A DNA stretch of 64,000 nt from Asparagopsis taxiformis (Eukaryota; Rhodophyta; Florideophyceae; Bonnemaisoniales; Bonnemaisoniaceae): contig JALQPE010000775.1 in the NCBI GenBank assembly GCA_030407315.1, forward strand, positions 1 through 64,000, in the 5' to 3' direction. Below are positions 1-64,000 of this stretch, in pieces. The stretch's first letter is position 1. Every line of letters begins with the position of its first letter. A program made the translations under genes and the position numbers. The notes beneath the pieces were generated by a model. It was not told the origin of the DNA and searched no databases. It saw nothing but the letters and a program-made list of their open reading frames with translations.

Positions 1-1436
1 TTTGCAAATTTATATTTCTGAGCATGATCCAAGGAAGTCGTTGGATCTTTTCGAGGTGGATAAGCTTGTAACGAGCACGAAAGTAAAATTTAAAACGTGA
101 AGTGACGCTTTTCCTCGTGTTTCGATTTATAGATGTATGTATGTGATCCTATTAATCATGACAACCACTGTCTGGGTACGACCGACACTTGGGCAAATTG
201 CCATTCCTCTGAGAAAGGGCTGGTTTCGTAGAAAAAAAGTCCACAGTCGGTCAACACGTTGTCGAGGGTTTCTAGTCCAATGAATACATGGAACAACAAA
301 AAGTTGGCCGAGCTCGCGGCGGGAGATGAACACGGATCTGTTCTGTGAAAGCGAAAATTTACAGTAGCTCTCTCCTTAACGACCCTAGCGATGACACAGC
401 TCAGCAGAGTATTTATTAAGCACGCTGTGAGGAATCATCGAATTCCTCCCTGGAACAGCACGTAGGAGATAGGATGCAGGCTGTTGGGACGTCAATCCAA
501 ATCTGAACATGTCGAATTACTTGATACGTCACGAGAAATCTATAAATTGGTCAACATCCACGTGGAAATATACTCTTGCGTAGTGCGATGGCGATCCCCT
601 TCTCACCCTGACGAAAGTGTCAAGAAGACACGCGCGCGCTGGAGAAAGAATCTGGAAGACATGAATTGTTCGACATGCGAGGACTGCGGAGCGCAATTCA
701 CACGCAAACCGAATCGAGCTCCTCCCCCTCGCTAATGCACGGCAAGCGATTCGATATCTACGACGGGAAAGAAGCGTCATGGACGTTACATGCGGGGATC
801 GTTTATGTTTTGCTGCCGTCTCGAGTGTGCTTACACAAATTGTCGAAAAAAAGATTCAAAATATTTGGATAGATTGATGAAAAAACGCAACCATTTATCC
901 ATCCTTCGACTCGAGACGGATCATGCTGTTGCCCATCTACGCCGGTATGATCACGCGATGACATCGCACTCACGCAATCGTATTACTTTACTGTGACAGC
1001 TCTTCGTCTCACGTCATCAAAGCTGTGTAAATGACGCTACGTCTGCGCCGCGGTGGAACCTCGACACGCGCTGTGCGCGCACGACCTCCGTCGCTCGCTC
1101 CTCGACTAGCGATGCGATGCGTTGAATGAAACCATGCATGGGACATGAGGGTGTGCTGTGTTCCCACGTTTCGTCGATTCTTCTTCCACGCTGCACGTTA
1201 CTTACTTGTTCCAGCCGTACATTTGGCCGTGTCGCCAGCACGTTGCACCGACTCGCTGTCGCGCAAACGACTCACATGATTGCATAAGCAACTTTTTATA
1301 TGTTCACAAGCTTGACGCAAGTTTGTCGATACATTGCGTCTGTTTTTTTTCCGCCGAGCCGGCCACCCGTGTATGTCGCGTCTGGTTGGCTACCATGGAC
1401 GCTAGTCGCTATACCGCCTTTGCTCGTTTCCACCAT
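1..1436. other. No supported gene
   Basis: Only short ORFs overlapping in several frames are present; none has a recognisable domain, a paralogue in the window or convincing composition. I see no RNA gene or repeat that I can support. Confidence 0.4.
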
Positions 1437-1795
1437 CATGTTGCATGTTGTCGTTTAATGATCCTGTCATGCGCTTTCACGCGGGATCTTGCTTCGTCTA
1501 GTATATGCTGCACGCAATATTGTGCCGAGCAAGCATTGCTAACATTTGACCAACCCTCTGTCCTTATTTGCAACAACTAGATGAGGCGTGTGCCATGTTA
1601 TCATCATCATCATCGGTCTAACCGTCCGTCGTCACATAATTCGATGACAACATATGATAGCAACTATGCTTTCACTGTCAACAGTATCGCACCACAATGA
1701 TAAGGCGCACTAGTGTCCCTGTTACCCGCGCTCCGGTACCCAGTCGGTGCAGAATAGATAGCGCCATCACCAGCATAATCTCGAGTTGATCACTG
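1437..1795. repeat. Duplicated non-coding block, copy A
   Basis: This stretch is recognisably similar to 55840-56999. Shared landmarks in the same order are a run around 1460-1515 (AATGATCCTGTCA, CACGCGGGATC, TATATGCTGCACGCA), a run around 1570-1610 (GCAACAA/GCAGCAA, AGATGAG, GTGTGCCATGTTA) and a run around 1710-1770 (CACTAGT, GTTACC, GTGCAGAATAGATAG). Identity is high but imperfect, so this is an old duplication. No ORF is conserved between the copies. In copy B about 800 extra bases separate the last two landmarks. Confidence 0.6.
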
Positions 1796-1952
1796 TCTAT
1801 TTTCGTCATAGCTTGTTATATTTTCACTCATTCATCATCTCGAGACGACGCAACGTAACACTGTTTACCTTTTTCCAATTCCTCTACGCGATATTACTGA
1901 GGTGCCGATACTTGAGACCATGCGACATTGTTACTGAGAGAGACAACCTTAG

Positions 1953-2814
1953 CTAGTCGATATTCATACGTTGAGAAGAGCTGGATCCATGTGTGAGCAT
2001 ATGTCTTTGTAGCAGCGCTTTGCTTGAGAACGAAGTGCCCGGACAGAGTGGGCATTCAAAAAGACGGCTCTTGCCATGTACAACTCGAATGTGCCTGTTC
2101 AACTGTGTTGATGTATCCACGCGACAAAATCCAAAGTTAGTGATCAATTACGTATAAATTTCCGAGTTGAATGAATTGGGCAACACATACATCACCATTC
2201 TGACCAAACGACGCTCCACACTCGCAAACATGCGGTCGTTGTCCTTCGTGCACCATCTTGATGTGTGCCTTGAGCCCGCTCTTCTGCGAAAAACTGCGAT
2301 TGCATCCACTCTCCGGACACTCGAACGGTTTCTCCCGTTGGTGTACGGCGCGAATATGACCGGATAGATTGGATTTCTGACCAAACATGCGTCCGCATCC
2401 CGGCTCTGTGCATGCGTAATTTTTCTCACCGAGATGGACGGTTCGCACATGCTTGGTTAGATTGCTGCTTTTTCTGAACGACAGTCCACAGTGTTGGCAT
2501 GAATAGGTCTTCTTGTTCTCCGATGCGCATTGATTGAGATGTTCATCAAAGGCGCGTAAACTGGTATAGGTCACTTGACAAATGCTGCAGTAACGCGGAA
2601 TAGCCTTGGAGAATGAGCGCGCCTGCGATGCGGCAGGTCGCGGCGTGTTGGACGCATCGGATTGTCGATGTGTCTTGTTCGAGTCGAGCACAACGTCCCA
2701 GTAGCCGAGCGAATTGGTTTCGCGTCGTTTGGAAGTCTTGTCGGAGCGTTCAGGTTTGCGACTGCTGCCATTGTTACTTTTGGAGGATGAGCTTGACGAG
2801 GCTATGGGACCCAT
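1953..2814 (-). CDS. Six-finger C2H2 zinc-finger protein (paralogue 1)
   Basis: Probable sequence-specific nucleic-acid-binding protein, most likely a nuclear transcription factor. It has two exons, 2191-2814 and 1953-2102, giving about 257 residues. The 88-base intron (2103-2190) starts GTATGT, has a CTAAC branch-like motif and ends ACAG. The N-terminus is Ser/Lys-rich and carries a block beginning SLGYWDVVL that is shared with the paralogue at 7813-8813. Six fingers follow: an atypical first one ending C rather than H (YCSICQ...DEHLNQC), then four spaced by linkers such as HLGEKNY and HQREKPF, the fifth being split by the intron, and a last one in exon 2 (FECPLC...RHMLTH). The start is the ATG at 2814, followed by a serine run that aligns with the paralogue. 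DNA target and role cannot be read from the sequence. Confidence 0.85.
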
Positions 2815-5679
2815 GATTGATGGATGACAGGAGTGATAGTGGTAGTGCTAGTGACGATGATGATAGATGGTAGTAGTAGTGCTGGTGGTGGTGGTGGTGC
2901 AGAGTCGGGTGCGGCGGTGGAGCGGAGCGGAGCGACGTATCGTATTCTATAAATGTGGCAGGTGCAATGTGCTGTGCTGTTGTGTGCTGGCGTGGTGTTC
3001 TGTCCTGGTCTGTCCCGACGAATTGTTTCGGATCTGGTTAGGTTTGGTCGCGTTTGATCAGTGGAAATTGACGAGCGTGGAGCGGAAGTTCGACTCTATC
3101 TCGTGATAGATCATTGGTGGCTGTGTGAGTTGCATGCATCCAAAAAGGACCTTGAATGAATGGTGACAGTGTTGTAGGACCTGAGAGATTTCATTACGGT
3201 AGTTGGATGTTTCAGTTCAGTTTCGTTTAGTCTAGTTTGGTTTCTGTCCATATGTTGAGACGTCCAAGACAGCAAGGTGTACGTTGGGAATATACTATGA
3301 CGTATGTTAATGGGTGGGCGCTGAATTCCGGGGAGAAGAAGGGTGGATGGGATGGTGCGATTTCTCGGAGGAATACATCATAGGATCACATTATCGTGTG
3401 TAAGATGTTGTCAAGTTGAGATCAAAGTGGGCACGGCGGGGAGGAGCTGATGTTGCAGTGTGCGCTGCCCTCCACGCACTGAAGAAGAACGAGATTGGCG
3501 GGCGGGCGGGCATCGCGGTCTGTAAATGCGAGGGTGGGATACTTAATAACCGAACGGACTGGACTGCAGAAGGTGCACGGTAACGTTCACAATATGGAAG
3601 AAAAGGGAGTGTGTGTGACGTCAGAGCGATATTACAAGTTGGGAGGCCTGTTGAGCTACAACAAAGACTGCCCCTCGCAGGCAGCCATCTGTGTGGAATG
3701 CTACGTATTAATTAAAAGGTGTGTTGGTTTGATTGCGTCCACGGGCGACAAGCGCTGGGAGTCCTGTCACATGCTAATCGAAACGATAGATTGGATGCTT
3801 GGAGAAGGAGTCTAAAGACAATCTGGAGCACGCAACGAAGTCCACTTCGTTCATTACATTTGATCGGTGGAGAATGGCGCATGAGTAGAGGTTACAAATA
3901 ATTACACCTTGCGCACAATTCAGTCGTAATGTATATATGACAGGATGGTCGCTCGGTGCACTAGACGGAAGTGTGAGCGAGGCGAGGCGAGGCGACGGTG
4001 ACGACGATGGAAACTGCGGGCGTGCGTAAGCGGACCAATCAAGCAAGTGTTGGTACAGCGCATGATGACCGGGTGAAAAAAGCAACAAGCAGTGAGTTGA
4101 AGGGTACGACCACCTTGGATTTATTAAGCGCCACGTCATAGGGTCTCGGGGAATATTTGTAAGCGATGGCCAGTGGGCTATCGCGCGATGGATGGTGAAC
4201 GTATTTATGTATGTTGACGAGTGGATTTGGGCGTGCGGTCGTACGCAATTGCCACCACGGATGTTGACGCGGTGCGATAGGATGGGAGGCAAAGTGGATT
4301 TGGTTGGCAGACGCGACGCGCAGCGTATGATAATGACAGTGACGTCAACGTCTGAACGCCAAATGTAATGGAGCTGGACTGTGTAGTATTTACACAAAAC
4401 GTACCAATAACAGATGGGTCGATCATGTCACCGGTGCTGCTCGCACGCTGCAAAATCAGCGCCATGTCGAAAGTATATACATTGAAGGGATGGAGGCGTT
4501 GCGTGCAGTGACAGTTACTGGAGTGCAACGAGGGCGGACGTCACTTTACGCCGGTCGAGGTTGACGGGCGCGGCGAACAACACTCAACAAAGTGGCGTTT
4601 TGGAGCAATCCATCCATCCATCCATCGATGTCAAGGAACGTCCAATGAGCACAATTGAGTGGAGAAAAGCGCTGATTTACAATCGTTTCCACGTGTACGC
4701 ACTCAATACATACGTAGTATCATCAGCTCATCGTCATGGAAACCGGCCGAGTGTTGCGAGACACGCAAACTGTCAATGATGCGCAACAAACAGCGATTGT
4801 TGTGTTGTGTTGTGCTCCGCGCCTCCTGATGATGCCATCCAACCGACGCCATGTCAAACAAGCGACGCGCTTTGAGACGGACGTGCTCGCGGGCGCGGGC
4901 GGGCGGACGGCTGGCCGGCTGCCTTGCGACGGCGTGATGTTGCTTGTCATCGCGGCGAAATACCGTCATGTCATAGTATGAAAAAGAATCGGGAATCGAT
5001 GCATTGATGCGGTTTCGAACATACGCGAGCACTGCGGTGCGGCACAGACTGAACTGAACTGGACTGGACTGGACGCGATGCATACATGCGTGCGATGGCG
5101 ACTCGCAAATCAATACTTTGACACGGCTGATGAAAGGGAGGTAGAAATCTCGGCAAGAGTCGTCAGCGAATGGCAACAATTGAAACGCAGAGCGATACAT
5201 CACTACCTTCTCGACGATGTAATTCCTGGCAGCAAAATTACATGCCACAATTACATCCTCCTCTATGCATGCATGCAACCATCCATCGATCGATCGCATC
5301 GCATCTCATCGCAGAGCGGCCATGACATGGCGTCGACGGTTACGGCGGCGATGAAAACACGCGCAAGCAATGGCAGCTTGTCGGAGATGCGATATATGAT
5401 TGGTAGCAACGACCGTTACGTTGGGATTGCGCCATTGACAGTACATGACAGTGTGTTTCGTTTCGCTAGGCCGTTTTACGGAAGATAATTCATGGGTGTG
5501 GAATGGATGCTATTGACGATGGCGACGACGTAGAAATGGCGGGTCGTGCATGCCGCGAGCCAGAGTTGTGTGTGTGCGCGCGCGCGCTCGCTCGCTCGCA
5601 GTGCCTGACACTTGTGTCCCAACGATATGGGACAGACGTGCGCTGCTTTACAGTGTAAACATGCAAATAATGTCAGCGC
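2815..5679. other. Intergenic, no supported gene
   Basis: Purine/pyrimidine-skewed simple sequence (TAGTAG and GGTGGT runs near 2865-2905) lies just upstream of the zinc-finger gene, and short GGACT-type repeats occur near 5046-5075. Several 70-207-residue ORFs on both strands overlap each other and show no domain or paralogue. I consider none of them supported. Confidence 0.4.
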
Positions 5680-6738
5680 TCAAGCGCCCGCGATCAACAA
5701 TTCTCTCAACCCGTTCACTTGCTGCTGATAGCCCAACATTGTGATATCGTCTCGGAGACGGTCGGCGAGAAAATCAAACGTCTCCACATCGAAAAAGTAT
5801 GAAAACCATCTCTCAGTACCGCCAGTTCGATCGTGCGGCGACAGCACAAACTCTCTAAACGACAAATTACGCGCGCCATCCCAGCCGTCGCGCACCAATT
5901 CCATCAAATTGGCCTCTAAATAGTCGACATACCCCCTCGGCTGTTCAAATCTAAACTGTCTAAAATACTGCCCCAAACCCGACTCTTTCCGCAGCCCACA
6001 CCCGTCCACCTGCGGTCGCCAATGCGAATTCATCCTCTCCAACCCGCTCGCGCTCATATCCGCAAACTCCACCCTGATCCATTTGCGAAACTCGCGCGCC
6101 GAAAAGTCCAAAGGATTCTTCTTCTTCCTCTGCATCTTACTAATATACGCCGACAACGTGCGCATAATCGGATTCCTCACCACCATATACTTGGGCACAC
6201 GCGCATCGGTCACAATGCGCGCAATCTGCACATCATCCAACGCATCGAGCGCGAGCGTCGCCTTGTCCAAATGCGGCTGTTTTTCATAATCACGCGAACC
6301 ATTTGCACGCCGCACAATCGCCATATGATACGTGCAGCCCGTCTTGGGCACGTTGCAATACAAATGCACACGCGGATACACACCGCCCACATACACGCCC
6401 TGACGCGCGACCACATCCAACGCGCGGCGACAGCGCGGCGGCACGCCGACCGGGATCATGCCGGCGTCGCAGATCGTCGGCGCCGCGAAGGACGCAAAGG
6501 TCGGCACCGAACTGTACGGCATATTGGTCAATTGCACCGCGGATAGCGCGCGCGACGGCGTGCGATACGCCACATGCATGTGGATCAGCACGGTGGCAAG
6601 ACTCAGTACGACGTAATGCACCAGTCGCGTCCGCGAGGACGACGGCTTGCAACTGGTGGCGCCCATGATTGCGGGCGCGGGTGGCGGGCGTTGCGCAACG
6701 GATGCGCATACGGATGTTGTGCTGGTGCGTTTTAACAT
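5680..6738 (-). CDS. Carbohydrate sulfotransferase, type II membrane protein
   Basis: Predicted to transfer sulfate from PAPS to a glycan in the Golgi lumen (sulfotransferase family 2 type). From the ATG at 6738 the protein is about 352 residues: a short cytoplasmic tail, a single hydrophobic anchor at about residues 39-58 (LVHYVVLSLATVLIHMHVAY), then a lumenal catalytic domain. The 5'-phosphosulfate-binding loop is visible as NVPKTGCT at about 129-136 and the 3'-phosphate-binding segment as VVRNPIMRTLSAY at about 186-198; both match the family. No intron is needed. An in-frame TTG extends the frame to 6774, but ATG is preferred. In red algae such enzymes are expected to sulfate cell-wall galactans; that substrate is an inference from the presumed organism. 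Confidence 0.85.
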   Translation of the reverse strand: MLKRTSTTSVCASVAQRPPPAPAIMGATSCKPSSSRTRLVHYVVLSLATVLIHMHVAYRTPSRALSAVQLTNMPYSSVPTFASFAAPTICDAGMIPVGVPPRCRRALDVVARQGVYVGGVYPRVHLYCNVPKTGCTYHMAIVRRANGSRDYEKQPHLDKATLALDALDDVQIARIVTDARVPKYMVVRNPIMRTLSAYISKMQRKKKNPLDFSAREFRKWIRVEFADMSASGLERMNSHWRPQVDGCGLRKESGLGQYFRQFRFEQPRGYVDYLEANLMELVRDGWDGARNLSFREFVLSPHDRTGGTERWFSYFFDVETFDFLADRLRDDITMLGYQQQVNGLRELLIAGA

Positions 6739-7812
6739 GGCGGTGCGGTGCGGTGGGGAAGGGTCGGGGTGCAAGGGTTACACGTGGTCGGGCGTGTGCG
6801 GTTGGGTACTGGCCCGGTTAGTTGTGATTGATCGGTTTAAATGCTCGGCCTTGTGGCCGCGAGTATATGCGGCGCGTGCGGGCGGTATGAGTCGTCGAAG
6901 CGTATAATGGTGGCTGCGCGTGTGGATGCATATGGTATCGATGGGCGGATGAACAGGCAGTGACTTGCAGTGATGGCTCGTTGCTGATGATCCATTAATG
7001 CCGCATCGACTTTTTCTGCGTACGATACGTATTGACACTGCGTGTCGATACTGTAAGGAGGGATGGACACTTGTCCGATTGTGGCGCCGTTGACTGTTGG
7101 GGAAGCAACGCGACGCGCTGTGCTCCATGCAAGCGTTGCAAGCGTTGCAGATGGATCGCGAGACCAGCAAACTGTATCAACAATGCTTGCAGGTATCTCG
7201 CAATATTTTGTTTGAAATGTGGCTGATTTTTGAAATAATTGCTACTGACGCAACCGACTGACGCAGTGCAGTGCAGTGCAGTGCAGTGCAGTGCAGTACC
7301 GCTCGATTTGGTCCAATCGCTACCGCTACCGCCACCACCACTGGCTGTCGCACTCGCCCGCCGAGATGAAACCCACTGCCACTGCCTCCTCCGCCACCGC
7401 TGTCGGACGACGATCATGCCCGATTCAACTGCATCCATTCGACCAACAGATGAGTCACCGCAAACTCGTGTCGTTTTCCAGTTTCCTCTAGTTGGCATAC
7501 ATGTCTAGTACGCGCACAGCACATCTGTCCGCGCCCTATTTTTCTCAATCACCCCTCCTCTTCCCGTCCACCAACCCATGTGCCCCACCCGTCCTTGGAT
7601 GCATGGATGCACTGCGCGTATCATCATGACCACTATCAAAAGCGTCCAGTTCTTGTCAATACACTTGCGCTATAGCCGTTGTTTACCACCTTGAACACTA
7701 TTCAAACAACAACAACTATCCGACAGCCACATAATCAATCATGTACATCTCAATTCATGCCGCATGACACTTGTCCTGTCACACGATTAGTCCACACCCC
7801 TTCCATCCCTTC
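6739..7812. other. Intergenic with GCAGT microsatellite
   Basis: A pentanucleotide GCAGT (TGCAG) run occupies about 7264-7300 and appears as Cys/Ser/Ala or Leu/His repeats in chance ORFs on both strands. The rest shows overlapping short ORFs only. Confidence 0.5.
7264..7300. repeat. GCAGT microsatellite
   Basis: Seven uninterrupted GCAGT units can be read directly. Confidence 0.9.
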
Positions 7813-8813
7813 TCACTTGTGTTTCTCGTCCGAGCTCGGCGAGTATCGATCCGACGCAGACGAACCCGATCGATGTAGTTGCATATGTCTCTGCAGCACA
7901 GACTTGCGCCCAAACGCCAGTTGCGGACAGATCGGGCATTCAAACGGTCGAATCTTCTCATGAACCATCCGTACATGACGGTTCAACTATCACAAAACAA
8001 CCATAACAACAACATAAACACAGTCAGTACACAACACATCCCATCCAATCAATCACTCACTCAACTCACATCTCCGCTCTGTCCAAACGACGCGCCACAT
8101 TCGCACACATGCGGTCGCTGCCCCTCATGCACCGTCTTCACATGCGCGCGCAGTCCGCTCTTCTGCGAAAAGCTGCGCGAACAATTCATCCGCAGGCATT
8201 GGAACGGTTTCTCCCGTTGATGCACCGCGCGTACATGGCTCGATAGGTTGGATTTCTGACCAAACAACCGTCCACAACCCGCCTCGGTGCAGCGATAATT
8301 CTTCTCACCAAGATGCACCGTACGAATATGCTTGGTCATATTACTGCTCTTACGAAACGACAATCCACAATGCTCGCAAACATACGTCTTCTTATCCTCC
8401 GCCGCGCAGCCACTCAAATGCTCATCAAACGCACGCAGACTCGTATACGTCACTTGACATATCGCGCAATAACGCGGAATCGCCTTGGAGAACAACTTGG
8501 TCTGCGATCGTCCCGTCGACGTCGCCGACGCTTGTGTCGCCGTCTCCGCATCCGAGCCCAGCACAACGTCCCAGTATCCGAGCGAGCTTGCGCCGCGCGA
8601 CGCGGGCGCGCGCGCGCGCTCACGGTCGCTCCCGCTGCGAGAAGACGCGCTTCCGCGCGAGCTTGCGCCGCGCGGAGAGCGATGCGTCGCGGATGGAGAG
8701 GACGAGGTGCGCTCGGCGGCGCTGCGCGAGCTGGACGAACTGCTCGTCCAGACCATTGCGGGCGACGGGGTGTGGCTGGAGGCAAATGGCGCGCGTGGTT
8801 GGATGCTCCGCAT
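7813..8813 (-). CDS. Six-finger C2H2 zinc-finger protein (paralogue 2)
   Basis: Paralogue of the gene at 1953-2814, with the same domain order. Exon 1 is 8070-8813 and exon 2 is 7813-7986. The 83-base intron (7987-8069, GTGAGT...GATAG) sits at exactly the same phase-0 position, between Gly-Asp and Leu-Asn-Arg-His of finger 5. Exon 2 is too short and divergent to stand out as an ORF, but it reads RHVRMVH, then finger 6 (FECPIC...RHMQLH) and a Ser-rich tail ending DEKHK-stop at 7813. Length is 305 residues from the ATG at 8813, or 286 from the ATG at 8756, which aligns better with the paralogue start (Ser run straight after Met). Arg/Ser-rich low-complexity sequence precedes the SLGYWDVVL block. 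It is likely a nuclear DNA-binding protein; its target is unknown. Confidence 0.82.
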
Positions 8814-11800
8814 TGCAGATGGCGCGTGTACGGCGGTGGCGCATCGCAGCGACGACGCGCCGGTCGCGGGTTTTAAAGAGCGTGTCGGTCGAGGTGGAGA
8901 GCGGTGTGGCGCGATGAGAGACTAGTGCGTTTGGAAAGAGGTGATGGTTGGAGAGAGGTTGGAGAGGGTTGCTGGTGTGTGGTGCGCGTTTTTGGTTTAC
9001 ATTGCTGTGTGCGTGTACGGTCCCCTGGATCTTTATCAATGGTGTGAATGGAATGCAATTGCGCCGTTCCATTGCGCAGGTGTGACGTAACTAATTGGAA
9101 AGCTGATGTAACTGTGTGTGTGTGTGTGCAGTGCTGCATAACGCCTGCATTTACACCTCAACTTTATTATTTACCTTCCATAAGTCAGTCACCCGGTCTG
9201 AGAAGACGGTCCTTGGCAAGTGTGTCTCCGCGATGGCACGAGTGGGAGCGCGCACAGGCAGTAGGTCTGGACGGCACACATGACGTCACCCGCATTACTT
9301 TCTACAAATTGCATCGACAAGAGTCAGTGGAGAGTCGATGACAAAGAAAGCGACGAGGTGATGCGTGTGCACGACCAATGAGCAGTGTCGATGGCGTGGA
9401 ACACGCGTCTGCAGTCGAGAGCAAGCAATCAAAAACGGGAGGAATAAGGCGCGCGCTTGACTGCACATGTCATGGCACGATGCGTCACCTTTCCAGGCAA
9501 AAACGCAAGGCGCAGTACAGCACAGCGCAGCGCAGCGCCGTACACTATCGCTCGCGAGTGTCGACGCCGCTTTCCAAACACGCGAGAGCGGCGTCCAACC
9601 AACGGCGCCATATTCGCGCATGACGCAATCAATTGTACTCGTTGGCGGTTGGCCCGTTACGCAATCTCTAAAAATACGCCATACGTCACACCGACCGCCC
9701 GGCCATAACGATGCCTGGATGACGCGGATGCGGCATGACGGGTCGCTACTGTACATATCACATGCCACTTGGAAACAGCCAATTTTTTATTTTTGTTTTT
9801 TCTCCCCCCATTGCTGGCGTCTGAGCTAACCAACACCCCACCGCTCGAGTTTATCGATGACAGTCTGGTCGATGCGACCGTAGATCATCGCCTCCCTTCT
9901 TCCGCTTGCGACGTTACTCACTGGCACTGGCACTGGCTACTATCACACACTTACATCCGCTTTCCAATCCTTCCATCGCGTCTCCCCGCCTCCCACTGGC
10001 GCAAATAATTCCCTCCTTCCTACCTTCCGCTCTCCCCGCTGTCTGCCAGACACCGCGACCCGTCCATATCCTCCATGATATCTATTGCGTCAGCACGTGC
10101 AACGTACACATGCACAACAACCTTTTATTCTTAGAATCGCGCATACAAATCCATCCATTCCGGTGGAACATTTCCGTCGTTCCCTGTCACGCTTCCATGT
10201 TCGCTTTGCTTCAACCATGTGAATTGTCCATCGCACATGCCCCCACCCCCACCGCCGCCGCCGCCAGGGTTACAGAAGCTCGTCAGTCCCCATCTGCACA
10301 TGCGCGCACGTGTCTGCACTGTGCATCATTTATGTCACCGACATACACACGCCCCACATCCTCAGATCTCACCAGCACCCACCCACTCATGGACCGGCCG
10401 CCGCAACTGTCGTAGAAGCACCCAAATGTGGAACCACAACCATATATACCACTCATACCCCTTTGTAACGATGCCTGAAAGTAGCCAGCCAGCTCAGCAA
10501 ACAAGCACAGCAACCAACCAACCAATCGTCGACATGCGCGTCAATAAATCACATCACGCACAAGCAGGGTTCAAAACCGTCACGTACGGACACGTCGGAC
10601 AAAACAAGCATCAACCAACGCACGCGCGAGATACAATGAGTGGAATGCAACCATGAAAAACCTCCCGTCCATGCCCATAACGCACATACTATCGTCTTGG
10701 CCAATTCCTACGCAAGCTACGTTCCCCTTGAAAATTATTCTTAGCACACGTCTTTACTCCCTTACGTGCCCGTTTTCACACGTGCTCCGCATGCACCGCA
10801 CCACACCCCTCGTGTCACAGCTGCATATCTGCCGGCTGCAAGCGCGCTTTGCGTGCTTGCGCGCCACTTGCGCCCGCTGCTGGTGTGTGGTGCCATGTGC
10901 GTCTGTCGAGGACTGCATGCATGCCGCTTTTCTACAGGTATTCAGGGAGATTGGACTGATAATTGATTGCTCTATCGAGTACATCTGCCGTGCATGCGGT
11001 TACATGCCGCACGTATCTGTGAAACAAGCACGAAATTCACATTGCTCTGCTTGGCATCGTGTCGCAAACTGCCCATTGCACTGGATGCAATGTTTATACG
11101 ATATAAAACTGACGAAAGTGTAGGTGTTTACATGGTGGAAGATAAATAACAGTCAGCTGTTCTGTGCTACACTCTCTCACGTGCTGCATTCAGGATTGCT
11201 CGGTTCAGTTCAGTTTGGTTCAGCTGGATTGGACTGACCTGGACTGGACTGCAGTGGACTGCGCTGCACCGCGCTGGGCTCCGCAGTGTTGTACGCGCGC
11301 CATTTCACGCGAGGATATGAACAGTGTCTACTTGGTCCTCGGAGGAAAAAATAACGAGAGGAGGGCATGGACAACGAATGCATGCGTGTTTTTGAAGAGT
11401 TTGTCGATATACTATGGATTTTGTCTACTTGTCCTACACGCTCTCGAGCCAGTCGAATGATGATAGCGAGTGTTGGCACGCGCAATTCGGCAGCACAGCT
11501 TTGTTCGATGTTGGAGGCATGCGCCTTGGCTACGTGCGCATGAAGCGCGTTCATTGCTGGAGATCGCTGGTGAGAGGGGTGCGCGTGAGCGGCGAGAGGT
11601 GAGCAACTACTGCTTTTTGGTCAACACAGGTTTGGTGAGAAAACGACCACCGTTGCATTGCTGGATTTGATTGCGTATCCTACCATGCCGCTTACATGTT
11701 AATTTTTTTTTCCACATTATAATTGGGTTGCTTTTCCTTGACGTGATGCTTTATGGATGGTGCATTACAGTCCGGCTTGACGTTCTGTAATTCACCTTTG

Positions 11801-12580
11801 AATTCAAAATTTGACTCGATGTTTGTTGGGCATACAGTACAATCTTTGAAATGGCATAAGTAGCCGACAACCTGTCCATGCAGCGGATTGCGGCCCAAAT
11901 ACAACGGATAAGGGGCGTGATGGTGGGTGCCCCGACTGGGGATTCCACTACCAGTCTTCTTATTGTTGGTCCCCTTGGCGGTCTTATCGATATGCCAAAT
12001 GACAACAATCATGCATCGCTCATCTTCAGCCGTCTGGCAGCGCTGAGCGCGACTCGAAGGGCGATCGACGGGTATTCTCGGCTTATACAGACTAATTCAC
12101 ATCCACCCGACGTTGTCGCGCCAAGAATGAAGTCCCCTGTGCAGGTGTATAACGGCCAGCGCTCATATAACAGTCCTGTCGTTACACCCGGGGACAAGTG
12201 AATAAACGATTGAAACGTAGTCTGTACATTGAGCCTCGAGACCAATCGCCGCAAAAACAAGGAAATTACTCGATCCCCATCATCGTGTATACCAGCCAAC
12301 AAGACCTCACAACGCACCGACTGTATGTCACCAACACACCAAAAACACTCCAATGCCGCTGTAATGGCGCCGGGAAGAAGACCTTCGAATCGTCATACGT
12401 TTATAAACAAAAACCATTCAAACTGAATCTATTTCGAATCGTTACACGACCTTCGGTACGACAATTCACACACATATATCTACAAATCGCCATTGCAACA
12501 GCAATATAAACCGGTACTCACGTCTATTCCGATCACCGCAACCACACTCCACTTCACCTCGTTTCACAACCCACTTCAAA
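8814..12580. other. Long intergenic stretch, no supported gene
   Basis: Simple repeats are present: a TG run near 9113-9130, a C-rich GCCGCC run near 10240-10266, and GGACT/TTCAGT-type repeats near 11205-11275. A 106-residue minus ORF (11692-12012) has a CxxxxCxxC spacing but no paralogue or domain that I recognise. A TATA-like ATATAAA at about 12503 lies about 75 bases before the next gene start. Confidence 0.4.
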
Positions 12581-13457
12581 ATGTCTCAACCAAATAACCC
12601 GGCCGTACCCCCCGTCGTGACCACACCCGCACCCGTTCCAGTTGCCGCGCCGGCAGCCGCTCCAGTTGCCGCGCCGGCAGCCGTTCCAGTTGCCGCACCA
12701 GCGGCTGTTCCGCCGCCGGTGCAGCAACCAGTGTACGCCGCGCCCCCGGCACCGCCAGTATACGCCACGCCCCACACCGCCAGTATACGCCACACCGCCG
12801 CCACAACAGCAGGTATACGCCGCGCCGCCGCCGGCAGAGCAACCGCCACAAACATCGCCACCGTCGCCTGTCGCCAAGGAGGCCACAAGCTCCGAGGGCG
12901 CTGTATCCTACTGGACGCCGCTAGAGATCACACGCTACGTGCTCTACTTTTTCGATCTGCTCTGGGGCGTGATGATGTGGAGTATCACGGCGGATGACGT
13001 TTATGTTTCTGAGGAGACTCTCGGTGACATTGAAATTTCGATACCAGATATGGAAGGGCTGGATACCAGAACTTTATGTCTACTAGACAAAGTTGAAAAT
13101 AGGGAGAATATCAATGATTTCCTGGAAGGCAAAGTGTTTGAAAGTGGACCGTGTGTGGCGATTATAGCCCTTGGAGTCATTATGTTTGTCGTGTTATTAG
13201 TGATCATCACTTTGCACTCTCTCAAGCATTTCAAAAGGAGAGCATTATTACCCAATTTTATTGAAGCGATTTTGTTCGCTGTCATGTCACTCTTATGGTT
13301 CATTCTATTCATTGTCGCTCTCGCACGTACGAATGGTGTAATTCGAGAGCTAACGAGAATTTCTGCTGTGATTGCTACGGGATTCCTTGCCGGGGTTTCC
13401 CACGCTGGTTCTGCAGTTGTAGCGTTTGCAGAACATCGACATGAACAGAGTGCGTAA
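12581..13457 (+). CDS. Pro/Ala-rich four-pass membrane protein (MARVEL-like topology), frame change
   Basis: The N-terminus starts at ATG 12581 in frame 2 and is a PVAAPAA repeat followed by PVYA(A/T)P repeats. From about 12770 the coding frame is frame 3: PPVYATPPPQQQ, then a Ser/Pro linker and four hydrophobic segments at about 12933-12998 (VLYFFDLLWGVMMW), 13150-13220 (CVAIIALGVIMFVVLLVI), 13262-13325 and 13350-13410. The frame change falls in a CCCC run inside the repeat, so one extra C explains it, either as a real mutation or as a sequence error. The paralogue at 54475-55193 shares the membrane core (LYF(F/M)D(L/F)LWGV, SLKHF, VMSLLWFIL). The topology resembles MARVEL or tetraspan vesicle proteins, but family membership is not proven. 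Confidence 0.7.
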
Positions 13458-14715
13458 TTGGTGATTTGATGCTCATTTTCTCCATTGCTCTTATCGTAAT
13501 TTTCAAGGCGGGATGATTCATTAAGTTTATTTCAGTACCACGCATCAATTCTAGGTTGTGATTAGAACAATTCTGTAGAGTAGATTCAGATGGAGCTAGT
13601 TTTTCGGAAAGGCATACACGAACATGTTGGCTCCGAATTTGAGATTTTCTATATCCCACAGATAATGGACTCTATTGGTCCATCAAAATACATCTCCATA
13701 CCCTACTTCCACTGTGGAAGATATTTTCCCACCGGCAACAAAACGTTCTCGAGAAATCCGCTTCATGTGGTTGACCAATGAAGATTAGCACACTTCTTGC
13801 AGTCAGTCACATGTCCCTGTGCCCTGGCTTATTTCCGGATGCATCCAGATCGCATATCCATCTCAGATGAGAGAGAGAGATATGCCTTGCTGTTGCTGCG
13901 CTCCTACAACGTACACGTTTTCATATTTCCACTTCACGTGCTAGCGTTCTGGACAACGATGCATCCAAAAAGGTGTTCAGCAGTGCATAGTCTGGACCTA
14001 AACTAACAGACGTACCCCAGTTCAATGTTGCTCTGTACTCTGATTCTGTCAGGATGCTAACAAAAGACAGCTGTCCGACGCACTGTCACGACTAGGGATG
14101 CTCATAGTCCCGAACTGGTCCTGAAATTGCTTAGCAGTAATGAAACGGACCGCTAGCAGTTACGATGTGTCAACTTGAAATCATTATCGTTGGCTGCACC
14201 GTGCCGACAGACTGGACGGAATAGGGTCATTTGCTCAGACCGATTGGGACCGCATAGAATATGATAGGCTGAGACCGACTCTGACGTGGTGCGGGTAGTC
14301 CATTAACCGAACTGCTGGACTGCACAGTTAACCAGTTCAAACTGGATGATTTTCTACGGTCTATGGAAAATCTACATCGTGTAATCGATTTAGATTATGA
14401 TAAATTCTTCCCCTGAACGCAGGTCCTGTATTCGTATCTCTTCCCCCGCATGCCTTAGCTCCCTTCCCCCGGTCATACTCGCTACTCATTGGCGTAGAAC
14501 ATAAACACCGATATTATCAATACTCAAGCGGGCCTTCTGTTCAAGACCGAAATGGAGGGGTGGGAACAGCCGCGTGAAAACTTTTAGTAGCCTAGGACGC
14601 TCAGTAACCGCCAGACGAATGAAGCTCTCGTCATTTTCAAAACGTTTCTATGGCGTGACGTACAGTGACGCACAGGTTCCCACCCATGTGCGAAATATGG
14701 CGACTGGTAGGTCCT
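13458..14715. other. Intergenic, nothing recognised
   Basis: No ORF with a domain or paralogue. Sequence directly left of 14716 is the 5' flank of the solo LTR. Confidence 0.4.
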
Positions 14716-15953
14716 TGTGGTGCAATACCACGTGGCGGTACGCCTGAGCGACGTGTAACGTCGCAAAGTTCGTAATTTATTGTCAAATTTTATTTTTCAT
14801 AAGTGGTCTAATTTTTCGCACCACAGTGAATCACTGGACACAACACACGTGTAACCAGTGGTACACTTTTATGTACACTGACACTAACTGTTGTACAACA
14901 CACTCACACTGCGTGGACCGCGCTGGCCATGCAACCCACTTAGGGTTTTTCCGACCGCCCTACTGTACCAGTATTTAGCCTATCCCCTGACAACCGTAGA
15001 AGTTCACTTAGGGCTAGCCACCGTGCTTTAACATAGTATTTATTTTACGGCGGATCGCCCAGTTCTTCGATTGCAAAGCACCGGAAGTTCGGTTGTCATT
15101 TTGCTCCCAAGGTGCGTTTCGCCGTCTGAGTCAGCCTGCTTCTCCCTTGGCTATAGTACTTGGCACCCTTCCGGTACCCGTTCGTCGCTGATCCAGCGTT
15201 TGCCCTTGGCACCCCACCCGCTGTATCAGCATTATCCCTTACCACGCGCAGCCTGTGGCGCGCGTGCCCCTCTATCAGGAGTCTTCAGCCTCTTGGTGTA
15301 CCACCGGACCTGATCGTGTCGCTTCGATCCCATCCTGCGGATCGCAGTAACTGTTTTCCTACTCAGCCTGTGGCTATAGTGCGTGACACACGTACGGCCC
15401 TACTCTTACCGCTGTACCAGCGCCTCTGGCATCGCCGTCTCGCTGTATCAGCTTCTCCTCTGCCCTTCCAGGGTCTCTTACCTGCACGTGCCTCTCGTGG
15501 TTCACGTGCCCATTCACCCCTTTTCCACCTATCAGGTACCCTCATCTGCTTGGTAGACCACCATTAAAGCTGTATCAGCTCCCCTTCATTTCCTTCTCGA
15601 CCGTTGGTCATTCCCCTCACACACTAAGTGTCCGTTGACACCCGGTGTATCACCGTCACACAGTACCACTTCAGTGCACCACTGATCTAGTGTTTGCGCT
15701 ATCCCTTCTACCCCTTTAGGGTTGGCCTGACAAGCCAATCTCTCACCTGCAAAGCAGTATCACTTGAACCAAGATTCTCGACGTACCGTCTGTGTGGCCT
15801 TACAACCCACAGTCAAGCAGGCGATCCGCCTTAGCTCTACCACCTCTACCCTGAGCCTGACTACCGAGACAGGAGGGCTCGAACACCTTGCGGTGCTTAA
15901 CCGAATCGGCCCACTACCCTAAGTCGAATCGACAGCTCGGGAATTGCACTACA
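14716..15953 (+). mobile_element. Solo LTR, 1238 bases, with target duplication
   Basis: It begins TGTGGTGCAATA and ends ATTGCACTACA, an inverted pair typical of LTR ends. The 5 bases before (GTCCT, 14711-14715) are repeated directly after (15954-15958), so this is a bona fide solo LTR left by LTR-LTR recombination. It matches the LTR at 60947-62184 over its full length with only scattered differences, and more distantly the LTR at 51589-52585. No internal coding sequence is present. Confidence 0.92.
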
Positions 15954-16543
15954 GTCCTGGAAACAAAACATGAGAATGCGGATGATTCCTAAGGTCCAGC
16001 TATGTCGACAGACCAGATGAGGGTAATTTATTGTCGTTAAAAGTGTAAAGGGCCCACTTTGGGCTAGGCCATCCAGTTCCAGAGTTACCGCGATCTTTCA
16101 ACAACGATCTTCTGCCTCGGCAGTCACTGGCGGCCACACAATACTCTTGCGCCCGCATTAGATATACTTGCGTGAACGAAAAAGGATTGGAGTAGTGAGA
16201 TAATGAATTGGAAGCGCACCCCGTTCCCAGCTATGGGGAAAATTTGAACGAAGACAAGACAGAAGGGAGAGTTCTCCAGAGAAGATAACAGTTCACAAAC
16301 GAAAGTCCGTAACATATCTTAGGGCTTATAGATTGAATGAAGAGTAGTTAGGAATGTTAATACTGTGTTAGAATTATTGTCTTGGAGGAAATATAAGCAG
16401 TTCATTACTTAGTAAGGATGAGGTTTACTCCAACAATTCAAATGCGAAGAAGGATCCAAAAAGGTGGCAGAAACCAGAACGAAAGTAAGTTCTGAACACT
16501 TCAAAATTAATTTGACAACTTGGACATATTGCAACTGTGAGTT
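15954..16543. other. Short AT-richer stretch, no gene
   Basis: Nothing recognised between the LTR and the end of the broken gene. Confidence 0.4.
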
Positions 16544-17706
16544 TTAAGGAAGGCCTCCTACAAAGTCGACAGATTTGTTGATAATATCTTGGATAGAGGA
16601 TCCCCCATTATTTTGCAATGTTCCGTTCTGTACATTTCGATTATGGTTGTTGGTTATTTCTCGGATATGATAGTTCTGGTGGTCTAAAGGAACTGAAGAA
16701 GCTGTACTACTGATTAAGTTTGTCGACAAGGGAAGATTTTGTTGTGATAAAACCATCGACGGGGCACTGGTCAGGATTTGAAGGCCAGGAATTTGTTCAT
16801 GTGGTGATTTCTTCAGAACAGGGGTGTTGTGTTGCATTATTGGCGGAGGGGAGTAATGAACAGAGCTGAAAGTTTCAGTCTGGCTCTGAAAAGGTTGAAT
16901 AGTATTTGGATACTGTGTGTTGGTGGGTGTGTTTTGGATAGTATGGTTTTGTGAGCTCTGAATGTCGGGGACAGCACTGGAATGCCCAGAAAGAAGTTGA
17001 ATGCGATGCTGACTCTGGTTTGGGAAGTGGAGGTGATGTTACTGGACTCTGTCGTCACCAAAAATCTGTGAAAGAGGTGGTTTGAATGCTGAAGACATTG
17101 CTGCGGTTTGTGAAGAGCTCCTCTGTGGGAGGATCTGGATATTTGCTGATAGTTGTTTTTGTTCGGCCGGAGAAACAATTGGTGAAGCTTGCCTCATGTA
17201 TCGTCTCTTATCCCCTCGTGTAGCGCGACGGCGCACTCTCTTAGGCTCTAGCGATGAACGTGCTCTTTGATTTGACCCCCGATTTCCCCTACGTCCTATA
17301 TTAGGGTTCTGAACACTTTGTCCAGCAGTATATTCACGTAGTGGGCCGGGAGCGGTACTTTGTGTGCAATTTTCTGAAGTTCTAATCTCTCCAAAACTGG
17401 GAGGAACGAATAGTGGGTTTTGGGATGTAGGAGCAGTTCCAGGCAGTACGTTTGTGACATTTGATCCTTGTAAGTCCTCAAGATGTGAAGAAAAGCCCCT
17501 GTATATTTTGAACCGCGTGAATATGAGAAACGAGCCATTTGGTCTACGAGTGCTCTGACATCACACCAGTATAAAGCTTCAAAGAACTCTCTTCGCTTTC
17601 CATCTGTCTCTGGACTCTCATGATTCTGGAACACTTCACAAAAAGAACTCTCTGCCGTAGCAGTTTCCGGTGCCACTGTACTATATCTTGTCAACGCTAG
17701 GACCGA
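16544..17706 (-). pseudogene. 3' half of a gene split by the 33.8 kb composite insertion
   Basis: The minus strand reads open from the insertion boundary (codon TCG at 17704-17706) through VLALTRYSTVAPETATAE and a helical segment (YWCDVRALVDQMARFSYSRG, ELLLHPKTHYSFLPVLERLE) to about 17300. A frame change near 17320 leads to a strongly basic block (RRGNRG, PKRVRRRATRGDKRRY). The same frame then continues, interrupted only by one TAA at 17039-17041, into a Gln/Asn/Ser/Pro-rich tail ending at 16544. The frame change may be an unrecognised small intron, but with the stop it suggests decay. The putative 5' half is at 51539-53148. I do not recognise the family; the basic block suggests nucleic-acid binding or nuclear localisation, as inference only. 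Confidence 0.55.
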
Positions 17707-18015
17707 CGTCTGTGTTTTTGGAAGTGGACGCGGACGTCCAGTCTCTCTAGTACGGGTCCTAGTCGACCCCGAGATTTACTAGAACAAATGAACGTCTGCG
17801 TCCAAAAAAAAATAAAAATTTTTTGGATGCGGACGTCCACTTTCTCTAGTACGTTTGGCGGAATACTAGGACCCGACATCCACTTTCTCTAGTACATATG
17901 GCGGAATACTAGGGCCCGACATCCACTTTCTCTAGTACGTTCGGCGGAATACTAGGACCCGACATCCACTTTCTCTAGTACATACAGCGGGATCCTAGGA
18001 CCCGACATCCAGTAT
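17707..18015. repeat. Terminal and subterminal repeats of Plavaka-like copy 1
   Basis: Contains GGACGCGGACGTCC (17733 region) and four units of about 43 bases at 17841, 17884, 17927 and 17970, each with TTTCTCTAGTAC and GGCGGAATACTAGG or a variant. Copy 2 has the same motifs in fewer units (51285-51420). Regularly spaced subterminal motifs are the usual transposase-binding arrangement in CACTA-like elements; binding itself is inferred. Confidence 0.75.
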
Positions 18016-18132
18016 ACAATATATCAGCGAAAACCGGGAGGGAAGAAATTACAGCGGATGGTAAATTCAGGGCCCATATCGGACCGTATTTTATTCTGTC
18101 ATTTACGAAACTGCTGGTATACAATACGTCTC

Positions 18133-18297
18133 TCTAGAATAGAAAATACATATCTGGTCAGAATAGGAAATAAATACCCGGTTAGAATAGGAAATACGTA
18201 TCCAGCCAGAATACGGAATATGTATCCAGCCAGAATACGAAATACGTATCCAGCCAGAATACGAAATACGTATCCAGCCAGAATACAAAATACCTGT
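18133..18297. repeat. 24-base tandem repeat in transposon leader
   Basis: About seven units built on GAATACGAAATACGTATCCA; copy 2 (51012-51160) has about five. The difference in copy number is the largest change between two otherwise near-identical copies. Confidence 0.8.
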
Positions 18298-19744
18298 CAG
18301 CATATCGTCGATCACCTATCTCCCTCACTATCGCGTTCTCCCTACCATCCGAACGCCATGCACCACCATTCGCACATACTTCAAGATCCCTCACGACCTA
18401 GATTACAAAAAATCCGCTCCTTCCCAATACCATCCCCGCTTTCCTCGACACCACCCCAGCCCATTAAATCATCAAGACATCAAACACGAACATGGTCAGC
18501 AAAATCTTACACCACTTGAAACCCACTCTCACTTCTATCGTATGCCCGAAAATGTACACATACCAGAAACACCTCACAGCTTCATTCCTCATCTTCCTAT
18601 ATCCCTTCTTCACTCTCCTGGAGTCCTGCCGTTCCTGCTTCACCACTCCTGCATCACATACAAAACATCAACCCCAACAGTCAGATTCAAAAGCAACGCT
18701 TACCACGACAGATATCCTAGAAACTCCCTTACTCACCTCTCATCCATCCTATACACAATACAAACCATGATCCAAAAACCTTGCAATGAATAATCAAAGT
18801 CAGCAGTCCATATCTTCGCAAAACAAGTCTTGGTGCTCTGTGAAACTTACCCTCTGTCATCACCATTCCTGCATCATCTACACAACATCGGAATCAACCA
18901 CAACAGTCAGACCCAAAACCAACCTTCCCTCGCTGCTTACTTTCAAAACTCGCACACTTACCTTCGCTCCACACAATACACACCATGACTCAATAGGCTT
19001 CCAATGAAAAATATCGCATCAACGGAAATAGTCAGACTCAAAACCCACGCTTCCCTCAATGCATACCCTCGAGGGTAGAGGATGGAACGAAGGTACGTGC
19101 GCGAATCTTGATCAACATTCGCGCACGTGCAAAGCAAAGGCGGTCAAAGAATCTCAGTCGGTGATGAGGGCGGAGTGGAGCCTGCGGCGTCGACCGGACA
19201 GCTTTCAGCGTCCGCTTAAGTCTTGCTCTTAAGTCTTGCTGTGCATACTCGAAATCATCGCCGGCAGTGAGATTGAGTATGGCCCAAGCCATGGTCTCTG
19301 AATCCCCGAACAATGAGATCCGGATCGAGAACAACGAATATAAACATATAATCATATATATGAGAATCCATTTGCTTTCCTTACATGATCCGTGGCATAT
19401 CCGCTGTAAAGCACATTCAGATTCCACGAAGTTCGGAAATAAACAAGTTTATTATTACAAATGAATTAATTGAAATTTCATCTCCCAGGGCGGTCGTTCG
19501 TCCTTCCATGCACACGTTGCCAGCACGCAATGTGATGTAACAGTTGGAAATGATTGAACTCTCGGTTAAATTCCACCGTTGGGATGTCAGCTGGAGTGAG
19601 CACAAAACTACTACCCACAAAACTACGAACGAACACGTTACATTCCAAGTCTCGAAAGCACCACAAAACTAAAATTGGTCGCATCTGGACGGCACAGTCT
19701 CCCCTGTTCAGCTCGCAATCCTCCCTTTTGCGTCAAAACTCGAC

Positions 19745-22624
19745 ATGGAATGCAAGTATGAAGGGTGCTTCTACTACTGCGTAGATGCTTATGCGCTCGC
19801 GCTTCATGAGCGAACGTGTCGCTACCGTTTAAACCCCTCTCCCCAACATTTCAACAACGCTCGTGTCCCTGCTGTCACCCATGAGCCTGCTCGAAACGGC
19901 GACCATGATTCCCCGCAACCCAGCTCCCCAGTCCCAGAATCTGGTCGTGCTTCCTCCAGCGACTCACCCTGTGACGCTCCACTGCCACCAACCTCAACCC
20001 CCTCCCGCGCAGACCTCCTCGTGCAATCCCTCGCCGCCAGTCTCACAACCCTCGAGTACAAGGCCGGCGCTGGCCGCGTGAGCGAAGTCATCACCATCCT
20101 ACAAGACCCCTCATTCTCCCTAGAAAGTTCAACAGCGCCGTTCGCACCGTAGAAGAATGTCGCCACGTTACCGCTTCCATGGTCGAAACACATTTCCGCA
20201 CCGAAGGTTACAAGAGCCACATCATTCCAGACAAAACTGGTAAGTACTCGGCACAGCTGTACCTCCGCGACCCAGTCGACATGCTCCGCAGGCAGTTAGC
20301 ACTGGCTAACGACCAAAATACTCTCTTCCACCCCTCCCCACAGACCGCCCCAGACGGCACCGCAATATTTTCTCATCCCCTACACACAGAATTCGCGAAA
20401 ACGCTGCACCAGGTTACTAGACAGCGCGTGCAGCTCTCGGAAGATCCACAGGTCGTATGGGCAGAGGAAACTGATCCCACACCTTCCTCCTTTGCCGGCC
20501 TCCTCCAAGTGTACTCCGACAAGAGCAGCACAAGCCTCAAGAGCTCCGCAATCGTCGCATACCCCATACACGTCACACTGCTCAACTTCTCCGCCCCCCT
20601 CCGTCGCCACTGCATCCGTACCGGCCTCACCATCGTCGGGTATCTTCCGTACATTGTTAACCCTTCGTCCAACGCCTTGTTCGGTGATGAAATGCCGACA
20701 ACCTCTAGTTCTGCTAGTCGCGCTCGCAAAATTGATATTCTTCATAAAGCACTCGAAAAAGTGTTTTCGTCCCTATCCACCGCGTTCTCTTCCGGGTTCC
20801 CCTGCACAGACTCCACTGCAACTGCCCGCCAATGCTTTCCCATCCTAGCCAATTATTGCTGCGACTTTCCAGAGGCCAAAGAGTCGTCATGCACTCGCAA
20901 CAGCACTACCACCACACATCCCTGCCACCGCTGCTACATCCCCGCCACTCAACTTGAATCCAGCGCGCCACACCAGCCCCGCTCCCTCGATGATACACGC
21001 TCTGCACGCCAAGAGAGCGCTCAGGAGCATACAACTGCTCCGCTCGAAGCTCTCTCCCTCCTCGAACAACACTCTGTCCTCGAATCGACCGCTCTTTTAC
21101 CCACCAACAGTCCCCTAGACCCCTACAACATTTTCTCCTTCCAGCCTCTGCACAATCTCCACCTCGGCATCTCAAAGCTCATCAAACAGTGCATTGTCCA
21201 CCGCCTCAGCTCCCCAGACCTCACCACTACCACTGCCTCCCATTCCGGGACACCTCGCACCTTCAAGAAGGTGAAAAAATCCATCCTCGCCGGCTCAAAC
21301 AGCATTCTGTCCGCTATCGAACGCGACTACTACATCACCGGTCTTCATGTCGACTTCTCCAAGGGTGAGAAGGGCACCAATTTGAACGGCCTCTTCACGG
21401 AGGACGGCATACGCGGCATGCTCGCAGCCAAAGACTATCACCATGTCGACATGGTGTTCCCTTTCATCGCAGCATTCATTGACACATGCTGTGACGAAGT
21501 AGATACGGCCCCCCTCACTTCCATCTGCACGCAATACTCTGACCTCGTCGCATGGGTCATGAAACGCGGTCGCATCAAGCACTGGACTGCCGCCGAACTA
21601 GAAAGCCTCCAGAACTCCATTTCCTATTTCAAACAATCAATGCTCTCCACCCTCGGCCCATTCCACACCACAGGTCTCAAAACTTTCAAGTTCCATCTTC
21701 TAGACCATCTTCCCGGTGACTTGCAGAGATATGGCGCCCTGGAACACATTGATGCAGGCCCCTACGAACACTCGCATATTCTGTTCAAACAGAGTTATAG
21801 GAAAACCTCTCGAAGGCGCTCCACAGCCATGGAAGAGACTATTCGCCACATGGAATTCTCCTTGGCCACTCCAACTGGTCACACCCTATCCAACACATTG
21901 GGAAACGCACGCATGATATCGCCCACAGACGGTGCAGTACTCGTTCGCGACGGATTCACCGTTGCACTGCACGACTTTGCCTCCCTGCTGCCCGATGCAA
22001 CCCTCCTCGTTGCAGATATCGACGGACAGCCCGATCCTGCCACTCTTTTGCCTCTGCACAACTCCTCGTTCCCGTCTGGCACCATAACGCTATTCCAGCA
22101 ACTCGGTGACACAGCTGCACAAGCGTTCCTCACCCTCGCTAGACTGCGCGCCACGGCAGAAGGCCCTCCAATACATGACATGGACATTTCCGTCACCGTG
22201 GTAAAGACCGCCTACGTCATGGGAGGGTACGTCCCAGATGCCGACGACTTTGACCCGCACAGTGGCATGCTTCGCCCCACAAACGTGTCGAGGCACAAGC
22301 AGCAGCGCGTCTTTGCAACTTCATCATTCGGCCCCGCAAAGAGACCGCAGTACTCCTTTGTCGATATCTCCAGAACTGCCGATGACTACAGAACCATATG
22401 GGTAGAGCGCGTCCTGGCACTGGTACGCCTGCAGTCTCCAAACCTGTTTCAACCTGTAGAACTCGCTTTCGTTCAGTATATGACCTGCTTTGCCCCAAAA
22501 ACCGCTGTGGAAAAATCACTTGGGTGCATTTGTTTAAAGTGGTCCACATGGGACCCGGACAACGGATCCGTTGACAGCAATGAAACTGCATCCCACAGTG
22601 CAGGTGGTCCTTGGTTTGACCTCA
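19745..22624 (+). pseudogene. Plavaka-like transposase, copy 1, frameshifted and truncated
   Basis: Same protein as the intact gene at 46567-49608. It starts with the N-terminal zinc-finger-like MECKYEGCFYYC...HERTC. At about 20130 one A is missing from an A-run (CTAGAAAGTTC against CTAGAAAAGTTC in copy 2), which ends this frame at 20152. The rest is open from 20179 in another frame and matches copy 2 to FDLI at 22624. Beyond that, the reading frame continues into the LTR to a chance stop at 22701. The copy cannot encode the full transposase. Confidence 0.88.
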
Positions 22625-23627
22625 TTGTAGGACCAGCCGGTATGGCGGTCACTAAGAGAGTTCTAGAATCGCTTGCCTTGTCAGGGCGTGTTGAACCGTA
22701 ACGCGCTCGTGAACTTGCGTTTCGCACGTCGCTCGGTCGCGGTGGCGATCGGGTGGTACAACGGCGGAACGCGCAGGGGTCGATCGCAACACGGGATTCG
22801 CGGGCCGGCGCAAGCCGTGATCTCAGGGTGAGATCACCGAGTAAACTCGAGCTCAACACGATCCACGCAGGGGTCGTAAATCCCTGGCCTAGCGGTATGC
22901 GACGCAACGCGCGGTCTCGCGGTGCGACGCAATTCGACGGTCGGTAAACGCGGCGCGCGCACACGTACGTCGGCGATCGTGAGCAATCCGCACGCAACGT
23001 CGCAACGCAATCGGTCCTCGCGACGCGCTCAACGCTTAACTCGTAGCTGCGAAAGTGCTGACTGTTTATTGGTAGGGTGCGAAGTAATGCGACCACTAAT
23101 AGCTAACATACTTGGGACAGGCTTTCCTTGTGTGGCCGGCCGGCGGCGGCCGCACGCTCGCACGTAAAAAGGGAAATATTTTGGGAAAAAGACTTTCGTC
23201 ATAAAAAACCCAAAAAGGGAAAATAAAGGGAAATTCGCGGAAATCGCTACACGTGGCGCGGCTCGCGGTTTCGTGGCAACGTTCGCGCGCACGCGCTCGC
23301 ATCGACGCTCCGTGACACGTAATCAAGTCGCCACGCGTACGCTCGCTTACTAACTAACTCAAACGGATGCTTGCGGACTTACGTAAACGCGCGCGCTCGC
23401 ATCGATTCCATCGACCAACTTAAATTGCACCACACTCCCCCCGACTAACTTCACAGCGCGTCCTCGCGCGCAACGTTCCTTGCATACCTTCAAGCGTTCT
23501 CTCCTGTTCTTTTGTTCTTCTCTTCTCTTCCAACCTTCTTCTCTCTTTCCTTCTTCTCTCGTCGATTCTCCTCTTCCATTCCCGGGTGCGTTCGCTTCGC
23601 TATCGACGCACACATTCGCGCTACAGG

Positions 23628-26580
23628 ATGTCGCAGGACGATATCGCTCTGCCGAGTTGGCTTCGTGCTGGCGCTGCGTCTCTCGACGAATCTGCGACGC
23701 CGACTAACGCGTCCCCTCGCGTCGCGCGAATCGCGTTTCCTTCTCTCTCAAGCCCGGAGAGTCCCTACTACACGTCCATGGCGCAAGCATCTTCTTCAAC
23801 CGTACCCGTGCCTGCGAGCGACCGTGGCGGAGGCGGCGTCAGTACGACTCCTGACGTCATCGCTACGGTGGATGCCACCGCGACTCAAACTTCTGCGTCC
23901 TTCGTGCGTTCTGGGAGCGGCGTACCTCTCCGCTCAATTCCCGCGCCTGCATCCGTTTCACTTCCGTCAGCCGCGCAAGACGCTCCCGACAAGACTCCGC
24001 GCGCGCGTTACGGCGATCCGGTTGCATTCCGCTTCATGCCGCGCTCGATGCCGACGTGGGCAGAATTAAGTCGTTGTCAGTTCTATCCGCGACGCTTTCA
24101 GTGGACGCGCATCGCCGACGTTACGCGCTATGCCGTGCTAGCCGGCCACAAAAATGCGCAAGCGGTGTGGGACGCGCGGCGTGAATCGGCGTTGTGTGAT
24201 TTGGCGGTTCCTGTGAATTTACCATGCGACGCGTATTTTCTTGAAGACGAAGCCGACGAACGGCTCGTGTGCCACTTAGCGCGATTGCGTTCGCTGCGTC
24301 GCGACGAATTCGCGCAAATCGACCCGTGGGCGGCGGCGCCCAGTGCTGGCTTCTTACTCGACGGCGGCGTTCCGTGGAACGACGTCGAGCATGAAGGGGA
24401 GGCGAGCGTGCTGCGGTTCTTGAACGCGGATATGCGCCCGGAAGCGCGACGCGAATTGCGCTTGCGCCGGTCAACGGGGTATTTCGTTACGTATCGCGAC
24501 GTCGAATTCCGCGAGTTCCCTGAAGATCGCATCGCCGCTTTCTTCCCGCGCTACGACGCACGCGATTGGCCTGAAGCGCCCGACTCGTTGTCGGTGCCGC
24601 TCCTTTGCGTGTTTCATTATGCGCCGTCGGTTCTACTCGGGCTCGACGTTCCGGTTGAGGCCCGTTCTTATTTCTGGGCTATCGCTCTGAGCGAGTGGGT
24701 GGTGATGGTCGCGGCCGCGTGTCGCATACGTCGAACGCCGCTTTGTGCGCCTGAACGAGAAGCTCATCGCGGGAATCGAGCGCGTAGGTGTGTCGGCGAT
24801 CGTGCGTGGCGGAACGTACACGGTGGCGCATCTCGAGAGTCTCTTAGCGGAGTATCGCGTGTGCGCGTGGGACGAAACTCCCGTTTTCGATCTCGCGCCT
24901 GGTATGGATTTCAAAGAGGGCGGGCAGTGGTTGCCCTGGAGCGCGGAACGCGGCGTCGTCGACTGGGCGCACGGGTCGCTTGGCATTCATCGTCACACCG
25001 AAATTCCGCACATTCTCCTCAAGTCGCCGCGCAATCCTTCTCGCGACGCGTTTGCGCACTTGGAGGCGCGCGACGTGGTAACCATCGACACGGTATTGTC
25101 AGCGCTGTCTTCAAATGAGCTGCACGTTATGCGAGCGACCGATTCGCGCGAGTATGCGCAGTATCTCGGCATGGCGGCATTACTGGCGATTGAGCGTCGA
25201 CGCTTCCGCGACGGCCGTTATTCGCTTTTCTCCGAACCACCGCGCGCCCCCGTTGATGTCACCCAACTCGACGCGGCGCTACGCGCGGAATATGTCAAAG
25301 TATACAACGAGTTGCAGGCTTTGAAAGCGGCAACTTCTAGCCGAGGCGGGGCAGCGGCGTCTAGTGGTGTGGGCGGCGACGGAGCGGCGGGCAGCAATGC
25401 GGCGAATAGCGACGCGAACGATGGGGCTGCTGTGGTTAGCGACGTGGGCGCCGGCGTTACAGCGGCTAGGGGCGCGGCACCTATGGCAGTTGTTAGCGAT
25501 CGGGCGGGCGTTGCTTCGGTCGAGTCAGATACTCACGCGCTGCGGGATCAACTCTCTGCCGCCGAACGGAGCCGAAACGAGGCATTGGCGCGCGTAGCGA
25601 GGCTCGAGCAAGCTCGCGACGATGCACTGGCGCGAGTGTCGTCTGCCGTCCAGAGTCGCGACGAGGCGTTAGCACGTGTGATGTCGGTCGAACAGAGCCG
25701 TGACGAGGCAGTGGCGCGCGTGACGGCGGTTGCGCAAGCCCGCGACGACGCGGTGGCGCGCCTCGGCGGGGCGATTGGGAGGCGTGATGAGGCGGTGCAG
25801 CTCGTGCGCGAGACTGAGAATACCCTCAAGGGAGCGGCTGGGCGTGAGGCGGCACTGGAGCGCAAGGCTGAGGAGGATGCGACGCGTATCGAGCGAATGC
25901 ATAAGGACATCGGCGACCTGCAAGAGCGCGTAGCGAATCATGAACGAGCTGCCAGTGGTAACCGCGCCATGATCACGACGCTCCAGGCACGTTGTGAAGC
26001 TGCCACTTCGGCGCAAGAACGGGCGGAGCGCGCGCTTGGCGACGTCGAAGCGAATCTCGCGGGCGAGCGTCAGCGGGGTGCGGAGCGCGTTGCCGCGGTG
26101 CGTCGAGGGTATACCGCGCGTGAGCGTGAAACCGTCCGTAGAATTCAAGACACGATCGAACGCACGCATCGCCTTGGCGCAGCGCTAAATGACATCGTCG
26201 GTTCGGTGCAGCGATCACCCGTGGCGTCCGCGGCGGGAGCTGCGTCTACTTGCGAAACTCAATCGGTGAGTGGCCTTCGCGGGGGAACGGCGCAGGGAGA
26301 CGATACGTCAGTGGCGATGGGGGGCGACGGGGCTGGTCGCGGTGGCGCACGTCCGGTGACTCGCGCTCGCGCGGCGACCGCAGCTTCGACGCGTCCGGTT
26401 ATCCCTCCTTTGCGCATCGGCGTTCATGACGGGCGTGTCGTTCGGGTGTTGAATCCCGAGCGTCGACGCAATCACCAAGCAGATACGGCTTCAAGTCGTG
26501 CTCGCGCGCGCGGTGCGGCGGGTAACTCTTCGAGCCGGCGTGCGCGTCGAGAAGATAGCGCGCGCGAGGAATCCTCGTAA
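23628..26580 (+). CDS. Antisense-strand coiled-coil ORF in the retroelement, unknown function
   Basis: Starts at ATG 23628 (MSQDDIALPSWLRAG). The first about 364 residues are in frame 3, then from about 24720 the obvious continuation (VAYVERRFVRLNEKLIAG) is in frame 1 to the stop at 26580. Skipping one base joins them, giving roughly 980 residues. N-terminal 120 residues: Ser/Thr/Ala-rich. Middle: a folded-looking region with many Trp/Tyr/Phe (SEWVVMV, GGQWLPW). About 25540-25830: heptad and 14-residue coiled-coil repeats (SRDEALARV, ARDDAVARL). C-terminus: Arg/Ser/Gly-rich. No CCHC knuckle or known domain. Additional ORFs antisense to pol between pol and the 3' LTR are known in some plant Gypsy elements; this may be an analogue, or part of a separate element. 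Confidence 0.55.
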
Positions 26581-28660
26581 TCGTCGTTCCGGTCCGCTGT
26601 CAGTACCAACCTCTTTGATTAAATAATCTCCACTTGTTCTTAACTTGTCTCAGCCCTTCCCTCGTGCGCGCAGCGCGCAAGCAGTTCAAACGCGTGCATG
26701 GACGTGGCGGCGTATTTGGCGTAGTTGCGGCGGCGTCGGGTAGTCCCTTACGGTATCGGGCGGGCCATGTGGCAAAGTGCTAGGCTTAAGGCGTGGCGCG
26801 ATTTCCGTCGCGCGGGTCGCCTCTTGAAGTAGTATTTGCCCGGTGACCGCGTCGACGTTCGGGGATACTCGACGACTTAGCGGGCCTGCGCAGGGTGAGT
26901 CGGATGGGGCTGGGTGGTTCGGCGTGGGCGAAGAAAGGGCGGGGGAAGAGAGATGGGCTATCGTCTAGGGGATTCCATGGGTATGCTTTTCCTAGCTACG
27001 TCGGCACCACTCAGCGGGTACGCCATGGTTCGCGCTTTTCAAAATCGCGAACCATAGCAACGAAGTTCGTTGCTACCCATTAAGTCCGTTCGTTCTTCGT
27101 CGCGTTTCCGTCGCATTTCCGTCGCATTTCCGTCGCGTTTCCGTCGCGTTTTCCGTCGCATTTCCGTCGCGTTTTCCGTCGCGTTTTCGTCGCGTTTCCG
27201 TCGCGCTTTCGCTAAACTAAGCTGGGGATTCGGTTGCCAGTGGCGTAGGTCTAACCGAGCGTAGAGGGCAACGCTGGCCTTGCAGGGGTTCGGAGTCCGC
27301 TCCGGGAAGGGGCAAGCGAGCGCGTCGGCATCTCCCATATTCGGTGGAGGCTTGCGGCTGTAGGAATTCTGCGTCGTTCCCAACCGCACACGCGTCTCGT
27401 CGTACGCGTGTGTGTGTGCGACCAATCAGAGGGCGCCACCGGCAGGGATCTCACCACGGCACCAAGGCGGTTTCGCCCCAGCCTGGGGCCCCTATTTTAG
27501 CTGGAAATTTTTCCGGGAGGCTATATGGCCGGATTACACGGACCAACCCCCTTCCACCCTGCTATGGCGATTAGTCCGTTGTCAGTGGCGCCCCCCTTCT
27601 TTCGCGCGAAAAACCCGAACTGTCGGGAGTGCGCATTCTGGGGCTTCTGGCAATAGTCAGCTGCAGAGATGGCGGCGAAAAAACGTATCGGCCCCCTTCC
27701 CGACGGGTGCCTGCGCTCTCGTGCGTGGCGAAGTAGGGTGGCGGTCAGCAAGATGCGTGGTTGCGCGGCGACGCGACGTTTGGCGGCCATACGGTGGGAG
27801 AAGGGTGATTGCCGGGCGTTCGACGAAGCGTTGGCGTGGCGTCCGAAGGGTCGGTTGCGCGTTGTGCGACGAAGCGGTTGCGTGGCGCTGCGACGTTTGG
27901 CGTTCGACGAAAAAATTACGCGGCGAACGACAGAAAAGATTGCGTGGCGTCCAACGAAAAGATTACGCGGCGTTCGACGGAAACGATTGCGTGGCGAACT
28001 ACTAGTTGTAGTACGAAAAGATTACGCGGCGTCGGACGAAAAGATTACGCGGCGAACGACAGAAACGATTGCGTGGCGTCCAACGTTACGATTACGCAGC
28101 GTTCGACGGTTGGTAGGCAATTTAGTCGTACGGAGCAACCGGAATTGACGCTTGGCGGTGCGGGTGGCGAAACAAGTGACGGGCTCGGCGACCTTCGTAC
28201 GCGACTGGGCGAGGGGACTGTGGCGGGGTCGTGACCGGGTGTTGGCGTGGGTGCGCGTCATCTCTTGGGGTCTCCTACCGGAGTGTGGCCCGGCTTGTTT
28301 CTGGCCATGCGCACGCCCCCTTCGTTGACGCTCGCGGTCGTCGGTTTGACGTCGTGTCAGTGAGCGGCTTCCGAGTCGTACGACGCACATCTGCCCGCGC
28401 GGGTGGCAACCTCTACGCGGTGCGTACGGCGGGCGGCGCATATTGCGTGACGAACGGCGGGGCGCTAGCGCTCGTGTCCGACGGTCGCGACGCGTGTCGC
28501 TATGAGTGTCGTCGCGACGCTTGGCGGCGATGGGAGGTTTGGTTCGTGTATTCCTCTACGCGACGGGGCTTACCGCTGCTGAGCGGTTCGCTTGCAGATT
28601 GCGTAGCTTACACGTCGGCTTTGGTGCGCGTAACCGGCGATCCCAGCGTCGCTGCGTGCG
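26581..28660. other. Non-coding GC-rich retroelement interior with tandem repeats
   Basis: Two arrays: about 27080-27210 is TTCCGTCGC(A/G)TTTCCGTCGC-type repeats of 9-11 bases, and about 27895-28120 is an imperfect roughly 22-base repeat around GATT(A/G)CG(C/T)GGCG. A plus-strand ORF begins at 28231, but most of its second half is antisense to the chromodomain, so I do not call it. Confidence 0.6.
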
Positions 28661-30094
28661 TTAGTTGTGTTTGCGTTGTGCGCGGGAGAGCGTTCTCTGG
28701 CTCGCGATACGTGCGTTCATGCGGCTGGGCGGCGTTATCTGCGGGACGTCATCGCGTGTCGGGCGCTTTCGACGATTGCGCGGTGCCGTGGGGCTGGCTT
28801 CGGTATTGCGCGCAGTGGTGTTGGGGGCGGACCGTTCTCGGTCACGGCGAAAGCGGGCGACGATGGGCGCGGGCAACGAGCTTTCGGGCTCCCACGTATC
28901 GTCACGCGGGGAGAAGCCCTTCCAACGCACGCGAAATACGGGCGCGCCAGCGTCATCAATACCTTCGGACGTCAGCTTGTCAATCATGAACTCGCGGGTC
29001 CCATATCCTGCCTCCGGGTCGACCTTGCGCGCATCGTCGAAGGCGCGTTCGTCTCGTTGCGCCACGTCGTATGCGTCGTCGGCGTCCGTGATTTCTTCTT
29101 CGTCGTTAGGCGTAGCAGGCGCGTGCGTCGCGCGGCGCGGGGCTAGGCGAATGCGGTCGGAGCTGACGAGTTCGGGCACACCGTCGATTATGATTTCGAA
29201 TGTGTGTCCGCGGCAGCCTATAACCGGGAAAGGGCCCGACACAGGATAGTCTAACTTCGACGTGTGCGCTCCGTCGCTGCGCTGCGTTCGCGTCGTCGCT
29301 CCCGCGCGAGTGTCCAGGTACACTTGATCGCCAACCTTGATGTCCTTGTTTACCGTGCGTACGCCGCGGTCGAAATCGCGTTTGTATCGAGCTTGCGCTT
29401 TCTTCAACGCGTTCGCCGAGCGTGCGTACGCGTCCGATAATCGTGCGAGAAATTCCTTGCCAAGGAATGGCGTGCTGCGAATCGTGTCCACTTGCTCCGT
29501 TCCCAGCGATACGGGATAGCGCGTGAGCGTAAGTTCGAACGGCGACGTATTCGTCGAGCGGTGTATCGCGCGGTTGTAAGCGTACGCTAGCGCGTCTAAA
29601 TGCTCGTCCCAATTCTTTCGTTCTTCATCGACGTAATGGCGCAGCGTCGCGACGATGGTGCGGTTCATGCGCTCGACCTGTCCGTTCGATTGCGGATGGT
29701 ATGTCGTCGTGAAAATGTTTCGCGTTCCCAATAGCGCGCATGTCTCTTGGAACAGCTTCGAGCGAAACTGAGGTCCATTGTCCGAAAGTAGCGTGCGCGG
29801 CGGTCCGTAAACGAAAACCCAATCTCGACAGAACGCTTTTGCGACGGCGAGCGTGGACACGCGTCCGAGCGCGATGAGTCGGCAAAGCTTGCTATAGCGA
29901 TCGGCGATTACGAGTACGAAGCGGCGTTGGCGCGGAGTCTCGGGTAGCGGACCCAAAATATCGATAGCGACGTCTTCAAGCGGGCGCGTTGAGGGGAATA
30001 GCTTCAGGGCGTTCGTATGGCGTAATTGCGTAACGCGGTTGAGCGCGCACGCATCGCACTGTCTTAGCGTGGTGTAGGCGTCTACGCTCATCAT
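28661..30094 (-). pseudogene. Retroelement pol C-terminus: integrase core and chromodomain
   Basis: Integrates element cDNA. The zinc-binding end is visible as QCDACALN; the catalytic core has D in AIDILGPLP, D in LLSDNGPQF and E in QVERMNRT with DD35E spacing, followed by the GPFPVIG region. A chromodomain follows: YGTREFMIDKL...VFRVRWKGFSPRDDTWEPESSL, with the aromatic-cage WKG and DDTWEP motifs. In chromoviruses this module steers integration to methylated-histone chromatin. The frame is separated from the upstream RNase H frame by one in-frame TGA (30113-30115) where an Arg codon (CGA) is expected, consistent with CpG decay. The C-terminus has a basic tail. Confidence 0.85.
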
Positions 30095-30112
30095 CGGCCA
30101 GTAGTACGCGCG

Positions 30113-31518
30113 TCAGATTGCGTCGTACATGCGTCGCGCGCCCGGGTGTCCTGCGGTTACCGCGTAATGGTTCGCTCGCCAGATGCGCCCTTTTATCGCT
30201 TCAGGTACGACTATCTGCGTGGCGCCGTCGAGCAGCGCGGTCCTCATGAGAATCCCATCGGGGGATAGATGAAAGCGCGATTGCGGCGCGGTTTCGACGT
30301 CGCGTTTCGCGTTTTGGCAGAATTCGTCCGTCGCTTGCTCGCAAATCCACTCGTCAGTGGACACGGGCGGTTCGATGCACGACCGAGTTGCCAGTAGGCA
30401 GTCTAGACTCGGGTAGTATTCTGCGAAGTCGCATAGTAGCGCGGCGCCGTTTCGAGCGTAAGCGTTCGCGTGCGGGTCGACGATGTTCGCGGCGCCGAAG
30501 CAGGGTATCTCGTTCGGTATTTCCGTTTCGTCGCCGCTTCGCGTGGCCATTCGCGAGAGCGCGTCGGCGATAACATGAAGTTTACCCTTCTTATACTCGA
30601 CGTCGAATTCGAACTCGGCGAGTCGCAATCGCCAGCGCGCTAGTCGTCCTTCCGCGGAGGTCATGTTCAGGATCCAGCGCAGCGAATTATGGTCCGTGCG
30701 AACTGTGAACTTCCGTCCTTCCAAATATGCGCGTAATAGCAAAACTGCCCATACCACTGCGAGGCACTCGCGTTCTGTCGTCGAATAATCACGTTCCGCG
30801 TCGTTAAGCGTGCGCGACCAGTATCCGACTGGATGTAATACGTCGTCGTACGCGTCTAACTGTAGTAACGCGCATCCGATTTGTCCTTGCGACGCGTCGG
30901 TATCGAGCACGTATGGGTGTCCCTCGCGCGGTAGGCGAAGAATAGGCGGAGATAGCATCGCTCGTCGCAATGGTTCGAACGCGCGCGTTTGCTCTGGCGT
31001 CGGCGCGGGTAGGTTGTCTCCTTGGTCCTTCTTCAGCAGCTGCGTAAGAGGCGCTGCTACGAACGCGAATTTTTCGACGAATCGGCGGTATACGTTGCAA
31101 GTTCCTAGAAAGCTGCGTTTTCGTCGTCGGGTACGTCGCATCGCGCAGCGCGTCGCATTTCGTCGTCGGTACGAATAGTTTCCCAGGCGAGATAGTATGT
31201 CCCAGATAGTCTACCGAGCGCTTGAAGAACTCGGTATTTGCGAACTTTAGCGAAATGCCAGCGCGTCCGAGGATTCCCAGTATCTCGTCGACGTGATGCA
31301 CCTGCGCATTTACGTCGGCGGAGAAGATAATTACGTCATCCAGGTAGAAGAGGCAGTGCTGCCATTTCACGTTCGCGAGAAAAATGTTGAGCTCGCGCTG
31401 AAACGTCGCGGGCGCGTTCGAAAGCCCGAATGGCATGCGGCGGAAGCGATACGTACCAACATGCGACGTAAACGTGGTCTTATCGCGGTCGGCGTGCGCT
31501 ACTGGGTTTTTCCAGTAT
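30113..31518 (-). pseudogene. Retroelement pol: reverse transcriptase (partial) and RNase H
   Basis: The reverse transcriptase begins, at the truncation, just before DRDKTTFTSHVGTYRF, continues through MPFGLSNAPATFQR and the active site FYLDDVIIFS (YxDD-like), and reaches DYLGHTISP. A frame change near 31110 leads to RSFLGTCNVYRRFVEKFA. RNase H follows: VLDTDASQGQIGCALLQ, ST(T)ERECLAVVWA, TDHNSLRWI and the DALSR boundary, then GHPGARRMYDAI of the integrase zinc region up to the TGA. Domain order RT-RH-IN-chromodomain is that of Ty3/Gypsy chromoviruses. The first catalytic Asp of RT is lost with the truncation, so it is inactive. Confidence 0.87.
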
Positions 31519-33104
31519 CGTCTGTGTTCTCGGAAATGGACGCGGACGTCCACAACCTCTAGTACACCTAGTATTACTAGGCGGACGTCCATGTTCTCCA
31601 GTATTTTTGGATGTCCGCCTAGAACCGGACGTCCATGCGGTCTAGTACGTCTAGTATTACTAGGGCGACATTCATTGTTTCTAGTACCACGGATGTCCCC
31701 CTCGGGATGGACTTCCGCCATGTCTATGTCCACCTAGGACGGGCGCCGGTTCAGAAATTCAAAAATTTCGACCCCAGAAATTTCTGCCGCCGTGCTCGAC
31801 TTGGATGTCCGCATCCATCACGGCGACCACTCTATTTTTCCTTGTCGGTCGACTCCAATTTTGTATTTAATTTTTTCATCCTCTGGCTCACACCCACTTC
31901 CAGTTGGTGCTCACCTCCCCCGTACTGTACCTCAAACACCCCAATACCACTCTAGCAAGCATTTTCAGCTACCTATCCCCGCTTCCACGGTGCACACCTC
32001 CATTCCATACCTACTTTTCTGCTCTACCGTACAGATTTCGTATAACCAGTCCTCATACTACCTCAGAATAGGGCAAAACACCCCCTATCTCCTCGACCAT
32101 GCTCTCCCCCATCACCTTTGAAACGTATTGTTCTTCAGTACCCTCTCTCCTCTACCCTCAACCCCTCTCCTTCGCCCTCTACACAAACTTCCCCTGCAGC
32201 TTACTCTCCCAAAACCTCTCACTCCCCATCCCGTACCCGACCTGCTCCACCCCTCCCTCCCTCAGCTGCTCCATGCCCCCACGCCATCCGCATCTTCGAT
32301 ACCGTATACACCACCACCACCGGCCCACGCTCCCGCTCCCCGCCGTCTCCCCAGAAACCTCCCCGCTCTGAACCACATATCAACCCCCCACTTCGCACCC
32401 TTCCTCCCACTCCCCTCCCTCCCCAAATACAATAACCCCCTTCTTCTCCATCACATCCCCACTCACCACAGCCAGAACAGACGCCACCCCCCTCCCCCTC
32501 TTTCTCCTCACTTTCCTAAAAACCCCTCCTCTCGGGGCCTTCAACCGCACCCTCCTACGGTCCCACCTAAACACCTCCTCCGCCCTCACTACCCCAGCAC
32601 CCTGCAGCGTCTCCCCAATCCCCATAATACGCTCGTCGGCGCTCCTCTCCGAATCACACTCCAATCTAAACCCGCACTCCGTACATTTCCATCTCCCCCT
32701 GTACCATCCCAAGATTCCATCCCCCCACAGAACACATCCCCAGACCACAGAAGAATTTTCTTCCTCTCATACCTCATCCTTAGAACCTCCATCAGCTCCA
32801 TGTAAATTTCGATGTAAATATTTTCTCTACTATGCAATCTCAAACATGTACGAGCCTATGACTTTCCGCTTTGTCAACCCTGAATATTGGTACTCATGTA
32901 TTCATAAAATAGGGCCACCCACATCCCTATCCCGTTCTGCAAGCTTTACAAACCACTAGACGCATACTCCACAACTATACAACAAACATTACTCGCTATT
33001 TCAGACGACGCGGTACACAAGTAGCGTAGTCTCAACCTTCCGTGACGCCTTCCCTGATGCGTACAAGTGCGAAACACGTCTAGACGCATATCATCAGTGA
33101 GTGC

Positions 33105-33225
33105 GGGAATTTTCGGCACAGGAGACGCTGGGCCACCAAATTGATTTTTCGGAAATTTTAGAATTTCTGGGCTCGCCAGCATTGCAATCGAGCTGGACAT
33201 CCACCGGACGTCCAGTAGTGTTCGT
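33105..33225 (+). repeat. Palindrome-bearing repeat, partial copy (R0)
   Basis: Matches only the last half of the fuller copies: GAATTTCTGGGCT, GCCAGCA, TGCAATCGAGCTGGACAT and CCACCGGACGTCCA. The hairpin part is missing. Confidence 0.65.
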
Positions 33226-33404
33226 CGTGAGAGAGTGGGGCGGGACCATGATGAAACAAGGACCAAGACCTGTCCCTGACGTGTTCAGCCTGAAATCGAC
33301 CCTTCGTAAGACGCGATTTTGGCTTACATTTGGTGCTTACAGACGCCAGTGATAGCCCCCGATCGGGGCAGCGGTCGGTTCCTGGGGCTGTTGTGGCCAA
33401 ATTA

Positions 33405-33635
33405 GACACCTTGATTTGAATTAAAATTTGGGCTATTCTCAAAAACATGCACATGTGAACATGTTTTTGAGATGGGGGTGTGCCGTACGGCACAATCGAC
33501 CGCCCAAATCGATGTTTTTTGCAATATTTTTCTGCCCGAAATATTACAATTTCTGGGCTGGCCAGCAGTGCAATCGAGCTGGACGTCCACCGGACGTCCA
33601 TTTCAGGTTGGTCGTGTATCGTGCACGTCCACACA
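33405..33635 (+). repeat. Palindrome-bearing repeat, full copy (R1)
   Basis: Begins near AGACACCTTGATTTGAATT, then a hairpin at 33438-33471 (12-bp stem CTCAAAAACATG, 10-base loop containing CACATGTG), a 14-base perfect palindrome GTGCCGTACGGCAC at 33480-33493, then AATTTCTGGGCTGGCCAGCA and GGACGTCCACCGGACGTCCA. Similarity to the inverted copy at 43750-43980 continues about 25 bases past GGACGTCCA. Confidence 0.85.
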
Positions 33636-33884
33636 TTGCCGGAAGCAAGTAGGCGATGAAGCACGTACAAACCCAATTGTTCTGCTATTTCTAGCATAGA
33701 CCATCGAGTCTAGAGATGTGAGGGAATCGTCCTGGAAATCATGCTCCAACCCACGAGGGAATGGACAATCTAGTTTGAAAGCATGGAACGGAAGTACATT
33801 ATAGTAGGTTCATAGATTGAAAGTGATAAAGGAGATGATTATATTCTCGATAATTGTTTACTAAAGTAGTAGTTGTTAAGCTAT

Positions 33885-36800
33885 CTAGCCGTCGGAAAAT
33901 TGTTCTTCCTCTTCGTCCCCACTATATTCAGGATCTCCCGGCAGAATAGGCGTTACTGGCAACTGTGGAGTTGAATAGCGCAAGACTAGTAGTTCATCGT
34001 GTGTGAGGGCTCTCCTCTTGCGAGGTTCTGTCGTCTTCATCCGCATCATTCCGAGCTGCCCTGTCTTCAGCCTACGATCTTTCTTGACCGGGATGGGAAC
34101 AACTGTCTTGTGGCGAACATTGACAGGTGCCGGTTGACTTTGCCTGGCAGACCGGCGCGGAGCATTGGGGATTACTTCTTCTTCGAATCCCAACCGCCTG
34201 ATGAAACCAAACGAAACATTGTCGGGAATCGGATACGACGCATTCCTGAAATACGTGTGATACCTCGTTGTCGTGTGTGACACAACTCTGTCGACATGCC
34301 CTGCCCCGGCATGTTGTACATGGCCGTGACCGATGAAGACTGAACGTGGCGGAACGATTACCTTCTTCAGCTTCATCGCCTTGGCGTACATATCTAATTC
34401 CAGCGCTTTGGAAAAGACGTACTTGTGGGACCCTGGACACACCTGTCGTCTCGTAAGTAGCAATGCCGACGCAAACGTAACGTCAGACAAGAGGTTGGTA
34501 GAGCTAGTGGGTAGTTAGGTTAGACACTAGAACCGGGAAGGTCACCGGCGCAGAGCCGCCGGAGCTAACGCTGCCTTCTCGCTCCGCGCCGGTTGTCCAC
34601 ACCTTTATTCAGTAAAATTCCGAAATAGTTCGGCGTCGCGCGAAAAGGCTAAAAGTTTCAAATTATCTCTAAAAGTCCAATTACAGCAATACTAGAGAGC
34701 TTACATGGCCAGCCTGCACTGTAAGGGTGATACAGGCTTACAGTATTCCCTGTTCTGACGTTCACTATACTACAACACTCAGTTAGGGAATGGGTCATCT
34801 CCGTTGGCAATAACAAAGTAACCCGGAAGTTGATCTTTGCGGTCGCGAGGAGGAACAGGGAAATCATTGTGTGGGACCTGCCGAGGACACCCCTTTCCCG
34901 TTATCAAAAACCGTCCCCCAGATGCCGGCATGACAAGTTTTTCTCCCGGTAAACCGCACTCCTCCAGCCCTATCAGCCGGACAAGGATTCCCAGCCACAC
35001 GTCCAGCAGGGCTCGCCGCGTCACAAACTTGAACCGGTCGATATGCGTCTCATCGTTCTCGGCATAGTCAACCAGGCAGTGGCGCGTAGACGTTAAGCGA
35101 GCCCTCCCCTCATTCCGGTTCTTCTCATCTGTTACATCGTCCCCAGTATTGACAATGGGACTCCACAGCTGCCGGTTCCCAGGGTCCTTGTGCACCTCCT
35201 CACCCTCCCATGTTCCCAAGAAGTACCGAAACAATTCCTGGTTAGGAATTTCTTCCATGAGACCCAAGTCAAATGGGAACTTGTCCGACGCATCGAGGTA
35301 GCTTACATCCGCGAAATTGTGCATCACCGTATACCCTCGCTCGTTGATTTCCGTTCGGCAATTGTGGAAGTACGCCATACCAGTGCTGGCCTCATACGAA
35401 TCCTTCCAGCTTGTAGACATTCGCGCAACCTGAGCGAAGTCCAGCCTCGAGGGTAGAAACGGCGATGTAGGCTCACACATCGCCTTGGCAGCCATCTTCC
35501 ACGCTGCGAAAAACATCGGATAGATGGTGTCGATCTCGAAAACAAGATGACGAGCCCGATGTTGTTCCGGAATATGCAGCCCCTCAAACACAGGGTCCAT
35601 CGCCACTTGCTTCAAATACCTCACCTCTCTGCCCTCCTCATCGATTTCCACAGTCTCCAATAACAACCTGAGCTCAATCGGGGGCAGAGAGCCAACCCTC
35701 ACCGATGCGATGACGTCCGCAGGACGCTGCGCCAGATGATGCCCTTCGGCTCGGTCTTTGGCTTCGAAATCGTCAGGAAGAGATGGCATACGGTCGTCGA
35801 ACAGGAGGTCGTCTTCAGAAGCAGAGTCACGAACGATGTAACCGTCTTCATCGACTTCCACTTCTTCCGGAACAGTGAATGTAATTGTCACTTCGCGGAC
35901 CCCCTTGCTTTCGACTTGGCCCTCGTCTGCACCGTTTTTGTCTTCCTCGTCCGAAGCGGTATGGACAGATTCTTGGTTGGAGGGAGTCGCACCAGCACCT
36001 TGGTTATCTTGGGGGACAATCTCAACGGCAGAATCGGGGGAACGGGCGGAGTCTTTGTCACCCTCATCACCGGAAACAGTGGCTTGTTGTTGATCGGTGG
36101 GTTTATCAACAACGGCCTGCTCTTCTTCCCCGGCGGATTGTTGTACCACAACCGGCTCTTCTTCCTCGAAGCGTGTGCTCCCCGTCGAGCGAAGTCGCTG
36201 TGAACGGCGGCGGATGCCATGCGAAGCAGGCTCATGTTCGACATTCCGCTGCTTCTTGTGAGTGAGTCTCACATTGGCAGCAGAAGGGCGGCGTTTGCGT
36301 CGAGCCTTAGTCTTCTTCTTCAATGTCGGATTGAAAAACTCTTTCAAGTTCTTTTTCAAATCCTGTAAACGCGTGGCTCTCCGTCGCATTCGAACCTCAC
36401 TGCTCCGGTCGTCCCCTCTATACATTGCAATGGCATTGGTGAGATGCCATTGCAACTCCTTCGGCTGCTTAACCGACCCAATTGCCATCTCTGTGCTCAG
36501 AAATGACTTGCGCATAATACTCTTTGGGCGCCCATACGCAGCGTACAGAGAATTTGCTATTGCAGTCACGCGACGGACGTATGTATAGAAGTCGTTCACG
36601 TCAAAGCGTCCATCCGGACGTCCACCATGAGCAGGGTTCAAGTACTCCGAAAGACAACGCAAGACGAAGACAAAGTTTTCTTCCAGCAACTCGCGCACTA
36701 TCTTGTGGTCCAGGCGCGTTATCCCAATCTCTTTGCGGCGCTCGGAATTGTTCAGCTCACGCAACACTTCGTCGAGAACAGGATGCTTCAGCGTTGCTAT

Positions 36801-38219
36801 AGCCCAACGCGTCCACCGCCGGGCCGTGTTCGTTAAATTCATCATCCCCATGAACTGCGCCTCGAAAAATGTTCGGATGACATCAGACTCACGCAAGTCG
36901 CCAGCGTTTTCCACGTTATTTGCAACAGCAATCGTACGGATGAACTGCTGGATGGACGACAAGATTCGAACCAGGGAGCGTTCCGTCAGTTGCGTCCCAG
37001 TCGTATGGTTCGACTCTGCACTCTTGTGGATGATCTCATGAGGCTGAAGATCACTGTTGTCCTTGCGGCGAAGGTAGTACACATCCAGAGGCTGAGTAAC
37101 CCAGCGCAAGCGGTTTGCGTCCTGTGGCAGCTTGGTTCTGTGCATACGGGTGAGGCGCGTGAAGTCATCGGCAATGCTATGCATAGCATTGAGACGATGC
37201 AGTCCGTCGATCACGGTCACGTTCGCATTGGCATGGAATTTGCCATTCTGGAACAGACGCGTGTCGGCGGGCAGATGCGTGTTCTGCGACCTCAGCACCG
37301 TCACAGTGATACGCGAAGAGCTCACATACCCCACAGCCAACATATTGTTGCGCAGGTCCTCCACGTGGTCTTCTTTCACATCCCGAAGGGTCACGGCCGG
37401 TTCCACTAGCTGCCTCACCAACACAGTCGCTCCTTCTCCGACGTAATCCGACGTCACAAACTTGGGCACCGTAATTTGCGTCCCCTGCTGCTCACGAATG
37501 CTTTCCGCCACCTCCGGTTCGTCGTCCACCTCGGTTACGTCCTGCGTAGTAGCTTCGGTGACGTTGGAGCGAGCAGGGTGCTTCGTGCCTCCACTGGAGG
37601 CTCTGGCAGAGCGAGCAGGGTGCTTCGTGCCTCCACTGGAGGCTCTAGCAGAGCGAGCAGGGCGCTTCGTGCCTCCCGAAACCGGGATGGAGCGTGCTGG
37701 ATGCTTCGTACCCCCCGAACCAGTGATTTCGCCTGCTGGACCGGTACTGGGCATCCGTCCCGAGCTGGCCTGGTTCGTCGCTGCGTTGAAGTTTGACGCT
37801 GCAGCAGGGGTACGAATGTCGCTAGGGCCATCCTCCGCAGCGGGGCGCATCATCCGAGTATCCCAAGGGTACAACGCCGCAGCGTATGCTCCACCCATCG
37901 TCTCCGGCGGTCCCTCGGCGCCATCAAACATGTACGGGAACGGGAGGTCCTTGAACTTGTCCTTAGTCGCAATGTTGCGCACGACGATATAGTCCGCCTC
38001 GTCGGTTTCCGGCAGCTTGTGGTTGTGCAGCGTGCGCGGAAGGCCAGCATCGCCACCAGCAGTGCTCACCGAAGCCGTCCCAATATGCACAGCCGCACCG
38101 TCCACGTCCGCAAACAAGTTGACATCGACGCCGCGCTTGAGTCCGCGCGACTCCGCTGACGCGCTCACTTGATCGCCGCAAACCGTTGAAAACAAACTGC
38201 TGAAATGCGTATCCGCCAT
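33885..38219 (-). CDS. ParB-like domain and 2-oxoglutarate/Fe(II) oxygenase fusion
   Basis: Exon 1 runs from ATG 38219 (1146 codons to 34779); a second open segment (about 34503-33885) completes the oxygenase. In order: N-terminus with 48-base tandem repeats (SGGTKHPARSARAS, about residues 165-220); ParB-like fold at about 260-420 (VKEDHVEDLRNNMLAVGY, then IDGLHRLNAMHS at about 335, matching the ParB DGxHR box); a basic block; an acidic linker at about 680-830; and an oxygenase with VPHNDFP (HxD, about 1118-1120). The second segment supplies CPGSHKY, VQHAGAG (distal His) and the 2OG-binding Arg in RYHTYF, and ends acidic. The splice between 34503 and 34800 is unresolved: an acceptor CCACTAG is visible, but no clear donor. 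Oxidation of a DNA base or protein is plausible; the substrate is unknown. Confidence 0.75.
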
Positions 38220-38499
38220 GGTTGTTGAGTTGGAAAGGAAAAGAGATGGTTGACGTTGACGTATTGAGTGATGTGGATGATATGTTTCACGTTAAGTTGA
38301 AGAATGGTCGTGAACGCCAATCGCTGGAAATAATAACACAATAGAACCGAAATTTTGTTAGGTACACACTTATCGTGACCGCTGGAATGCAAGAGAGGCA
38401 ATCGAGATGTGAGTGTCCGTTCGGAACGGGCCCGAGTCGGGCTCTCGAAACCTGACGAGGTGGCGTGAAGCAGGCAGTGTCCTTGATGTGCAACGTGTT

Positions 38500-38730
38500 A
38501 AAATTACAGCTGTCAAGCTAGGCAGCTTTTGGGGCGGCTGCGAGCACCCCTTTATCCGGGGGACACCCTGATTTGAATTAAAATTTGGGCTATTCTCAAA
38601 AACATGCACATGTGAACATGTTTTTGAGGTAGGGGTGTGCCGTACGGCACAATCGACCCGCCGAAATCAACGTTTTTTGCAATTTTCTTCTCACCGAAAT
38701 TCTAGAATTTCTGGGCTGGCCAGCAATGCT
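38500..38730 (+). repeat. Palindrome-bearing repeat (R2), upstream of the ParB/oxygenase gene
   Basis: Same hairpin and GTGCCGTACGGCAC palindrome as R1, truncated after GGCTGGCCAGCAATGC. It shares with R4 a further 65 bases on its left (AATTACAGCTGTC, GCGAGCACCCCT). It lies about 280 bases upstream of the minus-strand start at 38219, the same relative position R4 has to the gene starting at 44206. Confidence 0.8.
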
Positions 38731-39830
38731 ATAGCTATCTGCTCTAAACCGATTCTAACAAGCAGAAAGAATCCTCTCCTTCATGACGATGCTCTCGAAT
38801 ACAGTGCAATGCAACGGACTCCTTCAAGAGAACGACAAAGCATCGTCTTTTCGAAGGCATTTCCGTACAAAAAATAATCGAAACACATATTTGACTTTAA
38901 CCTAACAGCTATCGCGAGCACCGTACTCAGCTATATTTCCTCTGTAATTTCCTTCCTGCAACCAATCAATAGCCGCTTGGTCACAGGCTTGAAAGCCTTC
39001 CACTATCTGTCCTATCCATAGAAGAGGGTTTGATCCAGGCCTTGATGGGTGTGGAACCCGAGAAATTGAAAATGGAACATATTGCGACAGAGACGAGATG
39101 TCATTCTCTTTCATTTAATTTTTTCTAACAAGATTCTAAACGTCTACGGTGCGGAACAAACCCTATGTCGTCCGTCCGTTTACATCCCGGAGAGATGTGG
39201 ATGTGAAGTAAGACGCAGTGGTGATGTCGTGTAGATTCCCACAGACGGAGGTGGAGGAGGTGGCTACGGAGGAAGCCTGGAGAACTTCTCCGGTACTGAC
39301 ATCTCACATGTTGAACATGTGAGATGTCAGTACCCATGGATGAGAAGAAAAACATGTTCAGGTCCGGTTCGCATATTGTTGCCATTAACGGAGGCGGAGG
39401 AGGCGGCTATGGTGGAAGCCTGGAGAGCATGTGAGATGTCAGTACCCATGGATCACAAGAAGAACATGTTGAGGTGCGGTTCGGATATTGTTGCCATTAA
39501 CGGAGGCGGAGGAGGCGGCTACGGTGCAAGCCTGGAGAAGAATAGAATAGTCCTATACCCATGGATCACAAGAAAACGTTGTTGGGCTCCTTTTCGAAGC
39601 CCATTCGCCTCTTGAATAAATTTAGCACCCGAATCATATACGATTGCCGAGTTGACACCCCGTATGTCTCGTTGGTAGAAATAGCAGGGGTTCCACCACT
39701 CAGCTGGCGGGAAGTAACTGAATATGAGATATGGCTTAGCTCCCGCCAAAACCGATAGCTCTGGGCTCAGGTTCTCCAAATGTGGTTATACGAATGTGTT
39801 CTGACAATGCTAGAAGACGAACATCTGCAT
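38731..39830. other. Repeat-rich spacer with long palindrome, no supported gene
   Basis: Contains a 43-base perfect palindrome (39292-39334) and about three units of a roughly 112-base tandem repeat around 39240-39600, each with GGAGGCGGAGGAGGCGGCTA and AAGCCTGGAGA. In one plus frame these units encode Gly-rich GGGGGGYGxSLE. Short minus ORFs (38902-39114, 39519-39779) have protein-like composition but no recognised domain; they may be remnants. Confidence 0.5.
39292..39334. repeat. 43-base perfect inverted repeat, 21-bp stem, 1-base loop
   Basis: GGTACTGACATCTCACATG and its exact reverse complement flank a single G. Such long uninterrupted palindromes are unstable and rare, so it is either recent or maintained. 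Its right arm is also the start of the adjacent tandem unit (GAGATGTCAGTACCCATGGA). Confidence 0.9.
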
Positions 39831-40066
39831 CCTGATTTGAATTAAAATTTGGGCTATTCTCAAAAACATGCACATGTGAACATGTTCTTGAGATGGGGGT
39901 GTGCCGTACGGCACAATCGACCGCCCAAATCGATGTTTTTTGCAATACTTTTTTCTGCCCGAAATTGTAGAATTTCTGGGCTGGCCAGCAATGCATCTGA
40001 GCTGGACATCCCCATGTCCAGTGGCCGTCCGGATATCGCTAACCTGGTAGGCGTGATGCACGTGTG
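39825..40066 (+). repeat. Palindrome-bearing repeat (R3), upstream of the methyltransferase-SET gene
   Basis: Full hairpin and GTGCCGTACGGCAC palindrome, then GAATTTCTGGGCTGGCCAGCA and GCTGGACATCCC. It ends about 280 bases before ATG 40345, so R2 and R3 lie upstream of the two divergent genes. Confidence 0.82.
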
Positions 40067-40344
40067 ACAACCTATGTGACTGGCGGCCGTGCAGTACAAC
40101 ACTCAAAGACAGGGAATCACAATCTTTTTAAAATTTTTCTCTACCACGTATCCGTCACAACTTATTACCTACACCGGTTACGGGTTTCAAGACCTTTCCA
40201 GTGCTGTGTACCCGTATACTCTGTTCCGTTCGATATCAACCAGTGTTCCTCACGAAAGAGTGCAAACGTCACGAGATACGTCGTCAAATTTGACTGTCTC
40301 GCCGAGCGGTCGCCATCCTGTACCGAATTTCCACTCATTCCATT

Positions 40345-43300
40345 ATGACGAATAAGCGCAGGCGCAACAGCAATCCGATCGTTGACGACGCAACCGTGCC
40401 AATTCTGCGCGAACCCGCTAGCCCTTGGGAGGATTCTAGTGACATGGGTACACGTCGAAACGTAGGTCGCGCCGCCCGCGAAACTACTCTCGCTGGCAAA
40501 GACTTCCTCCGCCTCTTGCTGGATTTATTCGCCCACTCAAGTTTCGCAGACTTGACGGACAAGCCGGGAGGTTTCACATACGCGGACCTTGGCGCTTGGG
40601 TTGCGCAGGGCACGGAAGAACAATTTCTGGCGCTGCAAGGTCGACTCAGCATGGCCTTCAGCGGTCGTTCGAAGAATGCTGGAGTCGAGGCGGATGTTGC
40701 CGAAATCGTCATGGCAGAGATGAACGTTGAGCGAGCCAAGCAGATTGTTCGTCTGGCATTACCGATTGCCGAGTTTTCAAGACAGGATGAGCGTATCGGG
40801 CAATGGGTTGAGCACTGCATCCTTTCTGGGATCGTGCCGCAGACCTTCCTTATTGGATGTAACATGCTTCCTTCGCCACTACAGGCGCCGCAGCGCGGGG
40901 AACCAAGCGCCTTCGTTCTTGCTCCACCGGAAACGTTCGAGGTATTGATGTATTTCCAAGCGTTGTCTATCATCCGAAATCACAACAAGAACCTGCCGCG
41001 TCGCCGAATAGGCGATGCGGCCGAAGAGGGGAACGAAGCCGCACGCGTCCCAGCCCATCGGAAAAGCACTAATCGAGCTTGTTACGTGGTTCAAGTTTTA
41101 TACCATGCTTGGACCGATGTGGCCTTCGCCGCAAAGTTTTCCAGCTTCGAAGAGTTGATGGCGCCGTACATCATTTTCGACAGCAGTGAGCATTGGTTTG
41201 ACGTGCTCGATGAAGGTCTATTCGCACCGATGGAGCAGAAGCTAGATCTCTACCACGACAAAGCTCCCCTATCTCATCCTGATGGATATGGTGGAAAAGT
41301 AGAGACAAGAACCAGTGCGCAGCACAGTGCATTTAGGGACCTTGTGAGGAAGTTCTTCGACCGGTTGCAGTTTCTTATCGTCAACCCGGACCTGTACACC
41401 TGGCCGGAGTCCGACCGCTGGGGGGCGCTGGAAATATACTTGTCAAGCGGAAATCCGGACAAGCTGCCAGCGTACTTTGACACCCTCGACGAAGACGTTA
41501 TGGCTGTCCTCCGCCCGGCACCACAAGCCGCGGACGCAGAAAAGGTCCCCAAGCCGGTTGATGACACTCCCACTCGTCGCAACACAGGAGGGAGAGGTTT
41601 GGTTCCGTCGACAAGACACACAACCAGGCTTCAACTTGGACCTGGGAGGACCAGTCTTACTGCCCAAGGGCCGTCTCCCCCGTCACCGTCACCCCATGCG
41701 ACAGAAGAGCAGGAAAGTGAAGGGCAGGCTCTCGCAAAGGACTTTCTTTCGAAAATGAGTCAGTATTGCCGGGTGTACGACGTCCCTTTCGAAGATTTGG
41801 TCAGTGCCGACGAGAGCCGAGAACACGTGCCCATCACGGGCAACGTTCAGCTCATTCTGACTGATCCGCCCTACAATGTTCGTCGTAAGAGGAACGATTC
41901 CAACTCTTCGTACGACAGGCTAACTGCAGAAGATATGCAGGCTAGCATCGAAGTGTTTGACGAGCTGTTGCGCCCCGGTGGCCACGGCATCGTGTTCTGC
42001 TCCGTTTTGCAGTTCTACGAATGGTTCCATTACTTGGAAACGTACAAAGGACCGCAGTCAGAAGGCCCAACCGATGCTGCTGCCAGTGATGACGGGTCGG
42101 ATGAAGAAGAGGTTACGTCCATGAATTCGGACTCCGAAGCATCGCAGCACAGTGGCGAAGAAAGTGCGGATGAGGAGGAGGAGGACGAGGAGGAGGAGGA
42201 CGTCGTTCGGAATTCAGTTTTCTTCGTTGACGAGGTACCTCTGTTGTTTGTCCGACTACCTGGGCACCTCTATCAAATGCCGGGGCGGAAGAGGTACCAA
42301 CGCATGAACATGGCAGAGGTCGCTATCCACTTCTGGAAGCGAGGTGTTCCGTTCAAGACTGGAAGCGAGATGGTGGCCTATAGGAACCACGGATACATGG
42401 ACGGCACGTACCCGGCGTGGTGCAACGTCACCATCAATATGCCCGCCATCGATTCGAATGAGATGGTGTGGCGAACAAGGAGCACAACCGGTGCTACGGT
42501 CAGAGTTCGTGCAGAGCAGAAGAGCGTCGCTCTCATGATGGAGTTGATCAGCCAGCATTCACAGCCTGGTGATATTGTTGTCGATCCATTCTCTGGCACT
42601 TTCGCAACGGGAAAAGCAGCTATGAGCTTGCCTGAGCACCGTGTTTTCGTCGGCAGTGACATGGACAAATTGTGTCTGGCACGATCGCTTCCAAAGCTGT
42701 GTGCAGTCATGTCACGTGTAATTCTTTCAAACAACACTGACATGAGGGTCACGACAGAAGCGAAACAGAGTGCTGAGAAGTTCTTGGCGTCCCCCTCTGT
42801 CACGATGCGTACGCAGAGGGAACGCAGGATCATCGATCCCCCACCTGGCCTTCCCCTGTACCAGAGGTTCCCGAAATATATTCGGCAGTACTTCTGGCAG
42901 CTGTGCCCAGAGTCGATTGCGTCGCACGAGCACATGGAAAAACCGGTACATTATTGGCCACCTTCCCTGCGCCGCTGGTTGCAAACTGAAAACCCTCGCG
43001 TGATGCGGGCACACAATTGTGTTGCGAAAAAATTGAGCGTTCGACCATCGCTGATTAAGCATCCAAATGCAGGAAGAGGGCTCTTCGCTGAACAGACATT
43101 TAATGTTGGCGACGAAGTATGTGCATACTACGGAACTGTTGTGTACTCTGATATGAGCAAGGAGTCGATGAGGTTCGCGTACGGAGAGGGTCACATGGCG
43201 ATAACGAAGGAAACATTCTTGATGTATGCCATCAAGCTGTATGCAACAGCGGAGGACGACGAAAACATCGAGCATCCAATTTGGATTGTTCCGGCTCCGT

Positions 43301-43545
43301 TCTGTTCGGCGCAGTTCATCAACGACCCGCGGTATTTGCGAGGTGAGGACACTCCGGCGGAAGACACCAGGCGGATGGCCAACGTCGAGTTTGTCGAGAA
43401 CTACAGCAGCGGTTCGACGGGGAAGAAGCTCAAGGCGAAGGACCTAGAAAATCCGAAGATCATTGTAGTACGTGCAATCCGCGATATCCGTCCAGGGCAG
43501 GAGCTCTACGTTCATTATGGGACAGCGTTTAGAGCATGGAATTAG
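40345..43545 (+). CDS. Beta-class DNA amino-methyltransferase fused to a SET domain
   Basis: One uninterrupted 1066-residue ORF from ATG 40345. Residues 1-480: no recognised domain, basic N-terminus, helical. About 500-800: Rossmann methyltransferase with motif IV TDPPYNVRR (about 506-513), LLRPGGHGIVFC, then after an acidic insert (about 580-622) motif X-like QKSVALMMELISQHS and motif I DPFSGTFATGKAA (about 746-758). The order IV before I and the DPPY box are those of N6-adenine or N4-cytosine methylases (N6_N4_Mtase type). About 900-1062: a SET domain, AGRGLFAEQTF...AYYGTVV, QFINDPR, NVEFVEN and DIRPGQELYVHYG. The usual SET NHS is changed to IND, so lysine methyltransferase activity is uncertain. 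Expected to act in the nucleus on DNA and perhaps histones. Confidence 0.82.
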   Translation: MTNKRRRNSNPIVDDATVPILREPASPWEDSSDMGTRRNVGRAARETTLAGKDFLRLLLDLFAHSSFADLTDKPGGFTYADLGAWVAQGTEEQFLALQGRLSMAFSGRSKNAGVEADVAEIVMAEMNVERAKQIVRLALPIAEFSRQDERIGQWVEHCILSGIVPQTFLIGCNMLPSPLQAPQRGEPSAFVLAPPETFEVLMYFQALSIIRNHNKNLPRRRIGDAAEEGNEAARVPAHRKSTNRACYVVQVLYHAWTDVAFAAKFSSFEELMAPYIIFDSSEHWFDVLDEGLFAPMEQKLDLYHDKAPLSHPDGYGGKVETRTSAQHSAFRDLVRKFFDRLQFLIVNPDLYTWPESDRWGALEIYLSSGNPDKLPAYFDTLDEDVMAVLRPAPQAADAEKVPKPVDDTPTRRNTGGRGLVPSTRHTTRLQLGPGRTSLTAQGPSPPSPSPHATEEQESEGQALAKDFLSKMSQYCRVYDVPFEDLVSADESREHVPITGNVQLILTDPPYNVRRKRNDSNSSYDRLTAEDMQASIEVFDELLRPGGHGIVFCSVLQFYEWFHYLETYKGPQSEGPTDAAASDDGSDEEEVTSMNSDSEASQHSGEESADEEEEDEEEEDVVRNSVFFVDEVPLLFVRLPGHLYQMPGRKRYQRMNMAEVAIHFWKRGVPFKTGSEMVAYRNHGYMDGTYPAWCNVTINMPAIDSNEMVWRTRSTTGATVRVRAEQKSVALMMELISQHSQPGDIVVDPFSGTFATGKAAMSLPEHRVFVGSDMDKLCLARSLPKLCAVMSRVILSNNTDMRVTTEAKQSAEKFLASPSVTMRTQRERRIIDPPPGLPLYQRFPKYIRQYFWQLCPESIASHEHMEKPVHYWPPSLRRWLQTENPRVMRAHNCVAKKLSVRPSLIKHPNAGRGLFAEQTFNVGDEVCAYYGTVVYSDMSKESMRFAYGEGHMAITKETFLMYAIKLYATAEDDENIEHPIWIVPAPFCSAQFINDPRYLRGEDTPAEDTRRMANVEFVENYSSGSTGKKLKAKDLENPKIIVVRAIRDIRPGQELYVHYGTAFRAWN

Positions 43546-43749
43546 GTTCACGAAAGATGTTTTCATTTCGACTACAAATAAAGCTACGTTCCAGAGTTGA
43601 AGTATATCATATAATGCAGCATGTCCAGCCACCATTAGTCCAGGGTGAAACCTATTGAGCAGTACTCGCCTGTCAAAAACCAATCGTTCACACTCCAGGT
43701 GCACTTCGTCCGAGCAGTGAACCTGACTGCTTGGATGCTGTTATGCGTG

Positions 43750-44022
43750 CAGATGCAAAATACACGACCAAGTTGAAATGGACGCCCGGTGGATGTCCAG
43801 CTCAGTTGCATTGCTGTCCAGCCCAGAAATTCTACAATTCAGGGCAGAAAAAAATATTGCAAAAAACATCGATTTCAGCGGGTCGATTGTGCCGTACGGC
43901 ACACCCCCATCTCAAAAACATGTTCACATGTGCATGTTTTTGAGAATAGCCCAAATTTTAATTCAAATCAGGACGTCTTCCGGACATAGGGGTGCTCGCG
44001 GCCTAGCTCGACAGCTGTAATT
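43750..44022 (-). repeat. Palindrome-bearing repeat (R4), inverted copy
   Basis: Reverse-complement copy with hairpin and palindrome near 43890-43950. On its gene-proximal side it shares the extra 65 bases with R2 (AGGGGTGCTCGCGGCC, GACAGCTGTAATT). It lies between the end of the methyltransferase-SET gene and the start of the accessory gene at 44206. A CGTCTTCCGGAC at 43974 resembles the first bases of the Plavaka-like terminus and is a candidate left end for copy 2. Confidence 0.8.
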
Positions 44023-44205
44023 GTACCTCATTAAATACTGTTGATGACTGCCTACCGTATACAATCTGGGCTGTTGGCGTATTCTCCGGTACTTGACCTG
44101 ACCTGAACGTTCATCGCAGACCGTTGTGGTTACCGACACTATACAGCAATCTTTTTTGTATCTCGTGCAACTCAATCGTTCCATCGCTTCCGGGAAGGCT
44201 TCATT

Positions 44206-46489
44206 ATGCCGCCGCGTATTGCGAAGAAAGCTCCAAAGCCTCCGGGCCTCCAGAAAAACCGGTCAGCAGCTGCTGTATCGAGTGCCCGACAATCCCGTGC
44301 GAAGAAGCGGTCTGGGCCTACCGGCAGCATTGAACCGCGGTCCGGTAGTCGCAAGACGGACCGGCGCAGAACTGGGGATCCGCAGCGAGAAAGTGAGGAA
44401 GGAGGAACGGCGCGGAGAGAGATGGGGTTGACCGAGGCAAGCGTGCTCGCAGGGACAGTGAACATCATGATGATGACATGATAGTGGCTCAAAACATGTT
44501 GGAATTGCGGCAGAGTGCTATGGCAAAGGTAGTTCCTCCCGGGTTGGCAGATGCGGAGGTGCTGCAGACGGAGTCCCAGCCGGGGGTTCGCGAGACACTG
44601 GAGGCTGTGACCCCCACTGCGCCAACTATGCCGAGTACATCAGCCCCAGCAGGTAATGCAGTCAGGGACCCGAGGATAGCGGCAAGGGATGTTGTTTCTG
44701 AGCAACGTTCACAGGATGCCAACTATCATCGGCGTCAGGTGGTACTGAGGGGAGAGAGCAGCCGGAGTGCGGGCCTCGTCACAACAGACTGTCATTGGTG
44801 CCAAATATGCGCGTAACGCCCCCGCGACGTCAGGCTATTGCCGATGGAGGACATCATATTCCCGATAGCGTGGGAGATGGGGGGACGGTGAGGGCAGAGA
44901 GGTTGCATCCGCCGGAATCCATCGATTTAATGGCGAGTCGCATCAATGCGCAGAAGAAGAAGATCGCGGAGCTGGAGAAAAAAGTGTTTAGCCAGGACAT
45001 AGCAAACAAGGCGCTCACCACGGAGATAGTTGCGTTGGAGGCTAAGGTGAAGACTCTGCAGGCGGAAAATGCCAGCCTTACTGCAATTGCGAGAACAGGT
45101 AGAATCAGTGATCACGGTGGCGGTAAGTCGAAAATACAGAAAGCCATTCCTGTGAAATACCTTGGAGTTCTTAGGGCGGTTGAGGAAAACCTGACAAAGT
45201 GGTGCAAGAACGAGACTATGGAGCTGGACCCTATAGCGGAACAAACGCAGAGACGTTGGACTGGACGTACCATCGAGGTAGAGCCGGTAGAAGGGGCACT
45301 TTGGAGCGAAAACGGTGTAGGATATATTGCTACCCCTCCGGGCTATATCATCAAGAATCTGCAGTGGTATACACCTTCGTACAGGGACGAGAGTGATCTG
45401 CTGAATGACTTGGTGCGACACGTACTGCGTCAAAGTCCGTGGTGTGATGTGTTTTCCGATGAGGAGCAGCGTGTGTGCTGTCAAGAGGCTGTGGCGGGGA
45501 GCAAGGAATTGAAAGTGAAGGTGACGCAGAAACTGTCCGACGTGATGAGTGCACGGAAGCGTAATGCGAGGGACAGATTGTTCGGTTCGCTGGGGTACAC
45601 GAAATTAATGTCTAGATGCACGATGCTGACGACGCGAGCTGAGATGGACGAGCGAGAGGATCAAAAGCGCGAAGCGTCTGAGAAGCTTTTGAAACGGGAA
45701 AGCAACGGTGATTTGGATATGGGGAGGTGGCGAACGGCACCGTTCTCAGAGCTGCGATACAGCAAAGGCATGGTTCCTGACAGCTTCGAAATGGAAGTGA
45801 ATGGTGATGCATGGTTTAACAACCGAGTAGCTGTGAATGTGCTGGACATCTTCAGGGGTTATTCGATACGACCAGAACAAGTAATGGACATAGAGACGAG
45901 CATACTAACGCTGGCGCGCCTGGATGCTTGGCTAGTGACTACTGTGGAGTGTTTGGATGAACCGAAGGGGAAAGGAGGTGCACGGCAGAAGGAGTTTACA
46001 AGGCGGTACAGTCAATATGTGGGGGTAGCTTTTCAGCAATTAGTTGGTATGGTGGTGTACTGCATGTCTTGTCTCCAAGGCTCGCAAGCAAGGGAAGAAA
46101 CGGACGTTGTCGAGAGCGAACAGCGGACTAGTGCACAGTCACGGCATGTGTTTGCAAGCCGTACTGTGACGAGAGAGGCTGTTGAAGTGTGGCAAAGCGG
46201 AGAGGGGTCTGGAATTGTTCATGTCGTTGATGATGTAAACCGCTGCTCATCACTTGTTCTAGTGTCCGAGGATTGGATTCAATCGCATATTACGTCAAAC
46301 CTCGGTGCTGTAATGGATTGTGTGATTGCGCAAGGACTAATTGGCGCAGAACTTTTCGTCGTTGACCCATATGCTGGACACCTGAGTGCAAACCTGAATG
46401 TCGAAATCAATGCCCCACAGTATGGGGGCATGGAGCGGCGCCATGCAGCCACTGCTGATAACGGTTTTGGCGTAATGGAGGATGGTTGA
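44206..46489 (+). CDS. Coiled-coil protein convergent with the transposase, unknown function
   Basis: The main open segment is 44795-46489 (starting from a TTG, so not a true start). Upstream are two short open segments in other frames: 44206-44481, ATG, basic and Ser/Arg-rich (MPPRIAKKAPKPPG), and 44478-44816. A GT-AG intron of about 93 bases at about 44741-44833 would join HRRQ to AIADGG in phase; the earlier junction is unresolved. A coiled coil lies at about 44925-45110 (INAQKKKIAELEKKV, EIVALEAKVKTLQAENASL). After that comes a folded-looking region with no domain I recognise. It ends 77 bases from the tail-to-tail transposase gene, which suggests a second transposon protein, for example a subterminal-repeat binder, but copy 1 is cut before this point, so linkage is unproven. 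Confidence 0.6.
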
Positions 46490-46566
46490 AATTAGTGCAG
46501 TAAATGTGACGTTGACTAGAAGGCTTATCATGTAGTACATTATCAATAGAGTGCTGCGATTTAGAT

Positions 46567-49500
46567 TTATTCTTCTTCATTATCATCTGTGAACTGGTAA
46601 TCAGTGTTGGTGTAGAAGCGGTTGAGATAGAAACGGTGGTCCGACCAGTGCATTTGTTTCGTAAATGGCTTGACTGGAAAGTTACTTCGTACGATGTGCA
46701 CGGTGCCAGATATAGTAGATGCAGGAATGAGGTCAAACCAAGGACCACCTGCACTGTGGGATGCAGTGTCATTGCTGTCAACGGATCCGTTGTCCGGGTC
46801 CCATGTGGACCACTTTAAACAAATGCACCCAAGTGATTTTTCCACAGCGGTTTTTGGGGCAAAGCAGGTCATATACTGAACGAAAGCGAGTTCTACAGGT
46901 TGAAACAGGTTTGGAGACTGCAGGCGTACCAGTGCCAGGACGCGCCCTACCCATATGGTTCTGTAGTCATCGGCAGTTCCGGAGATGACGACAAAGGAGT
47001 ACTGCGATCTCTTTGCGGGGCCGAATGATGAAGTTGCAAAGACGCGCTGCTGCTTGTGCCTCGACACGTTTGTGGGGCGAAGCATGCCACTGTGCGGGTC
47101 AAAGTCGTCGGCATCTGGGACGTACCCTCCCATGACGTAGGCGGACTTTACCGCGGTGACGGAAATGTCCATGTCATGTATTGGAGGGCCTTCTGCCGTG
47201 GCGCGCAGTCTAGCGAGGGTGAGGAACGCTTGTGCAGCTGTGTCACCGAGTTGCTGGAATAGCGTTATGGTGCCAGACGGGAACGAGGAGTTGTGCAGAG
47301 GCAAAAGAGTGGCAGGATCGGGCTGTCCGTCGATATCTGCAACGAGGAGGGTTGCATCGGGCAGCAGGGAGGCAAAGTCGTGCAGTGCAACGGTGAATCC
47401 GTCGCGAACGAGTACTGCACCGTCTGTGGGCGATATCATGCGTGCGTTTCCCAATGTGTTCGATGGGGTATGACCAGTTGGAGTGGCCAAGGAGAATTCC
47501 ATGTGGCGAATAGTCTCTTCCATGGCTGTGGAGCGCCTTCGAGAGGTTTTCCTATAACTCTGTTTGAACAGAAGATGCGAGTGTTCGTAGGGGCCTGCAT
47601 CAATGTGTTCCAGGGCGCCATATCTCTGCAAGTCACCGGGAAGATGGTCTAGAAGATGGAACTTGAAAGTTTTGAGACCTGTGGTGTGGAATGGGCCGAG
47701 GGTGGAGAGCATTGATTGTTTGAAATAGGAAATGGAGTTCTGGAGGCTTTCTAGTTCGGCGGCAGTCCAGTGCTTGATGCGACCGCGTTTCATGACCCAT
47801 GCGACGAGGTCAGAGTATTGCGTGCAGATGGAAGTGAGGGGGGCTGTATCTACTTCGTCACAGCATGTGTCAATGAATGCTGCGATGAAAGGGAACACCA
47901 TGTCGACATGGTGATAGTCTTTGGCTGCGAGCATGCCGCGTATGCCGTCCTCCGTGAAGAGGCCGTTCAAATTGGTGCCCTTCTCACCCTTGGAGAAGTC
48001 GACATGAAGACCGGTGATGTAGTAGTCGCGTTCGATAGCGGACAGAATGCTGTTTGAGCCGGCGAGGATGGATTTTTTCACCTTCTTGAAGGTGCGAGGT
48101 GTCCCGGAATGGGAGGCAGTGGTGGTGGTGAGGTCTGGGGAGCTGAGGCGGTGGACAATGCACTGTTTGATGAGCTTTGAGATGCCGAGGTGGAGATTGT
48201 GCAGAGGCTCGAAGGAGAAAATGTTGTAGGGGTCTAGGGGACTGTTGGTGGGTAAAAGAGCGGTCGATTCGAGGACAGAGTGTTGTTCGAGGAGGGAGAG
48301 AGCTTCGAGCGGAGCAGTTGTATGCTCCTGAGCGCTCTCTTGGCGTGCAGAGCGTGTATCATCGAGGGAGCGGGGCTGGTGTGGCGCGCTGGATTCAAGT
48401 TGAGTGGCGGGGATGTAGCAGCGGTGGCAGGGATGTGTGGTGGTAGTGCTGTTGCGAGTGCATGACAGCTCTTTGGCCTCTGGAAAGTCGCAGCAATAAT
48501 TGGCTAGGATGGGAAAGCATTGGCGGGCAGTTGCAGTGGAGTCTGTGCAGGGGAACCCGGAAGAGAACGCGGTGGATAGGGACGAAAACACTTTTTCGAG
48601 TGCTTTATGAAGAATATCAATTTTGCGAGCGCGACTAGCAGAACTAGAGGTTGTCGGCATTTCATCACCGAACAAGGCGTTGGACGAAGGGTTAACAATG
48701 TACGGAAGATACCCGACGATGGTGAGGCCGGTACGGATGCAGTGGCGACGGAGGGGGGCGGAGAAGTTGAGCAGTGTGACGTGTATGGGGTATGCGACGA
48801 TTGCGGAGCTCTTGAGGCTTGTGCTGCTCTTGTCGGAGTACACTTGGAGGAGGCCGGCAAAGGAGGAAGGTGTGGGATCAGTTTCCTCTGCCCATACGAC
48901 CTGTGGATCTTCCGAGAGCTGCACGCGCTGTCTAGTAACCTGGTGCAGCGTTTTCGCGAATTCTGTGTGTAGGGGATGAGAAAATATTGCGGTGCCGTCT
49001 GGGGCGGTCTGTGGGGAGGGGTGGAAGAGAGTATTTTGGTCGTTAGCCAGTGCTAACTGCCTGCGGAGCATGTCGACTGGGTCGCGGAGGTACAGCTGTG
49101 CCGAGTACTTACCAGTTTTGTCTGGAATGATGTGGCTCTTGTAACCTTCGGTGCGGAAATGTGTTTCGACCATGGAAGCGGTAACGTGGCGACATTCTTC
49201 TACGGTGCGAACGGCGCTGTTGAACTTTTCTAGGGAGAATGCGGGGTCTTGTAGGATGGTGATGACTTCGCTCACGCGGCCAGCGCCGGCCTTGTACTCG
49301 AGGGTTGTGAGACTGGCGGCGAGGGATTGCACGAGGAGGTCTGCGCGGGAGGGGGTTGAGGTTGGTGGCAGTGGAGCGTCACAGGGTGAGTCGCTGGAGG
49401 AAGCACGACCAGATTCTGGGTCTGGGGAGCTGGGTTGCGGGGAATCATGGTCGCCGTTTCGAGCAGGCTCATGGGTGACGGCAGGGACACGAGCGTTGTT

Positions 49501-49608
49501 GAAATGTTGGGGAGAGGGTTTGAAACGGTAGCGACACGTTCGCTCATGCAGCGCGAGCGCATAAGCATCTACGCAGTAGTAGAAGCACCCTTCATACTTG
49601 CATTCCAT
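46567..49608 (-). CDS. Plavaka-like (CACTA-related) transposase, intact 1013 residues
   Basis: ATG at 49608, stop at 46567, no intron. It starts with a zinc-finger-like CKYEGCFYYC...HERTC, as is usual for this group, then a Ser/Pro-rich linker. The RNase H-fold part includes LLQVYSDKSSTS, AYPIHVTLLNFSAPLRR and IVGYLP, matching the Plavaka pattern of YSDxT, (Y/W)P(I/V)Y(V/L)T(I/L)GN and GYLP. A Cys-rich segment (NYCCDFPE, CHRCYIPAT) follows, then FEPLHNLHLGISK (the LHxxHLG box) and a helical C-terminal part (FKFHLLDHLPGDLQRYG, EHIDAGPYEHSH). Copy 1 differs by few residues, implying recent duplication or gene conversion. Expected to cut and paste elements with matching termini in this window. 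Confidence 0.82.
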   Translation of the reverse strand: MECKYEGCFYYCVDAYALALHERTCRYRFKPSPQHFNNARVPAVTHEPARNGDHDSPQPSSPDPESGRASSSDSPCDAPLPPTSTPSRADLLVQSLAASLTTLEYKAGAGRVSEVITILQDPAFSLEKFNSAVRTVEECRHVTASMVETHFRTEGYKSHIIPDKTGKYSAQLYLRDPVDMLRRQLALANDQNTLFHPSPQTAPDGTAIFSHPLHTEFAKTLHQVTRQRVQLSEDPQVVWAEETDPTPSSFAGLLQVYSDKSSTSLKSSAIVAYPIHVTLLNFSAPLRRHCIRTGLTIVGYLPYIVNPSSNALFGDEMPTTSSSASRARKIDILHKALEKVFSSLSTAFSSGFPCTDSTATARQCFPILANYCCDFPEAKELSCTRNSTTTTHPCHRCYIPATQLESSAPHQPRSLDDTRSARQESAQEHTTAPLEALSLLEQHSVLESTALLPTNSPLDPYNIFSFEPLHNLHLGISKLIKQCIVHRLSSPDLTTTTASHSGTPRTFKKVKKSILAGSNSILSAIERDYYITGLHVDFSKGEKGTNLNGLFTEDGIRGMLAAKDYHHVDMVFPFIAAFIDTCCDEVDTAPLTSICTQYSDLVAWVMKRGRIKHWTAAELESLQNSISYFKQSMLSTLGPFHTTGLKTFKFHLLDHLPGDLQRYGALEHIDAGPYEHSHLLFKQSYRKTSRRRSTAMEETIRHMEFSLATPTGHTPSNTLGNARMISPTDGAVLVRDGFTVALHDFASLLPDATLLVADIDGQPDPATLLPLHNSSFPSGTITLFQQLGDTAAQAFLTLARLRATAEGPPIHDMDISVTAVKSAYVMGGYVPDADDFDPHSGMLRPTNVSRHKQQRVFATSSFGPAKRSQYSFVVISGTADDYRTIWVGRVLALVRLQSPNLFQPVELAFVQYMTCFAPKTAVEKSLGCICLKWSTWDPDNGSVDSNDTASHSAGGPWFDLIPASTISGTVHIVRSNFPVKPFTKQMHWSDHRFYLNRFYTNTDYQFTDDNEEE

Positions 49609-51011
49609 GTCGAGTTTTGACGCAAAAGGGAGGATTGCGAGCTGAACAGGGGAGACTGTGCCGTCCAGATGCGACCAATTTTAGTTTTGTGGTGCTTTCG
49701 AGACTTGGAATGTAACGTGTTCGTAGTTTTGTGGGTAGTAGTTTTGTGCTCACTCCAGCTGACATCCCAACGGTGGAATTTAACCGAGAGTTCAATCATT
49801 TCCAACTGTTACATCACATTGCGTGCTGGCAACGTGTGCATGGAAGGACGAACGACCGCCCTGGGAGATGAAATTTCAATTAATTCATTTGTAATAATAA
49901 ACTTGTTTATTTCCGAACTTCGTGGAATCTGAATGTGCTTTACAGCGGATATGCCACGGATCATGTAAGGAAAGCAAATGGATTCTCATATATATGATTA
50001 TATGTTTCTATTCGTTGTTCTCGATCCGGATCTCATTGTTCGGGGATTCAGAGACCATGGCTTGGGCCATACTCAATCTCACTGCCGGCGATGATTTCGA
50101 GTATGCACAGCAAGACTTAAGAGAAAGACTTAAGCGGACGCTGAAAGCTGTCCAGTCGACGCCGCAGGCTCCACTCCGCCCTCATCACCGACTGATATTC
50201 TTTGACCGCCTTTGCTTTGTACGTGCGCGAATGTTGATCAAGATTCGCGCACGTACCTTCGTTCCATCCTCTACCCTCGAGGTCCGTTAATGCGATATTT
50301 TTCATTGGAAGCCTGTTGACTCATGGTGCGTATTGAGCGGAGGATGGAAGAGAGGTACGTGAAGTTTTGAAAGTATGCTGTGAGGGAAGGTTGGTTTTGA
50401 GTCTGACTGTTGTGGTTGATTCCGATGTTGTGTAGATGATGCAGGAATGTTGATGACGGAAGGTAAGTTTCATTGAGCGCCAGGATGTGTTTTGCGAAGA
50501 TATGGACTGCTGACTTTGATTATTCATTGCAAAGTTTTTGCATCATGGTTTGTATTGTGTGTAGGATGGATAAGAGGTAAGTGATTTTCTAGGATATCTG
50601 GCGTGGTAAGCGTTGCTTTTGAATCTGACTGTTGTGGTTGATTCTGATGTTGTGTATGTAATGCAGGAGTGGTGAAACAGGAACGGCAGGACTCAAGGAG
50701 AGTGAAGAAGGGATCTAGGAAGATGGGGAATGAAGCTGTGAGGTGTTTCTGGTATGTGTATATTTTCGGGCATACGATAGAAGTGAGGGTGGGTTTCAGG
50801 TGGTGTAGGATTTTGCTGACCATGTTCGTGTTTGATGTCTTGATGATTTAATGGGCTGGGGTGGTGTCGAGGAAAGCGGATGGTATTGGGAAGGAGCGGA
50901 TTTTTTGTAATCTAGGTCGTGAGGGTTCTTGAAGTATGTGCGGATGGTGGTGCATGGCGTTCGGATGGTAGGGAGAACGCGATAGTGAGGGAGATGGGTG
51001 ATCGACGATAT

Positions 51012-51538
51012 GCTGACAGGTATTTTGTATTCTGGCTGGATAGATATTCCGTATTCTGACTGGATACATATTCCGTATTCTGGCTGGATACGTATTTCCT
51101 ATTCTAACCGGGTATTTATTTCCTATTCTGACCAGATATGTATTTTCTATTCTAGAGAGACGTATTGTATACCAGCAGTTTCGTAAATGACAGAATAAAA
51201 TACGGTCCGATATGGGCCCTGAATTTACCATCCGCTGTAATTTCTTCCCTCCCGGTTTTCGCTGATATATTGTATACTGGATGTCGGGTCCTAGGATCCC
51301 GCTGTATGTACTAGAGAAAGTAGATGTCGGGCCCTAGTATTCCGCCATATGTACTAGAGAAAGTGGATGTCGGGTCCTAGTATTCCGCCGGACGTACTAG
51401 AGAAAGTGGACGTCCGCATCCAAAAAATTTTTATTTTTTTTGGACGCGGACGTTCATTTGTTCTAGTAAATCTCGGGGCCGACTAGGACCCGTGCTAGAG
51501 AGACTGGACGTCCGCGTCCATTTCCGAAAACAAAGACG
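51012..51538. repeat. Terminal, subterminal and 24-base repeats of copy 2
   Basis: Inverse of 17707-18297: 24-base units at 51012-51160, subterminal units with GTACTAGAGAAAGT at about 51308, 51353 and 51397, two GGACGTCC blocks and the terminal CCGAAAACAAAGACG at 51524-51538. Confidence 0.75.
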
Positions 51539-53148
51539 AGAGCAGCTTTGGTTTGGATTATCACGCTCTGCATCCTCTGATTGAGTTTTGTAGTGCAATG
51601 CCACTTGGCGAAGCGCTTACAGCAAGGTTTATCACCTCCAATTTTGGGCACTTTACCCAATTCTTTTATTTCGAAACTATTTTAGACTATCTATTCTTAC
51701 AGTAGTGCAATCACTGAACATGTGGCACGTGACATCAGTGATACACTGAATTGTACACTACAGATAACAGTTTACACTGTATTTACAGTGTGCCAACGCC
51801 GCCGGCGCACTCGTCATTTAAGGTTTTTCGACCAACCTACTGTATCAGTATTTAGCCTACCCATTGGGCACCAACCACAAGGACATTTAGGGCTACAAGC
51901 CACATGTAATTTAGTATTTCACTAGAGGCGAACCGTCATGTCCTTTGATTGTAAAAGCCAGCCGGAAGCTCGGTGTCCAATCTACCCCCAGGGTGAGTTT
52001 TGTCTACTGATTCAGTGTGCTTCTCCCTTGGCAATGGTGCTTGGCACTCTTTCGGTGTCCCTTTTCGCTGATTAAGCTTCTCAATTTCTGGACGCTGTAT
52101 CAGCATTTCACCTACCACGCGTCACCGGTGGTGCGCGTGCCCTTCGATCATGTATCTTCGGGTGCCTGGTTCCCGGCTCTTGAGCTACTGCCCCTCTCCC
52201 GCTGTACCAGCGTATCGCTGTATGTATCGCTGTACCAGCGGCTGCCCTACTCTCCAGGGTTCCCCCTTCGTCTTCCTTTTTTGCTTCTTATACAAGGCAC
52301 TCATCCCTTTTGTGCCTGGTGTTCTCCCTTCTTCCCTATTAGGGTTGGTGAACCACCATCCTTTCGGTGCACCACCATGACTCACCATGTGACCACAGGA
52401 TTCTAGACGGATCGTCTGTGTGGCCTTACAACCCACACTAAGGCAGGCGATTCTCCTTTCCTCCACCACACTCGACCAGATCCTGACTACCGAGACAGGA
52501 GGGCTCGAAAACCTCGCGGTGGCTCGCCGATTCGGCTTACAGCCAAGTCTTCTCGTTGTCGAATCGACCAAGCCATTGCACTATAAGTTTCAACAGATGA
52601 TCTCGACGCGTCACGCATTTGCAGAACTGTTTCTAGTGTCTTCGATCTGTTTAGTGTAAAACGCTGTTTAATACTTTCAGGGGCGCCGATGTATATCTCT
52701 GTCAGTTGTTCATCGGTCATTCCAAGCAGAGAGGATATCTCCATTTTGCCAATTTCAGGCATGGAGGCATGGAGGCCGGAACAGAAGGGATTTCGAATGT
52801 GCCGGACGTCTGATTTTCCTGCATTAGCGGCGCTGCCTGCACTTCAATTTCGGTTGCCTGGTGGGTCATTATTGATGCTGTTCTTGGTCGAATGACGTCG
52901 CGCCCGATAATAATTCTAGGGAAGGTTCTCTTGCGAGCTGCACCATTGCTTGTTCCAGCGCCAGGAGTTCCCGCAGGATGTGGCATGATTTTCAACGGAA
53001 ACGGAGACGGATGTATGGGGAAAGCGCGATGTAGTCTGGTTCGTGGGAGCTGGGAGGCGAGTCTGCTTGCTCCTTGACCTGGCGTCTGTGATCGGGTGCT
53101 GCATGGCGACTGCCTCTTTCCTGTTATGTCGCCGTCGATAATTGGCAT
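51539..53148 (-). pseudogene. 5' half of the gene split by the composite insertion, itself hit by a solo LTR
   Basis: Minus-strand coding sequence from about 53148 (MPIIDGDITGKRQ, Pro/Arg-rich) through IIIGRDVIRPRTASIM to IPSVPAS. An 8-base duplication (ATGCCTCC, then ATGCCTG) shifts the frame; the next frame gives MPEIGKMEISSLLGMTDEQL and QRFTLNRSKTLETVLQ to SSVET at 52586. Removing the LTR and one AGTTT copy restores an in-phase QSEDAERDNPNQSCS, which ends as codon TCT at the transposon edge (51539). The matching 3' half is at 16544-17706. The family is not recognised. Confidence 0.5.
51589..52585 (+). mobile_element. Solo LTR, 997 bases, divergent relative of the 1238-base LTRs
   Basis: Begins TGTAGTGCAATG and ends CATTGCACTATA (inverted ends). 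The target duplication AGTTT is at 51584-51588 and 52586-52590. It shares blocks with the LTRs at 14716 and 60947 (CTGTATCAGTATTTAGCCTA, CTTCTCCCTTGGC, GAGACAGGAGGGCTCGAA) but is shorter and clearly diverged. It inserted within coding sequence of the broken gene. Confidence 0.9.
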
Positions 53149-54474
53149 TGCAGCTGCAGCCGTGATTCAATCATTCCCAGCCCTGGTACAGGGGGTGCTC
53201 CTCCAATTTTGGGTTGCATACTGTACCCGATACAGAAAGAGGCCCCGCCAACTACTCATCGTGCCTGCACTATCGTTTTGATGTTAAAATATATTTTGTG
53301 CCTCTTGAAATTCTAATATAAGCTCCCATACAATGATGGGTACACGTGTGTTCGATGCACACGTGTATCGAGTTCACAACTGGCGGCGAGTGAACATGTG
53401 TGGAACAGCACGCGTGCATGTATGAAACCTCGTTCAATTTACAGCGATGTTTCTCATACTAATCAAAATTATCACAACTGTACCGTCCCTACCGCCGGTA
53501 GATTGTTCACGTGCCGTATCCAACCCTCTATGATCAGCCAAAGTTTCCACGTTGGAATTTGGCAAAGCTCTAATTGCAACTTGATATCGTTGTGTGCCAC
53601 CTGCTCTTTGAAATTGCACGTAAGCTTCAAGCTGATGTTGTTGTATGCATCGGAGACTTCCATTTATTCCGTTGCTGTGAATACAATACGAAAAGGCAAT
53701 AAATATGGCTTTTGACATGGTGCATGTTTGTAGAGCGCTGATTGCAATCCCAGTCGGAGAAAGCCATCACGACGTATGGTTGGTAAAACGTTGGACACGC
53801 TGAGAAAATGGTGCGGTAGGACATGTATCGATAAAAAAATGTGGACTACACAGTACAGCGTGATGTCCACTTTTCAATATTGTGCCGTGCAATGAGATGA
53901 CATGTAACATTCTCGAAGAAACTTTGTTCTTTTCTGTATGATGCGGATATAGTCAGCATACAGATCTAGCCACGTACCCCTTGAGGCCAGAGCACAGACG
54001 GCTAGTTTGCGTGATCGAAAATATCCCTCTCTGAACGTGATCCTGAGAGAGATGTGAGCCGAGCTTTGCCATTGGTGCAAACCATAACGACGGAGTGCGT
54101 TGTTGGTGCTCTACTGATGATTTGTGGAAATTCCAACATCGCATATACAACAATCGTGACTACAACTTGTATAATCCAAAAAGCAGACATTATATCCGAC
54201 AATGACCGTTCTATCTAAAGAGTCTTTGAAGCAGTTTCAACAATGCTCAATTCCTCACGCCTTACGTTGTTGAAATTAGCCCACTTCCTGCTACACGTCA
54301 TGCAACACTCCATCGGGCAATTTCACGACCATGATCTCAATCACAGGCACATGTCACATGTTGTAACCTGATGCACCAATCTCGTAGAACGCGACTTCGA
54401 ATAGCATAAAAGCGCATCGCATGCTTAGCATTTTTCGCTCTACCTCCCAGTCCAGAACGCACGACTAGAAAACC
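53149..54474. other. Intergenic, no supported gene
   Basis: A TATA-like GCATAAAAG near 54402 lies about 70 bases before the next start codon. No ORF with a domain is seen. Confidence 0.4.
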
Positions 54475-55193
54475 ATGTCAGCTCCAGTACCACAACCAAC
54501 GCCCATGCAGCCTTTCAACGCGCCGCAACAACCACAACCACAAGCGCCGGCACCGGCACCGGCACCGGCACCGGCGCCCGCGCAGCCGTACATCCTCCGC
54601 CGCCGCCGCCTGGTCCGAACGCGTACGCACCGCCGATGCAGCAGCAAGCGTACATGCCGGCGGCAGCGCCGGCGGCGCAGCAGCCGAATGCAGCACCTGC
54701 AATCCAAGTGAATGAGACAGCTTCGCCAGGGAAGGCGGACGAATCGTCGTGGAGCAGGTTGGAAAAGACGCGCTATGGGCTCTACTTTATGGATTTCCTA
54801 TGGGGCGTTGTAATGTGGGGTGTGACAGCAGACGAGGTGTATGTCGCCGATAAAAGCTTTTGTTTCCTGACGAAAAGCGACGGAGATACGGGGCCGTGTG
54901 TGGCGATTATTTCGCTGGGAGTGATCATGATGCTTGTGCTGTTCGTGATTATCGGTACGCATTCGCTCAAGCATTTCCATAGAGCGTATTTGCCGTATCT
55001 GTGGGAGGCTATTGCGTTTGGGGTTATGTCGCTGCTATGGTTTATCTTGGCTATTGTGGCTATTGCAGTGACGACAAGTATATTCAGAGACGCGCGTGAA
55101 ATTGCATCGCTGATCACGGCGGGGTATTTGCTGGCATTTCGCATGGAGCATCGGCGTGGGTTGCGTACTCGGATTTCAGGAGCGAAAAGGTGA
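54475..55193 (+). CDS. Four-pass membrane protein (MARVEL-like topology), paralogue 2, frame change
   Basis: ATG 54475 begins a Pro/Gln/Ala-rich N-terminus with a perfect GCACCG run encoding (PA)n at 54548-54585. At about 54592 the coding frame changes: the sensible continuation PPPPPGPNAYAPPMQQQAYMPAA is one frame off. It then stays open through NETASPGKADESSWSRLEKTRY and the membrane core (LYFMDFLWGVVMWGV; CVAIISLGVIMMLVLFVII; VMSLLWFILAIVAIAV; a weaker fourth segment) to 55193. Compared with paralogue 1 it lacks most of the acidic loop between segments 1 and 2. The role is unknown; the Pro-rich cytoplasmic tail may bind SH3- or WW-like partners (inference). Confidence 0.7.
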
Positions 55194-58100
55194 GTGATAC
55201 CGAACATGTGGCAGCTTAGTTGTAGAATATGAAGTTGGGCTGTAATTTCGAACTAGCCAAATGAATTGAGAGATTTGTCGTAATAAAGGCGATGGTTGTA
55301 TTTGTTCATGTGACAGCGTTACATTTCGACTTGGAGGCATAATTTATTAGACTATAAAGAATGTTGTGCCTGCGCAGACACTAGAGTTGGCATGTCGCCT
55401 GGTTGTATGGATATCCCAACGGAGCGGAGCCGATTGGCATATGGATATTCCAACATAATTTACAGTGGTTGTATTTCCAGATTTCTTGTCGCCAGGCTGA
55501 CCACCAGCGTGGCGGAAAGATCTATATACATTCTCGAGGGTAACGCATGTAGCGCTCACATCACAACTGCGTTGTTACATCTGTCCGGCAGTAGACGTCA
55601 ATCGCTCACACATGCGACCATACACAGTTGAGTCTTATACCGTGTTCTCCAACTGTGACGAGATACTGTAAGACAAAAATACAACAATGAAACCATTCCG
55701 CCAATCGTGCAGTCCATAGACTCGATTGGCAACCCAGTAACTCACAACCAAGCAGTGCCCTGCAACGCTCATGCTGACCACTTTTGCACAGGACGCAAAT
55801 GACAATCATCCTAGGCTCGAGCTCATTCTTCCGACCCTCAATTTGCATGTTGTCGCTCAATGATCCTGTCAAGTGCCTTCACGCGGGATCCTATTCTTCT
55901 CGTATATGCTGCACGCATTACGATCATACATCCAGCCACGGTCCAAATTTGCAGCAATCAGATGAGCCGTGTGTCATGTTACCATCATCATAGCCCGACC
56001 GGCCGTCACGTAAATCAATGCCAACATGAAATAGCAGCTGTGTATTCGGAGTGAAGCGTGTCACATCACAATTAGAATGCGCGCCCTAGACGCACCAGTG
56101 TGCGGATTGACTTTTGACATCTTCACGTCTCCCGCTCCGAGATTTAACGCACACACTTCTGACATCCAAACCATGCGCACAGCGGCTTTCAATATTCAGC
56201 ACCAATCAACCACCGCATTGTCACTTGTTCTGTGTCACTCATCATCTGTTCTCGTCAAAACCATGCAAGTGTTGTAACTACCCCGCGATCTACACGCCAT
56301 CTCCCCGTCGCCTCGGCGCCTCTAGACCACGATGGCAATCGGACACATCACCTAAAAACACGGCAATCGCATATAACACAGTTCCCAAACTACAAAGGAA
56401 GACCCATTGCTCCGCTTAGGAACCGTCATTTTCGTTAAAGTCGCCAGCGAATTTGCTACCGCCTCTCACTACTGCCCGTCATTGCATGCCACGCTGATGG
56501 CGGCATGGTGATTTCCACCGCAGGAAGTGTCGCGGCTTATGGGTCAGCTATTCCTCGATTGATATCAGTATCATCTCAGCGGTGATTTACTTATGACCCC
56601 CGCCTTTCTCCGAGAAAATAAGCAGTATTTGCTGTCGTACCATCGCGTGGAGCGCTATATGGAGGTGAGAAAAGGGGTGAGGAATCATGAGTAAGCGCGT
56701 GAGGGTCGTACAGGAGTCAACTCTATAAAATTGTATACGTTCATTGGTGATAAGTTGACGGATCATAAATCAAATGCGTGTGGGAGCTTTCCATCACTCT
56801 TATGATTGCGTTTGAAATTAGTATTCGCGCCTGTTACGATCGCTAATGAGAGCGCAAACTCGAGACCCACCACTGAAACATCAACTTGCAGATCAAAACC
56901 TTCGCTATACGCTCGCACTAGTACCCTTGTTACCACACTATGATGCCCAATCGGCGCAGCATAGATAGAACCGTTACAAGCATAACAAGGAGCCTAGTTG
57001 GATAGTGGCGGTGTATCGACGAGACTTGCCACAAAATGCAGATTAACTCGACTATATAGGCACAATACCAACGTGTTGCGCGCGCTGTCCATCGCAGTGT
57101 TGGAGCTTAGAATAGGCGTCATTCGTCATCGACCAACATGGGACCATCACGAAAAGTTTCCGCTTAGCAGTGCAGGGGACCAATTCCATGACTTTGAAGG
57201 TGTGCTTTTCCGGAGCGCTTCGGGGAAAATTGTCATCTGTGCGTGCGAGACGAAACCCTCCAATCTTAGCGCGTATGCCGTTCGCAGAGGATTTCGCAAT
57301 GGACAAGCTGCGCGAACCGGCAACCAATGAATTGAGCACCTCCTGGGGCGTTGCAAATTCTGTACCCGACAATCGCTCATTCATGAAACATGTATCACGA
57401 ATGACCGATCAAAATTTGCTGCCACGCACGCGGTGTAATCGCAGGGATGCGCTGAGTACAGCAACCGATCAGAGTTGCACAGAGTGTGTGGCGGGGCGAT
57501 GTGGCATGTGCACCACGTGTGCAGTGGTCTCGGCGGCAGAGCAGTACGCAGAATTCGGTTTTAGATGTCAGCGCCAAAGTTGTTTCGTTCTCGGCAGTAT
57601 CTACCCACGACAATGATTTGCATGTTTCATCGCAGGCAATACAGGTGCCGCTATTCGATCGAATTTGATCCGGAACATCTGCGCCGAGACTCAGCTTGAC
57701 ATGTTGGGATCAACGGCTATGTGGCTGTAGAATGTATCAGACATGATTCAATGCGTGATGAGATCGCCGGTGGTTGTTGCTTGGCTGCGGAGGGGGCCAT
57801 TGGCGTCTTCGAGTGCCGGTCGAGGGGTGGGCAGCGCGTCCGTGCCTTGTGAGTAAATGAAATCGAATTCCATAAAAGTTATTCATTTTATTTTGCGCAC
57901 GTGATCGCACAGTCTTGAACACTGACGCGGACTCAGCAGTGCCCTCAAACGTTGCGAGGAACTATTACGCCATCGATTGCCTAGTTGCGCGGCCGCGCAG
58001 AGACGAATTACTGCACAGCAATCGATGTCCGCCCCATCGTCCCAGCACGATGAATGAACGCATGGTGCGTGCGCTGCCACACAACCGCCTTCCATTTTCC

Positions 58101-58800
58101 GAGATACCCAACTGAAAATTCAGATACGAAGTTCCTCATCGTCGGCTCCGCATGCAATGCTGCTATGCTTTGACTACACGCTTGTTCAACGTTATCAATA
58201 TGTTTCCAAATCTTTACGACTATACATACGGGTACTCGTACGATAAAATTTCTCAAACAACGCTCTGCACTCTCTCCATTGTCATCCCTATCAATACATC
58301 GCTGTTGTCGAACAAAATCCAGCCCATCTCAAGATGTCTTTTTAGTTCTTCTACACTAGTGCACCCAACAATCCCTTCTCATCTTCACACCGCACCATCA
58401 TCCCTCATATCTACCTGCCATGCAGCATCGACCCTCCTGTGATGATCTAGTCTACGACGATACGTCCCTCATACGATGATCACACACACTCTCCCCATCC
58501 TTATTGAACCGTTGCAGTTCAAAAGCATTTCTCTTGTTGTCCCTTAGCACGGTACAAATTGATGTGCATGCATCAATATCTAAATCAGGGCATTTGTAGT
58601 GGAGTGTTTCTTCACTCCTGGAAGCCTCTCCAGTCACAGATATTGTTTGAAGGACGAACAATTTCAGCCAAGCGCGATGAATGCATCATACAGCATAAAC
58701 ATTCACCATTGTTTCCTAAGTTAAACTTTCTTCTAGATTGGATTTTGAAGGTTGGTTTATTGAGACCAATTAACAATATTTACATCTCTCTTGATACAAC
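55194..58800. other. Intergenic; includes duplicated block, no supported gene
   Basis: Overlapping ORFs around 57052-57384 (minus) and 57170-57616 (plus) cannot both be real, and neither shows a domain. Apart from the block at 55840-56999 I see no repeat or RNA gene. Confidence 0.4.
55840..56999. repeat. Duplicated non-coding block, copy B, with about 800 extra bases
   Basis: Matches 1437-1795 at 55843-56085 and again at about 56910-56995. The bases between these two parts are absent from copy A and may be an insertion. No coding frame is shared. Confidence 0.55.
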
Positions 58801-59259
58801 CTAGGCAGAACTGCGGTAGAATCTGCGGCGGCGGTTGGTTTCACGGCCTACAGAGGTTGGGGAAGAGCCATCACCTTGCTCGAACTGGTGCCTACGGCGT
58901 TTACCAGGAGCTGAACGAGTGTTTGGCGCTGTGGAGCTGCCGCTGTTCTTATTGGTGGAATGATTTCTCGGCTTCCTATTCCTGTTCCGTCGGCGCTGTG
59001 ACCTATTCTTTCCTTCCCGCGCAGGTTGACTTTCCGCATTGTCCTCTTGTGGGCTAACTTTTTCATTTTTGTTCAAATCCAAACCCTTTCCTGCTGTACC
59101 CTCAGGCCTTTTCTGTACCTCCGAGTTCTTCTTACCGCCTTCCTTTCTCTCCTTTTCCAAGCGCTCCTTTTCCTTTCTTTCCGCGATCATTTCATCCAGC
59201 GGACGATCAATGTTGATCGGGTAGACCGTGTTCAACGACCGAATGTGTAGGAGAGTCAT
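58801..59259 (-). CDS. Small Arg-rich protein with UAP56-binding-like motif
   Basis: 152 residues from ATG 59259. The N-terminus contains INIDRPLDEMIAERKEKERLEKE, a short motif similar to the UAP56-binding motif of mRNA-export adaptors (LDxxI followed by charged residues), then a charged Lys/Glu helix. The C-terminal half is rich in Arg, Asn, Ser and Gly (KNRSQRRRNRNRKPRN, GKRRRHQ, NRRRRFYRSSA), as in RNA-binding tails. A nuclear RNA-processing or export adaptor is plausible from composition, but no folded domain is present, and upstream exons cannot be excluded. Confidence 0.55.
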   Translation of the reverse strand: MTLLHIRSLNTVYPINIDRPLDEMIAERKEKERLEKERKEGGKKNSEVQKRPEGTAGKGLDLNKNEKVSPQEDNAESQPAREGKNRSQRRRNRNRKPRNHSTNKNSGSSTAPNTRSAPGKRRRHQFEQGDGSSPTSVGRETNRRRRFYRSSA

Positions 59260-59277
59260 TTTGATGCAATGGAAAGA

Positions 59278-59703
59278 CTAAAGGAATGCGGGATGCGGGA
59301 TGATGGAGATGAATTGGTAGTGGTTCTGAGGAGGAAACGTGGAGAATTGGTTAAATATGGACTGGATGGTGCGTGGAATATCATCTGAAGGAGAGGGTTC
59401 AATTTTGTTAGCTGATACTGAGGATGAGAAGAGAGCATTATTGAGACGTCTTGGTTCAGTTTCGATGCATGTGGGTGGGAAGGAGGAGAGAATGAATGAC
59501 ATAATTTGCATAATCTCAGTTTGTATTGGCGGGTAAATGTGAGAGGGGAAGGAACATTGAGAAAATTTCAGTGCCTCCAGTTTGCATTGATCTGTACAGC
59601 ATGGATCGGTGCCCCCGTAGCATACATATACGTATGAAATATTTTCGTTGTCCATCTGTGACCAGGGGCGTGCGGTAACACACCTGTAAGCCATACACGT
59701 CAC
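59278..59703 (-). CDS. Hypothetical protein, 141 residues
   Basis: Open frame just upstream of the Arg-rich gene on the same strand. It is Ser/Pro/Ile-rich with several Cys (DPCCTDQCKLEALKF), then PSHIYPPIQTEIMQIMSF and SDDIPRTIQSIFNQF. It could be an independent small gene or a 5' exon of the following one. I do not recognise it, and the start is uncertain. Confidence 0.3.
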   Translation of the reverse strand: MTCMAYRCVTARPWSQMDNENISYVYVCYGGTDPCCTDQCKLEALKFSQCSFPSHIYPPIQTEIMQIMSFILSSFPPTCIETEPRRLNNALFSSSVSANKIEPSPSDDIPRTIQSIFNQFSTFPPQNHYQFISIIPHPAFL

Positions 59704-60314
59704 TCATTTTAGATCATAGATCTTGAAATATCTTTTATGGTAAAAAGATACGTACTACCAGTGAGAATACACTCAAGCTATAGTTTTAAATTTTAAAAAA
59801 ATCTGAGCTTTCATCTCAATATTACCAACAAAGTATGCAATGTTGAAAACCAGTCGTGACTGTCCTTCAAAACACGGCAGTCATCAGTTCTTTCGAGCTA
59901 AGCTGTCGAACAACTAATGGAAATTTTACATCTTGTTTTCCCTATCCAAGACGTATATCGACAAACTTCAATCATTCTTTGGATACTTCACTTCACCCCC
60001 AACATCTATATATTTTCTACGCAATGTAAGACTCCATTTACAACAATTTACACAGTACTTCATACCTCCGTCATCGACACTACAATTTCTTTACAGAAAT
60101 CAGGACGGAAGCAGAGTTGTTCTGCTATGGAGCTCCGTTATACATAGTATGATTTAAAAAAGCCCTACGAGTCTTCCTACTTGAAAAATGCAAAAAAAAA
60201 TTAGGGGACAGCCTCAAAAAGTCATCATTTAAACACTGGATTTCCATCAAGTCTTCGATTCATACAATTTAAATTCGAGAATGATGACAAAAGAGATTCC
60301 TATCATCGTTGGAA

Positions 60315-60946
60315 CTACAAAGTAAAAAGCTTACTACCTTCTAGAACTGAAATCTGACATAGATTTGAAACAGCATGGAAAACACTTGAATGATTTGAAA
60401 GAGAATGCCTGGAAACATCTGAAGTAGCTTTGAAAGCTTTGATTCGATCGTTCAAGGTTTCATGGTGGGCAAGATGTAGACTTGAGGTACGAGAATCTTT
60501 TCCTGGTGTGACGAGAACACAACGCTAATCGTTATAGCCTCTATCTCCTAAAAACACTTCTCCTGGAAGAAGTTCTTTTTCCAGACCATCACGAAATATT
60601 TTAACGGATGGGTAGGATCCACAAGGATATGGACCGTTTACCCATACGACATGACCTGTAGAAGTGCTGAATCCTATTTCATATCGCAGACCTGGTCCCC
60701 TGAATTTTTGACTGTACCACATTGAATTGAACGGAGAAGGTTCTTGAATACGACAGTCAGTTCCATCGACGGTCATGACACAAGAAGTTTCATTAGGCCT
60801 CACGCCCGAAAACCTTTCACCATCGTTTATCTGAAATCATTGGTTAGATAAGAATTCCTACAATATATAATGAGGAAGATACGTACCACTTAAAAGTTCG
60901 AAAAAGCTTCAATCGTTATCCACACCCATTTCCGAAAGGTTTTTCC
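60315..60946 (-). pseudogene. DDE (Tnp_4/Harbinger-like) transposase fragment
   Basis: Read from right to left: FRKWVWITIEAFSN, directly abutting the LTR at 60947; a small intron (GTACGT...TTTCAG, about 60835-60885); INDGERFSG; VMTVDGTDCRI (first Asp); MWYSQKFRGPGLRYEIGF; GSYPSVKIFRDGL; FLGDRGYND (second Asp); a premature stop at 60525; then LAHHETLNDRIKAFK (Glu region) and HSSVFHAVSNLCQ, ending at 60315. The motif order is that of DDE_Tnp_4 transposases. An in-frame TAA before the intron and the stop at 60525 make it inactive, and the 5' part is displaced by the LTR insertion. Confidence 0.75.
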
Positions 60947-62184
60947 TGTGGTGCAATACCACGTGGCGGTACGCCTGCGCGACGTGTAATGTCGCAAAAT
61001 TCGTAATTTATTGTCAAATTTTATTTTTCATAAGTGGTCTAATTTTTCGCACCACAGTGAATCACTGGGCACAACACACGTGTAACCAGTGGTACACTTT
61101 TATGTACACTGACACTAACTGTTGTACAACACACTCACACTGCGTGGACCGCGCTGGCCATGCAACCCACTTAGGGTTTTTCCGACCGCCCTACTGTACC
61201 AGTATTTAGCCTATCCCCTGACAACCGTAGAAGTTCACTTAGGGCTAACCACCGTGCTTTAACATAGTATTTATTTTACGGCGGATCGCCCAGTTCTTCG
61301 ATTGTAAAGCGCCGGAAGTTCGGTTGTCATTTTGCTCCCAAGGTGCGTTTCGCCGTCTGAGTCAGCCTGCTTCTCCCTTGGCTATAGTACTTGGCACCCT
61401 TCCGGTACCCGTTCGTCGCTGATCCAGCGTTTGCACTTGGCACTCCACCCGCTGTATCAGCATTATCCCTTACCACGCGCGACCTGTGGCGCGCGTGCCC
61501 CTCTATCAGGAGTCTTCAGCCTCTTGGTGTACCACCGGACCTGATCGTGTCGCTTCGATCCCATCCTGCGGATCGCAGTAACTGTTTTCCTACTCAGCCT
61601 GTGGCTATAGTGCGTGACACAAGTACGGCCCTACTCTTACCGCTGTACCAGCGCCTCTGGCATCGCCATCTCGCTGTATCAGCTTCTCCTCTGCCCTTCC
61701 AGGGTCTCTTACCTGCACGTGCCTCTCGTGGTTCACGTGCCCATTCACCCCTTTTCCACCTATCAGGTACCCTCATCTGCTTGTAGACCACCATTAAAGC
61801 TGTATCAGCTCCCCTTCATTTCCTTCTCGACCGTTGGTCATTCCCCTCACACACTAAGTGTCCGTTGACACCCGGTGTATCACCCGTCACACAGTACCAC
61901 TTCAGTGCACCACTGATCCAGTGTTTGCGCTATCCCTTCTACCCCTTTAGGGTTGGCCTGACAAGCCAATCTCTCACCTGCAAAGCAGTATCACTTGAAC
62001 CAAGATTCTCGACGTACCGTCTGTGTGGCCTTACAACCCCACAGTCAAGCAGGCGATCCGCCTTAGCTCTACCACCTCTACCCTGAGCCTGACTACTGAG
62101 ACAGGAGGGCTCGAACACCTTGCGGTGCTTAGCCGAATCGGCTCTCTACCCTAAGTCGAATCGACAGCTCGGCATTGCACTACA
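60947..62184 (+). mobile_element. 5' LTR of an LTR retrotransposon, 1238 bases
   Basis: TGTGGTGCAATA...CATTGCACTACA, the same length as and near-identical to the solo LTR at 14716-15953. Here a primer-binding site and gag follow, so it is the upstream LTR of an element running rightwards. The far LTR is not in the window. Confidence 0.9.
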
Positions 62185-62185
62185 T

Positions 62186-62200
62186 TGGTCTCTCGACCTA
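62186..62200 (+). other. Putative tRNA primer-binding site
   Basis: TGGTCTCTCGACCTA starts one base after the LTR end. TGG complements the CCA of a tRNA 3' end, and position and form are as expected. The primer tRNA is not identified. Confidence 0.6.
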
Positions 62201-62230
62201 GAATCTTGACCAAGTTCATCTGATACTCAA

Positions 62231-63461
62231 GATGGTTCCGCCCAAGGCCGGAACGTCGAAAGCCTCGACACGAGCAGGATTGCTGTCGGTTCGACGACTG
62301 GAAAACTGGAAGCTCGAAACGATGCTTTGGGATCCGCGGCTGTACCAGCCCGTAGTCCAGAACTAGCCACAATGGCGAAGTGTCATGAGATGAACGAGAA
62401 CCTTCGCGATGAAGTTCTGGAGATGTTTGATTCTGAATTTGAGAAGCTGAACCAGGAACTGGAAGCAATTCGGAGTAATTCCTTTGCGGTCATCAACGAG
62501 CTGGCCGGTCGCCTTACCGTTCTTGAAGCCCACAAGCCAGGCAGTGATGCCAACAAAGACATACGTGAGCTCCGACAAGATGTCAACCAACTCCTCGAAG
62601 GTCGTAACAACCTTGCCTAAGAAATGGACATGCGGTTCACTCGTGTTTCTGACCGGCTGTCATCCTTGGAGATAAACAATGGTGTGGTACACACTGATGT
62701 TAAGCCAAAACTCGAATCGAAAAGCAAGCGCAGTGCGCGGAAGCTCGAGCATCAGCGAGTATCTCGCAGTTCTTATGACTCTCCAGAGTCGACATCCGAG
62801 TCGGAAAATTCACCCCGGTCCTCAGGATCGGAACAACATGCATTCATAATGCGCCCAAGGAAGCCCGATCGTCCGCCTAAGACCCGCCGCTCCCATGGAG
62901 TATCACGAAAGATAGGTCCTCGATTCGCCGGTTTGAAAGAGATTCGGCCGACCAACCATCTCTATGATCATGTGTTGTCGTATCGAACCTACCGTCTCGA
63001 TGATACATCGTAGGGTCGCTCTTCCCGTAGCACAGGTGAGGTCCGTGACTTAATCAAGAGGATGGAACTCAAGTTGAGCAAGCATCACTTTTCTGGATCA
63101 GACCCCATCATGGTTCTTGATTTCTTGGCACGATTCGTGCGAGAAGCGAATATCCAAGAGATGTCGCAGGCACAAGCTTTCATTGCCTTACCTTCATTCC
63201 TCTTCGGGTTTGCCCAGAGTCAATATGGGTCAGGAGTGTGAGATGGTTTCACCTGAGGAAGGTGGTTGTCTCCAGCTGGCCTGAAGCAGTACAATATCTT
63301 CTCCGGAACTATGCGCAGTCCCCAAACATTGGCAATGCTATTAGCGATTTGCGGAAACGCGACAGAAGCACGATGAATCGGAACGCGAGTATGCCACCCG
63401 CCTGAACCAGGTGTGGAACCACGTTAGTTCTAGAAGTAGCTGGTACGAGCCACGGACACGC
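62231..63461 (+). pseudogene. Retrotransposon gag, degenerate
   Basis: Capsid-type structural protein. One frame carries helical coiled coil (MNENLRDEVLEMF, EFEKLNQELEAIRSN), then a TAA at 62618, RVSDRLSSLEINN, a Ser/Arg-rich linker, a TAG at 63011, and the conserved part HHFSGSDPIMVLDFLARFVREAN...AQAFIALPSFLFGFAQSQY, followed by further stops and frame changes (AVPKHW; a HED-like KHDESE...YATRLNQVWN region at 63360-63420). The segment FSGxDPxxVLDFLxRFxxEA is gag-like. It ends where a new LTR-like sequence begins. Confidence 0.7.
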
Positions 63462-64000
63462 TGTCCTTAACGAAACGAAACGAAACGAGCAGTCCACCCG
63501 CTGGTGTTTTGACTGTATTGTTAGGTAGGAAGGTAGAGTGGTTAGCGAGTAGACACGAGCGTCACGACGCAACAATCCACGCGAGGATTACGTTAGCACA
63601 CGAGGTGGTACGTCACCGGAGGCGCTCTCGACCAAGCCCGGAGGCACTACACGCAATCAGCCTTACGTGCGGCGATGGGTAGGGAGTACGCAGCTCGACG
63701 GAGACGAAGCCTCGTTAGGCAAAACGTAAACGTAAACGTAGAAGTCAGTCGTAGACTAGAGCCGTTGCTCGATCGTTGTCTTGTCCCCTTTCCCTCCCGG
63801 CACGATGCCAATACCTATATAGCCACGATGGCATCGCTTTACAGTGTAAACACTGCTCGTAACGTCCCCGAATGGGAAGGGACCTTGTGGGTCACACGTA
63901 GGGACCCGTTGGTCCGTTGGCCGTTGCCAATACGTTCGTTGCACACGTGTGCAGGTTGCGCGCGCGCATGCGCCAGCAATGTTCGTTCATTGCTGTCGCC
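63462..64000 (+). mobile_element. Putative second LTR retrotransposon end inserted in gag
   Basis: TGTCCTTAACGAAACG starts abruptly within gag and is followed by non-coding sequence with short AACGAAACG and GTAAAC repeats, a TATATAG promoter-like box at about 63819 and paired motifs such as GATGCCAATACC/ACGATGGCATCG. It continues past the window edge, so the LTR assignment rests on one end only. Confidence 0.35.

What the first reader, a model, noticed from the sequence alone, without database searches (positions are those of the whole stretch)
33405..44022. Divergent two-gene modification cassette surrounded by palindrome-bearing repeats
The ParB/oxygenase and methyltransferase-SET genes are head-to-head (starts 38219 and 40345). 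R2 and R3 sit upstream of them, and R1 and R4 lie beyond their 3' ends, R4 inverted. R2 and R4 also share 65 further bases next to the following gene start, implying common promoters. A system that writes DNA marks, oxidises or binds them, and carries its own palindromic sites could protect the transposon from silencing or mark it for transposase. This is the best candidate for an undescribed system in the window.
Basis: inference. Interest (0 to 1): 0.93.

Follow-up and report, generated by a model that had tools for sequence, protein, structure and literature searches.

The report
Seaweed jumping gene carrying epigenetic enzymes
The two genes and the repeats belong to a 20,000-base jumping gene, present in roughly a thousand copies in a red alga, that carries an enzyme joining a DNA-marking part to a histone-marking part and so may protect itself from being silenced.

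Summary
The divergent genes and R1-R4 are the middle of a 20.0-kb DNA transposon (31519-51538) with 34-bp terminal inverted repeats and a Plavaka transposase; 7 of 14 copies checked show a 2-bp target duplication. The host is a red alga, by assembly statistics closest to Asparagopsis taxiformis. Probes count about 990 methyltransferase-SET, 939 ParB-gene and 1014 transposase copies, 1177 left ends and 8237 palindromes. 51 of 72 methyltransferase-SET copies have the ParB gene within 15 kb, always on the same side. The methyltransferase-SET protein is solid: a CcrM-like DNA amino-methyltransferase fused to a SET domain, with 58 relatives found (one named, Chondrus crispus) and pN/pS 0.34 between copies. 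The "ParB" and "oxygenase" labels rest on motifs only; profile tests failed or were inconclusive, and the window copy is broken by a 331-bp insertion. New: 17 of 51 pairs have the methyltransferase-SET segment inverted, and the one junction read is a chimera of two R boxes. Best mechanism (inferred): self-directed anti-silencing with R boxes as shared control sites, analogous to VANDAL/VANC and TET-carrying transposons. New variant of a known kind.

The parts
31519..51538 (.). whole transposon copy, 20,020 bp, lying next to a gypsy-type element on its left
   Evidence: termini CGTCTGTG... / CGTCTTTG... at the two ends; 11 other left ends in fetched loci begin at the same base with different flanks
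31519..31552 (+). left terminal inverted repeat, 34 bp
   Evidence: exact 34-mer 1177 times in the genome, 0 in reversed control
51505..51538 (-). right terminal inverted repeat (a few mismatches to the left one)
   Evidence: right-end 25-mer 1364 times, 0 in control (a few places lie close together, so some ends may count twice)
33407..33531 (+). R1 box (palindrome 33480-33493); in other copies part of a variable-number array beside the left end
   Evidence: ParB-to-left-end distances fall in steps of about 450 bp
33885..38219 (-). gene of the motif-level 'ParB-like + 2OG-oxygenase-like' protein, split in this copy into ORFs 34779-38219 (1146 aa) and 33885-34490 (201 aa)
   Evidence: intact 1318-aa relative L005:4667-8620:-; in that relative VIDGLHRLNAM begins at 322, HNDF 1103, PGSHK 1136, VQHAG 1175, YHTYFR 1194
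34444..34774 (.). 331-bp insertion absent from the five other copies examined that cover the site (L005, L007, L009, L016, L017)
38536..38692 (+). R2 box (palindrome 38637-38650), 418 bp from the ParB-gene start
39828..40011 (+). R3 box (palindrome 39901-39914), 444 bp from the methyltransferase-SET start
40345..43545 (+). methyltransferase-SET protein, 1066 aa: helical N-domain about 38-390, CcrM-like DNA amino-methyltransferase about 470-800, SET about 900-1060
43763..44003 (-). R4 box (palindrome 43889-43902), inverted, 3' of methyltransferase-SET and about 0.9 kb upstream of the third ORF as called
44795..46489 (+). third ORF, 564 aa (start uncertain), coiled-coil matches near the N-terminus, no family above cut-off
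   Evidence: pooled pN/pS 0.39
46567..49608 (-). Plavaka transposase, 1013 aa
   Evidence: PF18759 E 3.3e-24, 86.2 bits against cut-off 26.3; probe in 1014 places at up to 2 mismatches

Best explanation
A 20-kb Plavaka-type DNA transposon of a red alga carries, beside its transposase, an epigenetic cargo. One protein joins a CcrM-like DNA adenine methyltransferase to a SET lysine methyltransferase (shown by sequence and predicted structure; activity not shown). A second protein has ParB/DGxHR-like and 2OG-oxygenase-like motifs (motif level only). Near-identical R boxes sit upstream of three of the four genes and in a variable array beside the left end (shown). Inferred mechanism: the cargo is recruited to the element's own R boxes, which act as shared operators, and writes permissive marks there (6mA on DNA, a methyl mark on histone) and/or removes repressive DNA marks. 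The copies thus stay transcribed and competent to transpose in a genome that silences repeats. R boxes in opposite orientation also recombine, inverting the methyltransferase-SET segment in a third of the pairs examined; its upstream R box keeps the same orientation to the gene (by geometry), so the flip need not disrupt expression.
For: Element: termini, 2-bp duplications at 7 of 14 copies checked (binomial P 8.6e-6 at 1/16), transposase, about 1:1:1 probe counts 990/939/1014 at up to 2 mismatches. Recent activity: 43 of 43 scored methyltransferase-SET copies full length without stops, 99-100% identical (only the best 43 of 4141 first-look candidates were scored, so this is the best tail). 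Selection: pooled pN/pS against the window copy 0.34 methyltransferase-SET, 0.51 N-terminal 1146 codons of the ParB gene, 0.39 third ORF, 0.66 transposase (few copies, one comparison for the transposase). Fusion conserved: N6_N4_Mtase in 43 of 43 and SET in 33 of 43 proteins scanned; DPPY Asp 57 of 59, motif-I Asp and Gly 59 of 59, SET Asn 58 of 59, SET Tyr 51 of 59. R core conserved in 48 distinct boxes, palindrome exact in 41. Parallels in print: VANC proteins bind tandem repeats with short motifs in VANDAL non-coding DNA and cause loss of silent marks (PMC10398659, abstract and passages); fungal Plavaka elements carry TET/JBP (PMC12730594); 6mA lies with H3K4me3 at active genes (PMC12695648, abstract and passages).
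Confidence: 0.5

Rival explanations
1. The cargo regulates transposition itself: the methyltransferase marks R boxes or subterminal repeats so that the transposase distinguishes freshly replicated copies (as Dam does for Tn10, and as methylation affects CACTA TnpA binding; both recalled), and the second protein is an accessory end-binding factor.
For: R arrays lie beside the left end and vary in number; non-autonomous elements of 10-12 kb keep both ends and R boxes but gave no tblastn match to cargo or transposase inside (C11, C12, C20 elements: L010-L012, L018, L021-L024), so ends plus R boxes may suffice for mobilisation in trans.
Against: R boxes also sit upstream of three genes, which transposition alone does not need; a SET domain has no obvious use in it.
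Confidence: 0.2
2. R boxes are recombination sites and the system controls orientation or copy number: inversion between opposed R boxes flips the methyltransferase-SET segment, driven by a site-specific or ParB-like protein or by ordinary homologous recombination.
For: 17 of 51 pairs are flipped. In L007 the junction R box is chimeric: left half 97.9% to array R boxes, right half 95.5% to the window R4. R3 folds as nested inverted repeats (z -2.86).
Against: 13 of 17 flipped pairs share one spacing (4287-4305), so one event that then spread by transposition explains most; spacing steps can come from R-array changes. About 180 bp of near-identical inverted repeat is enough for host recombination. 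No recombinase family was matched in the element's ORFs that I scanned.
Confidence: 0.15
3. Passenger genes: host or foreign genes hitchhiking in a successful transposon, with no role in its life cycle.
For: Large transposons capture genes (recalled); non-autonomous copies exist without them.
Against: pN/pS below 1 among copies, 43 of 43 scored copies intact, SET fused to methyltransferase in relatives at 21-37% identity.
Confidence: 0.12

Closest known systems
TET/JBP-carrying DNA transposons of fungi, including Plavaka (Kojima 2025, PMC12730594; abstract, passages and two sections seen)
   Same: Plavaka transposase, TIRs, short target duplications, an epigenetic enzyme as cargo, proposed anti-silencing role
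   Different: Red algal host; termini CGTCTGTG..CACAGACG instead of TGT..ACA or CATCA..TGATG; cargo is DNA amino-methyltransferase-SET plus an unassigned protein, no TET/JBP shown; R boxes upstream of the genes
VANDAL transposons with VANC anti-silencing proteins (PMC10398659, abstract and passages; PMC5735166, search listing only)
   Same: Short motifs repeated in the element's own non-coding DNA, in arrays that expand and contract; a cargo protein as candidate binder
   Different: MuDR elements (so named in PMC12730594, passage) and a different protein; no binding shown here; a writer enzyme is added
HarbingerS and MuDR elements of oomycetes carrying a SET histone methyltransferase gene (named in PMC12730594, passage)
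   Same: DNA transposon encoding a SET histone methyltransferase
   Different: The passage mentions no DNA methyltransferase; here one polypeptide holds both
N4CMT of bdelloid rotifers (PMC8885841, abstract and passages)
   Same: Bacterial-type amino-methyltransferase in a eukaryote fused to a chromatin domain (chromodomain); close structural match
   Different: A gene captured from bacteria that deposits 4mC at transposons as part of a silencing route; here a transposon gene with DPPY motif and a SET writer instead of a reader
Plavaka giant repeats of Amoebidium appalachense (PMC11244446, one section and passages)
   Same: [quoted passage not shown] the recombinase genes among them hit distant lineages including red algae
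   Different: Cargo described as tyrosine recombinases; a methyltransferase-SET fusion is not mentioned in what I saw (term 'SET domain' occurs 0 times)

Membership tests
Plavaka DNA transposon | Plavaka transposase domain | tested here: met
   PF18759 86.2 bits, cut-off 26.3
Plavaka DNA transposon | terminal inverted repeats on copies with different flanks | tested here: met
Plavaka DNA transposon | 2-3 bp target site duplication | tested here: met
   2 bp at 7 of 14 copies checked, none at the other 7 (window and C11 among them); never longer than 2 among the 10; one empty site seen (AT, C20 element in another copy's third ORF)
PlavakaA or PlavakaB subgroup (fungal) | termini TGT..ACA or CATCA..TGATG | tested here: not met
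   termini CGTCTGTG..CACAGACG; so filed as Plavaka-type, in neither subgroup
beta-class DNA amino-methyltransferase (CcrM-like) | catalytic motif before SAM motif in sequence (DPPY, then FxGT), fold of CcrM/RsrI | tested here: met
beta-class DNA amino-methyltransferase (CcrM-like) | methylates adenine (or cytosine N4) in DNA | not testable with these tools
   DPPY favours adenine (recalled); needs assay
SET lysine methyltransferase | SET domain with conserved Asn and Tyr | tested here: met
   above cut-off; Asn 58 of 59, Tyr 51 of 59
SET lysine methyltransferase | histone substrate | not testable with these tools
   -
ParB/Spo0J | match to canonical ParB N-domain profile | tested here: not met
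   hhalign probability 0.09-0.66% in 14 windows; SopB control 94.8%; single-sequence model too poor to use (pLDDT 38)
2OG-Fe(II) dioxygenase, PhyH type | HxD..H..R triad in a DSBH fold | tested here: inconclusive
   motif order present and HND aligned with the PhyH HxD, but score 19.1 against maximum 20.4 in 100 shuffles; three held-out PhyH members scored 15, 32 and 86%
TET/JBP dioxygenase | TET/JBP domain | tested here: inconclusive
   no Pfam hit up to E 10; no TET/JBP profile comparison made
VANC-type anti-silencing | sequence-specific binding of own repeats and loss of silent marks | not testable with these tools
   -

The most novel reading that the evidence does not exclude
A transposon that carries its own two-layer 'active gene' writer: one polypeptide that puts adenine methylation on DNA and methylation on histones, guided to about 8000 self-encoded palindromic R boxes by a partner protein that may also strip repressive DNA marks, with an invertible writer segment. 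It would mark itself as an expressed gene rather than merely erase silencing.
Probability: 0.3. Interest if true: 0.93.

Novelty: new variant of a known kind. Interest (0 to 1): 0.78.

Why it matters
Transposons are known that carry enzymes thought to erase DNA methylation; one that writes DNA and histone marks with a single protein would change the picture of the arms race over silencing. In PMC12695648 (18 unicellular eukaryotes; red algae are not mentioned in its text) robust 6mA was found only in species with AMT1. A CcrM-like enzyme spread by a thousand-copy transposon would be a separate, mobile source of amino-methylation in eukaryotic DNA. Existing PacBio reads of the likely host could test this directly.

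Tried and rejected
Free-standing two-gene cassette: rejected, since termini and Plavaka enclose it. One 34-kb element spanning the long inverted arms 17707-22626 / 46726-51538: rejected; the left arm looks like the right end of another copy, and sequence also found elsewhere begins at its inner edge 22626 (L020). Fungal host (my first guess from Plavaka): rejected by phycobilisome genes, 13 matches, 11 of them in one contig.

Led nowhere: protein search of the ParB gene with the whole window ORF (8000 candidates scored, none; the same whole-protein setting also missed the 58 methyltransferase-SET relatives, so this is no evidence of absence); PDB searches of its pieces; PHROGs, NCBIfam and Pfam scans; AlphaFold on the ParB-like region alone; PhyH alignment in viral contigs; SopB relatives in plasmids (too alike). 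Counting independent inversions from spacing classes was given up, because R-array changes give the same steps.

Literature: among the papers listed by searches (titles and abstract starts, at most 20 per search; several searches matched many more) I saw none describing a transposon with a methyltransferase-SET fusion or a Plavaka element in red algae; only open-licence PMC papers were searched.
Full report
Observation. The two ORFs, their head-to-head order and the four R copies are as described. The palindrome occurs exactly four times in the window, with one further 2-mismatch match; shuffles give 0.30 on average at up to 2 mismatches. R2 and R4 do share a longer stretch (157 nt, 90%, inverted).

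What it belongs to. The whole genome (141.5 Mb, 3156 contigs) holds the palindrome 8237 times against 0 in the reversed control. Most of the 16 loci first fetched around it carry pieces of the same genes, and copies align to the window up to a sharp edge at 31519, where each meets different DNA (11 other left ends). The edge is a terminal repeat, CGTCTGTGTTCTCGGAAATGGACGCGGACGTCCA; its inverted partner ends at 51538. Between them, 20,020 bp, lie the ParB-labelled gene (-), methyltransferase-SET (+), a third ORF (+) and a Plavaka transposase (-, PF18759, E 3.3e-24). The left end occurs 1177 times exactly, a right-end 25-mer 1364 times exactly. At up to 2 mismatches a transposase probe occurs 1014 times, a methyltransferase-SET probe 990 and a ParB-gene probe 939. 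Each has 0 in its control. If all were full length they would make up about 20 Mb, some 14% of the assembly; this is an upper guess, since shorter copies exist.

Transposition. An element copy in contig C20 sits inside another copy's third ORF with AT duplicated, and the window shows the uninterrupted site. Of 14 copies whose two flanks I read, 7 have a matching 2 bp (C20 and C12; 5 of 10), expected 1 in 16 each, P 8.6e-6. The 7 without a match include the window copy (AT/AG) and one in C11; mispaired ends or recombination between copies may explain them. All 43 methyltransferase-SET copies that the tool scored, the best of 4141 first-look candidates, are full length, stop-free and 99-100% identical, so the burst is recent.

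Linkage. The tool lists the first 100 places of each probe. On contigs up to C266 there are 72 methyltransferase-SET places; 51 have the ParB gene within 15 kb and 21 do not. All 51 lie on the same side; 34 are divergent as in the window and 17 have methyltransferase-SET flipped. From copy density I would expect about a fifth to have a partner that near if unlinked (estimate, not simulated). The transposase follows on the expected side and strand at 6128-6319 bp in 19 of the 34 and at 7369-7747 bp in 5 of the 17; three pairs had a transposase within 15 kb on another side or strand. The left end lies 4.8-6.9 kb from the ParB gene in 47 of 75 places (contigs up to C198), in steps of about 450 bp, near the R-array unit (387 and 500 bp in L016). 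The right end lies downstream of methyltransferase-SET in 15 of 54 places (11 of them at 9.6-10.6 kb), or upstream in 8 of 54 (5 of them at 11.7-12.3 kb).

Inversion. L007 holds a flipped element. Its R box at the 3' end of methyltransferase-SET is 97.9% identical to some array R boxes left of the palindrome, where R4 copies give 84-86%. On the right it is 95.5% identical to the window R4 and 93.8-94.6% to three other R4 copies (85.0% to L010's), where array boxes give 58-86%. This is a recombinant R box, so the flip arose by recombination inside opposed R boxes. 13 of the 17 flipped pairs share one spacing, so one event followed by spread may explain most. One junction was read.

R box. In 48 distinct boxes (54 found) from the window and 21 fetched loci, a core of about 95 bp is nearly invariant. 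The palindrome is exact in 41 of 48 (mean column conservation 0.99), and an adjacent 36-bp inverted repeat averages 0.995; 29 of 287 14-bp windows are more conserved than the palindrome. R3 folds as nested inverted repeats (z -2.86; 0 of 200 shuffles as stable). 49 of the first 50 listed palindromes lie within 8 kb of an element marker; the exception, in C7, lies beside a methyltransferase-SET fragment (L020). No random background was run; markers are dense enough that roughly half of random points would qualify by my estimate.

The other protein. In an intact relative (L005) it is 1318 aa with VIDGLHRLNAM at 322 and HNDF 1103, PGSHK 1136, VQHAG 1175, YHTYFR 1194, which recall ParB/DGQHR and PhyH-type oxygenase motifs (family motifs recalled). 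No profile search supports either name. Against a profile of 80 bacterial ParB proteins it scored below 1% in all 14 windows, while SopB scored 94.8%. Against a six-member PhyH profile the HND aligned with HxD, but the score (19.1) did not exceed the best of 100 shuffles (20.4); three held-out PhyH members scored 15, 32 and 86%, so that test is weak. Pooled pN/pS is 0.51 for the N-terminal part and 1.63 for the C-terminal 186 codons. In the window the gene is broken by a 331-bp insertion.

Host. Phycobilisome genes, 13 matches, 11 in contig C469, make it a red alga. Size and contig number are near those of Asparagopsis taxiformis L6 (142.47 Mb, 3308 contigs, 33.48% DNA transposons; PMC12115072, passages and two sections). 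This species name is an inference from statistics.

Mechanism. Shown: a young, abundant transposon; a conserved methyltransferase-SET fusion under purifying selection; conserved R boxes upstream of three genes and in an array. Inferred: R boxes recruit the cargo, which writes permissive marks on the element. The frame comes from three known cases: VANC proteins bind tandem motif repeats in their own transposons and cause loss of silent marks (PMC10398659); fungal transposons, Plavaka among them, carry TET/JBP (PMC12730594); 6mA accompanies H3K4me3 at active genes, with robust 6mA only in AMT1 species (PMC12695648). Rivals are control of transposition, an R-box recombination system, and passengers. 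All need wet or read-kinetics data.

Verdict. A Plavaka-type transposon with new cargo: new variant of a known kind, high interest, mechanism about even odds.

Noticed in passing
window 17707-22626: Right end of what looks like a second element copy in inverted orientation, 99% identical over its inner part (20124-22626) to 46726-49228, with its own transposase frame (840 aa).
   Followed up: partly
window 22626; L020 about 3071: The same sequence beginning TGTAGGACCAGCC adjoins different DNA at both places, as the end of another mobile element (perhaps an LTR) would; two long frames 23586-26580 follow.
   Followed up: no
window 28661-31518: Gypsy-type remains (Pfam rve and Chromo in ORF 28661-30094) that reach the left edge of the 20-kb element at 31519; the frames next to the edge were not scanned.
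   Followed up: no
L010-L012, L014, L018, L021-L025: Non-autonomous derivatives of about 10-12 kb that keep both ends and R boxes, with a different core.
   Followed up: partly
window 14716-15940 and 60947-62172: Direct repeats 46.2 kb apart, 97-100% identical in pieces, outside the element.
   Followed up: no
window 2137-2814 and 8061-8813; 12642-13457 and 54636-55193: Two pairs of related genes; by eye C2H2 zinc-finger-like and membrane-protein-like (not scanned).
   Followed up: no
L016 (C15:1500-11000): Left-end region present twice in the same orientation, each ending at its own left terminus next to different DNA.
   Followed up: no
window 39236-39596: Tandem G-rich repeats (112 bp unit) between R2 and R3; in flipped elements this spacer seems to have moved with methyltransferase-SET.
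   Followed up: partly
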